Positions 1-64,000 of a DNA stretch of 64,000 bases are shown here, piece after piece (within the stretch, counting starts at the first letter, position 1; each line of letters begins with the position of its first letter). The notes below the pieces were generated by a model that saw only the letters and a program-made list of their open reading frames with translations, had not been told where the DNA came from and searched no databases. This DNA comes from Daedaleopsis sinensis (Eukaryota; Basidiomycota; Agaricomycetes; Polyporales; Polyporaceae). A program made the position numbers and the translations under genes. The DNA lies in assembly GCA_033807695.1 (NCBI GenBank), contig CM066308.1:1612001-1676000 (forward strand), read 5' to 3'.

Positions 1-353
1 CGAGTCCGCTGAACGGTCCTCCGTCTGCAAGACAGTATGACATAGCTTCATGGACCTGTGCGACCATGTACACCTCTGCCTTATGCTTGGCTGGGACCTG
101 ATGGGCTAACCACACAGATACCGCCATGGTGTACTGCATGGGAACCAACCGTAGGAGGGCCATTGACGCATCACGCTCTGTCAACTCTGGCTCCGCCTTC
201 GCATGTAAGTAGCGGTAGATCGGGTAGTATATTCTTGCAGAGTCCACGTATACTGAGTGTCCGTGCCGAGATAGAAGGACAAGACTTCCGTTCTAAACTC
301 GATGTAGGTCTTCTGTGCGTCCACGTACATTGGCAGCGACTTCCAATGCTTGG

Positions 354-925
354 CTACGCCTGCTGATCTTCATTAATGCACTGCTTGCAAGGCTTTGTGC
401 GGATCTTGCACAATACATCCTTGTAGTCGGGACGCAGTGGTCGAATGTCAAGATTGGGGGGTAGGTACAGTGTGGTCGTGGCCCAGTGGCTGCCATACAT
501 ACCCCTGCAGTCAGAAGTGTCAGTATTAGTGTACAACATATAATAAACAATAGTACCTGCATGTCCACCTTGACTGCTCGCACCGGAGCTGGGACATTTC
601 CCGTTGCCTGCCTGTCCTCTCGCTTTTCCTTGAGGGCAGCTTGACCCGAATAGTTGCCATGTTGTGAGTTTTCTTCTTCATGTCGACGTTTGAGTCCTGC
701 TGAGATGGGGAACTCCTCTCCTGCGCGGTGTGCCTCGTCATCCGAGTAGTCTATTTCTATGACTTCTTCAGACATCCTGGTCCTCCACTCGTTGATGGTT
801 TTGTCGTCCATAATGCACAGGTTGGCAGAGAAGTGGTATTGGAGGGAATCCAGGGCTTCTAGATGTGGGCTATCCAGCGGGAAGTACTGGACAGCATGGT
901 CAGTGATTGTTGCTTGCTAGCTCAC
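354..925 (-). CDS. hypothetical protein F (partial, uncertain model)
   Basis: I do not recognise this protein. The minus strand is open from about 925 through an ATG at 811 and reads an acidic, charged segment (EVIEIDYSDDEAHRAGEEF) followed by a Lys/Arg-rich stretch. A likely 52-nt intron (GTACTA...CTGCAG, 556 to 505) follows; splicing it gives a short tail ending at a TGA at 450-448. Reading through instead gives a hydrophobic stretch that could be mistaken for a membrane helix but has intron-like composition. Another minus-strand exon with a good donor (GTAAGTGATATC, near 1052) lies upstream at about 1052-1271, so the true 5' end may be there. The gene sits 3' of the C0 pseudogene on the same strand. 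Boundaries and C-terminus are unsure. Confidence 0.3.
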
Positions 926-1705
926 CTTCTGTTTGTGAGCTCCTTATTGTCTCATAATATTGTCGTCACTTCGGTGTTATCACGAAATTGTGTCATCATT
1001 CCATACCATATGATACATCATAGATCTGCTGTCTCACTTTGATATCACTTACCCTTCAATAGAGCGGATGGAAAACACAATGTCGCTGAGGGGAGTCTTG
1101 AGGGACGATGGAGCTTGCAGAGTCCGAGGGTTTCCTGGGACTACTGCAATTGTTATGGAGGTAGTGGTAGAGGGAAAGGAGGTATGTCGAAGACATAGAG
1201 GGGCAGGATGAAGGTGTAAGCCAAGCCGGCTCAAGCCAGCACTCCGGATTAAGTACACTTCCTTGTGTCATGTGATTATCTCCCTATTTGTTGTGCCTTA
1301 TTCTATTTCAATTTTGTTCGCTGATTTATCGACTGCAGTCCAATGTTAGCACACTTTGTGGGTCGGTATGTGATACGTTTGCACGCTATTCGACCCTTGT
1401 TAGTTGTAGCTCGTTATTTATACAAATGCTTAATTCAGTTATTGTTTTCGTATAGTGTGTATTTATATTCCCAGCTCTAATGTCCACTTCCATTGTACGT
1501 GTGCTACTAGGCTGTCTGTTACTATAATTAATGATGCTCTTTGTCCATTCAGATAGTCTGTAATACTGCTGTGTCTGTGGTGCTTGCAATAGGCTGTAAT
1601 GTCTGACGAACTTATATCGAACTTCAATCGAAATATTCTACGCGTACAAGTACGCTCATGAGTATATAAGTGGTAAATAAACATCTATGGAACATGTTTG
1701 GGGTA

Positions 1706-4197
1706 CTATGACCTTGTATTACAGATATAGGTATCTCCCACGAAATCTGTGCACATGTCCTTGAGAGGCATCATGACCTGCCTTGCCTTTTTGTAGCGAG
1801 TCAGCATATAAGCCCAATCCGAGAATGTCCTCAGATATGTGTTCCCGTTCTTTATTTGTAGCCTGCGCTCTGCGAACCATTCCTCATGCCTGGCGTCCAT
1901 CAGTCTTGATGTAGAAGGGAGGCTTCCCAATGGGCACATTGCGGCCACCACGAGACGTCCTTCGTCTGGTTTGCTTGGTCTGTTGTAGTCAGTAGCAATC
2001 CCTAACAGATAATACTCCAAGTATGCCGGATATTTGTGTGACGACAGCTCAAACCCTAGCGGCCTGCAAGGCAGAGCGTAGATTGTGCGTGTGCGGGCGT
2101 AGGAGGAGAGCCTGCTCAGTGGCACAATCATCACTGTCCTAAACAATGCTCCAACCAGCATGAGTAGTTGATAGCCTCCACGCTGTTCTTGATCTCCTCG
2201 TGCTGCGCAAGAAACAGGAAGCTCTTCCATGCTTGTGTTGTTTCGTCATCAGTGAATGTTAGCATGAAAGTGGGGAACATGATTTTGCGCGATGCGAATC
2301 TGACGTGCTCCGTCACCCTTCCAATGTGTCGAGGAGGTTGCCCCCGGTGCCATATCGACTTGGGATTTTTTGGCATGACATCCCAGGTGATCTCAAGAGC
2401 TGGGGAGTTGAGCATCTTCCGACTGACCGCCCAGAACCAGCTGTTCACGCTGTCGAGAGTAGTGGAATCGGTTACATAGCGCATGTTGAGTCCTAGTATG
2501 TACGTGCACGGGGTGAGTCCGAACCAGTCCTTCAGGTACGTTCGTTCGGCATAAATACATAGGGGATGGTTCGCGTCCTCCAACGTCTTGAAGTTCTCCC
2601 TGGACGAGCAGTGGGTTGGGTTCACTTACCGGCTCTGCCTGCATCAACTTGGCTTGGTGGGTGTCTGCTGCTTCCCTTTCGCTGGTGACCGGTTGCAAGG
2701 CAAGATCGAGACTGCGTGCTTGATCACCGTCCAGGTTCTCTGGCATCCAGACGTCCCACTTGTTGATTGTCGCATTGTATGAGCGGTGTCACGTATTGCA
2801 GACAGATTAACCGGGTACCGGTACAGCTTGGAGCACCAGGTTGGAAATTGGTCAGGGAAGGCGCGATCCACGGCAAGCCAGATGTACACTGTTGCTGTTG
2901 AGTGTGTCTGCAGCGGGCCTCAGAGCGATCACAATGGCCTAAGTCGAGCTCTGTGAAGTCTATATTGAAGATATAACAAAGATACACACCTAAGTCGAGC
3001 TTTGTGAAGTCTAAGGACTCCAGAGCTCGACACAACGGTCTATCTACGTGTGCGCTAGCCCGTGGGAAAGACCTGTACAGTTCCACAGCCACCAGAAGAG
3101 CTGGGAGAAAATGCGGTGCTGAAAAGATAAACAAGGCAACACAAAAGTCCGATAACTCCGGACGACGCAATGGCGCCGACACCGCAATGCGAGGGTCCGT
3201 GGAATGCATGGTAAGTAACCTATAGTAGACATTGCGGCTTGAACGGGGCAATAGAACGAGAGTTATCGCACCGAGTTCAACAGAGTGAGGTAGCGGGCTA
3301 GACAGCGCGAGTTCATTGCGACGTTCGCGGGCGTCTAATCAACGCTCATCTTCGAGGGAGAGTGCTTGCGGGTGTTGTTGTCGCTAAAGAGGGTGTATAC
3401 GACAGGATCAACAACTGGAGACACGTACAGTCTCAGGTATGGATAGAGCCTCTGTTTCTGCCCTGTCCAAAAGAAGAAAACAGGCACCTTGTTTGCGACC
3501 ATCACCTTCACCAAAGGTAGCCAAGCACAGTCCATCGTGTTGATGACGACACCTACCCGTATGCCTCGAGAGAAGTCAGCGATGATAGATGCTTGAATGG
3601 CATCGATCCAGCCCCATTTATTTGTCTGCTCGTTGAGCTTCCTTATCCATTCAGGTACGGTGCTCTCGTCCTTGTTGAGCTCGACCTCCCAGATTGCGAT
3701 GATCATAGCCAGCCTCGCAGCTAGCAGGTACAACGTGCAATGCCCGAGGAGTGCTGCATGGAGTGCCTTGCCATGCATATGATGGGGGTCGCCGTACTGG
3801 AACTCGTTTGGGAATTGATACTTCAGCGCTATGCGGACCACGGAGGCTGTCTTGGAGTCAATGCACTCAAATAATGTATCGATCATCCACCCTAGACCAG
3901 ACTCCAGTTCCCTCCAGCTCTTGATCACTTGCGGGTCCAGGGAGTAAATGATGGTTGTACGACCTCCAGTGACAATCTAGTCATTTGCGGTGTTCAAGCA
4001 CGAACACGGCTTCCGGCAGGGTACGCTGTACGTATTGAGGTAGGAGGATGCTCGACCTTGTGTTATCAGCAGTATCAGATGTAATCGTCTCCTGGGACTG
4101 CGGTGGTAGGTGTATGCGGTGACAAACATTGGTGATTGTGTACACTTCCATCTCCCTCCTGGCAGAAGTGTAGGTGTCGTCCTGCCTACCAAGCCAT
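1706..4197 (-). pseudogene. C0: broken member of family C (paralogue of C1 and C2)
   Basis: Reads on the minus strand as a damaged copy of C1. The N-terminal part (4197-3335) has the family block AARLAMIIAIWEV followed by GIRVGVVI; the C-terminal part (2889-1706) aligns with C1 through GALFRTVMIVPLSRLSSYAR and the final HEEWFAERRLQIKNG. Lesions: the first codons run ATG GCT TGG TAG because intron 1 is reduced to the four bases GTAG (4189-4186); a frameshift with loss of about 20 residues near 3977; stops before IVTGGRTTIIYS; and a 375-bp repeat (2908-3282) lying between the halves. A short intron near 2625 (GTAAGTGAACCC donor) seems kept. Function of the family is unknown. The paralogy to C1 is clear along most of the length; precise ends are approximate. 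Confidence 0.75.
2908..3282 (-). repeat. 375-bp dispersed repeat, copy 1 (inside C0)
   Basis: The reverse complement of this segment matches 52208-52609 over its full length with scattered substitutions, a 30-bp indel and a CATGCATTCCAC unit that is single here and doubled there. It contains an internal near-duplicate (AGACTTCACARAGCTCGACT twice, about 45 bp apart). Coding similarity of C0 to C1 resumes directly outside it, so it looks inserted. Outer ends show at most a 7-bp inverted repeat (CTGTTGA/TCAACAG); no convincing target duplication. Class unknown: MITE, SINE or Helitron-derived are all possible. Confidence 0.7.
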
Positions 4198-5847
4198 TGA
4201 ACCAATGTACTTGTCAATATTTAAGGAAGATCCTGCTTTATTTCTGGTGAGCATCTCGCTGTGTTGCACTGTGCGTCAGCTGCTTACTTTACTCGGCTCC
4301 AGTACTTGGTGTTAACTGCTCTGAAGTAAGGAACATAGCTACTGTGACGACCGTTCGTTCTAGTTAGAATTTCATATCACGCCCAGATGGGTTGATACTC
4401 ACTATTCCCTTTGTGACAACTGCAATCTGTTGTGTTCGCACGAATTCAGCGTGGTAGTCAATGCGCGCAGTTGGGCAGTACGCAATTGTAGATTCCTTGC
4501 AGTAACGCTTGTTAGTTGTCTCACACGCGCAGGGTACCGGTATGCTAGTACATACGCACCTATTAAATATATAGAGTGGGGGATGGGTTCCAGCAATTGC
4601 GCATGCACCGCAAACTTGTCGTGGAGTGCTTGACACTGGTTCCGTAGTGTCGCGCCGAGCGTACCACCTCTCGCGACCTCTGTCAAGTGGCTTCACCCGT
4701 CAACAGGCTGAGGACGAGGGGACGACTCCTGTCGGCTCCCAATTCGATTGTGGAGGTTCCGGTGGTTCTTGAGGACTCTGCAGTATAGTTTTATACCTGA
4801 GTATGTTGTGGTTGTTGTCTGTTGTGATGGAGAGGGGAGAGAGGATCAGGAGGGTAGGGCGTGCTTGAAGGTAAGCAGGGACTTTGTGAGCGTTGAAGTT
4901 CACACTAAGCACTGACACCACAGCTCACATGGCAGACACGTGATTTGGTGCCGACTGGGGTCAAGACACGATCACGTGGATGGAGTTTGGGCGGTTATTG
5001 ATTTGGCAACGGCTGCAGGCCATTAATGGGTTGCCTCAGCTTACCAAGGGTCCTTCAACTTTAAAATCCCCTCCCCACCTCTCGATCACCCCCTCTCTGA
5101 ATCCTCAATCTCTCTGGAATTCGCTCTATCTTTTCCTCGCTCTATCTTTTCACGACCCTCAACGCCGGCCATTCGAGCTGTGTGAAAGGAAATCCTTTTG
5201 CAGAGTCTCATTGGTCTCCCCTCAAGATCCAGGATGGTCCTTAGTCGTGTTGTGTATCTTTGCTGCCTCAAAGGTAAGCTTTATTTCATTTATGTCTCGT
5301 TATTCTACATGGAGGTAGATTTCCACTCAATGGGACGTGTTCGGATTGCACGAGAGGACGGGGAGGTTTATTGTAGGCACAATACAAGTTGTACGTTGAG
5401 CAATGCCTCTCAATTGCGATGATGTTATTTATTTGGGTGTGCGGAACCACATGGTTAGACAGTGTTGAGGTAGTGTGCTTCCTGTGCAGCGAAATTACGA
5501 TTGATGAGGAACGAAGAAATCGTTCTTTCTGTACGACATTCGGGCCGGCGCTTGTCACGCATTCCAGTGTACGTGGGAATTGTTTTCAAACACAGCTTAC
5601 TTTTTACTTATGCTTACATAACTCCAGGTAAGTAATTTGCTTATGTTTCTAGCCCTGTCCTAGGGTTAGGGTGGGCGCTCCTAGGGTTTCCTCAGCGCTT
5701 GTACTCTACATTGGCATTAGCAAACAATACAAAGGGACACAGCACATATTAACTAGAGATACACAGCTATAGTACAGAGATAGGGACATTGATACATCAG
5801 AGAAAGAGTATGCAATAGGGTAACAAAGTCCATAACGACGAGTGCCG
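4198..5847. other. intergenic, no supported gene
   Basis: Both strands carry only short open frames. A few splice-like sites occur around 5270-5640 on the plus strand, but I cannot link them into a gene with a conserved partner in this window. Nothing here matches the A, B, C, D or Z families. Confidence 0.5.
5651..5692 (+). repeat. short interstitial telomere-like repeat (TTAGGG type)
   Basis: Contains CCTAGGGTTAGGGTGGG and, 15 bp on, CCTAGGGTTT. This is under two perfect TTAGGG units, so it is a degenerate trace at best. A counterpart in opposite orientation (CCCTAACCCTA) lies near 50470. Confidence 0.35.
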
Positions 5848-8500
5848 TCACGCTGGCATCAAGAACTCCTCCGCGGCTTGCCTCAACTTCCGCTGCACGA
5901 TTAGCGTCGGACGGTACAGGGCCAGTGCATTCTTCCACTCGCTGATGTTCTTCAGCCGAGCTTCACCCTTCATGATCTCCTTCAGGCGTTGCTGGAAGAA
6001 GTGCTCGTTCCATGGAGTCCATACCCCGTAGTCCATGCCCGACCCAACCCATTGTGTCTGTCTTGGCCACCAGGAGGCAGTCTCAGTCTGTCCACGTTGA
6101 TCTGCAGTAGAAAAGGAGTATTAGACTTATTTCTGTGACAAAATAGTACTGTACCTGTGAAGAGCTCGTGCACACCCGCAAATATGTCCTCCTCCTCTGC
6201 GCTCAGGACGTCGTCCATGTAGAACAACTCGTCTGTAGCCTTAACGAGTGCCGCGTGTGCTGCTTGATGAATCGACGGGCCTTGCTCGACGTTAATCCGC
6301 ATATTTGCTGAGAGTATATCATCGTAGCTGACGATATGCACCGCGATCCGCCAGATAATCCCCCCGGCCATCAACGCTGCACGGATATGGGGACGGTGGA
6401 GTAGCTCTATCACCTTCAGCTCATACATGCAGTAGTCCATTGACGAGAGTCTCAGTCCAGAGCGGCGGTAGGTGGGTAGAGAGTAGGCGGGCAATGCGAG
6501 ATCGAAGGACGAGCGCACATCATGCGAGGAGGAAAGACGTAGAGTGTGGAAGGGCAGGCCGACGTTCAGCAGCTCGTGCACAGCCTCTGCAGCAGTAGTG
6601 ACTGAGTTCTTCCTCAACAAGAACATGATCACCATCGCATTTGCCGCGAGCAGCCAGGACGGGAGCCGGTCGTTCCTGAACTGGATGATAAACAGCTGGT
6701 GCTTGGCTGCTGCTGTGATAGGAACCGCCGAGACCCTGGGTATGCGCTCCTCCAGACCACCAAGGTTCAGGACGTAGTGCTCGCTGCGCGGGTCCAGGTC
6801 CCAACAGTACTGCGTGGCGTCAGAGAGGAGCTTGTCGTTCAGCACCGACCAGATGAAACCGGAGTAGGTCTGACGTCCGTCAGCGTCACCATCGAGCTGT
6901 CCCTTCATCAACCCGAAGCACTTCTCGACGTGGTTGGAGAACCTCTGGTAGTCCACACCGGGTATAGTTGCAGTCGAGCGGTGAACTCCGCAGTAGTCCT
7001 CGAGAGCAGTGTCCGACACGATGACCCCGAGCTCTCGGACCTCGAGTGACCTGCAAAGGAAGCGCATATCCTCCTGCAACTCGACGTTGAGGTCGAAGGA
7101 GACGAGCGGGGAGTATCTACCTGGCAGCGGCTCTTCGAAGGACTGCAGCAGCTCAGGCGGTATATCTGCGCCTAGGTCCCACGCATCGTACACAAAATTG
7201 TAGTACTTCTGCGAAGAACTGTAGCACTGCCATAGTCCTGGGACTGCGGAGGTGTGGGCAAGAATGCGCACGTCGAGGGTCGCCCAGTCTACTTGGATAT
7301 CGGGGTCAAGGGCCGCAGCTTTGACCCAGACATAGACTTTGATCCATGGAGGAGGAAGCTCGTGGGGTGACGCTTTCGCCTCGCGTCTGAGACGACGGGC
7401 TCGTTGGATGGCGGTCTCGGTGGCCCTTCTTGTCTGCGCCAGCACATTCATGCGTTCGATGAACACCCTGCTTGTCTCTCCTGGTCGCTGGAAGGGTCCG
7501 CAGGGCTGGTACTTGCTGTTGTTGGACGGGATGGGGATGGTGCGAGTGAGGTTGTTGTAGAAGATGAGGAAAACATTTGGCGATTGCAGGTGGGGAGGAT
7601 TGTAGTATGCGCCCTCGCCGTCTGTGCCTCGCGGCGAGAACGGCTCGAGCCTTGGGAAACGCGCGCATAGCGCATGCGTCTGGGTGCGATCGGGCCAGCG
7701 AATGACGATGGGGAGGTAGGAACGTTTGTACAGGTCGAGGAGCTCGTAGGCTTGCCACCAGAGCGGATCGATCACAGTTCCAACTCGAAGGCCGTGTGCG
7801 AATTGCGAGATGACGGATTGCTGCAATGCGTCGACCCAAGTCTGTGGTACCGCCCGACGCTCAAGATAAAACACCCAGGAATGCCTACTACTCGGACCTT
7901 TGACCCAAAGCGCGATCGCCAACGAACAGCGTGCGGCAAGGAACATCATAGACTCACGTGCACGCTGAATGGCTCGACTGGCCTTGGATGCTCGACCGTG
8001 GATGTCGAGGTAGCCGCTATCCGACGGGTATGGCCAGTGATCGAAAGGACGCAGCAGAATATGCTCCCGATCGACGTTCACGGCGTCGAAGAGCATAGAG
8101 GACACGTGGCTGAGCCCGTCTTCAAGCCGTTTCCAAGATTGACGTATGTTCCAGCTCAAGCCATACTCATTTTCCGCGTATTTTAGAGGCTGGAGGAGGC
8201 TGGAATCCAGTGCGAGACGTGAGAGGAGGATGTCGGTTGGATGGTTTGTGCGAAGAAGAAAGGCGGCTTCCGGGATCTTGTGATATGCGACCTGCAGACG
8301 TCGCATATCGTGCAGTGTCATCGTGGCGGATGGGTCGTCGGGCAGGCGTGAAGTAGGGAGCTGGATTTGATTCGGCACGTTGGTCACAGTGTGGATTCGT
8401 CTGGCACTGTCGCTGAAGGTATGTACATGCTCGCGCCTGTAAAGTTGTTAGACACAATATATGGTTTTAGCAGTACATTTGCAGACCATGCGTTGCTCAT
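5848..8500 (-). CDS. C1: intact family C protein, 849 aa, function unknown
   Basis: Three exons, complement(5848..6101, 6155..8436, 8487..8500), give an uninterrupted 849-residue protein. The start was chosen by comparison with C2: both begin with a tiny exon ending in a split Trp codon (MSNAW here, MAW in C2) before a phase-2 intron, here 50 nt (8486-8437). The second intron is 6154-6102 (GTACAG...CTGCAG). Family blocks seen are AARCSLAIALWVK near residue 172, GLRVGTVID about 50 residues later, and a C-terminal WNEHFFQQRLKEIMKGEA. I see no signal peptide, clear membrane span or catalytic motif. It is divergent to A1, with 2.4 kb of structured intergenic DNA between them. C0 and C2 are damaged relatives. 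I do not recognise the family. Confidence 0.85.
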
Positions 8501-9039
8501 GCTTGATTCTTGCTGACCAGGGAGACTGGCGTGACAGGGAATGGTGGCTACAAGGTGTTAGCAGTGTCTCAATAATGTATGTCGTATACATAAACGGTAG
8601 ACCTACATTATCGATCGACTTTGATCTGAAGTCCACGAAGTTCGCGTGGCTCCAGTCGGGCCTAATCGATGTGCTTACTCTGTCAGTATGGGCTATACCG
8701 CCCTCCAAGCATTTCATGGGCTTACACTTCTCGGGGAATACCTACCGTTGACAGATTAAACAGTTCCCAGTTCAATATCTTACCTGCTTGGCCGTGCATA
8801 CGTTCACCAGCTTACCTGATTATGACAGCGGTACCCTTTCACTTCCAATAGAACTCACTGATATATGCGGGGACCCTAAACCAACTTCGTTGCAACACAA
8901 AATACACGGTACGCCTACAAGTCCAACGACTCCAAATCGGGGTTGTGCGGGGCTGGGGCTTGGTCCTGGAGGCTACAGCCACACTCTCCTGCTATGCAAT
9001 GAGCAGGACAGGCGGTGAGCACGAAACGAGGGGCGTGAA

Positions 9040-9300
9040 ACGCAGGGAGCGGGGCAGGGTGGCGTCAAAGCGGCGGGCGGCGGTGTCGAGACCGGATGGG
9101 GAGAGGCGGAGGTGGCGGATGAGGCGTTGGCGGGAGATGGTGGCGGGCGAGTCGTGCTGTGTCAGCGAGAGGTGGAGGCGAGAGGCGGAGGTGGCGGATG
9201 AGTCGTCCAACGTCAGCTAGAGGCGGTGGCGTCGAGAGGCGGTAGCGTCGAGGGACGGGGCGGCGGCGGGCAAGAGGGAGGAGGCGGAAGCGATAGGGAG
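9040..9300 (+). repeat. G-rich minisatellite
   Basis: The plus strand is dominated by GGCGG and GAGGCGG runs. GAGAGGCGGAGGTGGCGGAT occurs twice (about 9101 and 9180, roughly 78 bp apart), with shorter degenerate copies on either side. The strand has many GG and GGG runs and could form G-quadruplexes. Frames through it are repeat-driven Arg/Gly/Ala sequence, not a gene. Confidence 0.65.
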
Positions 9301-9368
9301 ATGATGGTGGTGGAGGAAGAGAGAGGTAGACGCCGAGGCAATGCCCGGGGCGGCATAGATAGCCGGCA

Positions 9369-9543
9369 TATCTTATCAGGGCGCCTATCCCATCTTAGAT
9401 AAGATATGAACGAGATATGATGGGCCCGGGCGATAAGATATCCTGCAGATAAGATATGACAGTTAGATAAGATATGACAGTTAGATAAGATATGATGCTG
9501 ATAAGATATATCGGACTGATAAGATATCGGACAGATAAGATAC
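9369..9543 (+). promoter_or_regulatory. array of nine GATAAGATA motifs
   Basis: GATAAGATA starts at 9398, 9432, 9448, 9466, 9484, 9500, 9518 and 9534, with one inverted copy (TATCTTATC) at 9369. From 9432 on, spacing alternates 16 and 18 bp. GATAAG is the classical fungal GATA-factor site (HGATAR). It lies midway between the divergent genes C1 and A1. Alternative: the subterminal repeat array of a MITE, since GC-rich GCCGGC sequence flanks both sides. Confidence 0.6.
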
Positions 9544-9741
9544 CGGGGTGCGATTAGATATCCGGGCCCGGATAGATCCGGGCCGGCTTATGTAATAGTC
9601 ACGTGATACGTCCGTCGTTTCCGTCCAAGTCTCGCGTCCCTCTCTTTACCTCTTACCTCCATCATCTCTCCACCCTTCCCTCCCGTGTCGGGCACATTGC
9701 ATTGCCCGAGACGACGACACCGACACTCAACCACTGCTCGC

Positions 9742-9790
9742 TGTTGTACTCTGGGACCTCGCCGCTATACTCTGGGACCTTGCCGCTGTA
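9742..9790 (+). repeat. 21-bp tandem repeat, about two units
   Basis: TACTCTGGGACCTCGCCGCTA is followed directly by TACTCTGGGACCTTGCCGCTG. Short and probably of no functional weight. Confidence 0.6.
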
Positions 9791-10396
9791 CCCGACAATA
9801 CGATTCGATCCCTGGTCCTCGATTTCTGGAGACTACTCGACGGCTGGAGATAGAAGGATGGTGTTAGATTTCGTAAACCAGGTGCATAGTGATGTTATTG
9901 TCACTTACCACAGCTCTGACCTCGCTTGCAGGAGACTTGGAGAGGCTATTGTTCTACGATCATTACAAAGGTAAGTGTCTGACTTCTAGGTCTCGTCCGC
10001 TTTCTCTCCCTCGTCGCTCCCCGCAAGTCTATCACCCCACATCTATGCCATGAACCCTTTACTGTACAACCAGACCTATTGTCCTTGCTCGCCAGTAGGC
10101 TAGTCCGTTCCAATCTGTGCCTTCTCTCCCTCGATTCCTGATGTAGCTATGCATGTTCTTACTGTAGATACTATTCGAACCGTGTTCGCTAAGTACAGTG
10201 CACCTACCTGCTATAGGGCTTGGACACTCTATGCACTGACTGCAGTCGTTCGCCCAACTCTAGCAAGTCGCCACCGGTCAGAAAGGGTAAGTATTGTGCT
10301 AGTGTGCAGATACTACGGCCTCGAACCCGCTCCTCATTTCGACCTAGTGCGGCATACGTTCCCGTTATCTGAAACCAACCTGCCTGTGCTCGCTGT

Positions 10397-10484
10397 GATC
10401 CGATTGGTCATTGGTTCTGCCAGGAATCGTTGACAAGGCCCCATCATCGACGATTCCTGGCAATGTCAACAGCCAATAGCAATG
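10397..10484. repeat. palindromic element, copy 1
   Basis: Long imperfect inverted repeat with arms of about 36 bp. The inner arms are GCCAGGAATCGT and ACGATTCCTGGC; the outer arm carries CAACAGCCAATAGC. A near-identical palindrome lies about 340 bp downstream, both upstream of the A1 start. Could be a small foldback MITE or a transcribed hairpin. Confidence 0.65.
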
Positions 10485-10748
10485 CTCCTGATGTCCAGCA
10501 AGCCTCCGGCATCTTGCTCGTTTTCTGTCCTGCAGGGCAGAGAACCTACTCCTGCTATCCGGTTTTCTACTGCTCTGATAGGTTCAGTGTGCAATTAAGT
10601 ACGCTGAAGGGCGAGTTAATGCTTGCAGTATTGTGCATGCAAATGGAGCGATCTGACCTAAGTGGCTTGTTTTGTTTTACAGTAATATATCAGGTACACA
10701 TAGCCTGGACCTAGCGATTGCTGAGCAGACCTGCTCGCCACCTGATTC

Positions 10749-10829
10749 GCTGTTGGTTCTCCCAGAAATCGTCGATGGCCCCCATCATCGACGATTTCTG
10801 GCAATACCAACAGCCAATAGGAGCCCAGC
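10749..10829. repeat. palindromic element, copy 2
   Basis: Second copy of the 10397-10484 palindrome, with inner arms CCAGAAATCGTCGATG and CATCATCGACGATTTCTGG and the same CCAACAGCCAATAG outer arm. It ends 121 bp before the A1 start codon, so it may lie in the 5' UTR or core promoter. Confidence 0.65.
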
Positions 10830-10949
10830 ACCTGTCTCAAATAAACCGACGTTAGAGGCAGCCCGCTCACAAAGCCCCCCGCTTTTCTTGTCCAGAAGTC
10901 CACCGCTGCTTGTCTCTTGTGCTTGCTCGATCTCCTGCTGTCCGAGACC

Positions 10950-13900
10950 ATGGCTCGTCAAACTCGTCAAGGTACGCAGCTCGTCTTGTACGCTCATCCC
11001 TTCTCGCTGCGAGCCCTTGTCTGCCCACAGCTAGCAACCGATCCCCTTCTCCCCCGAGCCCAGTCCTTCCACCCGTAGATGCCGAGCCCGTTGTTCTTCC
11101 TGGTCGCGATCCCAGGCTCCCATCTTTCTACCGAGTCACTGCCCACCCCCTTCTCGCTCACGTTAAAGGCGTCAACTGCATCTATATCTACATCCAGGAC
11201 ACACACAAGCGTGCAATGATAGACTACCACGAGTACGTCAAGGGGGTAGTTCTCCCAGACGGCACCCATTCTGCTGTCAAGGCCGCCGGTATGTTGCCAG
11301 AGGCCGCCCTTGCTGTTCGATTTTCATGATCGCTCACTTCTCTCTCTAGGTTACCTTCAGCTTCGACCGGGTGACTACGTGTTTGCCCGCGACATGTGGG
11401 GCAAGGGCTGTCCCGAGGATGACGTCGTCCAGTGCTGGGTTACCCCAACGTGAGTACTTTGCACGGTTACCCCTGTCCACGTTGTTCATTCCCGTCCGCA
11501 GTGGTGTCGTCTCCCGTGACCTCGAGGCGAGCATGGAGACCGCTCGCGATGCCGTTCTGGGCGACCGAAGTGAACGCTCCCCCACCAAGCCCATCGTCGT
11601 CAACCAGGAGTATGTCGGCGGCGTTGCTTGGGAGCGTAGCAAGCAGGCGGTTAACATCGCCAATTCGGAGCGTGCCTACACGCTCGCCCATAGCTACCAA
11701 GTGCAGAAGAACCTTGCAGGCCCCACTGTCGGTGCGAAAGTCAAGGGCGGAGAGCCGAGTGACCACAACGAGCTGCGCCTCCAGACGATCCAGGCGCGTG
11801 GGGATTGACATCATGTATATAACGTTGTAGTTGACTATGCACCGCAGGCCGCAGCTCCTATCGCTATTGCCAGCTTAGAAGCTGGACCCAAGGACATCAG
11901 CGAGGCTCTTCGACTGCAGGCCGAGGTCACGAACCTCCCTCGCATTGGCTACGAAGGCAACTACGCATATCCGACCATGCAATTGAATATAGCCTCGACT
12001 AAGTCTGCTGATACGCTCGCCGGTACAGTGCTCGTTACACGCTGTTTGGCATTGACCTGAGCTGTAATTTGGTTGCAGCGGCTAAGTTCAAGGACGATCT
12101 CGGTCAGTTTGCAGGGAAGCACGTAGACCAACATGACTCACCGGGGGGGTACACTTGCATGATCGCTATGAACGATCTCGCGCCTGGCGAGGATCCGGGG
12201 TTCTTCATGATAGCTGAACTTGGCGTGGCGATCGGTATGTTGACACATCAAAGTTTCGATGAATATGCGATAGTTACAGTTCCGATTTAGTACTTGACGG
12301 TCTAGTCACCTGTTGCTTCTGCGGCCTGCGTTATCACGGCGGTTTTCCGCCCACTTCTCCTGCCAAAACGAAGCCGGCCGACTACTCGTATCGCTACGTT
12401 GTTATATGCTATCCTTCTGCCCCCCTGCTCGATGGTCGATCACTGGTTGCACTCGCTGCCCTTCCCAAGGGCGAACTGTTGGCGATCACTCCCGAAATGA
12501 AGGACCCCAGGTAATTGTTGCCTTCACCATGTGTCCTGCATGCTAAAACATATCTCCTCTAGCTACGACGATACAGAAGCACCCACTAATTGTGGTAACT
12601 GGATCAACGACGGCCCCTGGCTAACTAGTCGACAAGCTTATCTGGACTTCTTGTACCGTGCGAGTGCGAACATCCTCCACTATTTCACCAAGCAAGTTTC
12701 CCCGGACCTCAAATTCAAGCTCGACTACGACCTTCTCCGCCAATCGATGTCCATTGTAGATGAAGCAAGCTCGGACGCTTCACAGTCGGACGAGGTCTCT
12801 GTCGCTGAGGAGGACGAGGATGGCACTCGGCCACGTCTGTATCCTTCCCCATGGGATCTCCACCCAGGCACGACACACGTTTCAGAAGAGTTTGGCTGCT
12901 CGCGCATCCAGAGCATCAGGAAATGGGACACGCACAAGGAGAAGTACGGCCGGTTTCTTCCTTACTATGTGCACAAGACAAGAGCTCAACGTCAAAGTCT
13001 GTCGTTCGTGTCCTTCTAACGTGTTAATGAACTCAAGCTTGCATTACAGAATCTGGTGCGCGAAAGGACGCCACCGTTGCTTTGGAGTCACAAGCACAGC
13101 CGCAGCAAGTTCCGGAGATCAGTAAGCGTAGTTATGGGCAGATTTGACGTGTTGCAGAGATTTACTCCTTGTTTGCAGGCGAGACGCGTGCAGGCAAACG
13201 CAAGGCAGCTGCTGTCGAGGAGCCACACCAGGAAGATCAAGACGAGGGTCGGGACAATTTGCCAGATGAGACCCACCTGAGACGGTCGAAGCGTTTCAAG
13301 TCTGCTCAGAATGTCGACGGTGCAGGTGCACTTTAACTATCATATGATATACTTCTTTTTTACTAACGTTTCAAAGGCCCTTCAGGCTCTGTCCCTGCAA
13401 CTGCCTCATCAGAGAGGAGCGACGAGGGGGATGGGGACGCTTCGAACCTACCTATGTCACGCTACATGTTGCGCTCGCATACGCGTTAGTGTACTTTGAC
13501 AGTGGCGACATTTTGGATCAACTAACTTTCTTCACGTTAGCTGACGGCGGACGAGGATCACCTACTGAGGTAGATGTGAATTACGTTGAAGAGGCTGCGA
13601 ATGTCTTCGCTTCCTGGCAGAACAGCTCTACGCCCGACGCCAATGTTCTCGACGAGCTTATGCAGACTGACTCTGCTCAGTCGCCCAACCAAGATGCAGG
13701 AATTCATAGTAAGTCTGTCACTAAGAAATGCATGCATCGTTGTGTAGCCTTGAATGCTGACATTGGTCTACAGATGCATTCGATGAGGTCTCGGGAGATT
13801 CTACACGTACGTACAAGTGTGTACTTACATTCATTTTGATAACTAACGTTCAGATTGTAGCGTTCAAACCCATCCTCGAGCTGTTGTCCTTGCCGCACCT

Positions 13901-15863
13901 CTCCAAGGAGCTCAAATTCGTAGAAAACGTTGCAGACGCATTGACCGACATCCATGCCGGGAGCGACGCAGGGGTGGACGTGTTCCTGCAGAGTCTACAG
14001 ATCTCGCACAAGGATCCGGCCGCTTTTGCGCACGGTGTGGCAGGACTTTGGCAGGCTTGGCCAAGACACCTGAACGCACTGGATCTCCTCGACCTTCAAG
14101 TCGCCATTGAGCGCCGCCGGCTCATGCTTGCGAACGCTGCAGCTTGGTTGTGGCTGACCCAAGACTGTGTCGTGCAAGTGCGACGCGTAGTCACAGTGTT
14201 GCGAGAGGATCACACCTCCTTCGACCGCACCGCTGACTGGATCACACAGCTCGCTCGTGACATCTACAGGATCTGGAGTACTCGGCGAGCAGGTGAAGTT
14301 CGAGTTGCCCAATATTTCCCCTCTTTAGAGGTCCCTCCCGCAGATCGCACAATCAACATCCCTCGCTCAAAGGCCCGTATGTCAACGGAGGAGCTTGAAG
14401 ACCACGTCTGCGCGCATACCCTCAAGATCATGCGGACCTGGCTTTCTTACCCATCGAACACCCAACTCCTGGCTGCATACTTTGTGATGTACACAGTCAT
14501 CACCGTCCAGAACCTCGACGTCCTCCTATTCCGCGACATATGGCGAGCGCATCAGTCCGTGAAGAGCTCCGTCCTGGGTCAGAAGCAGAGTAGACATCAC
14601 TCACTCTCGCTCGCGGCTCTGGACCCTTACCTGGCCGCCGTTCGTGCCTCTCCTGTTGCAGACCCCCTGAGCAAGGAGGCTGCACTGTTGCAGAAAATCT
14701 CTGCAGCGGTGACCCGATGCAGTCCGGCGCTCGCTGCGATGTCTTGCGCGGTTGCTGAGTACCTCAAGCTTGCTCAAGGATGTCCCGTCCCTCCTCGAAT
14801 CCCCATCCCTAATCGCCATCGCTCAACTATGGGGTCTACGACTGCGTTATCCGCTGTCGCCAACTCATCCTCAGCGCCCACGTCGGTCCACCAGCATCCA
14901 TCCGAGTCTCTGCCGGTCGTTATCACTCCCAACACACTCATCACAGCCACTTCACTACAGAGCATCCTCGCCTTTGTTCGCGCGCTGCTCCCACTTGTGC
15001 AGCAGGAAACGTTCCATCCTCATACTCCGCTTCAGACTCTCGTCACCTCCAACCTAGATCACTATCTGCCCTTCCGTGAGCACGCGACATCGCGCCTCGT
15101 ATTCAAAGGGCCAGGCGGCCCATTCCATCCCTCTCATGCGACTCTACCCGGAGCGTTCGCTAGTCAGGTGCTTTCAAGAACATTGCTCTTCGACTCCCAA
15201 GCCGTTCACCAGCATCTTACCTGCAGCTACTTCGAGACAGCACAGGATTGGACGACCATGCTTCAGAACGCAGGCTTCAACGGGCATATCGAGTCCATCA
15301 AATGGCTCGTAAACCTGTCGTGCTACGGCTCAGTACAGTCCCAGAGAGTTGACGTGCTGCAGGACGTATCCTGCTACTATGACCACGACGCTCGCTGGGG
15401 TCAGTTTCTCGAGTCTGGGAGTACTACGTCGTCCGTGTCTGGTTCCACCATTCCCAAGCCATCCTTCACATCCTGCTACCGGTGGTTTCAGGCGACCGAG
15501 AAAGTCAAGATAGGCGGCGAGTGGAGGACGAGGAAGATGCTGCCTCTTTTGGGTCAGCTGACGGCCTATCTCCTCGCAGCCGACATGGTCTACGCAGGTA
15601 ACATAGCGGAACCGACCCTGCAAGAGCTTGGTGCGATTGTCCACCGCAACGACAAGGGCCCTCGAAAGTGTCTGTACAGCTTATCAGACCGATACAACAA
15701 GGCCTCGGGGGTGGACGACACAGTCCAGGCACTGACGGAGGTGTTCAATTTCTTGGACGCTGCGCTCACGGGGCCAGAGAAGGCGAGTATAACCTTCGAT
15801 GCGATAATGGTGGAGCATACGCTATGTAAGTATCAGCGTACAAAGCGACATCTTCGTGAATAG
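10950..15863 (+). CDS. A1: candidate TET/JBP-type 2OG-Fe(II) dioxygenase with a large C-terminal domain, 1392 aa
   Basis: Fourteen exons with consistent phases: 10950-10971, 11031-11288, 11350-11449, 11502-11797, 11855-12022, 12079-12234, 12291-12510, 12563-12996, 13050-13121, 13179-13319, 13377-13484, 13541-13708, 13774-13806, 13861-15863. The start and intron 1 are shared with A2. Residues about 210-400 look like a double-stranded beta-helix 2-oxoglutarate/Fe(II) oxygenase: KHVDQHD gives the HxD pair (H296, D298), LRYHGGFPP the distal iron ligand (H349), and YRYVV a likely 2OG-binding Arg (R368). This layout resembles fungal TET/JBP enzymes, which oxidise 5-methylcytosine, but no search was possible. 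Then come an acidic patch, a basic LRRSKRFKS nuclear-signal-like segment, and a 667-residue C-terminal exon conserved in A2 (AIERRRLML, IMVEHTLCKY) that I do not recognise. Convergent with B1, 86 bp apart. Confidence 0.72.
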
Positions 15864-15949
15864 ACTAGATCGATCTGTATGTACAATGAAATTGTATTAG
15901 ATTAGGCAAGTAAGGCAATTCAGCACGGCATTGGAGACTTGATCTATCT

Positions 15950-17263
15950 CTAAGATGTTGACATGGTGTGATCACCATCAGAAGTAGGCGTGAGACACAG
16001 TCTCTTCAACTCATTCTGCGGAGCATCCTCCTCCTCCTGTTGCGACTCTTCGCTAGCTTGGCCGTATCCCACCTTCCTCTTGATCTTCTTCAGTGGCGAC
16101 ACAACACGAGTACTGAGAGCTCGTATAGCGGCAGCATTGTACTCCTATGTATCAGACTTGGTAAGTGGCGTCGCCCACCGTTGAAGCAGTACTAGAGGCA
16201 GATGTTTACTCACACGTTCGGCTTGGCGGTTCAAAACACAGATAGCTCTGAGCTTTGGAAGAAAGACATACTCGCGCCTCCCAACTCGCACTGCTTGAAA
16301 CGCGATCTGAACCTCTATCATGTTGCTATGACACAGGATCTCAGGCTTGATAACAGAATAGATGGTCCTGTTGGTTATGGCAGTGGTGAGTATACAAAGT
16401 ACCTCGGGCCAGTACAAGTGTTCTGAAACGTACGGTTGACTCTCAGATTGCATCCAGTATTCGACTACGTTCTCCAGAATGTGTATCTCGCTTCGGAGCA
16501 GGGGACCTATGACGTTCAAAGGGTCGATGGTGTTGAGAAGGTCGATGGGTTGCTCGCCGTCAGCGGCTTTGACGGAGGTGAAGTATCGGTTGGAAAACGT
16601 AATGGCGAGGTGAGTTCCATCTCTGCTTGGCTTCCATGAACGAAGCTGACATCCACGGCGCTGTATCTCCGCATGGAACATCTGATACACGTTCCCAAGT
16701 CCTTGGACAGCTCGATCAAAACTCTTCGCACCAAGGCCAGTCAAAGTCACAAATTGCTTCATGTCAATGATGCGATTTGAGTTACGAGGGATGCTAACGT
16801 ATCGCAATGCTTGGTATGTGTTGATTCACAAGAGATGATGATGTTGAGTACTCACTCCGCTTGCCGTATTGGAGGCAGTTTGTAGTCCAAAAGATATCCC
16901 TGAACCTTTAAGATTACTTCCTCCACCTCGTTCTCCTTGCCGTGCGGGTAGGTTAGCAACAGGATTCTTCCACCGTTCCTCTCGCATAGCTCGGCGACGG
17001 TCGCAGGAGGATTGGTCTACCGAAACCGTCACAGTCAACAATCCGCACAACGACTCCATGAATGATGTTCCACTGCTTACCTCATCGACACTGGCAAGCT
17101 GCTGAAAGGGAGCTTGCAAGTCAGATGCCAGTAGAGCCTTCATGTGGTTCTCTAACAGCTCTTCTAATGTCCATCCTGGGTCACTGTTCCGGGCCGTAGT
17201 ATGCACTGTGATTAACTCACGATATTTGGTAGGATCCTGACGCAGCTGGGCAAGATAAGACAT
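15950..17263 (-). CDS. B1: family B protein, 350 aa, function unknown
   Basis: Five exons, complement(15950..16144, 16214..16367, 16434..16793, 16856..17016, 17081..17263), sum to 351 codons with correct phases. The start (MSYLAQLRQDPTKY) and splice sites were fixed by comparison with B2, which shares intron positions. Conserved blocks are EVEEVILKVQGY, KLPPIR, IPRNSNRI, TGLGAKSFDRAVQ, ILENVVEYW, REYVFLPKLRAICVL and, near the end, SPLKKIKRKVGYGQ, whose basic stretch could be a nuclear signal. No catalytic motif or membrane segment seen. It is tail-to-tail with A1 and head-to-head with D1, the same arrangement as B2 in cassette 2, so B probably works with A and D. I do not recognise the family. 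Confidence 0.82.
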
Positions 17264-17982
17264 AGCGATTGGAGAGATTGTGTAAGTGAAAGTCGAGGAA
17301 TATTGATGTAAAGCTGAACAACACCATGCAGAAGTAGGGCGAAGCAAAGTGGGACTGGGAGATTTATCGCCAGTATATGTGACAGCACTCCCTCTCCTAA
17401 ACGGCCCTGTGTTCGAAATTGTGTACACGTAGGCAACGTTTCAGAGTAGCCCAGCCCTACTGCCGATCGGTGCGTGGCATGGTTGCAAAGCAACCGAAGT
17501 CGGCTAACATCCATCCTGGGTCTAATAGCCGACTTTTACCTTCCGAAGTGCTACATGGTATCTGCCACTGTAGGGGATACGGTCCTGGGTCCTTCTCTTA
17601 TGCTGCTATGGTTCATGTTATTTGGCAGATACTCTATGTGCTATCATGCATAGCTAGGAGTCAGGCATTACAGGTGAGGGAGCACAGTTGGTCAAAGAGA
17701 TACTAGCGACGGGAATCACTTCCACCACGCCAATATCGCTTGCAGATGATTTCCAAGCCTCATGTTCTGCCGCATTTCGCTCAGAATCAGGGGTAGACAA
17801 ACAATGACCAAACATCTCACTGGCGAGGATGTTAAATACAGAGCAGGTCGGGTCGTTCGTGCTCAGAGTCCTTTGTCTCTTTGCCCACTCCCCAAAGTTC
17901 TCTCCCCCTGCACCTGCCATCCTCGCGTTCCTCCCCTCCATATCCTATCCAACCTCATCTCATATCCAAGTCCTTTATCATC

Positions 17983-20900
17983 ATGGCTCCTCGTCGCTCT
18001 GCTTCCTCCTCCACTGCTACTGCTGCTCAGGCTGCCAAGTATGCCCCTTTGCTCGAACCTTCTTCTTGCCACCAAGTTTGATGGACTACTCTTCTAGAGC
18101 CAAGGGTGCGGCCCCTGCCCGCAAGGCTGGTGGTACTCGTAAGCCTGCTGCGAAGCCTGCACCTGCAAAGCCTACAGCGGCCAAGGCTACTCGTGCTACG
18201 CGGTGAGCCCTTGAGCGGCAGTTTATCTCTTTCCGCATCGAACTTATCCTTCTTCTTCCAGCATGAGCACTGGCGGTCGCGCCCCGAGAGGGAAGGCTAT
18301 CAAAACGTATGTCTGTCTCCGCCATTGACCTCTACTATTCTACTTAACCTTTCTATCATAGCCCAGAGTATGTGGACTCCGAGGCTGAGGAGGCTGATGA
18401 CAACGATGATGATGTCGAGGTCGATGAAGAGATGGATGCGGACAACCGGGACAACTCGGAGTTAATGTCCTCACACAACATTGAAAGGTACGCCTACTCT
18501 CATAGTATCATCTTCTCAATGCTATAATACTTCTCCAGTGATGACGAAGAGGTGGAGGATGATGGGGACTCTGTGACCACGCAGAATGACCAGTCGTCTG
18601 ACACAGTCATTGCTTCAGAGGAGGATGAGCCCGATGTGCGTCCTGATGTGGAGCGCACTCCAAGGGCAACACGGTATGTGCTTCACATCTCCACACTCCC
18701 TTTAGATGTCTTATGAGTATTCGTTCTTAGCCGTGGTCGGAAGGTTGATGATATGGAGACCATCAGCCCCGGCTCTCCATCACCAGTGTACGTTAAGATT
18801 TAACTGCTTAATGTCTACATGTGCTCCAACTGCTTTACTGTAGAAAAAGCAGCGCAGCGCCCACTCCCGTGAAAGCTGAGGCTATGACACCTTCTCGTCG
18901 CAAGGGAACAACCACTGCCTTCCGTCGCACTCCTACTGCTAAGCGGGCCAAGGAGGAGGACTCTGATGAGTACGAAGAGTACGTGATAGCTGCTTCATGC
19001 TCTTCTGATTTCTACTCACCCCTTTAAAGGGAAAGTCCGATGAAGAAGACTCGCACTGTGGCAAGCAGGTATGTTCTCTATTATCTTTGACCTCCCTTTC
19101 AAGACTGTCATGTATTCTTTTAAAGCAAACCTCAAGTCTCTGACACCATTTCTGAAGACTGGGACGTTGTCGAGGCTCCTAAGGCTACTCAGAAGAAGGC
19201 AGTCCCTCCTCTTCCTCGAGGCAAGGGTGCCCGTGCTCGTGCTCCAACTGAGCCTGCTTTGCCTCCTGCTGCAAAGTTTTCAACGAAGCCAACACCGAAG
19301 GCCAAGGTGACTGGGAAGGTACAGGCTGCTACTCCCAAGACCGGTATGAAGGCTACTGGCCGCAAAGTCACCCCTGCCGCTCGTTCTCGCGGCAAGGCTC
19401 CAGAGTAAGTAGTATTTACTCTTCTACTGCTATAGCGTTACTGATTACATTTGTCGTCTAGCTCCGCAGAGGAAGTATTCAACCCCACCGAGGTTGATAC
19501 TGAGACGTACTAGTTTTATCATACATCTCTCAATCACATCCTCACACTCTCTCCAGTTACCGTACCCAGACCGCTCTCTTCCGTAAGGACATGTCGTCCA
19601 CCGAGAACTTTGACCAGTTACATGAAGTGTATGTCCCATTTAATATAGACATGTGTCGCCCTTCTTTAACATATGTGCTATAGGCTGGATGCCATCAAGC
19701 AGGAGAAGACCGACAACACCAAGTATGTACAGCCTTAGCATTGATACTACTGGATCACTATCTTAACACCCTCTAGGGACTCGTCTTCCAAGACAGAGGG
19801 CAGGGTGAAGAATGATCCTCGCTCTCCCCGTCGTGTGCGCATCTCCAAGTTAGTGCATGTTACTATTCAGATTGCTGCCAGATACTGATGCTTCGTCAGG
19901 GAAACTGTTGAGATTCCCGACACCTCTCCAATCAAGGAGGTCATCACTCGTCCTAGCTCCCCTGTTTGGGACATGGAGGTGGATGATGAGATCGACGACA
20001 ATGACAGTGACGCTGTCCAGACTGGTACGTGGTATTACTATCATATCATCTTCTTGTTGTTTACACATGTCTATACTATAACTTTTAAGCAACCTCAACA
20101 CACTATGCGGAACCCCTTCCTACGGTGCACGCCATTGGCTACGGTCCAGGTGTCGACATGGAGGACGACGACGCGACCGACATCCTACTTAAGGCGACAT
20201 ACGCATATCTCCCATCCCTCAAGTGAGCATATCGGTGTTATCTAGCATATGAGTATAGCTGATGGGACTGTCTAGGGACCACTACCCGGATACAGGGGCA
20301 TATACTCTCACCACTATTCTGCTTTCTGAGGGAATCCTCGATCAGCCCCGATACCCAGTGGATAAAGAGTAAGTCGTTCTCGCCTAAGATCAACAATCTA
20401 ACTGCTAACGTATAATCTAGAGCTCTTCTAGAGCTTATTCAGTACTCCTACGGCGGCGATATGGGCAGCCCTGGGGTAATCAACCCTGCTAGAGCTGCTC
20501 CTACGCTTGCTATGACGCACGTCTACAACACCAACGCGTCTTCCTATCCTGTGGTTTCTATGCCCGCAGTTGGTGGCCCTCACCGTGCGATCCTCTGCAC
20601 TGTTGGGGTCGTTCTAGGGTGCAACGTCATTAATCCTGCTCCATTCGCACAGAAGAGAGCCAAACAGATCTTGCTCAGCCCTCTGCGTGGTGAGAACGAG
20701 CGGGCGCTGGCCTGGATGGCTCAGGTGGTGGGCAGCGAGTGCTTGGGGGTCCCTACCTTTGGCGTCCAGATGGTTGACGGCAATGGGAGGATCAACGGCC
20801 TGTCCTTCCGAACCTTTCCGAGCGGGGCTCCTGCGGCATCAGGCAACGGTATGTAATTTCTTCATCTATGCGCTCGTGGTCTTACTTTATAGTGCTCTAG

Positions 20901-21304
20901 CCCGCCTACTCCCTGGCATGGGTTCTGCCACGCCCAAGAAGGGCCGTACTCCTGCCTCTTTGCCCTCCCGCTCACTCATCGAGATGAGGGACAAGACGAC
21001 TTGGCAGGTCACAGATGACAGTAGGTTGTTCTCTTTATTTTATCTCATTAACACACGTTGACTTGCTATAGTTCCTCTCTGGGATGCTAGGCACCTCTTC
21101 AAGCAGGGACGTAACTCCAAGGATAAGTTCTCTCACGACACTGTTGCTTCGCTTCCCCGTCTCAACCGAGAGTTGATGTTTGGAGAAGTTGCTATCATCT
21201 ACTATAGTGCTTCCACCTTCCCGCCTTCAAAGAACATTCACCCCGACGCTGTTCACGGTCTCAGCTTGAACCTTTATGGTGCAGTCTCTGTTGCCTCTGA
21301 TTGA
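17983..21304 (+). CDS. D1: nuclear-type basic/acidic protein with conserved C-terminal domain, about 700 aa
   Basis: A chain of short exons, each broken by 50-60 nt introns, starts at MAPRRSASSS and ends at a TGA at 21302-21304. The N-terminal half is low complexity: Ala/Lys/Pro-rich, then acidic (DDNDDDVEVDEEMD), then Lys/Arg-rich with RRGRK and TPTAKRAKEE, as in chromatin or scaffold proteins. The C-terminal half is globular; its block around 20560-20830 (SPLRGENERALAWM, VPTFGVQM, GLSFRTFP) recurs in D2 and in the D3 fragment (PVRGNWERTVS). The last exon reads LMFGEVAIIYYSAS. Divergent from B1, about 720 bp apart, and third gene of cassette 1. No enzymatic motif seen. Exon ends in the first half were not all checked for phase. 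Confidence 0.72.
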
Positions 21305-21987
21305 ACAACACATTATCACCGCTCCCTCTCATATCATCCATGGTATTTTCTCGCTCTTGTAGTCCCCCTGTCCACGGTGCTACTCCTCCCCCCTCGCTGG
21401 CTGGTTACGCTCTTGCATGGAGCCCTTCCTTTAGTATGCAGCATCTTCAACAGATAGCATCTCTAGTATTTTTGCATTTTCGAGTAGCTCAACATTGCGT
21501 AGTTGTGACTGTCTAATGATATCAGCGTTGTTGACAAACTTGGATGTGTGATTAAAGATGGCGGCAGAAGAGCAGAGAACTTAGAGCTCAACAGATTATC
21601 CCACCTAGATCTCACGTGATATTCATTTCTGACCGCGCGTGAGAGCATGTTGAACCTTGCTAGGCGCCTGGTTGAACTTGGCTAGGCGCCTGGTTGAACT
21701 TGCTAGGCGCGCTCGGGAACCCAACTCTCTTCTCAATCCACAACCTATCTGTCAACCTCCTAGAGTTCTCTTGCTCGATATCTGCACACCATGTCAAGTC
21801 CATCTATATGGTCATATATGCTCCTCTTGTATGCATGGAGTACAGCTATTCTACTCACCACAAACCTGATACCAGTTCTCATTATAACTGGAGGTATCAG
21901 CATAGTTCGAGGTCTGTCTCGGCCAATACCTTTTATAATTGAGCCGTATGACTGATATCTTTCTCTCTAGATACTATAGGGGACATC
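21305..21987. other. intergenic between D1 and Helitron 1
   Basis: No supported gene. Composition shifts from GC-richer D1 to the AT-richer Helitron. Holds a 22-bp triplicate at 21651-21715. The Helitron 5' terminus should lie here, but I could not identify it. Confidence 0.4.
21651..21715 (+). repeat. 22-bp tandem repeat, three units
   Basis: GTTGAACTTGGCTAGGCGCC and two close variants stand head to tail. Each unit contains the short palindrome GGCGCC. May be part of the Helitron 1 5' end or target-site DNA. Confidence 0.6.
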
Positions 21988-24900
21988 ATGGTAACCCCTA
22001 CACCTTTGCTTCATATGCATGGGCATCATATAGCCTCCACGACAGATGCGTTCATCACGGATGTCTTCGTTGCAGACATTACATCTAGTACAGCTATGGG
22101 TATGACAGACACCCTCTTGACAAGTTCTGTGCCTATAAGGATCAGGGTTTCCCAGAGCACCCTTATGAGAAGCTCATTCTCTACATACTCTGAGCCCTTG
22201 CCGAGCATATCTTGCGATATATATGTCGACTTGAATGGCAGCCTTATCAACATTGGCAATGACGTATATAAAGCTGTTCGCATGGCTTATTTCCAGTGCG
22301 TTCAGAACTTATATTACTCTCATGATTATCGTCGAAAGATAGATTGTTTGCTGTCCTTGCATATTACAAACCAACGGGTTTGTGTGCAACTTACTTCTCG
22401 ATCTCTCCACCAAGGCCCCGTTTACGCATTGTATGGAGGAGCCCAACTTCCCAAGAGCAATAACAAGTCAAAAGTGTGGAAGGATTCTGAGTTAAGACCA
22501 TATATAACGCGCGGTGCGGTTCAAGATGCAAAGTCGTACACGTACTCTGGGTATATACTGTCCACTATACAGGGTAATATTGGTGATGATGTTGCTCTCA
22601 AACTGCCCCTCTCAATTCTCAGTTACCGACTTACTAAACCGCAAATGCTCCATATTGCTCAATGTCATAATATAATATCAGTTAATAGCCGTTTGTCGAA
22701 GGAGAACATAATGCGCCAGTTAATTGGGCACCAATGCAATGGATGCTCTCAATTTCTTTCAGTATTCACCCCAGTAGATAAGGCTAAAACCACAAAAGAA
22801 AGAAAGCAGGCCCAGAGGGACCGCATCATTTCTGTTCCATTACAGAAATCAGATATGTCTATCACTTCATCGTCATTTCCACCAAATCCTGTGGACAGAA
22901 GTCTAATGCATGAAACTATAAATGGTTTTGCAAACGACTTACAAGTAACAAACTTTCTTGAGTCAGCATGCTCAGTCTGTGGATTATTAACTCCCAAATC
23001 CAATCTATATGACATAGCATCCATAAGCTTCGATAGAGAGTTGTTATGTTCCGATGAACCGGTGACTAGAGTAGAGAGAAAATCTGACAATGAGCCTGTA
23101 CGACCAATTCCTGGGCCGGTTCTTTTATCAGATTGTAATGATATTTGCCCGGCGTGTGCAGAGTCTCTAAAGGATGGTAAAAAACCAATTGATGCTCTTG
23201 CAAATGGGCTATGGATTGGAGATGTCCCCGATGAGTTGAGGGATCTGAGTTGGACAGAGAAAATGATCATATCACGGGTCAAGCATAATTTGTGTATAGT
23301 TAAAGTCCACGTATCCGGTATGTCAAAGATGAAGGCAAATGTGGTCAGTCACTCACTGCCAATGCCTAAGATATACAATGCTTTACCGCCACCGCGAGAG
23401 GAGCTAGACCAAGTACTGGCTTTCTTGTATATAGGGCCGAACGTCCCGACTTTAAAAGACTTTAGGCGTACTGCTATGTTGATACGTCGTGCCAAAGTTG
23501 CTCGTGCACTGGAGTGGTTGAAGTTAAATCATTCTGACTATATGGATCTGGATATCTCATATGAAAATCTCAACAATTATCCCGAAGATGAGCCACCTGT
23601 AATTGTCAACTACACTCAGAGTATGGAATCAAACAAAGATCCTGAGTCTACTGCAGTCAATGATGCCGAAGAAGATGATGGTACTGACAAGGGTGACTGC
23701 CCATTCATTGTGCATGGTCTTACTGGTAGTAATCTTGAAAGACTGGGACACAGCCGTCCTCATGAGATTACTGCTCGTGCAGTGGAGTACTTCAAGTCAG
23801 GTGGCAAAGTTCTCGGTATCGGTCAAGCTGAGCAGCCAGAGAGTATTTATGACAATCCCCAACTATATCCTCAAATGTTTCCTTGGCTTTTTCCCTACGG
23901 ACTTGGAGGGCTTAGAAATGTAATGGGTTATAAAACTGTTTCAGAGGAAAAGCGGAAACAGCAGCTGCTGATGTATCATGATAAACGGTTCCAATTAGAA
24001 CCTTTATTCCCTCTAGTTGCACTTAATCATGAGCAGATTAAAAAAGCAACGACTGCAGGCTACTTGCTAGCTGACAAAAGCAAGTTCAATGAGATTGCTG
24101 ATCGTATCGCAAATATGAACCATCGGACACTTACAGAGATTGTGGAGCGACTGAAGAGTGGTCCAGTCAAGCCTGAAACCGAAGAAGAGAAAGCCTGCTT
24201 CAAGGTACTTAATGATCTTGACCACGTAAACTACAAAGTCCAAGGATCTATTACAAGTAAAAAGTACATGAGAAATGAGATATGGTCCTTGGTGTCATAT
24301 CTCGGAGCACCGTCATGGTTCATCACATTCGCACCAGCAGATGTCAAGCACCCACTAGCTCTCTACTTTGCAGACACCAATGAAACCTTTGTTCCCAAAT
24401 TCCGTGATAAAGATGAGCGTATGAATCTCATTGCTAATAACCCCGTGGCAGGGGCTAGATTCTTCAAGGCAATGGTTGACTTATTTGTCAAGCATGTTCT
24501 AGGTGTGGGCTTAGAGCGTCCCGGACTATACGGAGAGACTTCAGGATATTACGGTACTGTGGAACAACAGGGTCGACTCACACTGCATCTTCATATGCTA
24601 TTATGGATTAAAAACTCTTTGACGCCACAGGAAGTAAGAGATAAGATTATGGATCCCAGCTCAGACTTCCAAAAAGCCATGGTAGAGTATCTTGAGAGTG
24701 CTCACAAAGGAGAGTTCATAGACAGTGATATGGAGACAGTCGCAGCTGAACTCAAGGAGATTAATGAGAAAAATCCATTCCGTGTCCCTCCCACTGAGAC
24801 TTTACCACAGCCACCTCCGGATAAGTGTTCTCATGAAGAGGAGCAGCCTGATTGCACTCAATGCATTGAGTATAAGAAGTGGTGGAGCAACTACTGCAAA

Positions 24901-25506
24901 GAAGTTAATGAGATTCTATACTTGTCTAATGTACATCGCTGCGTGTCACGAAGCAAAGGATCCAAGGTACCACAGGGAGCCAAAAATAGTGGCATGAATG
25001 AGGTGGATAATCGAGGTTGTACCGACCCTGTCACAAAGGTGTGCAAGGCAAGATTTCCTCGAGACACTTTTCCTACTACTCAGGTTGACCCTGAGACCGG
25101 TGCATTAATAATGAAAAAAGGCGAGGCGTGGCTCAATACGTTTACCCCAGCAGTGTCATATCTTCTGCGATGCAACCATGACGTGACAAGTTTGATGTCT
25201 GGAACTGCTATCAAATCTGTCATTGCATACGTTGCTGACTATATCACAAAGACTCCACTAAAAACTCATGTTATGTTCCAATCAATTCAAAATGTATTTG
25301 ATCGCAACCCAGAGATAGTTGGAAATATCAAAGGTGATAAAAGTAAAGCACGGAGCATCATAACTAAGATGGTCAATGCATTGACTGCTGCCTCTGAGAT
25401 AGGAGGGCCTATGGCTGCTATGTACCTGCTAAAACATCCCGATCATTACACTGGACATCAGTTTCGAACCTGTTACTGGCGTAGCTATGTATTTGAGGTA
25501 ATGTGA
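21988..25506 (+). CDS. Helitron 1 Rep (HUH endonuclease) region, 1172 codons
   Basis: Cleaves and joins single-stranded DNA during rolling-circle transposition. Order seen: a SAP-like segment with CNGC (about 205-253), Cys pairs ACSVCG and CPAC, a DUF6570-type domain (about 400-540: ANGLWIGD, LPPPREELD), then the Helitron-like N/Rep domain with the HUH motif HLH at 867-869 and the two-tyrosine motif YVADY at Y1081 and Y1085. All catalytic residues are present. The frame ends at a TGA (25504-25506) where Helitron 2 has Lys in the matching MKSW; a single base change from AGA or CGA would explain it. Homology continues in the same frame beyond the stop, so the protein is truncated relative to its ancestor. 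Confidence 0.85.
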   Translation: MVTPTPLLHMHGHHIASTTDAFITDVFVADITSSTAMGMTDTLLTSSVPIRIRVSQSTLMRSSFSTYSEPLPSISCDIYVDLNGSLINIGNDVYKAVRMAYFQCVQNLYYSHDYRRKIDCLLSLHITNQRVCVQLTSRSLHQGPVYALYGGAQLPKSNNKSKVWKDSELRPYITRGAVQDAKSYTYSGYILSTIQGNIGDDVALKLPLSILSYRLTKPQMLHIAQCHNIISVNSRLSKENIMRQLIGHQCNGCSQFLSVFTPVDKAKTTKERKQAQRDRIISVPLQKSDMSITSSSFPPNPVDRSLMHETINGFANDLQVTNFLESACSVCGLLTPKSNLYDIASISFDRELLCSDEPVTRVERKSDNEPVRPIPGPVLLSDCNDICPACAESLKDGKKPIDALANGLWIGDVPDELRDLSWTEKMIISRVKHNLCIVKVHVSGMSKMKANVVSHSLPMPKIYNALPPPREELDQVLAFLYIGPNVPTLKDFRRTAMLIRRAKVARALEWLKLNHSDYMDLDISYENLNNYPEDEPPVIVNYTQSMESNKDPESTAVNDAEEDDGTDKGDCPFIVHGLTGSNLERLGHSRPHEITARAVEYFKSGGKVLGIGQAEQPESIYDNPQLYPQMFPWLFPYGLGGLRNVMGYKTVSEEKRKQQLLMYHDKRFQLEPLFPLVALNHEQIKKATTAGYLLADKSKFNEIADRIANMNHRTLTEIVERLKSGPVKPETEEEKACFKVLNDLDHVNYKVQGSITSKKYMRNEIWSLVSYLGAPSWFITFAPADVKHPLALYFADTNETFVPKFRDKDERMNLIANNPVAGARFFKAMVDLFVKHVLGVGLERPGLYGETSGYYGTVEQQGRLTLHLHMLLWIKNSLTPQEVRDKIMDPSSDFQKAMVEYLESAHKGEFIDSDMETVAAELKEINEKNPFRVPPTETLPQPPPDKCSHEEEQPDCTQCIEYKKWWSNYCKEVNEILYLSNVHRCVSRSKGSKVPQGAKNSGMNEVDNRGCTDPVTKVCKARFPRDTFPTTQVDPETGALIMKKGEAWLNTFTPAVSYLLRCNHDVTSLMSGTAIKSVIAYVADYITKTPLKTHVMFQSIQNVFDRNPEIVGNIKGDKSKARSIITKMVNALTAASEIGGPMAAMYLLKHPDHYTGHQFRTCYWRSYVFEVM

Positions 25507-26900
25507 GCATGGGATGACTCTAAGAATATTGCAGAAGATGGCAAAAATACAGTTGTATTAGGTCTAGATCACGAGCAACCTGGTGATGGTAAAACTCAAA
25601 TTGTGCCTATCTCTCATCTCTTGGACTATATATATAGACCACTAGAGCATGAGAATGTGTGTGTATATGATTGGGTGAGAAAGTACCACAAAAGAGCAGT
25701 TCCCAAGTGTTGTAAAAAGTTTTCTGTTCCTCAAAAATTGATGGTAAATGATAGTGATGATGAGTTTGAGAATAACTATACTATTGATGTGTCGCCAGTA
25801 CATGCACATGTAGATGAGGATGATGATAGTGGCTATGAATCTACTTCAAAGAGTATCAACAGACATCCCAGTTTGTGTGGTGGGGGCAGGCCTTCACTAG
25901 CTCAAGAAGAAGAGGAAGATTCTGATGATGAGCTTCTGCTGTCATCTTCTCCAAAGCCTGTCCAAAGCACATGACCCTTCCAGCAGAGGTAGAGGAATCT
26001 GATGATGAACTATTACTTACCACAGCCACGGCTACCACAGCGAAGGCACTCGAGAAAGATTATATCTCTGAGCTAACTCCAAAGTCCAAGTCCCCTTCAT
26101 ACTTTATTTTCCATGCTGAGCACCCCCAGTGCCGCAGTTATGAAGTATGTTTGCAGAATGAAGAGGAATCATTTGTGCCCAACTTTGTTGGAGGAACGCT
26201 GCCACGAAAAGATCAAGGTAGCAGAGAGGAATATTGTATGACAATGCTTACACTATTCAAGCCATAGAGATCAGGGTCAGATTTACGAACAAGTGCTGAG
26301 ATGCTATGGGACAAGGCATTCAGAACCCATCAGTTCACAGACAGGCAGGAGGAGATTATGAGGATTTTCCACATTAGATATGGGTGCAACGATGCCCGGG
26401 ATGACTTTTCAGCCATGCGGAAACAATTGGAGAAAGGGTCCGGGCTCGTACTACATGAACCGTGATGATTTGGATGAGATGGAAGTCCAGCACTATACAT
26501 TTGATACTGCCTCTTCGGTACATGATAGAGAGGATGATATAGTGAATAGCAAGGAGTGGAAAGATATCAGCCAGTCAGAGATAATCTGGTTAGCACATAG
26601 TGGTAAAGCAGAGAATATAATGATGGAAGCAGGATGGATGGATAAAATGCAGCATGATAAGCAAGTCAATCTGTTCAATATTCCAAAGAGATTGACCGTA
26701 CCAGAGGACAAGTCAGCATCAGAATGGCGTCAAGTACTTACTGAAGCTCAGCAGAAGATATTGAAAGCCCGAGATGCAGAAGCTAAGAGCAAACCTCCAA
26801 AGAATACTGCAAATGCACTACCTGTAAATCATGAGATTGACTCCAAGAAACTGGTTGATAAACAATACTTTATGGACAAGAATTTCCAAGTTTACCGACC
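25507..26900 (+). pseudogene. Helitron 1 Rep-helicase linker, broken
   Basis: Continues the transposase coding sequence. After the TGA the frame stays open to 25974 (LLDYIYRPLEHENV, acidic DEDDDSGYES). It then changes frame near 25970, meets a TAG at 26265-26267 where Helitron 2 has Trp (LWRS), and changes frame again near 26447 and near 26895 before joining the helicase frame. The linker holds two repeated acidic DSDDELLL-type segments. These lesions separate the Rep and helicase halves, which are otherwise open. Confidence 0.75.
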
Positions 26901-29758
26901 CTCAGGCCAAGGAACTCATTGAAAATACAGTAGTCAAGTTCAGTTTGAATGAGGCTCAAGAGCGTGTGTTTAGAATTGTAGCCAACCATGTGATAGACTC
27001 TTGTGAAGAACATCTCAAAATGTACCTCAGAGGGATGGCTGGTACCAGAAAATCACAAGTAATCAAAGCATTGACCCACTTCTTTGTTGAGAGAAATGAA
27101 TCCTATAGATTCATGTGTCTGGCTCTAACCGGTTCAGCTGCCTCCCTGATTGGTGGATCTACTTATCATTCTATGCTAGGGTTTAGCAAAGCTGATTCAA
27201 CTGAGTCGGTGGCCAATGTGATGCAAGTGCGAAGTCGACTTATGAATGTGGAGTACATATTCATTGACGAGATCAGCATGCTGGACTGCTTCAGTATGTA
27301 CAATATTTGTGCGAAAATGTGTGCTGCTCTCAAGAATGATGGAACTCCATTTGGTGGTATAAATATTATTTGTGCCGGAGATTTTGCTCAATTGCCACCA
27401 GCAGTCCAAGCAAAGCCACTATATTCACACGAAGTCGGAAGAGTTATTCACAAAACACATGATCACAAGAAGCAGAAGTCCTCTATTGGTAAGGCACTTT
27501 GGCACCAGTTTACTACAGTAGTTATCCTTAGGGAAAATATGCGGCAGCGGTCACAAAAACCTGAGGATGCAAAGTTGAGAACTGCACTAGAGAATCTGAG
27601 ATATAGAGCATGTACTGAGGCTGATATTAAGCTAATCCAATCACGGGTGGCTGGTAAAGGCAAGAAGCATCCCAAAATCAATCAGCCTAGGTTCAGAAAT
27701 ATATCGGTAATTACCACATATAATTCCTACAGAGATGCTATCAATAGACTGGGCTCTAAGCGATTTGCCAGGGAGAATAACCAGGCATTGCATACATTCT
27801 ACTCTATTGACAAACTAGCATCAGAGTCCGATGACAAGAACCTGCCTAAACATCAGCGCAAGAAGAAGGTCAACCCACACCGTTCTACCAATATTGTCAA
27901 TGAAGAATTGCAGACCCGGCTATGGGATTTATCCCATGAACTTACTGAGCATCATCCCGGGCAGTTGAGTATATGCATTGGACTGCCGGTGATGATCAAA
28001 GTCAATGAAGCTACGGAGTGCTCAGTTACCAATGGTGCAGAAGGAATAGTAGTAGGATGGACATCACGGCCTATCACTGAGGATAAATTTGCATTAGAGA
28101 CGCTTTTTGTCAAGCTCACAGCTGCTCCCACTCCGATAAAACTCCCTGGTCTTCCAGAGAATGTTGTCCCGCTTTCGCATGTAAACAAGAAAGTGAAGTG
28201 CAAACTCCCCAATGGTATGCTACTAGAAATAAACCGTGACCAAGTACCGGTAGTACCCAACTTTGCTATGACAGACTTTGCATCACAGGGACGTACAAGG
28301 CCCAATAATGTGTGTGACCTGCAGAATTGTCAAACACACCAGTCTGTATACACTTGCTTGTCACGGGGTTCAACTCTTGAGGGAACTATCATTGTCCAGT
28401 CATTTGACAGCGGGAAATTGACAGGAGGTATTGCAGGCTCATTGAGGCAAGAGTTTAGAGAGCTAGAGTTGCTGGATGAAATCACCAAAATGCGGTACCT
28501 TGGTACTATATCACCCGAAGTATCGGGAATTACAAGAAATGAACTTATTCATTCTTTCCGCCAATGGAAAGGTGAAAAGTTTGTACCCAAGACTATCCAC
28601 AGTGCTCTGAAGTGGACTGCTAGTGATCCTTTCCCAATTCAAAAGGCACCCGAAGATACTCCCTGGACTTTGGTGAAAATTTCCAAAGACCAGTCATCCG
28701 GCAAGGCAGACAGCGGCACCAAAGAGAAAGTTGAAAAGCCCCAAGTCAAAAGGGATAGGATTGCATTTGTATCCGCACAGGGGTCACAAGCATTACAGAC
28801 TGTCAGCAATGTTACAAGAACTAATGCTACTAAGCGTAAGCGGGATGAGGAGACTGAGATTGAACAGACCACAAAGCCTCAGCCAGCTAAGAGAATCAAA
28901 GTAACCAAACCTCCAGCAGGCAAGATGTTTGCAGGCTTTCCATGGGATTCTGTCAATCACAGTTGTGCATATGATAGTCTGCTTACTGTGTTGCTCACCC
29001 TGTATACTGACTGCCGTGAGGCATGGATACATCACATGCCAGAGCAAAGTCAAATTCTCACGGACTTAGGTGTATTGTTTGATGGTACTCTCCCGGACAA
29101 CAAGTCAATGACTTTGCAGAGAGCACGGGATACATTGAGAAATAGATTGGCTGTGTCACATCCTGACCTAGGACCTCGGGGGAGCGAGCCTACTGATATA
29201 TATCTCTTATTAGAGAACATTATCAAGATTGACATCCCTATTCTACAGCAGTGCTACAAATGCCGAGCATGTGACCATGATGGCCCTGCTAATAGCAAAG
29301 CTGAAGCAGTATGGATTTGTGATGACTATGTGTGGAAAAATAGTCCAGCCACATCCAGTAGATATCAAGGGAAAACAGTCACACAATGGATCAGTGCTTT
29401 GCTCTCCCAGAAATCTGAGAAGAAATGCCCACAATGCAAGCGTCAAATGCACAGGTCATTATCTTATACCGACTCACCTAATATTATAGCTATTCGTGCA
29501 CAGCAGAAAATAATAGTGGAGTCTCAGATTGTATGGCCTGATATTGACCAGATGTACCGGCTGTGTGGTATAATCTACTTTACTCCTTCTCACTTTGTCT
29601 GCAGGTTTATTGACAAGTCAGGAGATGTCTGGTACCACGATGGTGCAGAAAATGATGGGAAGGTTCTGTACTACGGTAATATTGTCAACTGGTCAGGGAA
29701 AAAATTGCAGGAGGCCGGTAAGTATAAGATGAGCATTCTACTGTACACTAAGCTTTAG
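26831..29758 (+). CDS. Helitron 1 PIF1-like helicase fused to USP-like cysteine protease domain, 975 codons
   Basis: Residues about 30-560 form a superfamily 1 PIF1-like helicase that would unwind DNA at transposition: Walker B FIDEISML (D146, E147), ICAGDFAQLPPA, NMRQ, and the C-terminal TDFASQGRTRPN and YTCLSRGSTLEG. The Walker A reads RGMAGTRKS; Helitron 2 has GGMAGTGKS, so both R67 and R73 replace Gly and ATP binding is probably lost. Residues about 700-975 look like a ubiquitin-specific-protease fold: HSCAYDSLL with candidate nucleophile C712, zinc-type Cys pairs (CYKC, CPQC), PSHFVCRF with H921, and YHDG with D937. The first 20 or so codons belong to another frame of the linker; the true domain starts near QAKELIEN. 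Confidence 0.82.
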   Translation: MRLTPRNWLINNTLWTRISKFTDPQAKELIENTVVKFSLNEAQERVFRIVANHVIDSCEEHLKMYLRGMAGTRKSQVIKALTHFFVERNESYRFMCLALTGSAASLIGGSTYHSMLGFSKADSTESVANVMQVRSRLMNVEYIFIDEISMLDCFSMYNICAKMCAALKNDGTPFGGINIICAGDFAQLPPAVQAKPLYSHEVGRVIHKTHDHKKQKSSIGKALWHQFTTVVILRENMRQRSQKPEDAKLRTALENLRYRACTEADIKLIQSRVAGKGKKHPKINQPRFRNISVITTYNSYRDAINRLGSKRFARENNQALHTFYSIDKLASESDDKNLPKHQRKKKVNPHRSTNIVNEELQTRLWDLSHELTEHHPGQLSICIGLPVMIKVNEATECSVTNGAEGIVVGWTSRPITEDKFALETLFVKLTAAPTPIKLPGLPENVVPLSHVNKKVKCKLPNGMLLEINRDQVPVVPNFAMTDFASQGRTRPNNVCDLQNCQTHQSVYTCLSRGSTLEGTIIVQSFDSGKLTGGIAGSLRQEFRELELLDEITKMRYLGTISPEVSGITRNELIHSFRQWKGEKFVPKTIHSALKWTASDPFPIQKAPEDTPWTLVKISKDQSSGKADSGTKEKVEKPQVKRDRIAFVSAQGSQALQTVSNVTRTNATKRKRDEETEIEQTTKPQPAKRIKVTKPPAGKMFAGFPWDSVNHSCAYDSLLTVLLTLYTDCREAWIHHMPEQSQILTDLGVLFDGTLPDNKSMTLQRARDTLRNRLAVSHPDLGPRGSEPTDIYLLLENIIKIDIPILQQCYKCRACDHDGPANSKAEAVWICDDYVWKNSPATSSRYQGKTVTQWISALLSQKSEKKCPQCKRQMHRSLSYTDSPNIIAIRAQQKIIVESQIVWPDIDQMYRLCGIIYFTPSHFVCRFIDKSGDVWYHDGAENDGKVLYYGNIVNWSGKKLQEAGKYKMSILLYTKL

Positions 29759-30003
29759 GTTATATTACATCTTATAATTTATTATTACTAATCATCTAAC
29801 ATATCAGCTCCTCGGTCCCCCCATCCTCATCAATCGTCCTTGCCAGGAATGGCCCACTCCAAACCAAGTAAGTGAGTAGTAACCACCATTGGGAGTTGAA
29901 CTCTATCACTGCCTACCATTACATTGATGGTAATTGAAACTCACGCATGCCTTTCGTTATTAAGTACCTACCTCGCTCTATCTACAAATCGCCATCTCTC
30001 GTC
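29759..30003. other. Helitron 1 3' flank
   Basis: No gene. A small hairpin (TACCAT, 7-nt loop, ATGGTA) lies near 29918-29937 but is not followed by a Helitron CTRR end. Confidence 0.35.
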
Positions 30004-30662
30004 ATGGTCAAGACCACCTCTCTTCCCACAGCCGGCGTCCCCATGGTCGACCCTGACGCCCCCGCTTCCTCTGACCCCATAGAAATTGTGGTACAGTCAT
30101 CAGAAACTTTGGCTCCTGCTCCTTCCTGAGATCCTCCAGCCAAGCAAGAAGACGGCAAAGAAGGCACCCCCACCCCCCCAAAAGTAGACAAAGGCAAACA
30201 CTGCATGCATGAGCAGAAGAGATCCGAGGACTACATCGCGGCAAACGAGGCAGACGAAGGCGGTGTGGTGGCAGATGATGGCGGCACAGCGGAAGACGAC
30301 AGTGGCAAGGAGGAAGACAATGGTGGCAAGGAGGATGACAATGGTGTACAAGACAAGGGAGAAGCAGAGACGGGGGCAATCCGAGCTTTCTTTGGGAGAA
30401 GTTCAAGTTGCCTGACGAATATGCGTCCCAAGAAGACGAACTCGCCGCGGATGACAAGGAGGCTGAGGCGGACAAGGAGAAGGAGGCTCCAAACCCCAAT
30501 CTTTACACCCCTGCTGCTCCCCACAACAACTCCGTCAAGACCGGCACCGCTGCCAACGTCAAGACCAGGTCAACCCCCGACGGCAAGATGGTCGCCGCCC
30601 CCAACGTCAAGGTTCAGAAGGAGCCTGGTGAGCCTGTAAGTGCCGTCAAGGTAGTCTCGTAA
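30004..30662 (+). pseudogene. degraded low-complexity acidic protein
   Basis: Starts plausibly at MVKTTSLPTAGVP and runs to a TGA after PAPS. The same frame continues as Lys/Glu/Asp/Gly-rich sequence with repeated units (DDSGKEEDNGGKEDDNG). A shift near 30400 leads to PDEYASQEDELAADDKE and a stop at 30662. This looks like one ORF with a stop and a frameshift, or a small gene with a missed intron. No family recognised. It lies beside a DUF6589-like relic. Confidence 0.4.
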
Positions 30663-30831
30663 CCAGACGGATCGGGCCTGTCCAAAAGAGGCAAGGGAAA
30701 CGAGAACCAGAAGGGACAGGGCCCTTTTGCTCAGTTAGTATATAGTACCCTCGCCGTTTGCACCGTTTCGTTGCCCCATACTAGACCTGTCCCTTTAGCA
30801 ATGAGATCGGATTTGTATCACCTTGTCTTGC

Positions 30832-32140
30832 ACCATGAGCTTCGAGCCTGTGTTTGAGCTCTTCTCGGGTTTGTTCTCCTCTCAGCCTGCTGAACCACTG
30901 GCAGACTCAGACCATGACCTCGATGAGCCTGATCTACTAGATGAACCTGGCGACAATGACTCTATGGACACTACCGGCGACTCTATGGACACTAATGATG
31001 ATTCTATGAACACTAGCGGCAGCAACTTGAGCTCATCTAACCCCACTGAAGAGCCTGGGAGCTCTGGCGCCTCAGAGTCTCCTCATCGCCGTCATACTCG
31101 GGCCTACTGAGCGTTCCACGAGCACCAAGGGGAACCGTCACTAGCCGATTCTGTTCTGTCTGTTCTTCAGAGCATGTGCGAAAACAACCTCTTCTCCTGT
31201 GGGCCTTGAGCTACAAGGTGCCGACACTTGTCACAAAGAATGTAGCAAAATTCAAACGCACTGCTTCCCTGTCTTGTGACGAGCTGCCGGAAATGCCAGG
31301 AGCATGGACACGGCATTCGCACAAAAGGCGCAGGAGCAAGTGTTGACTGATTCGCGCTGGACTGTGTTGGGGACATCCTTGACGATGAGATGGGGGTGGT
31401 AGGGGACTATATGTGTACACACGCTGAATTCTCCGAGGAGGCCCTGCTGTCAATCAAAATCTCGGATGTCAAGGAAGAGGTGAAGCGGCTGGCCCCGAAC
31501 ACCTGGGCTCTACTGCTTCGTTGTGCTTGGACGAGCCGACAGGCGAAGGAAAATAAGCTAAAGGATCCCGAGACCGTATGTTGACTAGTACAGACCTTAG
31601 TAGTATGCAGCTTATATACTATCCATTATAGCCTATCCTATTCATGATCTCTATGGCATCATACACCCGCTCTAACCGTAACAATCTCCTTCAACGGCTT
31701 ATGGCTATCTATCTGAAGAGCTGTGGCACCTCTGCCAAGGCATTCGACACACTGAATGCCCTCGCAATTAGCATGTCACAAAAATGGGTCTACAACGCTC
31801 TCGAGCTTCTCAAACTTAGACCTCTTTCCCTACTTTGTGCAAGATAACATGAACTTCTCTTTCCGGGTCTTCGAACAGCACTCCGACTATCACAACTGCT
31901 TCAACAGCGGAACCACTGGCATGATCATCAGAATCAAGGACCCAGCCGCAGTTCTACCGGATGCTGCCGCCTATCGGGCTCATGGGGCTCTCAGTTCTTT
32001 GGACATCATCAAACCTATGGAGATTCTGAGGCTAGAGCGCGCTGCTGCACCTCATCTGGAAACTAGAGTTCAGGATGCTATCCTACACATTCTTCTTGGG
32101 ACAAGTACGGAAAACTACTCCCGCACGGGGCATCTCTGAG
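30832..32140 (+). pseudogene. relic of a DUF6589-like (transposon-associated) protein, N-terminal part
   Basis: Starts with MSFEPVFELFSG and an acidic Ser/Asp repeat (DSMDT three times), then in pieces: SLADSVLSVLQSM, DVKEEVKRLAPNTWALLLR, a probable intron near 31580-31630, NNLLQRLMAIYLKSCGTSA, MSQKWVYNAL, and DNMNFSFRVFEQ with SGTTGM. The last pattern, an Asp-Asn pair followed by a GTT motif, is what I associate with DUF6589 proteins common in Agaricomycete repeats; that label is from memory. Several stops and frame changes break it. It ends abruptly near 32100, exactly where D2 similarity begins on the other strand. Confidence 0.55.
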
Positions 32141-33693
32141 CCAGGCTCACGAAAGGTGGGGATCGCTAGCCTGTCCTCACGAGAAACAGTACCAAGTGCG
32201 GAAATGGAGCGCTCCCACTCACCCCGGAGAGGGAATCCAATGAGTTGCTTGATGGTGCAAGTCGTCATGAACGTCCCCGGCTGGACGATCTTGCAGCTGC
32301 CGATGACCACGATCGACATGCACACTACACGTCGGCTCTCCCGGGGTGTGGCCAGCAAGAGTTGCTTGTTGGTGCCGTTCCACCCATGCACCGTAAGGTT
32401 GCTGATTGGGGTACGAGCGAGGTTGACAACCAGATTCCCGTCGCCCTCGAATGTGACGAGCTCTTTGAATCCTCTGCGTGGACTAGTCAGGGACCATATA
32501 CTATATATATGGATATATCACTCGCACCTCTTGTGCAGATCATACGGTGCGCTGGTTATGTTGCTAAACAATTGGGTGGCGGCCGGATACGCTCCATAGT
32601 CTGTAACACAGCGGCTGGACATGATGTAGTCAGTTAGGCTATCAGACAGTGTAGTCTATGGACTTACTTGAGAGAGGGGAGGTTTTCGTAAGTATCCAAC
32701 TGAACGTCGATGACCTCCGGTTCGCCTACGTCGTCGAGTATATATCACACCAACGACTGGTACACTTACGGGCCCTTGAGATCCTGTATATCAACGAATG
32801 ACGAGGTCCGGCTAGTCGAGCGACTACTAGTAAACATGTGATCCGCTCTGTAACCATGATCAGCACATTTTGTGCAACACGACAGAAAAACTGCGGGCAC
32901 TCACTTCGTTTTGCTGGACGGGGTTTGAGTCCAGAAAGTTTCGGAAGAACTATGGAGGGGCTGTTGAGCTCGAGTACAACGAAGAATAATAGAATGAGCT
33001 ACCTACTCAGGTGCCTCGCTCTCACCTTTCAGCCCTAGTGTCGTCGTCGGACCCATCACTAGATAGTACATCGTTAGACATGAATGTATGTGCAAATGTA
33101 TCACATACTCGGGGGAGACAGTATTCCCTGTCGGGCGAGAACGCATGAGGCTACAAGGAGTTAGTTGACCAGCATGCTGATAATGATCAATGACACTCAC
33201 ACTCTCTTGGGAGTTATCTCAACCTCTTGACGCACCGGAGCATCGTCTTCGTCACTAAGAAGCAATGAGTCAACAGAAAACGTGTAATAGCTATACATAC
33301 ATACCTGGACAACACCAAGGTGGCATCCGGCTCTGAGGATTGGTCGGGTTCCACGTCGCTGAAAGAGGGAATGTTGACACTCACGATGTAGTTTTTGCGA
33401 CACTGTCGTCCTCGTCGCTACCGCCAACCTCTCCCTTAGCGTCATAGTCAGAGTCAGAGTCCACGAATTCGGGGCTGCAGGATGTCAGATGTATATGATG
33501 TATATATACTCCACACCTCTTGGGAGCACGACGTGCAGAGCGACGAGGAGCCGTAGTCTTAGGACTGTGGTATATACCAACGTCAGAGCGGCAGGGAGCA
33601 CAAAGTAAAAGGGAGGACTCACGCCTTGGTGGGCTCCTCCTTAGCAGCGGCATATACTCACCTCCCACCAGTGGACATTCTGCGAGTGGACAT
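32095..33693 (-). pseudogene. D2: 3'-truncated paralogue of D1
   Basis: From MSTRRMSTGGR (ATG at 33693) through short exons with good splice sites: APRRSARRAPKR, PEFVDSDSDYD (D1 has PEYVDSEAEE), DVEPDQSSEPDATLVLS, SDEDDAPVRQEVEITPKR. The C-terminal block at 32391-32095 matches D1: CTIKQLIGFPLRGEWERS and IPTFREPG ending in VVFRT. Similarity stops at about 32100 against the DUF6589-like relic, so the rest of the D domain is missing. Divergent from B2, the same layout as D1/B1. The stretch between 32.4 and 32.9 kb was not resolved into exons. Confidence 0.65.
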
Positions 33694-34301
33694 GATGAAT
33701 GAACAGGGGATGTGGTTGAGAGTGGATAAGAGGGAAAGATGGGAGAGCAGGGAAAGACCGGAAGAGGGGATGAAGAAGCAGGTTCGGTGTGAGGTAGAAT
33801 TTATACTGTGTTGGCCACATGGGTATCTGGGAAGATTTAGCCGACAATGATGGACTTAGTGAAAGACGCTCATGGTTTAGATAAACCCTATATTGACCCC
33901 GATGGTGTCATATGTACCATATGTATGGTGTCCACAGTGTGATAAATACGCACCATGTCCACCAGCTGTTTGACATACAGCTCGAGGTAGTTCTGTGCAC
34001 TGTGAGCGGCACAGTGCACGAATATATAACAGAGCAATATTTCTGAGTGCCAATGTAGAGCATGTGGCGAACTCGGGGATCAGTCTCACCTCATGCAACG
34101 AGGCGGTGGTAGGCTGAGACATGATATTGATAGTATATTTGGCTTTACATATGACTCCACCGGCCGGTGCGAGACCGGGAGAGAGAGGTCCGGTTGCGGA
34201 ATGGTCAGCAATATGAGGTGACGACGAGGAGAGAAGAGCTTGCTGTTTGCCGTTGAAGTTCAAGTCTCCACTTCATCTACCACCATCGTCGTGCACCCAT
34301 T
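33694..34301. promoter_or_regulatory. divergent intergenic region between D2 and B2
   Basis: Equivalent to the B1/D1 intergenic region. Holds a doubled CATATGTAC/CATATGTAT stretch near 33915 and a perfect 10-bp inverted repeat at 33995-34019. No paralogue-supported frame inside. Confidence 0.5.
33995..34019. promoter_or_regulatory. perfect palindrome between D2 and B2
   Basis: GTGCACTGTG, five-base spacer AGCGG, CACAGTGCAC. A candidate operator for a dimeric regulator by position and symmetry only. It differs from the ATTA-core palindromes further right. Confidence 0.45.
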
Positions 34302-35552
34302 ATGCAGTCACCAGGAATCATCTCACAGCTGAGGCGTGAAAGACAGAAGTACTGTGAGTGTCTTCGGTTTTTGGTGGTGATATATAACTCTTATAGTATC
34401 CCTGCCTGTGTCAGTGAATCTTGAAACTGTCTGCAACGATCCCTCGACTGTGGATGGTCCGTTGCCTCTTCTGAGGGACATTGCCGACGTGAGTATATCC
34501 TGGTATATATCATAGCCGTGACTCATCTTGCGACCTACAGAGCACTCACGCAGCAAAAGCACTCACCGTATTCGAAAAGAAAAGTTCTTGCTGCCTTATA
34601 CTAGTGCAGTCAGACTCTTCCGATGGGTCCGAGGTCGAAGAGGTGGTTATGAGAGTCCAGGGGTATAATCTACAGGGGAAGCTTCCACCTATCAGAGAAC
34701 ACCAGTACGTCCACTTCATGCTCTATATAGCCTGACCTGTCAACATGACCTATATCGTTCAGCATCCCTCACAATCGAAACCGTCTCATCAGCTTACAAG
34801 AAAGCATCACTCTCGCAGGATTGGGCAGCCAGTCCTTCGATCTTGCAGTGCAAGCCGCGAACAGAATTCACCAATGTTTCGCGAAGCACATAGGCGATTT
34901 ACGAGGTACTTTGCGTGGCTGGTCACCTGGCGACTTCGACGGCAGCTTCACAATCACGTACGCGGTCGGGGAGAAGGCTATAGACCTATCCAAGACCGTT
35001 GATCCATATAACGTGTTGCGTCCATTACTGTTCGACCGCTCGGAGGTGCACGTAGCCGAAAACGTGGTGGAGCACTGGGAAAGATGCAAGGTGCCTGTGA
35101 CGGGCCAAGACCAGTCGTGAGTAGTTCGATATATAGAACATACAACGTGAATTCGCTCACAGTATCGTCATAGCTCTGCGAAGTTCGTGCGCATCAAGCC
35201 AGATATCGTCAACGTAGGCCAAATGCTGGAGTTGCAAGTCAGCTTTGTAGTGGTCAAAGTCGGCCGGGATGAGTTCTGCATGTTGCCAAAGTTGCGTGCT
35301 GTGTGTATATATTGGACCGAGCCGTCGAGATGGTAGGTCCTCACTATCTTGGTCCATCGAGTGTTAGCGTTATTGACTGTGAGTTTTGTAGGACTATAAC
35401 CTCGCCTTGTTGAAGGTGGTGCATACCAAGGACCAGTCTCCTCTGAAAAGGACGAAGTGTCGCGTCGGATACGGTCAACAGGAACCAGACAGCTCAGGCA
35501 GTGAAGGTTCGCCGGTTCCAGAGATGAAGTGTATGTGTATCAATCGTGGGTA
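34302..35552 (+). CDS. B2: family B protein, paralogue of B1
   Basis: Starts MQSPGIISQLRRERQKY (ATG at 34302); exon 1 ends at 34353 and exon 2 starts at 34397. Later blocks align with B1 in order: EVEEVVMRVQGYNLQGKLPPI, IPHNRNRLI, LGSQSFDLAVQ, VHVAENVVEHW, a spliced stretch reading AKFVRIKPDIV, DEFCMLPKLRAVCI, and SPLKRTKCRVGYGQ near the end. At least two intron positions, including the unusual acceptor before C-ATC-CCT, are shared with B1. The stop is the TAG at 35550-35552, 57 bp from the A2 end, so the genes converge as A1 and B1 do. I saw no lesion, but not every exon junction was verified. Confidence 0.7.
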
Positions 35553-35609
35553 GTGTCTATGTACGGCGAATGTACGGTGTTATATCATATATATATAATG
35601 CACTATCAG

Positions 35610-38600
35610 CTACTGCGGGTCGTTCATAACACGAGAATATTTACACAACAAGTGCTCGACCATGACATCATCGAAATGAATCAAGTGTCTGTCCTCTGCA
35701 GTCATTCTAGAACCGATGTAGTCCGCGACATCCCGGAAAGCATCCTGCACCACGTCAAGCACTACAATCTTGTTAGCCACCTGATTAGCTGTACATAGCC
35801 CCGCCAGAGAGCCCATTTGATTCTTGTGTACGATATATGCAACCCACTGACAATACCAGCGTACGATAGATCTCCTGCCAGTAACTATGCTCCAAGTTTC
35901 CCCACCAATGGCAAGCGGGGCTGTAGACGAGATTGACCAGAATATATGTCTGGGCGAACCACCCGTTCGGTCAACCAGTTCACACAACGCATGAACGGTA
36001 TCTTTCCCTTGAACTCTTTTCGGAACTTGCTCCAGTCTGGCTCAGAGTCAAAGTACACAGGGGCGAACAGAACTCCGTCCAGATGTTCGTATTGAGGGGT
36101 TCCGTAGCATCGCACATTGTAGAAGCGATCTAACGAAGCTTTGTCAAGCGGGTTATACCCCTGGAGATCTCGAAAGGCATCCCAGTCGCTTTCCTCCGCG
36201 AAGAAGAACTCCTCGCATTCCAGCAACGCAGCCGAGTTGAAAAGCAGCGCACGAGATATGATCCAGCTCGGAAACGCTCCCGGCAGGTCGGTGTAGAATT
36301 CGTTGAATGCTCCTTGCTTAGAAGTCAACTTGGCGTGCGAAGGAGCGAGCTCGCGGAAAGGCGAATAGAAGTCGAAGTTAGACACCTTTGACCAGTGGAA
36401 TTAGCTCGAGTACGAAATCCAGCAACTCCGAGTACATTCTCCAAGATGTCGAGGCTGTCGAATATATTGACAATGGCAGTATAAAGAATGACACACTGCC
36501 GCGACCACCAGAGAGCATATATATTGCGGTGTTGGGTTTTCGAGACGAGCAGGCAGGATGTAAGCCGACGATGTGTCGGCGCACTCTGCTCCAAGCTAAC
36601 AGGCACGAGATATATTTGCAGACTGCTATGAGTAGACAATACATGGGGGCATGTACGATACGTACCTGCAGACTGCTATGAGTAGACAATAGAGCAGGAT
36701 GCAGGCGTGATGAGCATGTTATGTATCGTACGGAATAGGAAGGTAGTGGCTGTGTAATGTAAGCGCACAGAGCGAATAAGGGGACGAGCGATAGTAGGGG
36801 TTACACAGGAGGAACGTCATACGCGGTGTGATGTGAGGAAGACAGTCTTCTGAGCGAATTGGAGCGATCACATGGTTGGCAACCATGAGATATATATCTC
36901 GAGTCAACCGATGAATCCACTCTTTGTGAGAGTCCAGGGAGGTAGAGTCTGCGGTGATGAGGTCCGTCATAGCATAGACCTCCGGAGCGCATTCTTGCAT
37001 GAGCCACGTCCAAGCGGCTACGCTGGCAGTCATGATGCGCCGCCTGTCGACAGCGAGAGCCAGAGAGTAGACATCAAGAGCCTTGTGTCTGCCTTGATGA
37101 GACACCCACATCCTGGAAATATTTTCAGCGAACTCCTTCGAAGTTCTGTTTGATGCACGGAATGAGTCCAGAAACTTCTCCACCGAGAGATAATCTGACG
37201 ACGACGACTGCGCGGAAGATCTGTCTGTATATGTTCGAGGAACGAAGACAGAGCAGGCAGCGCGAAAGCATCCAGGGCGGACTGAAAGTCTACAGGTTGT
37301 GTTAATAATATATGATTATTTTATATGTGTTATACTCACGAGGCACCTGTCACTGAGAAGCAATGTTGCCAGCATATTCCACCGAAAGACCCCATGAATG
37401 GTTCAAAGTGGAGTCATTGGTGGAAGCAAACGTGTTGTCCCGCTCTGCCTGGTCTAGATCCAGCTGAATGTTGAATGCTGTTTCATCGAACTCGGGATAC
37501 AGCTCTAGGTCGATCAGGTTGCAGTCCGTCCGGTGCTGCCTGAATATAATGGCCATATATTAGATATACAGTATGTAGTGTTACGCGTGGCTTCGCAGAC
37601 GGTAACGAGACGTACAGGGTTCATCATATAACCTGTGTACATCGTCCTATCACTGCTCTCCCCATCTCCAGAAGATGATGGACCCGCAATCCTTTCAAGT
37701 GAGCTTGGAGATCCACGTCGCCAGTTCCCTGTACAGCACTAAGTATGCAATGACGGACTCCCAATTATATGTGACATACCTTTCTTGCGCTTATGCGATC
37801 TGCCTCGCTCACCCTCATCGGTTTCAGACGGAACAGGAGACACAAGTCTCACAGCCGTCCTTCGAGTACGACGACCAGCTGTCGGAGGGGTGTGTTCCGC
37901 TGAATCCTGCTCTGGCATAGGCCGCCGCATAGCTGCTTTACGTTTGCGTCCTTGATTCCCTAATGAGCATACATTGAGTATATGCGGCACGCACCACAAA
38001 AGAGTATATGTACCTGTCCTGCTCCCTGAGGCAACTTGCCCCCCTTCTGCATTACCCGCGGTCTCTTGAAGAGGAAGGTCTACATACGGTACATTCAGTC
38101 ATATAGTCATATAGCAAGGTATATTTGCGGAGACAACGTACGAGGCTTGTAGTGCCGGTGGTTATACAACATATATTGACCATGGTGCTGACAGGCCTGT
38201 TGCCATGACGCAAGGCTATTCTTGCGCTTTTCGAACATAGCGGGCTCTGGACGGTGTTCCCATACCTTAGGATGAACGCGATTACGGTCTTGATCCTCAA
38301 CATAGAACACGGAGCGAAGGGCGTCGAGATCAAGGCGGATTTCGAGACTCGGTGCGACTTGCCAATGCATGTACGCGAGTTGCAAGCATTGGGCTTGGTA
38401 GTACCACTGCAGAAAGCCATCCCGGTCCGTTATTGCTGGTGCCGACGACAGCCACGTCGAGCAGTTCAAATTCGAAGGGAGGACGGCGTCAAACTCAGGG
38501 TGGATCATTTCCGGTGCCATGTAGATGAGCTCTCCGGTCGGTGTCACCGCGAAAGCGAGAGATGAAGAGCCGTCTAACATGGGTCTGGACAGGTAGAGAA

Positions 38601-40028
38601 TAAGAGCCTAGCGATAATTGTCAGGGTGCGGGTCATCACCGGAGATATCGACCGGAGGATAACCTCCATATCGGAAGAGGCCCAAGAAGAAGAAAACCAC
38701 CAGATCGCGGAGCTCTGTAGAAACAAACACCAATGGTGAGCAGTATATTCCTGGATATACATGTATATATGCTCACCCACTGCGATACTAGCTCCCCTAG
38801 CATGAAATAGCCCGGTATAACGCAAGGGCGCAGGGTACTGTTAGCTATCATGCAAGACAGTCCTGCGCTATCATTGTCGTCTCCGTGCACCTCGCCGAAA
38901 GCCCCGAGTTGAGCAGCTAAGGACTCTGTCCGTTGAGACAGACATTAGTAAATTTGTGTGTATATGCAGGGGCAAACCACTGACCGACGCCATCAGAGGC
39001 CTTGACCGGTGACACAATGTTGAGTTGCATCGCTGGGAACGCGCAATTACTGTGGTGGCTGAGTGGGGGTAGGTTGATTAGGTCTGCTTGAGTTTGCAAC
39101 AATTCGTATAAGGCACTGGGTGCCGCTCGAAGCCCGGCCATGCCGATAAGAGCACCGACCTGTGAATATATACTGTGAGTGGCAAGTATACACCCACCTC
39201 TGCAATCGTTTGACACAATATATGGTGTTCGCGAGGCCTTTCCCGTTGGCCCGGTCATGTTGCGCTGGACTTGATACAACTGTCCTATCGGGTAGCAGCG
39301 GGGAGCGTTGTTGACGTTCTTAGCCATGGAACTACGTTCCCAACGAATCCCGTCGTGCCACTTCTCGTCGGTCCCCACGTACGCCTTGTTCGAGCCTCGA
39401 GTGCCGGGTTCACCCAGGGTCTCATCGCGTACTTGGTTGATGAGACTCTTCAGCTCGGCAGATATATATCCTCTAGAAATTGAATGGTCATATTGATATA
39501 CCATCTCATATATATATGCCTACCAGTGACCACTCACTCTGGAGGTAGATAACCTAGGCATTCATCGTTCAAAGGGTTCCTGTCTCCGGACATGTCTCTG
39601 CCGAAGACAAAGTCGCCTTTGCCGAGGACGAGATAACCTTGTGCGAGCATGTTAGAAAGTTACCTATGACATCCAAAGTAGGACTAACCGGTATCATTGA
39701 CCCCTTCTTGAGTGCCCGGAGGAAGCTTCATGTCTTTCGCGAAATCGAGGAAGTACCGCTTCATCTTCTCGGGTGCTAGGTCCATGGGGGCAATATAGAC
39801 GAAGTGCACGTCCCACATGAGCGAGTAGGGGATGCCCGTTAACCCGGACAAAGCATGGCAGCCTGGGATCTCTGCCTTTCAAGATTACAGGGTCGCTATC
39901 TGGTACAGAAGGCGCTGGTACAGCTGGCGCTGCATCAAATATTGTGTTCATTTTGTCAGCACCGCAGACCTATATAGGTTAGAGAACCACTGACCCTTTG
40001 CTTGGCTACGAGTGCGTCGTTCAGACAT
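35610..40028 (-). pseudogene. A2: inactivated paralogue of A1 (candidate dioxygenase)
   Basis: Exon 1 (MSERRTRSQAK) joins by a phase-1 intron to PVILKGRDPRLPCFVRV, matching A1. Downstream blocks match too: YQVQRNMTGPTG, the HxD region (VHGDDND), FRYGGYPP, a basic GRRTRRTAVRL segment, AVDRRRIMTASVAAW, and the C-terminal VEHLLCKYSR. Lesions: a one-base frameshift near 39808 just after HPLLAHV; an in-frame TAG at 38610-38608 where A1 has Tyr after the conserved Arg; and Tyr at 38670-38668 in place of the distal iron-binding His of A1. The Tyr change alone should remove dioxygenase activity. The large C-terminal domain (36719-37183 and 35610-36385) is still largely open, so it may have outlived the catalytic part. 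Confidence 0.72.
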
Positions 40029-40116
40029 TACGGCTTGGCAGTGCGCACATCAGTACGAGTACAAATATGACAGTGCCGTTAGCCACACCTAGTATAAGGC
40101 GGGCACTGGCGGGCAG

Positions 40117-40142
40117 TCTGCAGGGTGATTACACCCCACACG
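40117..40142. promoter_or_regulatory. ATTA-core palindrome 1 (upstream of A2)
   Basis: TCTGCAGGGTG, ATTA, CACCCCACACG. It lies 89 bp upstream of the A2 start codon. Member of the eight-copy set. Confidence 0.65.
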
Positions 40143-40146
40143 ACAT

Positions 40147-40440
40147 TGAGAGAGACGGCTATGACCATATATTGCCACACAATGTTGTCTGGCAATATAA
40201 GGCTATATTGACTGGGGAGAGTCAGCAGGACCATGACAGCACTCCCGGGCATATATAGGACCAGGGAGAGGAGTGAGGGTGCTGCTGGTCACATATGCAG
40301 CCAGGGAGAGAAGCGACAGAGACGGCTATGACTATATATTGCCGCACAATGTCGACGCCGCACAAACTATGACATCCATCGACATCGTCCGGCAATATAA
40401 GGCTATATTACCAGAGGACTGTCAGAAGGAGCATGACTAC
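40147..40440. repeat. two hairpin-bearing repeat units
   Basis: Two copies of a unit starting AGAGACGGCTATGAC (about 40150 and 40319). Each contains an inverted repeat, TATATTGCC facing GGCAATATA, with a variable middle (short in the first, longer with GACATC repeats in the second). Upstream of A2. Function unknown; could be a MITE pair. Confidence 0.6.
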
Positions 40441-40760
40441 TTCAGGCTTACGTAGACAATGATCCTGAGTACTGACCATGGAGGTGACGAAGTGAATGAC
40501 ACGTTTGTACCACATTTTGGTTTGCCAAGCTCAAGGAAGAGAACAGGTTGGGGGAATCAATCTATTCAGTCCACCACGAACTGTCTACTGCACTGTACTA
40601 GATAGGCATGCATATAATGGCTTAACTTACCATACTGACCCCTGTATTTCAGTTACGAAAACAGGGATCGAGCTACAGTGTTCATAATGATGAACGTCCA
40701 CGAAGGCCAGTGGGCAGTGGTCATGACCGGTATACGGAGACATTGATGAGGTTCTTCTTG

Positions 40761-40788
40761 CTCTGCAGGGGGATTACCCCCCACACAG
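40761..40788. promoter_or_regulatory. ATTA-core palindrome 2 (between A2 and Z4)
   Basis: CTCTGCAGGGGG, ATTA, CCCCCCACACAG. About 495 bp upstream of the likely Z4 start and 730 bp upstream of A2. Confidence 0.65.
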
Positions 40789-41040
40789 CTTTCCTGAGGA
40801 GGCCGAGGTTCGGTGATCCTTGTTGCGATAGGTGTGGTTGAAGGTTGAAGTGCATGCTGTACTTAGCACTGTGTCTAAGTTCATCGGCAGTCCCCGAGAA
40901 GCATACACAGCCACTTCCTAAAAGAGATCAGCTTGATCAGGTCGGCGACAAGCGCTGTATCCACACCTCTTCAGTTTTCCTATAACTTTGCTCGACCTCA
41001 ATCCCAGGGCTGTCTAGCCTTGCCACTGGAGCTGAGCAGT

Positions 41041-41067
41041 CGTGTGGGGTGTAATCACCCTACACAC
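41041..41067. promoter_or_regulatory. ATTA-core palindrome 3 (upstream of Z4)
   Basis: CGTGTGGGGTG, TAAT (ATTA on the other strand), CACCCTACACAC. About 215 bp upstream of the likely Z4 start. Confidence 0.65.
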
Positions 41068-41282
41068 TGAATATATAGCCCGTATTGAAGAGATTGCACG
41101 GTGTATACAGGTGAGAGACATTGTTGAGAGATGATATCACAGAGCACAACTGATTTCGAAACCTTTGTATTCCACTCCATGATGCGATTGGCTGATATAT
41201 GACACAACATGAACTGTCCCGCCTTATATATGATATAATGGTCGATGCCTGGGGTCTGGCTATATACGCACACTCTAGAACA

Positions 41283-42188
41283 TGAAGGCTGAAGATTTCG
41301 ACAACTTACAACTCGACAATGTACACCCTGAAATAGACACAGTCAAGGTTGTGAGGCTGATGAGGAGGATATTCAGGAGAGCGAGGATGAAAACCAGTAT
41401 ATTAGCCCAGATACAACCTCTGAATCGGTAAATGTGTGGTACTATTCGAGGTGGATGACTACTCATTATCGTAGACCAACCACAGAGCCTCTGAGCCAAG
41501 CTGGCGAGGTTATATACTTCAACTGCCACTCAATATAGACATGGATCGCTTGCCTAGTGGCTGCATTGAAGATCTACAGAAGATTCGCATGCAACCTTGC
41601 TCTCACTGCAACCAGAAAAGGCGTCAGTGCATCCAAACTGAGTCGAGTTATCAAACTTGGAAGTGCAGGGAATGTTTTCATGGAAACAGACCCAGATGTG
41701 ACTGGATGGAATGTAAGACTCTTCAGTCGTCAGTCACGAACTGAATTAATATATTGTGTAGGATGCAAGAGCCTTGGCATGGGGACTACACCACGAGTAA
41801 CGCCTACATCGCGAAGGACAACAGTGACGATGAAGATCGACAAGGAAACATCACCTGCAGCTCCCAACACCCCAGATATATACTGCAGTGCTAGGACTCT
41901 TCGAGCGGAAAGACGTAACCGTATACCACAGCTACCCACAGGCACCGGTCTCGAACAGCCGATAGAGCATGTCCAACCTATCGCAGAGGCATCTTCCTCT
42001 GCCATTAAAGCCCCCACGATCTGCGATTCCCAGTTCGCCAAACTTGCACATGCGAGGACTACCGACTCAGGAGCATGGACATGTTGGAGGCTATATTAAG
42101 AAATGTACACGAACTGAGAGCAGATATGGAGCATGTGGAGAGTATGGTTGGCAAAGGCAAAGGCAGAGCTCCGAAGCTCGTCAGTTAG
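41283..42188 (+). CDS. Z4: Zn(II)2Cys6-like family protein (possibly broken)
   Basis: Core motif CSHCNQKRRQC then WKCREC and RCDW: C-X2-C-X6-C-X11-C-X2-C-X7-C, the spacing of fungal Zn(II)2Cys6 DNA-binding clusters, with a basic NQKRRQ loop as in Gal4-type domains. Upstream it reads an acidic stretch (EADEEDIQESEDENQY), a probable intron (GTAAATG...TCGTAG near 41430-41475), and a segment aligning with Z1-Z3 (GYILQLPLNIDMDRLP). An intron follows the motif at the family position. The probable C-terminus is MLEAILRNVHELRADMEHV, helical as in Z2 and Z3, ending at 42188. The exons do not join in a single frame as I read them, so a frameshift or an extra intron is likely. The 3' end overlaps C2 antisense. 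Confidence 0.5.
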
Positions 42189-43218
42189 AAATCGATGTGT
42201 AACAGAGCGAGGAGGGATTGTATCTTCTACTGAGAGATCTGGATGCTCTTGATGCCATGACCCTCTATATAGGTGGTATATAAGCGGATCTGTCCCTGTC
42301 GGGGTGTGCTTCGAGGCTAGTGGAATGTCGGCAGGGACTGGGAGGTAGGGTCGCAAGTGGGGGAGAGATGCGAACGTGCGCCGGCAGTGCTCGTTCCCGG
42401 ACCACAAGAATATAACCGGTATATGCCTCGCTATCACCACCGGCAGGAGCTCTGTCCACCGACAGAGATCGGTATGGACTACGACACCCACTCGAGTACC
42501 GTGGATGAAGTTCGAGATGTCGGAAGCCTGTATAGCATTGATCCAGGAAGCAGGGACGTTCTGATTGTGCAGCATTCGTATCCAGCGGGGAACTGCCGTC
42601 GGGCCACTGTCGTGCTGAACCTCCCATATCGCTATGATCATAGAACACCTTGCCGCTAGTAGGTACAGAGACCTTTGAGCGAGAATGGCCGCTCGCAATG
42701 CAGCTCCGTGGGTGGCATGGGACTCGTCGTACTTGTAGCTCGAGGGATAGAACCAGTCCACTCAGGTTTGGACTTGTCTTGCCAATGGTGACACGACATT
42801 GTCTCAAAGAGAGTGTTAACGATCCAGAGAAGACCCCTCTCTAACTCAGTCCACTTCGACAGTACCGCTCTCTGGAGCATGTAGCGGGTGCCGTCCTTGA
42901 TTATTGGGAGGCAGTCCCCCTCGATATACAGCCAACTAAGGAGCACGTCGTTGCAGGTGTTGGTTCTCAGAGCGAATGCTGTCTCGGGGAGGGAGTCAAT
43001 GGCGTAGTCGGGTCGTGACAAGTCGGCGGGAGGGTCGTATATTTCAGTGAGGCGGGGGGGAGGGCGATGATGAGGTACAACGATTCGCTGGGGGACGTTT
43101 GCGATGGTATATATCTCTTTTGTCGGACCGCAGAAGGTGTATACGTCATCCTGCCTGTATATAGCACTTAGCGTTAAACTGCGTGCAGGGTGCAAGAACA
43201 TCTCACTCACCAAGCCAT
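42096..43218 (-). pseudogene. C2: N-terminal fragment of a family C gene
   Basis: Starts MAW by a tiny exon (43218-43211), intron 43210-43155 (GTGAGTG...ATACAG), then QDDVYTFCGPTKEIYTIANV, DSLPETAFALRTNTCNDVLL and WTELERGLLWIVNTLFE as in C1. A frame change near 42760 leads to FYPSSYKYDES, AARCSMIIAIWEV and GTRVGVVV. Similarity to C1 ends at about residue 330 of 849, near PLIYHLYRGSW. The rest of the gene is absent; its place is taken by Z4 on the opposite strand. Two ATTA-core palindromes lie 171 and 260 bp upstream of its start. Confidence 0.68.
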
Positions 43219-43388
43219 GATATCTCCCCTTATAGAGTTAAAAGACGATATAACGTCGGCAGGCTGTGCGCAAGGTATATATGTTAGTACTGTGGGTAAG
43301 ATATACCTGCAATATTTAAAGCTTACAATACTTCACAATCGTTTGCGAGAGCAAGCCAGAACAGTATTGCAGGGAATGCGGGAAGGAT

Positions 43389-43417
43389 CTCTGCCTGGTG
43401 ATTACACCGAACAAGAG
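43389..43417. promoter_or_regulatory. ATTA-core palindrome 4 (upstream of C2)
   Basis: CTCTGCCTGGTG, ATTA, CACCGAACAAGAG. 171 bp upstream of the C2 start. Confidence 0.6.
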
Positions 43418-43477
43418 AGGTTGCTGTTGCTGCTTCTCGGCTCGTATTTGACCAAGTATGTTGTGGCCAGGGAGGAT

Positions 43478-43506
43478 CTCTGCCTGGTGATTACACCGCA
43501 CAAGAG
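43478..43506. promoter_or_regulatory. ATTA-core palindrome 5 (upstream of C2)
   Basis: CTCTGCCTGGTG, ATTA, CACCGCACAAGAG. 260 bp upstream of the C2 start. Confidence 0.6.
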
Positions 43507-43853
43507 ATGTTGCAGTTGCTGCTGTGGTGGCTGCGATATGACCGCAGTACAGAGAGAGAGAGAGCAGTGAGCGACAGATGAGAGATGAGGGAGAAGAGCA
43601 GAGAGTATGATCTGAGGGGGCTTGTTAGATCCCCCTCAGATCGTAGATCCGAGAAACTCGGATCTATGTGAGCGTGACGTCATACGGCCTGAGCCCGAAG
43701 CTGTCCCATTTAGGGTTGCTGAGCCAAGGAACCGGCGTCTATCACAGTGTCCTCTTCTAATAGTTACCTCTATTCACTGTCGCTCCTCGCACACAGTAGT
43801 CTTACTCTACACTGTCGACCTTCTCAAACCGAACACCTGATCTGTTTATTGGT

Positions 43854-43881
43854 CTGTGTGAGGGGTAATCCGCTCACAGAG
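43854..43881. promoter_or_regulatory. ATTA-core palindrome 6 (upstream of Z1)
   Basis: CTGTGTGAGGGG, TAAT, CCGCTCACAGAG. 289 bp upstream of the Z1 start codon. Nearly identical to palindromes 7 and 8. Confidence 0.72.
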
Positions 43882-44169
43882 ATGCGTCCTCGATCCAACA
43901 CGTTTAGTCAAGAGAACAAGGTGAGTACAGAACTCAGTGAGTACAGTCAGTATCATCTAGGTAGTATAGCGTACCGTTTGTACCGTATATCCAGTACCTC
44001 GTATCAATGCGCGGCTGCGCTGCACTCTTCAACTAATATACCTCTGCGTTGAATCAAGATTTGAGGTGTATATTGGGGGTTTGAGCTTTTCAGGATGTGA
44101 ACACTGAGTATATACTGACATGCTGGATGGTCCACCACGCGGCCTCCTACAGCCGAACTGCACAATACA

Positions 44170-45446
44170 ATGTCACGGTCAGTATCGCCAGCTGCGAATG
44201 CAGACGACACCCATGCCACGCCCACTGCCCGTCTTCCACTATTTCTGCCCTCAAGTCATTCCCCGTCCCCTTTTGTTCCCAATCCGGCCATCCCTCTTGC
44301 CGACAATCTATTCCCATACTTCCAGCATTGGAATTCGCAATGTCTGAGTGAAGACGATGCGGTCGACACATCACCGTTTCTACAATCAGCAGTCGACAAC
44401 GAGAAAGTTGAACACGAAACCGTCAACGATGCCACTATTGAGACCAGGCACCAAGAAGAACCTGGTACCTTGGAGCCACATAACACATCCACTGCCGACA
44501 GTCGTGACTCGCATTCACTGTCACTTCCTGCCCCCAGTGACTCGTATATACCTGATCTGAACGCAGTGGTCCTCGAAGCCCGCGAGTCTGGCCTTACAGT
44601 ATCCCTCTTTCCTGCGACTTTGGAACCGGAATTCACGACTGTGATGCTGTTTGCAGCCATCGACAAAGTTCGCTCCTCCTCGTGCACGCAGTGCGAGCAA
44701 TCCGGCCAGTCATGCGGCCCTAGCAATCGTTCGACCTGGCGTTGCTACAACTGCTCTCAGTGGCAGAACCCCCGTTGCTCATGGAAGGATGGTAAGTATA
44801 TTAACAGTGCGTTGCCGATTCCTCCCACTCAATATATTGCATATATCACAGCCATGTGGGACTTGGGGTTCCACTCTAAGGTGCCATCGCATCCATATGA
44901 ACTTGCCGACAGACTGGGAGTTCAACCATACCCTCCTGTATGCCATGGTGCCCAACTCGCGACAAAGAACCTGAGGCCAACCAGCGAGGTGCCAACCCCT
45001 CCCCGCACTTGAGATCTCCCTCTTCTACTGTCCTTGCCCCCGTCAATCATCCATCCTCTCCATCCCGTCCGCAAACAACTCCGATTTGTCGTCGAAAACC
45101 AGGCCCTGGACGATCTTCTCTACCGTCCATCTCCACAAGTATCCATGGTGATATGATGGCAGCTTACGCAGCAGAGTTGCACTGTCCTGACCGCCAGGCT
45201 GCAAAACCGGACTCACCGGCCCAGTTTGCCAGCCACATTGAGCTCCAGGGGGAGGAAGCGGTGAGCGGACCAGGGACGATACACCATCCGTTCGCAGGGG
45301 GGAATCAGCAGGACCGGCTGCCTACGGATACCGACCCTCGCAGAGTCAACTTTGACCTGGAGAAGACGCAGCGAGCCCTAGATTCTATCATCATGCTCAG
45401 CTCTCGTCCACCCTTTGACATGCAAGTATTACCAATCACATATTAA
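44170..45446 (+). CDS. Z1: Zn(II)2Cys6-like family protein, probable frameshift in last exon
   Basis: Exon 1 (44170-44791) encodes an acidic, Ser/Thr/Pro-rich N-terminus, then SYIPDLNAVVLEARESGLTV and the Cys motif CTQCEQSGQSC, WRCYNC, RCSW (C-X2-C-X6-C-X9-C-X2-C-X7-C). The intron 44792-44851 sits right after the motif at the same phase as in Z2 and Z3. Exon 2 reads MWDLGFHSKVPSHPYELAD and LGVQPYPP, aligning with Z3, and stops at 45010-45012. Family similarity resumes in the next frame (MMAAYAAELHCPDRQ) to 45446, so there is a frameshift or a missed intron near 44950-45010. If real, the protein loses its C-terminal part but keeps the Cys cluster. Probably a DNA-binding regulator by motif only. 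Confidence 0.62.
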
Positions 45447-46190
45447 CAAGATCTTGCATTATCTGATCTCCGTTCGGCAGGACCATCTGTACTGTTGTAC
45501 ATCTCGTATATATCTCCCTCACTGACGGGGCAGTTCGTGATACAAATATATAACTCATGCTAGAGGCGTGTCAAGCCCCACAGTGGTCAGTACGGGGCCC
45601 TTTACCCAGGGTGTGAGCCAATGCGATCTGAGGTCGCGCAAAGGGAGATTGTGCTCTGGCATATATGTGCTGTCATGTGAGGTCTAGGCGACGGTGGTTA
45701 TTCGCAATATACATGCATAACTGAGTCCCACTGTAGCTCTCTCTCGCTGCGTGGGCTGCCAAAGTTTCGGAACACACTGCCTGACGACACATGAGACTCA
45801 TGGGGGGGCACTATGGTAAGTCTAAGAGCATTCGACACTGTGTTCTTGAGACTGTGCATCGAAACCTCACAGCCCAAGTGGGACACTCAAACTCACTCAG
45901 CACTCAGCTGTCGTCGCCGTAGTATGCCGGTGCATGTGGAGAGTGATCAGCGCACTATATTGCAGTCCCACACAGTAGTTAAGCAAGCTTAAGTCTTCGA
46001 GCAGTCTCATAATTCGTGCATATACAAGATTGCAGATTCATAAGTCGTACTTGTACAAGATGACAGTATATTTGCTCTTGGCCTAGCCTCTGTAAGCCCC
46101 AATAGAACTGATGGTATATATTAGCGAGATAAGTTCCATATATATAGTTGTATCGTTCACTTACCTCGTAACGGATTTCTACAACATTGC
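45447..46190. other. intergenic between the 3' ends of Z1 and Z2
   Basis: No supported gene. AT-rich, with many short TATATA/ATATAT stretches as elsewhere between 32 and 50 kb. Confidence 0.5.
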
Positions 46191-47320
46191 TTAGTCAAAC
46201 TTGGCACGTTTCAAACCGACCATACCCTCGTGAGCGGGGAGTCTCTGGCGTTTGAGAGATACAGTATGTTCGGCAGCCAGGAGAGCCGTTCGTTCCACGG
46301 TAACGAGGTGCTCCAGGAGGGCGACAATGTGTAGCCCGGTCGACTCCGTCATGCTCGAACCTCGAGGATCTCTGGAGTTAGAACGGGTAGTCTTGGACGA
46401 TGCAGCTTGATTGGTACTAGGAGGGGCTGGGGTGAGATACAGACGTGTGGGTAAAGGGGATAGGCTGCTGTCGGAGGACGACGAGCTTCCAGGGGAGGTG
46501 CGGAGCCCTTTGAAAGGTACACGCTCCACTTCCTTACCCTTGCCCTTCACTCTAGCGCGAGAGCCTGCCGCACCAGTGTTTGCTGCCGCGCCAGTGTGTG
46601 ATATATCCAACCGGCGGGTCGTAGATTGGGTCCTCCGGCCGCTCTGCTCCACTTCAGGCTGCCCCGAGATCGTCGACTGGCTTACCTGGGTTGCTTTTGA
46701 AAGCCAGTCGGAGCCGGGTGGGTAGGGCATCAATCCAGCGGTCATCTCTGAGTTGACGGCAATTGTAGGCGGTGTGGAGTTATATCCATACTGTACCATG
46801 TCTGTAACAGATAATATATGAGCTATATTGAACATTACACAACGTAATGTATATGGATATTACCGTCCTGCCAGGAGCAATGGCCTTGTAGGTTCTCCGA
46901 GCACGGGTAGCACTTCCAAGTCGATCGTGCAGTAGGTCCGCATTGCGCGCCCACCTGAATACACTCGCGGCACGCATACCCGCGCACGTTGATGATATGG
47001 AGCACCATCTGGACGTCGGCGACCTTGGGATCAAGCATTGCGGGCATGACGCATGCGGTTAACCCGCACCTTTGAGCGTCACGCACGAGTTTCTTCACCG
47101 GGGGAATATACGATGTCTCGGGAGCGGGCTCGAGATCGATTAGGATGTCTTCTTTGAGTACCGACTCATCCCCCGGAGTAGTCGCTCGCGCCCCCTGCTG
47201 TTCCGGAACATGCAGCCCGGTGGAGGGTGCCGTCATCCGTTCAGACTCAATCGGGTGAAAGGGATCCGAGTCCAGCTGGTCAATCTCCTGCGAGTTGGGT
47301 TTGATGTGAAAAGGCGACAT
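46191..47320 (-). CDS. Z2: intact Zn(II)2Cys6-like family protein, 355 aa
   Basis: Two exons, complement(46191..46801, 46864..47320), give 355 residues without a break. N-terminal 70 residues are acidic; SYIPPVKKLVRDAQRCGLT precedes the Cys cluster: C117, C120, C127, C137, C140, C148 (X2, X6, X9, X2, X7), within the range of Gal4-type Zn(II)2Cys6 domains, though the loop lacks the usual row of basic residues and the domain is not at the N-terminus. Then come Ser/Thr-rich sequence with a basic KGKGKEVE, and a C-terminal helical segment (TGLHIVALLEHLVTV) ending in LKRAKFD. Divergent from Z3; palindromes 7 and 8 lie between them. Best candidate for a functional regulator of the set. Confidence 0.72.
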
Positions 47321-47443
47321 CCCAGGACGTCGTTCGTTGTTCTACGATAATATATATTGCTGTCAGCAAAGGATATTCAATGTATAACTGGACATACCTG
47401 TGTATAGTAGCGCCTCCTGGTGGTCGTGCCATTGCCTGTGAGT

Positions 47444-47471
47444 CTCTGCGAGCGGATTACCCCTCGCACAG
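47444..47471. promoter_or_regulatory. ATTA-core palindrome 7 (upstream of Z2)
   Basis: CTCTGCGAGCGG, ATTA, CCCCTCGCACAG. 124 bp upstream of the Z2 start. Exactly the reverse complement of palindrome 8 over 28 bp. Confidence 0.75.
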
Positions 47472-47788
47472 CTCTGTACCGCCGGTGATGGTAGTTCTCC
47501 GGCACGGAGGGGGCCAGAAGAGATAGAATGCGAAACGAGAGGGTGAAAAGACAGCCACAGGCTCCTAACACACCTCTATTTGGTAGTAACTCACACGTGA
47601 CGTCACACGTCATGATGCGCTTATATCATGCAAGTGTGGGTACGTCACATGATCTCATTTGGTACTCAGTGCCTGTGAGGCGTCTCTCTCGGTCTTGGCT
47701 GTTCGTCCTCTCACACTCTGTCCTCCACATCCTCAACCGACCCTCAAATACTGTCCGCGTTTGCTGGAGAGCGGCTAGTAAGATAAAG

Positions 47789-47816
47789 CTGTGCGAGGGG
47801 TAATCCGCTCGCAGAG
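47789..47816. promoter_or_regulatory. ATTA-core palindrome 8 (upstream of Z3)
   Basis: CTGTGCGAGGGG, TAAT, CCGCTCGCAGAG. 312 bp upstream of the Z3 start. Together with palindrome 7 it forms a perfect inverted pair in the divergent Z2/Z3 intergenic region. Confidence 0.75.
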
Positions 47817-48127
47817 TATCCGGGTTAAAGGACCAACGGTACAAGTTCAACAACGATTCGTACGTTTCCCTATCATCAGGTGCGTCTCCGTCTCTCCCCT
47901 GCTTGTTCAAGTCGCGCACAGTGGCGACCACGTAGTATACTATGTATACTACGAACAACACAATACAACTGGCTCTTAAAGGGGGCTATTAACCTGTACA
48001 ACTATCGTGTTATCCCCAGCGATGTCTAGACGCAGTATATAGGACTTTGGGTGACTGGTGATCAATATATACCGACGTGTTTATGCGTCTCTGATATATC
48101 TGATGAGCTATACACTCCACAGTCTAC

Positions 48128-48829
48128 ATGGAAGCCACTGAGGTAGCAAACAAGTCCATGGAGATGTCACTCTCGGTCGGTCTCTCCCTAGCCGGGGAAC
48201 AAGCTCAAGCCAATGGTACCTTGCAAGTGTCTCCCGCTGACATGAACAGAGACGAAAATGCCGCCCCCGAGAAGGAGTCTCCTAGGACTGAGGCCGAACC
48301 CGCCCCCGAGAACGAGTGCCCCACGCCTGAGGGCGAAGATGCCCCTGAGACAGAGGCTGAATCCGCCCCCGAGAACGAGTCCCCCAGGCCAGAGGCTGAA
48401 CCCGCACCTGGAGCGCCTGAAGCCGCTAAACCCGCACCACTCCCGGCTTCCTCAACCGCTGCACCCGTGTCCTCGCCAGCTTCCCCTCAGGAAGACATGG
48501 ATGCGGATGACGCCCCTGAACAGGTTTCCCCTAACTCGCCGGCCGCCCCTGACAACAGCTACATGCCGGATCTTCTCCCTATGGTACAGGCAGCTCGCGC
48601 TCAGGGCCACATCGTACGAGTATTCCCCGCAACTCTGAAACCTTCCGAGGCGTCCGTCGAGCTATTCACGGACCTGGACGAGGTTCGCGGAGGCTCTTGC
48701 GTCCAATGCGAGAGAGATTCCAAGACATCATCGGGACACAACACCTGGAGGTGCTATAACTGTTTGCAGAAGCACCAACAGGTCTGCTCTTGGCAGACAG
48801 GTATGACCTTCACGTTCACGTCAATATAA

Positions 48830-48872
<43 letters not shown>

Positions 48873-49517
48873 TACGTAGACATGCAGAACTTGGGGTACT
48901 CGTCTAGAACCCCCACGCGAAACTATGATGTTGCGGAGGCGGTTGGGGTGATACCCTTTCCGCTGGGATCGAAATGGCATCCGCCGTTCACTGAGGCTGT
49001 CCAGAGCGCGAAACGAAAGACTGGGGCTACTAAAAAGCCTACCTCGCGCTCGAAAGGGTTGCGCATCACGACATCCCCGAAAGCCAAAGTGTTGTCGAGC
49101 ACGCCTCCGATTTCGCATTCACCACGCAAGCGGCAGACACCAGCGCAGAAGCCACTCGCATCGTCGTCTCGCACTCGCAAGCATGGGTTCACACCGGTGT
49201 ACGCTGCAGACCTAGCAGGCCCTGCCGAAATTGTGGAGGCCAAAGAAGAGGAGGCGATGGATGTCTTTGTCGAAGGAAACGTGGGCGACAATGCTGCGGA
49301 TAGCAACAAAGCGGGTGGGGGTTTGATCACGGAGGCTACAGGCCAAAGGATTGTGGCCCTTCTCAAGCAGTTTGTGAACATCAACTCTCAGCGCATCGCG
49401 ACGGATGAAGCTCTGGTGGAGATTAACCGGAGGTGGCTTGCGACCGACGAGTCTCTGCTTGAGCTGAAACGGTCCAAGCACAACCTCGAGGAGAGAGAGG
49501 AGGATCATGATACCTGA
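48128..49517 (+). CDS. Z3: Zn(II)2Cys6-like family protein lacking one Cys, 436 aa
   Basis: Two exons (48128-48800, 48880-49517) give 436 residues. The N-terminal 140 residues are Pro/Ala/Glu-rich with a repeated unit (ENESPRPEAEPAP and variants). After SYMPDLLPMVQAARAQGHIV comes CVQCERDSKT, WRCYNC, VCSW. Only 14 residues separate Cys 2 and Cys 4 instead of 16, and the third Cys is missing, so a full Zn2 cluster cannot form. Exon 2 reads LGYSSRTPTRNYDVAEAVGV, a basic middle part, GFTPVYAADLA and a helical end (TGQRIVALLKQFVNINSQ) ending in LELKRSKHNL. The intron contains a 40-bp TA microsatellite. The open frame suggests it is expressed, possibly without normal DNA binding. Confidence 0.72.
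48832..48871. repeat. TA microsatellite in the Z3 intron
   Basis: About 19 tandem TA units directly before the acceptor ACTACGTAG. Length is likely variable between strains and may affect splicing. Confidence 0.9.
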
Positions 49518-50799
49518 GGTGCGTGCTAATTAGAAAACTGATATAGAATGTTAACTAATATTGCTCTTATACAGGTGACAGTGACCTGTGAACACTCATA
49601 TATATCTGCAATAGATGGACTGTTAATGTTCTCCGCCAGCAGTGTAGTGATAATGATGATGTGTATCCTTCCCACTCTGTATGTACTCCATGTCGTGGTG
49701 CACCCTGTACAATGTAGTCTCTTGCCCTGATTGAGATGTTGTATCCTTGGACTCGGCGCCGCTCTCGTCTTGTTATAACCCTCGAACTTGCGCTCGTAGT
49801 CACTATATACGTATATATAATATATGTTGCGGTTATACTATACCAGGCCCGCTCAGACATTAAACTGCGGATGAAATAGCATATAGCATATATATATATG
49901 CACAATACATACGCGCCTCAACTCAGCTGCCGCTCCTGTCTTGCCTGCATTCGCTGAGCTTGCCGGCTTCCCAAGTACTCGCCCGAGGGCCAGCGACCCC
50001 TGACCTGCAGGCTCCGAGTGCACACATGCCTCAAGGACGGCGCGTGTCACGAACTGGAACATATCAAACTGTCCTGGCCCCTGCCGCTGGTCGGCGTACT
50101 GCTCTGCGAGGCATGATATACCATATATTCCATTGTATAAAGCAGCCTGTATTGAGGACGGTGTGCTTGCCATGTAGTGCGTGATCCGCGGTAGTGCAGG
50201 CTGGAGGGTCTGCTGCAACCCGAACTATAAGTGTTATATTCAGTATAGAAGTGGGAGCATATTTATAAGCACAGGCTAGTGTTCAGTGTAGTTGAATGCG
50301 ATACCGATATAGTATTAGAGGCTGCTAATACTATATCAGTAGACCCTCCATTTACAACTGATATATAACAAGCATATATGTTACACAAGTGTAACAGGTA
50401 TAACACAGTTGCAACTTACCGGTTGCAGGGGGGCGTCTGTCTAACCCTAAAGCGGTGCACCCTAACCCTACGCTAGGGTTCAGGGGGTAACAAATTTTGT
50501 TACTGTGGATTACATCATCATTACAAAAGAGTAAGCTGAGCTCAAAATATATTCCCACGGGGGTCAATGTCCGTTACGGCGCTTAGGTAGAATCGTCAAC
50601 ATAAAGAACGATTGATTCGTTACCTCATCAATCGTAATCGATGATTGGTCGAATGCATGTGCCGACTACCTTTGGCAGATCCTAAGAGCTTTGCGCATTC
50701 GATATGTCAACTCCAGGACAATTATGTGGTGGACGTCTTTGAGAAAGTAGCTCCATATCTCTCTCTCTCTTGACAATTTGCACTCTATGCTCCCAATGT
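49518..50799. other. intergenic between Z3 and the D3 fragment
   Basis: No supported gene. Contains AT-rich runs near 49810 and 49890, telomere-like motifs near 50470 and otherwise unique sequence. Confidence 0.45.
50451..50488 (-). repeat. telomere-like motif, hairpin form (CCCTAA type)
   Basis: CCCTAACCCTA followed after two bases by CTAGGGTTCAGGG. The two halves can pair (AACCCTA with TAGGGTT). Only about two units; a trace. Confidence 0.4.
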
Positions 50800-51140
50800 T
50801 CAACAACATTCTCCTGGATGTGCACCTAGACCATCACTCGCAACCTGGCACGCTGCAACTTTGGGAAGTTCTCCATCTACGGCAACAGAGGAGCCAAAAC
50901 CGTGATGTTCGCAGAACCTCAGCTCCATTGTGCTCTCTGCATGAGCGTCATCGTCATCGGCTCTTGCAACATAATCAAATGTGCTTCGTTCATGGGCACT
51001 TGCACCATTAAGCAGATCATAGGTTACCCTGTCCGAGGCAACTGGGAACGCACCGTCTCATGCATTGGGACCATTATCCAGGAGGAGAAGCTATCTGTGG
51101 CTACCTATTGTGACCCTGGCCAGGGGTGGTCTCTGAAGGT
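50800..51140 (+). pseudogene. D3: fragment of a family D gene
   Basis: One exon-sized open segment matches the D1/D2 C-terminal domain: CNIIKCASFMGTCTIKQIIG, YPVRGNWERTVSCIGTI, KLSVATY. It ends at a possible donor (AAG then GTCAGT). No N-terminal half and no continuation were found, so this is a fragment. It lies to the right of Z3, outside both A-B-D cassettes. Confidence 0.65.
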
Positions 51141-52207
51141 CAGTCTGCTACAGATTATATGCCGTTATCATTTCGCGAGTCTAACATCTACAATCGACAC
51201 AGGGTGAGCAATAAGTGAAGGTGTCGATCACCAGATCTCGCAACAACGCCAAAATACTTGCGCGCTGCGAGTGAACGTCGCAGAGGTTGGACGTCACACA
51301 CGCGAGCCCCTCCCCCCTCCCCTCCCCTGCAGTTTGTTCAGCTGAGCTTACAATCGGTGAGGTTTACGGACTTATTATCCTCTCGAGCTTCCATCAACCA
51401 TATGTCTACCAATTTTCAAACTCGCTTTATCGCTTCGATGCATCTCGTTTTCTCCATCAAACTGACTTGTTCTACCGTTATGCTCCCTGCTCCTTCTCTT
51501 GCGTTATACCACCCCACTCTGCTGATAAATCATAAAGTCCTGAATGTTGCCCCTAGCCATCGACTATTGTCCGTTACCATCTCACGCTCATTCACTCCAA
51601 TTTCCCTGCCACCATCTACAGAATATGCCATATCTTGACCGCTCATGAATAGTGTTATATTTATTGTTCGCTCTCGCAGTATCTCGCAACAGCTGCTCAT
51701 GTACTCTCGCACATAGAGTAGACCTCAGACATTGATGCTCGAAATATATGTTATATTTGTTGTCCATGTCACTAGCAAGAAAAAATAGTGATGTGATACA
51801 TGACACCCATACAAGGCCTTGATTTCTGTTACATAATATAGTTGCATCACATGACCGTATGTTGAAGTTTGAACCTTACACGTCTCCTGCTCTCTAACAA
51901 CCGCAATATTTTCTTCCCCGTCTGGGTGAATATTGTACTTTATTGGCTATATGCTAGCTCATGGGACAATACACTCAGCTCCAGTGAGTGTCTGTCTTTT
52001 GACAGGCTACAATCATATAACTGACGAACGTGCATAGGTGCGGGGATGCTGTTGCTTTACAGTGAATGTAGTTCAGCTACAAAGGTCATGGCAGACACCT
52101 TATTTTCAAGTTCTGCACCCTCTATGGGGTACAATGTTACACCCTCCTGTCAAGTGTAACACTCCTTGAGTGCGAAATTGTAATTCGGCTACAAAGGTTA
52201 TGGCAGT
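51141..52207. other. intergenic, no supported gene
   Basis: Only short frames. Near the right end, 52085-52205 carries a GGCTACAAAGGTTATGGCAG unit twice and a GCAGACACCTTAT segment that recurs at 52616, on the other side of the 402-bp repeat. Confidence 0.45.
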
Positions 52208-52609
52208 GTTGAACTCGGTGCAATAAGTCTCGTTCTATTGCCCGTTCCAGTCGCAACTTCTACTATAGGTTACTTACCATGCATTCCACCATGCATTCCA
52301 CTGACGCTCGCATTGTGGTGTCGGCGGCATTACTTGCTCCGGAGTTATCGGACATTTGTGTTGCCTTGTTTATCTTTTAGCACCGCATTTTCTTCCTGCG
52401 CTTCTTTTGTTGATTTTCAGCGCTGGGTGGCTGTGGAGCTGTACAGGTCCTTCCCACGGGCTAGCGCACACATAGATAGACCGATGTCGAGCTCTGGAGT
52501 CCTTAGACTTCACAGAGCTCAACTTAGGTGTGTATCATTGTTATATCTTTAATACAGACTTCACAGAGCTCGACTTGGGCCATTGTGATCGCTCTGAGGC
52601 CCGCTGCAG
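52208..52609 (+). repeat. 402-bp dispersed repeat, copy 2
   Basis: Reverse-complement partner of 2908-3282. Here it is flanked by an imperfect direct repeat of about 80 bp (GCAGACACCTTAT...AAGTTCTGC at 52089 and 52616), as if it had inserted within or beside a duplicated sequence. It lies just upstream of Helitron 2. Confidence 0.7.
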
Positions 52610-52735
52610 CCAGCAGGCAGACACCTTATGTCCAAGTTCTGCGCCCTCTATGAGCAGGGTACAAGTGCGCACCCTCATTGCAAGTGTCACACCTCTCGTT
52701 GGCAGGGTTAAAGGCACCCTTCCCTCAAGCCGACA

Positions 52736-55060
52736 TGGAATGCATATTACGGTCACAAGATTGCATGTCAATGAGTTGCACATGATACACTCACTATTCT
52801 CGGTTCATTTCTTGGCAAGGATCACTTATCTCGATGTTAGTCGTTCGAGTCAAACACAACCACACCATGTACATATGGAAATCATGATTCAAGGTCGCAT
52901 GAAGGAGTCATGCAAAAATATACCAACAAACGCACACATCAGTAAAGATACATGCAATGAACAGTTCATAGGTGGTGCAGTAGTGTCATCTAGGACTGGA
53001 AAAAACAACCGGTTCGAAGGTTCAGAAGTCGAGCCTTATGTTGTCAATGGCGATATTAAGAATGAAGGCGATTATGTATTCTTGCAGTATAACATTCCCT
53101 CTGCTTGGGTGCCTCTAGAGGGTACGATTCCAGCCGAAATACCCATGCCTAAATTATTACCTAGACTGACAAGACTACAGCTAGCAGATGTCGCTCGAAT
53201 GCATGGTATATTTATCGGTATCAAACATGCCAACAAAATCCAAGTTACTCAGTAGCTCAAGTCTCACAGATGTACAAATTGCACGAAGTTCTATACTATT
53301 CTTTCTCACCTCAATGTAGCCCAGAACGACAAGCAACGACAGCAGAAAATGAGGGATCATCTCTCGTCTGAGAGGACAACACCAGATACTCCCCCTGTAG
53401 CAAAATTTCCCCCTGCCCCGCTGACGGAAGATCTCATGGTCAATGCTATACGAGGATTTGTTGAGGATATAACCCTAGTAATTTCCTGGAGTCTGCCTGT
53501 GCTGTATGTGGTCTTTTGACTCCAAACATAAAATTGAAAGATCTCACCGAAGTCGACATTGATATGAATATTATTTCGGACGAGCCAGTTACACGAGTGG
53601 AGAGAGAGAATAGCGATCCAATTGGGGACATTGAAGGACCAGTGGTGTTACCGAACTGCAATCAGATATGTGAGCAATGTTTGGCCTGCGTGCAGCAAGG
53701 CAAGCTACCTGTGAATGGCCTTGCGAATGGACTTTGGATCGGGGATGGGGATGTACCTGGTTTGAGTTGGACAGAAAAGATGCTCATTTCACGAGTCAAA
53801 CACAACATGTGTGTAGTGAAAGTTCACATGTCCGGTATGTCTAAAATGAAGGCGAATGTGGTCAGTCATTCGCTGCCTATGCCAAAAATATATTCAGTAC
53901 TGCCTCCTCCCCGTGAGGAATTAGATGAAGTCATGGCTTTTATGTACTTAGGACCAAATGTTCCAACTGAGAAGGAATATAGATGTACACCATTACTTGT
54001 TAGGTGTCACAAGGTTGTCAAAGCCCTTGAGTGGTTGAAACTTAATCATGTCGATTATGCTGATTTGAATATCTCTTACGACAATCTCGAGGAGTACCCA
54101 GAAAATGAACCCCCAGTCATAGTCAACACTTATGACAGCAATATAGACCCAGAGGCTACCGCTGTGCATCCTGTAGAGGATGAAGAGGGCACAAACGAAG
54201 GGGATTGTCCATTCATCGTTCATGGACTGACAGGACAGAGACCTTATATAATAAATGCTAGGGCGATAGAATATCTCAAATTGGGTGGCAAGGAGTTTAT
54301 ACAACAATCCTCAGTTGTACCCTCAAATGTTTCCTTGGTTATTTCCTTACAGACTCAGAGGGGTGAAAAATGTGCATGGGAGAATAGTGGTATCTGAAGA
54401 GAAGTGCAAGCAGCAGCTTCTGATGTATCATGACAAACAATTTCAACTAGATCCGTTATTTCCTCTTGTCGCATCGAATCACGAGCAAATAAAGGGTTAT
54501 CTATTGGCGGACAAGAAAAGGTTCCATGAGATCGTGAACAGAATATTGTCTATCAAAGACAGCACTCTGTCGTCTTTGGTGGAAAAATTGAAACAGGGTA
54601 GCTTCAAGCCTGAGAATGACGAGGAAAAGGACTGCTTCAAGCTTTTATCTGACCTTGATCACGTAAATTATAAGGTGCAAAGGTCAGTCACGTTGAAGAG
54701 GTACATGAGATATGGTCGTTGGTAAATTGTCTTGGTGCTCCATCTTGGTTCATTACATTTGCGCTGACTGACATCAAGCACCCACTAGCACTCTATTTTG
54801 CGGATACAGATTTGACATATACTTCAGAAGTTAGGGATCCTAATGAAAGATTGAGGCTTATCGCAAACAATCTGGTCGCAGGAGCCAGATTCTTCAAGGT
54901 CATGGTTGAATTATTCTTTAAGCATGTACTAGGCGCCGGTACAGATCATCCCGGATTATATGGAGAGACTGCGGGATATTACGGCACCGTGGAACAGCAA
55001 GGAAGATTGACTCTACATTTGCACATGTTAGTGTGGATAAAGAATGCTCTGACCCCTTAG
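52736..55060 (+). pseudogene. Helitron 2 Rep region, lacking the catalytic tyrosines
   Basis: In pieces: a SAP-like LTRLQLADVARMHGIFI, the DUF6570-type domain (NGLANGLWIGD at about 53715, VLPPPREELDEVMAFMY), LYPQMFPWLFPY in a shifted frame, LGAPSWFITFA, and the HUH motif TLHLHML near 55020. A TAG follows at 55058-55060. Comparison with Helitron 1 shows that the region between the HUH motif and a point near the Helitron 1 TGA is deleted, about 300 residues including the YxxxY nuclease tyrosines. This copy cannot encode a working Rep. Confidence 0.78.
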
Positions 55061-56160
55061 CAGATCCGTGAGCGTATTAACCTATGAACTTATGAAGTCT
55101 TGGCCTGACTCTGCAGCAATAGGTGAAGAAGGCAACACTAAAGTTATGCTGGGTAAAAGGTTGATGGATAACGAGCAGACCGAAGTTGTGGCATTATCTC
55201 CTATACTAGACTACATGTGGCGACCAGCTGTATACAATGACATGTCATTGTATGATAGGATTTGATTGTCCGATGAAGAAAAAGTTGACGTTGAGGCAGA
55301 AAAAGGTATTGAAGTTGAGTACTAATACCGGCAATCCGCTTATTGTGGAGAATCCCAGCGATGACGAGCTTGATGTATTTGCAGACAGTACGCTAGTCGG
55401 TGGTGGCCGCCTTGTAGTAGCAGAAGATGAGTCTGACGACGAGCTGCTGCTTACGAGCAAATCCCACAAGGTTCTGGAACAAGAAATATAGCAATTGGCG
55501 AGCAGACCTTTGACTAAGAGAAATAAAATCAATTTCTTTGACAATTCACACCCTCAACACCACAGTCATTATGTGTCTAAGTTGACTGAGTCAGACAGCT
55601 ATGTACCTAATTTGGTGGGAGCACCTTTACCTCGGAGAGACAAGGATAGTCGCGAGGAATATTGTATGACCATGCTCACCCTCTTTAAGCTGTGGCGGAG
55701 CAGTGAGGACCTGCAAATAAACGCTGAAACTTCTTGGGATTCAATTTCTACCTATAAATTCTCAGCAGATCACCAAAAACTTTTGGACAACTTCCAGATA
55801 CGGTATGAATGCAACGACACCCAGGATGATTATTCCGCTATGCGAAAGAGAATGGGAAACAGCGACAATAATGTTTTGAACATGTCCGCGGACGATATGG
55901 ATGACATGGACACCCAAAATATCAATCACTTAGGAGAAGATCCGGTAAGTGTCAAAGAAGCAAATATTGTCAATGCCTCGGATTGGAATACTAAATGACA
56001 AGCTGAGCACAACAGGATCGCCGCTATGGGAGTCGCAAAAGGGGTCATGGAGCAGTACGGTTGGATGGAGCCTCTATTGGATGGTAAAACACCACAACAA
56101 TCTAAATTTATTGGGGTCAAAGAAGATATTAGCCCAACCGATTAGAAATACCGACTTGAC
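55061..56160 (+). pseudogene. Helitron 2 linker region
   Basis: Reads TYELMKSW (the point where Helitron 1 has a stop), LDYMWRPAVYNDMSLYDR, an acidic DESDDELLLTSKS and a long open part (SDSYVPNLVGAPLPRRDKDS, LFKLWRSSEDLQINA). Stops at 55262-55264, 55489-55491 and 55996-55998 break it. Confidence 0.7.
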
Positions 56161-56163
56161 AAA

Positions 56164-57896
56164 TTGAAACAGAAGATACTACAAGCAAGAGATGAACAGG
56201 CAGCTCGGAATATTAGTAGCGGGAATTCATTGCCAGTAAATAACGAAGTGAACAGCGTGGAAATCGTTGACAAGCAGTATTTTATGTGTGATGACTTCAC
56301 TGCCAGTAACTGTGAGGCACAGAGACAAATCGAAGCCAGTGTAGAGAAATATAGACTGAATAAAGACCAAGAGAGAGTGTTTCGCATTATTGCAAACCAT
56401 GCAGTGCAGCCAGCAGGAGAGCACCTGAAAATGTATTTGGGAGGTATGGCAGGCACCGGGAAATCACAAGTAATAAAGGCACTTATAGATTTCTTCAAAT
56501 AAAGAGATGAAAGTTACTGCTTGCTTTGTATGGCTCCTACCGGTACTGCAGCAGCTCTTATAGGAGGATCAACATAACATTCATTGTTGGGTATTGCACA
56601 CAATAAAAACCAAGACAGCGTGTCGGCATTGAAACAAGTATGAGCTAGGCTACAAAATGTTGACTATATATTCATGGACGAGGTAAGCATGGTGGACTGT
56701 GCATCTCTATATGCCATATGTTCTCACATGTGTATGTCAATGAAAAATGATGGTACCCTGTTCGGAGGTATAACATGATATTTGCAAGTGATTTCGCACA
56801 ATTACCTCCTGCAGTGCAAGGACACGCGCTGTATTCTCATACGGTAGGTAGAATAATACACCACACACATTCACATGACCAGCAACAGGCTTCTATAGGT
56901 AAATCCCTATGGCATCAGTTTACGACTGTGGTGATATTAAGGGAAAATATGAGACAGAAACATCAGACTAAGAAGGATGCACAGTTGCAAACAGCATTGG
57001 AGAAGATATAAAGCATGTACAACAGAAGATATAGCACTGATAAAATTACGAGTAGCAGGCAGAGGAAAGGGAAAACCCAAGTTGAACCAGGCTCAATTCA
57101 GAAATGTGTCAGTTATCACTGCATGGAATACATACTGGGACCAGATTAATGACATGGGGACGGAAATATTTGCGAGAGACACAAAACAATGTTTGTCTAT
57201 TTCTCACTCCATAGATAGGTTTGGAGGTGAGGTGGAAAACGAGGAAAATAAGCAAGTACGGAAGAAGGCTGTCAACCCCACACGAGCAACAAACATTATG
57301 AAGAGCTACAGTCAGTCTTATGGGATCTGAAACCTCACTTGACCAGACACCATCCAGGCAAGCTAGAAATATGCATTGGCATGCCTGTTATGACAAAGCA
57401 CAATGAAGCCACTGAATGCTGTGTGACCAACGGCGCCGAAGCAGAGATTGTGGGATGGCAATCCAAGCCTTTGACAGAGGACAAGGAAGTCCTTGATACT
57501 GTATTTGTGATGCTTACTTCTCCTCCGTCCACTGTGCAGATAGATGGTTTGCCAGAGAATGTAGTTCCCTTGACAGCAACTGTCAAGAAGATTAACTGTG
57601 AGTTACCAAACAGGTGTATGCTTAGTGTGGCATGCACACAAGTACCTGCCTTACCCAATTTTGTGATAACAGACTTTGGATCTCAGGGAAGAACACGTCC
57701 CAACAATGTATGTGATATAAATAATAGTAGAAGTCACCAATCAGTGTATACTTGTCTGTCAAGAAGGTCAACCGTCGAAGGCACCGTCATAGTCCAACCA
57801 TTCGAAAGCAGAAAACTCACTGGGGGGATATCTGGAAGTTTGAGACAGGAGTTTGGGGAGCTTGAGATACTGGATCAAATAACTCGACTACGTTAG
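56164..57896 (+). pseudogene. Helitron 2 helicase region
   Basis: Walker A is the consensus YLGGMAGTGKS (about 56440), unlike in Helitron 1, but a TAA follows at 56500-56502. Further stops occur near 56577 and 56641, with frame changes near 56770, 57000 and 57320. Recognisable motifs: ASDFAQLPPAVQ, LRENMRQK, ITDFGSQGRTRPN, YTCLSRRSTVEG. Confidence 0.75.
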
Positions 57897-57920
57897 GAAA
57901 GAAAAATACCGCCTCGTGTA

Positions 57921-59087
57921 ATGGGCATAACAAGAACGGAACTAATACACTCTTACCGCATATGGAAAGGTGAATCGCACATGCCAGCTAACATACATTG
58001 TTCACTGCGCTGGTCTGCAAATGATTTTTTTCCTATCAGCAAAGTTACTCAAGACGAGCATTGGAGGCTATTGTCTCAAGACGAAAAGAAGAGCTTATCA
58101 AAATCGAAGAGTACTGTAGTGTCAGACGAGTTTCCAACAACTGACAAGTCATACTACGTGTCGGCGCAGGGCACGTGGAGGCTAGCAGGTGTTAGTAAAT
58201 TGACAGGCTTTGTAAAGAATAAAGGTCATCCTGCCGGAAATAAAGACAAACGCAAAAGATCGGATGAAGCCGATGCAGATCGCAACACTAATAAGCGAGT
58301 AAGAATCATAGCTCCTAATGATCAGCCCTCGTTTAAAGGATTTGTATGGGACACAGTTGATTATAGTTGCGCATATGACAGTATTCTATCAATTCTGTTC
58401 TCGGTATATCAGCAATCTATGTTGGCTTTGAATATTAATATCCCGGGGAACAATGCCATTTTACACAAAGTTGGACAGATTTTTGCCCGAGCCAACAGTA
58501 CGATGTCCACAACTGAAATACGTGATAGTGTTCATGAGTACATCGGGGAGCTAGATAACACTCTTGGACCTCAAGGAAAAGCAGGTATAGGTGCTGTCTC
58601 GGAAACTTCTATCCACCGACGATGACACTGTTCTCATACAATGGCTTGTAACTCATGTGGTTACAAATCAGATCCGGTGGCAGACAACGAGATCTTATAG
58701 CTATTATTAAGAGATTATTGGACATTGTGTCCAACAACAGCAGGTGAGGAGCATGGCCACACTACTTTGGAGTGGATGAATGCTATTTGGAAGCAGAACA
58801 CTAATAAGAAGTGTCCACAATGTGATCACTGTATGGTTCAAATAACGCAGTATGACAATCCTCCCAATTTTATCAGCTTTATAGTAAATGTACAACCAAC
58901 AATTGAGCCTGAAATAATGTTACCGCATCACGGACAAGTATACAAACTATGTGGTGTTGTTTATTTTGAGGACTTCCACTTTGTATCCAGAGTAATCTAT
59001 TGTACAGGCGGCATATGGTACAATGATGGCACATGTAGTTACCACTGTTGTATTACAATGGCCCACCAACTGGCCAGTACTGTATAA
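57921..59087 (+). pseudogene. Helitron 2 C-terminal USP-like domain
   Basis: ITRTELIHSYRIWKGE, then WDTVDYSCAYDSILSILF with the candidate nucleophile Cys, CPQC, and EDFHFVSRV with GGIWYNDG. The same Cys and His positions as in Helitron 1 are kept, but a frame break near 58625-58725 divides the domain. Confidence 0.7.
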
Positions 59088-59772
59088 TATAACCATCTGG
59101 GCAGGGTATTACAGCAGCTTGCTCCCTAAACAGGTGGACATTGTAATTGGCAGGGTAGCTGCTGTTATATTACCCCGAAGGTTGCTTATGGGACCATATA
59201 CATGCTGTTGATGATGGTTGTACAATGACAGGATGTAATATCTACCCCCCTAGACATTGTAAAACTTCGAAGCTTGTGAATCGGCCTTCTACGTATTGTA
59301 CTCAAGGGTAGTACAACACCGGGATAGTAATATCTACCCCCCAAGATGTTGTAGAACCTCGGGCTTTGTGAATTGGGCTTCTACATATTGTACTCGAGGG
59401 TAGTACAATGGTGGGATATTAATATAATATGAGGGTATTACAATGGAAGACCTCCCACACTCATAAGTACTCTCCTGTCGACACTTGCCAGCAGCAGTAC
59501 GTTCAAGCTGTAGCGACAGCACTACTCACCGCCAATTCATCATCTGTTGTGTGGGAGGAGCACAGCCTCCTATCACCCCCGAGTTGAGGGCCCCAGAACA
59601 ATCACCCATGAGCGCGTACTTGTAGAAGACGAGCGGGTGATTGTATTCGCCAACATGTACTTATCAAGAAACATCACATGAGTTCGAGAATATGAGGCTA
59701 CATAAGTGGACAGAGTAAAGACAGCAGAAAGTAGGGTACGGGACATGCAACAAGAGTACTGGCGACATGTGA
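59088..59772. other. intergenic after Helitron 2
   Basis: Contains the 92-bp tandem repeat and no supported gene. The Helitron 3' end probably lies here. Confidence 0.4.
59219..59425 (+). repeat. 92-bp tandem repeat, about 2.2 units
   Basis: GTAATATCTACCCCCC recurs 92 bp apart, and GTACTCAAGGGTAGTACAA recurs as GTACTCGAGGGTAGTACAA. A third, partial unit starts near 59403. Possibly part of the Helitron 2 3' region. Confidence 0.7.
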
Positions 59773-62700
59773 CTAAGCGGTGACATCAATGTGCAGCTTC
59801 TTCGGAGCAGGCACCTTGTCCTTCTCCTCCTCCGTGTTTGCGTGCTTAGCTCTGGGGACGGGGCTTGCAGCGTGCATGGCAGGCGATGTGTTAGACGCGA
59901 GTGCGGGCCCGGCAGGAACGGGATTGGTGGCAGGAACGGGCACACTGGCGGGCAACACATTGGATATGGGCGCGAGAGCAGCGGGCACTGCATTGGGGGC
60001 TCACCGATTCATCCAACACCCTGGGATTCACCTTGAGTTCTATGCCAATCATGGTTGCTATGACCCACTTCACATCCAGCACATCCTCCCACCACTCCTT
60101 GAGATCCTCAATGAGCTCGTCGCTGTCACCGTCATGATCAAGCGCTGCATGCCACCAAGCTAAGCACATGAGTACCATAAAAAGACCATTCCAACCACCA
60201 CACTTCACGTCGGACCAGGCCTTCGGGTCCTCAGGGATGTTCGGCAGGAGTGGCTATAGCTCTTTGGGGTAAGGCTGAACAATAGGTCAGGTCACGCGCA
60301 GGTAGATCCGGATCCGACCCGGCGCTTGACCCGTAGGTCCGGATCTTCCGGATCCAGATCAAGCGCTGGGTCGGATCATTCCGGATCTAGGTCGGACCTT
60401 TGTGATTTCGTCCCAGATCCAGGTCGGATCTTCGCAATTTTACAGATCTGTAAACAGCGATCCACAGCCCGCAGAGGGTGTACTTCCGGTGCGAATCTCT
60501 CGACATTTTGAACAATGTTACCTTACTAGAGGTCCTATAGGTCTACAAAGTATCATTCAAATCGGTTAAGTATTCGATATTCTACAAATGTTACGATGTA
60601 TCCCCGTTCTGCACCCTTGTGCGGGACATACTAATCAAAGATATGCATCTAGCACTACGTTTCATGCACAAATAAATGCTCAAAATATTTTCAAGTGCTT
60701 GGTTTACTGCCGGCAGCCAACCGTCCAAAGACGAGAGCTTCGTTCCCTTAATTGCTCTCAGGATCTGTGATTTACTCACTAATGGGCTATAACCGCCTTC
60801 GCTTGGGGAGCATGGAATGATTCACTTGTATCTCGCTCAGTTGTGGACGGATTCTCACAAACCTAGGTTCATTGTGTGCGTTGTGGGCACCGGTACCTAC
60901 GTACAAATAACGAGAGGTTCGTCTCAATAAACGCCTCCGGTATATCATTTCGCGGATCTCTGCGCAGGTCGACCTGTAGGTACCGGATCCGGATCGTCCG
61001 GATCCGGATCAAGCGCCGGATCAGATCTTTCCGGGTCTAGGTAGGACCCCGAGGGACCCTCTGACCTGTAGGTCCGGGTCCGGATAACCTACGGATCGAT
61101 CCGTGTTCAGCCTTACTTTGGGGTCACGGCGGTTGTTCAGCTAAAGTCAGGCCCACCATTTGCAGAGTTGTTGGGTGAATGTGGATAAAGATTTAATCTT
61201 AGGCGGCTTGTCGTACTTACACCCACGTGATATCCAATACTTGACCTCCTCCAGATGGCTCTTCGGTGACAACCAGGTGGACTGAACCTGTGTTGGAAGA
61301 CACATGAGTACGGTACTACAAGAAGGAGAGATCATGAGACTCACAGCACCATCAGGATACCCGAGCGTCTGCTCGAACTTGACCCATGCGATGACGATGT
61401 CAAGCCATGCCGCGTCATCACTGACAGTGTCAAGGTACTCCTTGGCGGGGCCAAACCACGAGGGGGGCTCCAAAGCCTTCATGGTAGCAGCAACCGTCTC
61501 TTGCAGGTCGAGGGACCACGACAATACTTCCACGGTAAACATTGAGTAAATATTAAGGAGAACAGAAAACATGTTCCCCACACGCTCCTGATGGGAACAT
61601 TTTGTGATCATCTCAGTGAATATGCTCTTTGTTTGCATCATATTCCCTTTATCCTCTAGCCATTCATATGGGGGACAATATGAAGAATGTTTTTTCAGTA
61701 GTCGCACAAAAAACACAGGGAGAAGCATGTAGGAAGCAGTTCTACTATTCCTAGCATGTTCTCTAGCTAAATAGAAGGGTATGATGGCCCCAATATCTTG
61801 GATATTCACGTGGCAAATACCTTACAGTATTAATACAATGTTCTGCCATGCAACATTCCGTGGATCTTGTGTATATTCTCTTCATCCTCACAACTTTACC
61901 ATGCCACATGAGATATTGCAAACATCCATGATACTGATACTTCAACAAATCTTTCCATAGAGAATAGACACAGATCACTAGGAGAATATTCAATGTGTTC
62001 GCAAGAATGTTGTCTGCATACTCACCCATCAAACATGATGTTCTGATTTGTTTATATTTTCTCCTATATCTACTAAATGTTTACCCTGGAAGTATTTTGA
62101 AATGTCACCTGTGGACTGGACAAAATGCTTGAACATTGTGTTGTCCACAATCTGCTGGAGGATCGCCTGGTGGTGGGCGATGGCAGCAAGTCGCTCACGC
62201 TCGTGTGCGAGTGGATCAACAGTTGTCGTAGTTGTTGCAGGGGCAGGGGCAAGGGCAGTCGGCGGTGCCCCGGTCGAAGGTGTGTTGGTGGATGTGTCAG
62301 AAGCGAGAGGCGGTGCCGCATTGTTGTTGGGGGGTGCTGCAGGTGGGACAAAGTCGTCGTCTCGGAAGTCCCCATGGTAGTACTACTCAAGACGTTCGCA
62401 CAAGCTGGGAGCTGTCATCGTGCAGCGGAGGGGTCAGTAAGGGCAAAGCAGTGAGAGAGTCAGTGAGAAACATACTGTAACCCCATACAACAAAAGAGTC
62501 CCACTCGGCTTGGATGACCCCCCACTTGTCTGTAGCTTCAGAGAATATGTTCTCGAGGCCGTGAGTGCGGCCGTTGTGGACACTGTTTACGGTAGGTGAG
62601 TGAACATCGCTAAGATATGATTGTGCACAGTTTCGAGACTTACACGAGAGTCGTCATGTGACCAGTCTCCGGGTTTGGCCCTCCCAGCAACATAGTCGCT

Positions 62701-63102
62701 TCCCAACTGGTCTGGTCCTCGATGGACTTGCAGGCGACGAAAGCGGTACATGCGAGACGACTGATTTTTCTGCTGCTCACCCGTCAGTTGCATGTACTAC
62801 AGGATGATAGATTACATAACTTCCTGCTGCATTTCTTGAACGCAGGCCTTCATGGTGTCGGGGCCGTCCCTCGTGAGAGCACTGAGGTCGAGGACAGACT
62901 GGGCAGAAATGTTTACGTGTAGCTGACAGTAGGAGTCAACCTCAGACTTGATGTGCTCAGGCTTGAGTTTGAGCAAGTGTTTCGCCTCCGCGGTGGACCA
63001 TCCCCATGACTCGTGCGGGGTCTTGTTGGGAAGAAGGTTCACCTTATAGACCTCATAATTGGCTTTGATCTGAGGCATGACACGGTTGGCGTATAGGTGC
63101 AT
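59773..63102 (-). pseudogene. E: multi-exon Trp-rich Agaricomycete-type protein, interrupted by a MITE
   Basis: Minus-strand pieces in order: VMPQIKANYEVYKVNLLP (about 63100), a middle part with LASLHH-like stretches unresolved, YLDTVSDDAAWLDIVIAWVK and FEQTLGYPDGA, an intron, HLEEVKYWISRGCKYDKPPK ending in CKWWA, then GGWNGLFMVLMCLAWWHAAL and LIEDLKEWWEDVLDVKWVI, and a Pro/Ala-rich tail ending KKLHIDVTA at 59776. This pattern (WI..., WW, GGW.G..MVL) is typical of abundant Agaricomycete proteins I know only as hypothetical. Around the insertion at 60271-61115, removing the element and one target copy rejoins one frame that carries three stops at expected Trp or Gln positions, so the exon is dead. 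Exon boundaries are approximate. Confidence 0.55.
60271..61115. mobile_element. hAT-like non-autonomous element (MITE), 845 bp
   Basis: Perfect 12-bp terminal inverted repeats TAAGGCTGAACA and TGTTCAGCCTTA. Flanked by an exact 8-bp direct repeat CTTTGGGG (60263-60270 and 61116-61123), the target duplication length of the hAT superfamily. Both ends carry dense subterminal GATCCGGATC-type repeats of alternating orientation, as transposase-binding arrays do. No transposase frame inside. Inserted in a coding exon of pseudogene E. Confidence 0.85.
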
Positions 63103-63619
63103 GTAGAGCCTATAGCATAACTTTGCCCAGGACTACTAGTTACCCATTGTGTACAAAACACCTGTGTCGCAGCGCATCCGAGCCCAGCCGTTCAACTTAC
63201 ATACACTAGACTGTTGCATCGGCCGTCACGACAGTGGGTGGTAATGTTCCGGCAGGTAAGCTGTTCGCCGCCTGCCGCTCACAACTTGCTGGTGCCACCG
63301 GGTCGGCAGTCAGGCACCATCCTGTTCACCGTTGGCCAATCTCTTGCTTGTTAGCGCCCATCGCCCCCACGGTCGAGCTCATCAACTGACACGATGAGCA
63401 CAAAGATATCTTGTTCTACTTGGCCGAGGGTCGCAAAAATTGGCTTGTGAGTGTAGCTATTGTGCTACATGCTATATCTGTAGGTGAGACATTGGAAAAC
63501 CAACAGGTGCTCACTAACTCGCTGGCAGCCTTCACCCGCCGTTTGAACAATACTAGCCAACAACCGCTCATAGCAATGGGGGATGCATCCGGCTGGAATG
63601 TTCCCGTGCAAGGATTGTG
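63103..63619. other. intergenic, no supported gene
   Basis: Short frames on both strands without paralogues in this window. The true 5' end of E could extend here. Confidence 0.4.
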
Positions 63620-64000
63620 TATCGGCCGCTTGCGCGCCCACAGTCTACTGTGTCCACCGGCTGAAACTCGACTTGTCACGCAGGCTCGTCAGTCGCTTGC
63701 ATCTGTGGTCTACCATATATACCGGCTGGGGCTGCCTGATAGGTGTGGAGGGGGCTCATTGCCAGCTGCTTGCGTGCCCATGGTCTGCCACGTCTACCGG
63801 CCGAAATGCAGCCTGCAATGCGGCCGGCGGCCCAGGTGCAGAGGCAGTTCATTGGCCATTTGCACGCCTGGGGTGTACTGCCTCTACCGGCCGGTATACG
63901 CGACCTGTGACGAGGTTGGCAGCCTGGGCATGCAGGAGGTTAATCGGCCGCTCGCGCTCTGTGTGAACTGCCATGTTCAATGTGTCAGTGCACTAGCGCG
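63620..64000 (+). repeat. degenerate tandem repeat, unit about 92 bp, reaching the window edge
   Basis: Units share TTGC(G/A)CGCC...TCTACCGGCCG...GCAG. The clearest neighbours start near 63759 (ATTGCCAGCTGCTTGCG) and 63850 (CATTGGCCATTTGCACG); earlier units near 63625 and 63692 are more diverged. The long frame through it on the plus strand follows from the period being close to a multiple of three and is not taken as a gene. Confidence 0.55.

What the first reader, a model, noticed from the sequence alone, without database searches (positions are those of the whole stretch)
40117..47816. Eight ATTA-core palindromes upstream of every gene from A2 to Z3
A 26-29 bp imperfect palindrome (arms near CTSTGYGNGGNG, core ATTA) occurs at 40117, 40761, 41041, 43389, 43478, 43854, 47444 and 47789. 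Each of A2, Z4, C2, Z1, Z2 and Z3 has at least one copy 75-495 bp upstream of its start; C2 and Z4 have two. I saw none in coding DNA or in cassette 1. Arms vary in a way that keeps symmetry (GAGCGG/CCCCTC, GGGTG/CACCC), as expected for a site bound by a dimer. This looks like an undescribed local regulon.
Basis: partly seen in the sequence, partly recalled or inferred. Interest (0 to 1): 0.87.

Follow-up and report, generated by a model that had tools for sequence, protein, structure and literature searches.

The report
Private promoter palindromes of giant Helitrons
Six predicted genes in this fungal gene cluster carry the same short palindrome in front of them, it matches exactly at only two places in the whole genome, and it is likely the docking site of a regulator encoded by a giant jumping-gene family whose other copies carry different palindromes in front of the same gene.

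Summary

The setting changes the reading. A, C and a RepHel gene recur at constant spacing in 14 of 26 A loci: a giant multi-gene Helitron-like family, of which the window holds two copies. "None in cassette 1" misleads: cassette 1 and sister copies carry a different palindrome, TCGTCGATG-N8-CATCGACGA, between C and A; C3 and C10 copies carry others. Arms change symmetrically.

The parts
40116..40143 (-). ATTA-core palindrome upstream of A2
   Evidence: GTAATC reads toward A2
40761..40788 (-). [not shown]
41040..41067 (+). [not shown]
   Evidence: donor-like site 42 nt downstream
43389..43417 (-). ATTA-core palindrome upstream of C2
   Evidence: donor-like site 81 nt downstream
43478..43506 (-). 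ATTA-core palindrome upstream of C2, tandem duplicate of 43389
43854..43881 (+). [not shown]
   Evidence: donor-like site 38 nt downstream
47444..47471 (-). [not shown]
   Evidence: donor-like site 45 nt downstream
47789..47816 (+). [not shown]
   Evidence: donor-like sites 42 and 62 nt downstream
35631..39951 (-). A2, element gene A (multi-exon, unknown function; one stop in a matched stretch)
41283..42199 (+). [not shown]
42267..43219 (-). C2, copy of element gene C matching only the first third or so of C1
44170..45443 (+). [not shown]
46191..47320 (-). [not shown]
48128..49529 (+). [not shown]
5985..8447 (-). C1, element gene C of cassette 1
8984..9011 (.). cassette 1 palindrome gamma, centre ATGCAATG; a relative in the C11:480k copy
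9684..9713 (.). cassette 1 palindrome beta (GTGTCGGGCA-N8-TGCCCGAGAC)
10762..10801 (.). cassette 1 palindrome alpha, 16-base arms (TCGTCGATG-N8-CATCGACGA inside), about 150 bp before the predicted A1 start
10948..15860 (+). A1, element gene A of cassette 1; start predicted
21952..29755 (+). RepHel of cassette 1: Helitron_like_N and PIF1 (separate open frames)

Best explanation
[not shown]
Confidence: 0.5

Rival explanations
1. The sites are promoter elements of the Helitron family, but the dimer that binds them is another protein: a host factor or the element's A, B or C protein.
For: Copies with no Z found beside C also carry a palindrome between C and A; A and C are the genes shared by the copies.
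Confidence: 0.25
2. The palindromes work as folded nucleic acid: RNA hairpins in 5' leaders, or single-strand hairpins used during rolling-circle transposition (single-strand-origin-like).
For: Alpha-type arms reach 23 perfect pairs (C10) and C6 has a 36-base perfect palindrome; arms covary; sense RNA folds at -11 to -23 kcal/mol, stronger than antisense in 10 of 10; orientation is constant.
Confidence: 0.13
3. They are relics copied along when promoters were duplicated, with no present function.
For: Cassette 2 is decayed; the C2 pair is a plain tandem duplicate.
Confidence: 0.08
4. They are ends of a MITE or Helitron, or recombination sites.
For: Helitron 3' ends carry a hairpin before CTRR (PMC4289320); a CTRR lies within 20 nt on one side of 4 of 10 sites.
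Against: 6 of 10 sites have no CTRR there, and a four-letter degenerate word is common by chance; no dispersed copies; sites are tied to gene starts.
Confidence: 0.04

Closest known systems
VANDAL transposons and their VANC anti-silencing proteins (Arabidopsis; PMC10398659 abstract start and passages seen; PMC5735166 search listing only)
   Same: Transposon-encoded protein tied to short non-coding motifs in its own family; related families carry different motifs
   Different: VANDALs are Mutator-like (recalled), motifs are tandem repeats, VANC induces loss of silent marks; binding is shown there, not here
HELPO1 Helitrons of Pleurotus ostreatus with captured genes capA-capF (PMC4289320; section 7 and passages read)
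   Same: Basidiomycete Helitron carrying extra genes of unknown function
   Different: There 1-4 cap genes lie downstream of RepHel, HELPO1.1 copies about 7 kb; here C and A lie upstream at constant spacing and cassette 1 spans more than 20 kb. That paper reports no promoter motif hits in its BLAST searches
Gal4-class Zn2Cys6 regulators (Gal4, Ppr1, Leu3, Pho7)
   Same: Cysteine spacing, a short helix in each CxxC half of the model, palindromic GC-rich half-sites
   Different: No Pfam Zn_clus call; domain is internal, not N-terminal; half-sites are GGKG rather than strictly CGG (CGG recalled)

Membership tests
Zn2Cys6 (Zn_clus) regulators | C-x2-C-x6-C-x5-12-C-x2-C-x6-8-C (spacing recalled) | tested here: met
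   [not shown]
Zn2Cys6 (Zn_clus) regulators | Pfam Zn_clus call | tested here: not met
   [not shown]
Zn2Cys6 (Zn_clus) regulators | Binuclear-cluster fold | tested here: inconclusive
   [not shown]
Zn2Cys6 (Zn_clus) regulators | Binds palindromic DNA as a dimer | not testable with these tools
   Needs protein
Helitron | HUH Rep (Helitron_like_N) plus PIF1-type helicase | tested here: met
   PF14214 E 2.8e-33; PF05970 E 1.6e-24
Helitron | 5' TC, 3' hairpin and CTRR ends, AT target, no target-site duplication | not tested
VANDAL/VANC | Mutator-type transposase | tested here: inconclusive
   No Mutator-type Pfam call among the A, B, C, Z and RepHel frames scanned; not every frame of the element was scanned; the family carries RepHel
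VANDAL/VANC | VANC homologue | not tested
   No VANC sequence was fetched or compared

The most novel reading that the evidence does not exclude
A giant Helitron family runs its own private gene-control circuit: an on-board Gal4-like regulator and lineage-specific palindromes in front of its genes that change in step by symmetric substitution, so that each lineage controls only its own copies (and possibly senses its own copy number); cassette 2 is a lineage where this circuit expanded to four Z paralogues and outlived the transposon.
Probability: 0.33. Interest if true: 0.8.

Novelty: new variant of a known kind. Interest (0 to 1): 0.62.

Why it matters
Transposon-encoded sequence-specific regulators with fast-changing target motifs are known to me from few systems (VANC in plants). 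If this holds, it would add rolling-circle elements, fungi and a Gal4-like fold, with a natural series in one genome: several palindrome types between the same two genes in sister copies. That makes co-evolution of a regulator and its site directly testable.

Full report
WHAT IS THERE. The window is C9:1612001-1676000 of an unnamed 51.6-Mb assembly; the two named relatives of its C protein come from Earliella scabrosa and Ganoderma boninense, so a polypore-like fungus is likely. All eight sites are present. A pattern covering all of them, TGYNNGSKGATTACMCCNNRCA with at most one mismatch, gives 11 hits in the genome: the eight, two at C8:2867909 and C8:2868267, and one C1 site with a mismatch; the reversed pattern gives none. 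The 28-base pattern with three mismatches gives 8 hits, control 0; 30 shuffles of the window give 0.

MECHANISM AND LIMITS. The most likely working is that Z dimers bind the palindromes near the start sites of Z, A and C and set their expression together, with self-control of Z. Sister lineages would use other palindromes. The weak step is the binder: two searches list no Z beside C in alpha-bearing copies (a weak interrupted Z-like stretch lies at window 279-488), and in the C3 and C10 copies the C3-type palindrome was not found before Z. A host protein, another element protein, or a hairpin role in rolling-circle transposition remain open.

NOVELTY. Seven literature searches listed no description of such sites; the closest are VANC/VANDAL (passages of PMC10398659) and the HELPO1 cap genes (PMC4289320, one section).

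Noticed in passing
[not shown]
   Followed up: partly
[not shown]
   Followed up: no
[not shown]
   Followed up: no
window 28889-29644 and 58293-59030: C-terminal part of RepHel reads SCAYDS-type motifs by eye, resembling Helitron-borne cysteine-protease (tegument-type) domains (passages of PMC9741609); no Pfam call above cut-off for it.
   Followed up: partly
[not shown]
   Followed up: no
window 279-488: Weak Z-like stretch (36% identity, one stop) on the minus strand near the left edge.
   Followed up: no
C10:240918-243277 and about C10:1680300-1681500: A closely similar gene with a related cysteine cluster sits near two element copies; a separate mobile gene or a distant Z.
   Followed up: no
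C5:3622806-3716131: GGRGATTACACC recurs eight times, four spacings near 11.8 kb, taken by spacing to be the rDNA array.
   Followed up: no
C6:3563552: 36-base perfect palindrome with an alpha-like half-site but no 8-base spacer.
   Followed up: partly
proteins P0007-P0009: Three relatives of C carry a precomputed Pfam label PF28437 that the local Pfam copy did not return for the two of them rescanned.
   Followed up: partly
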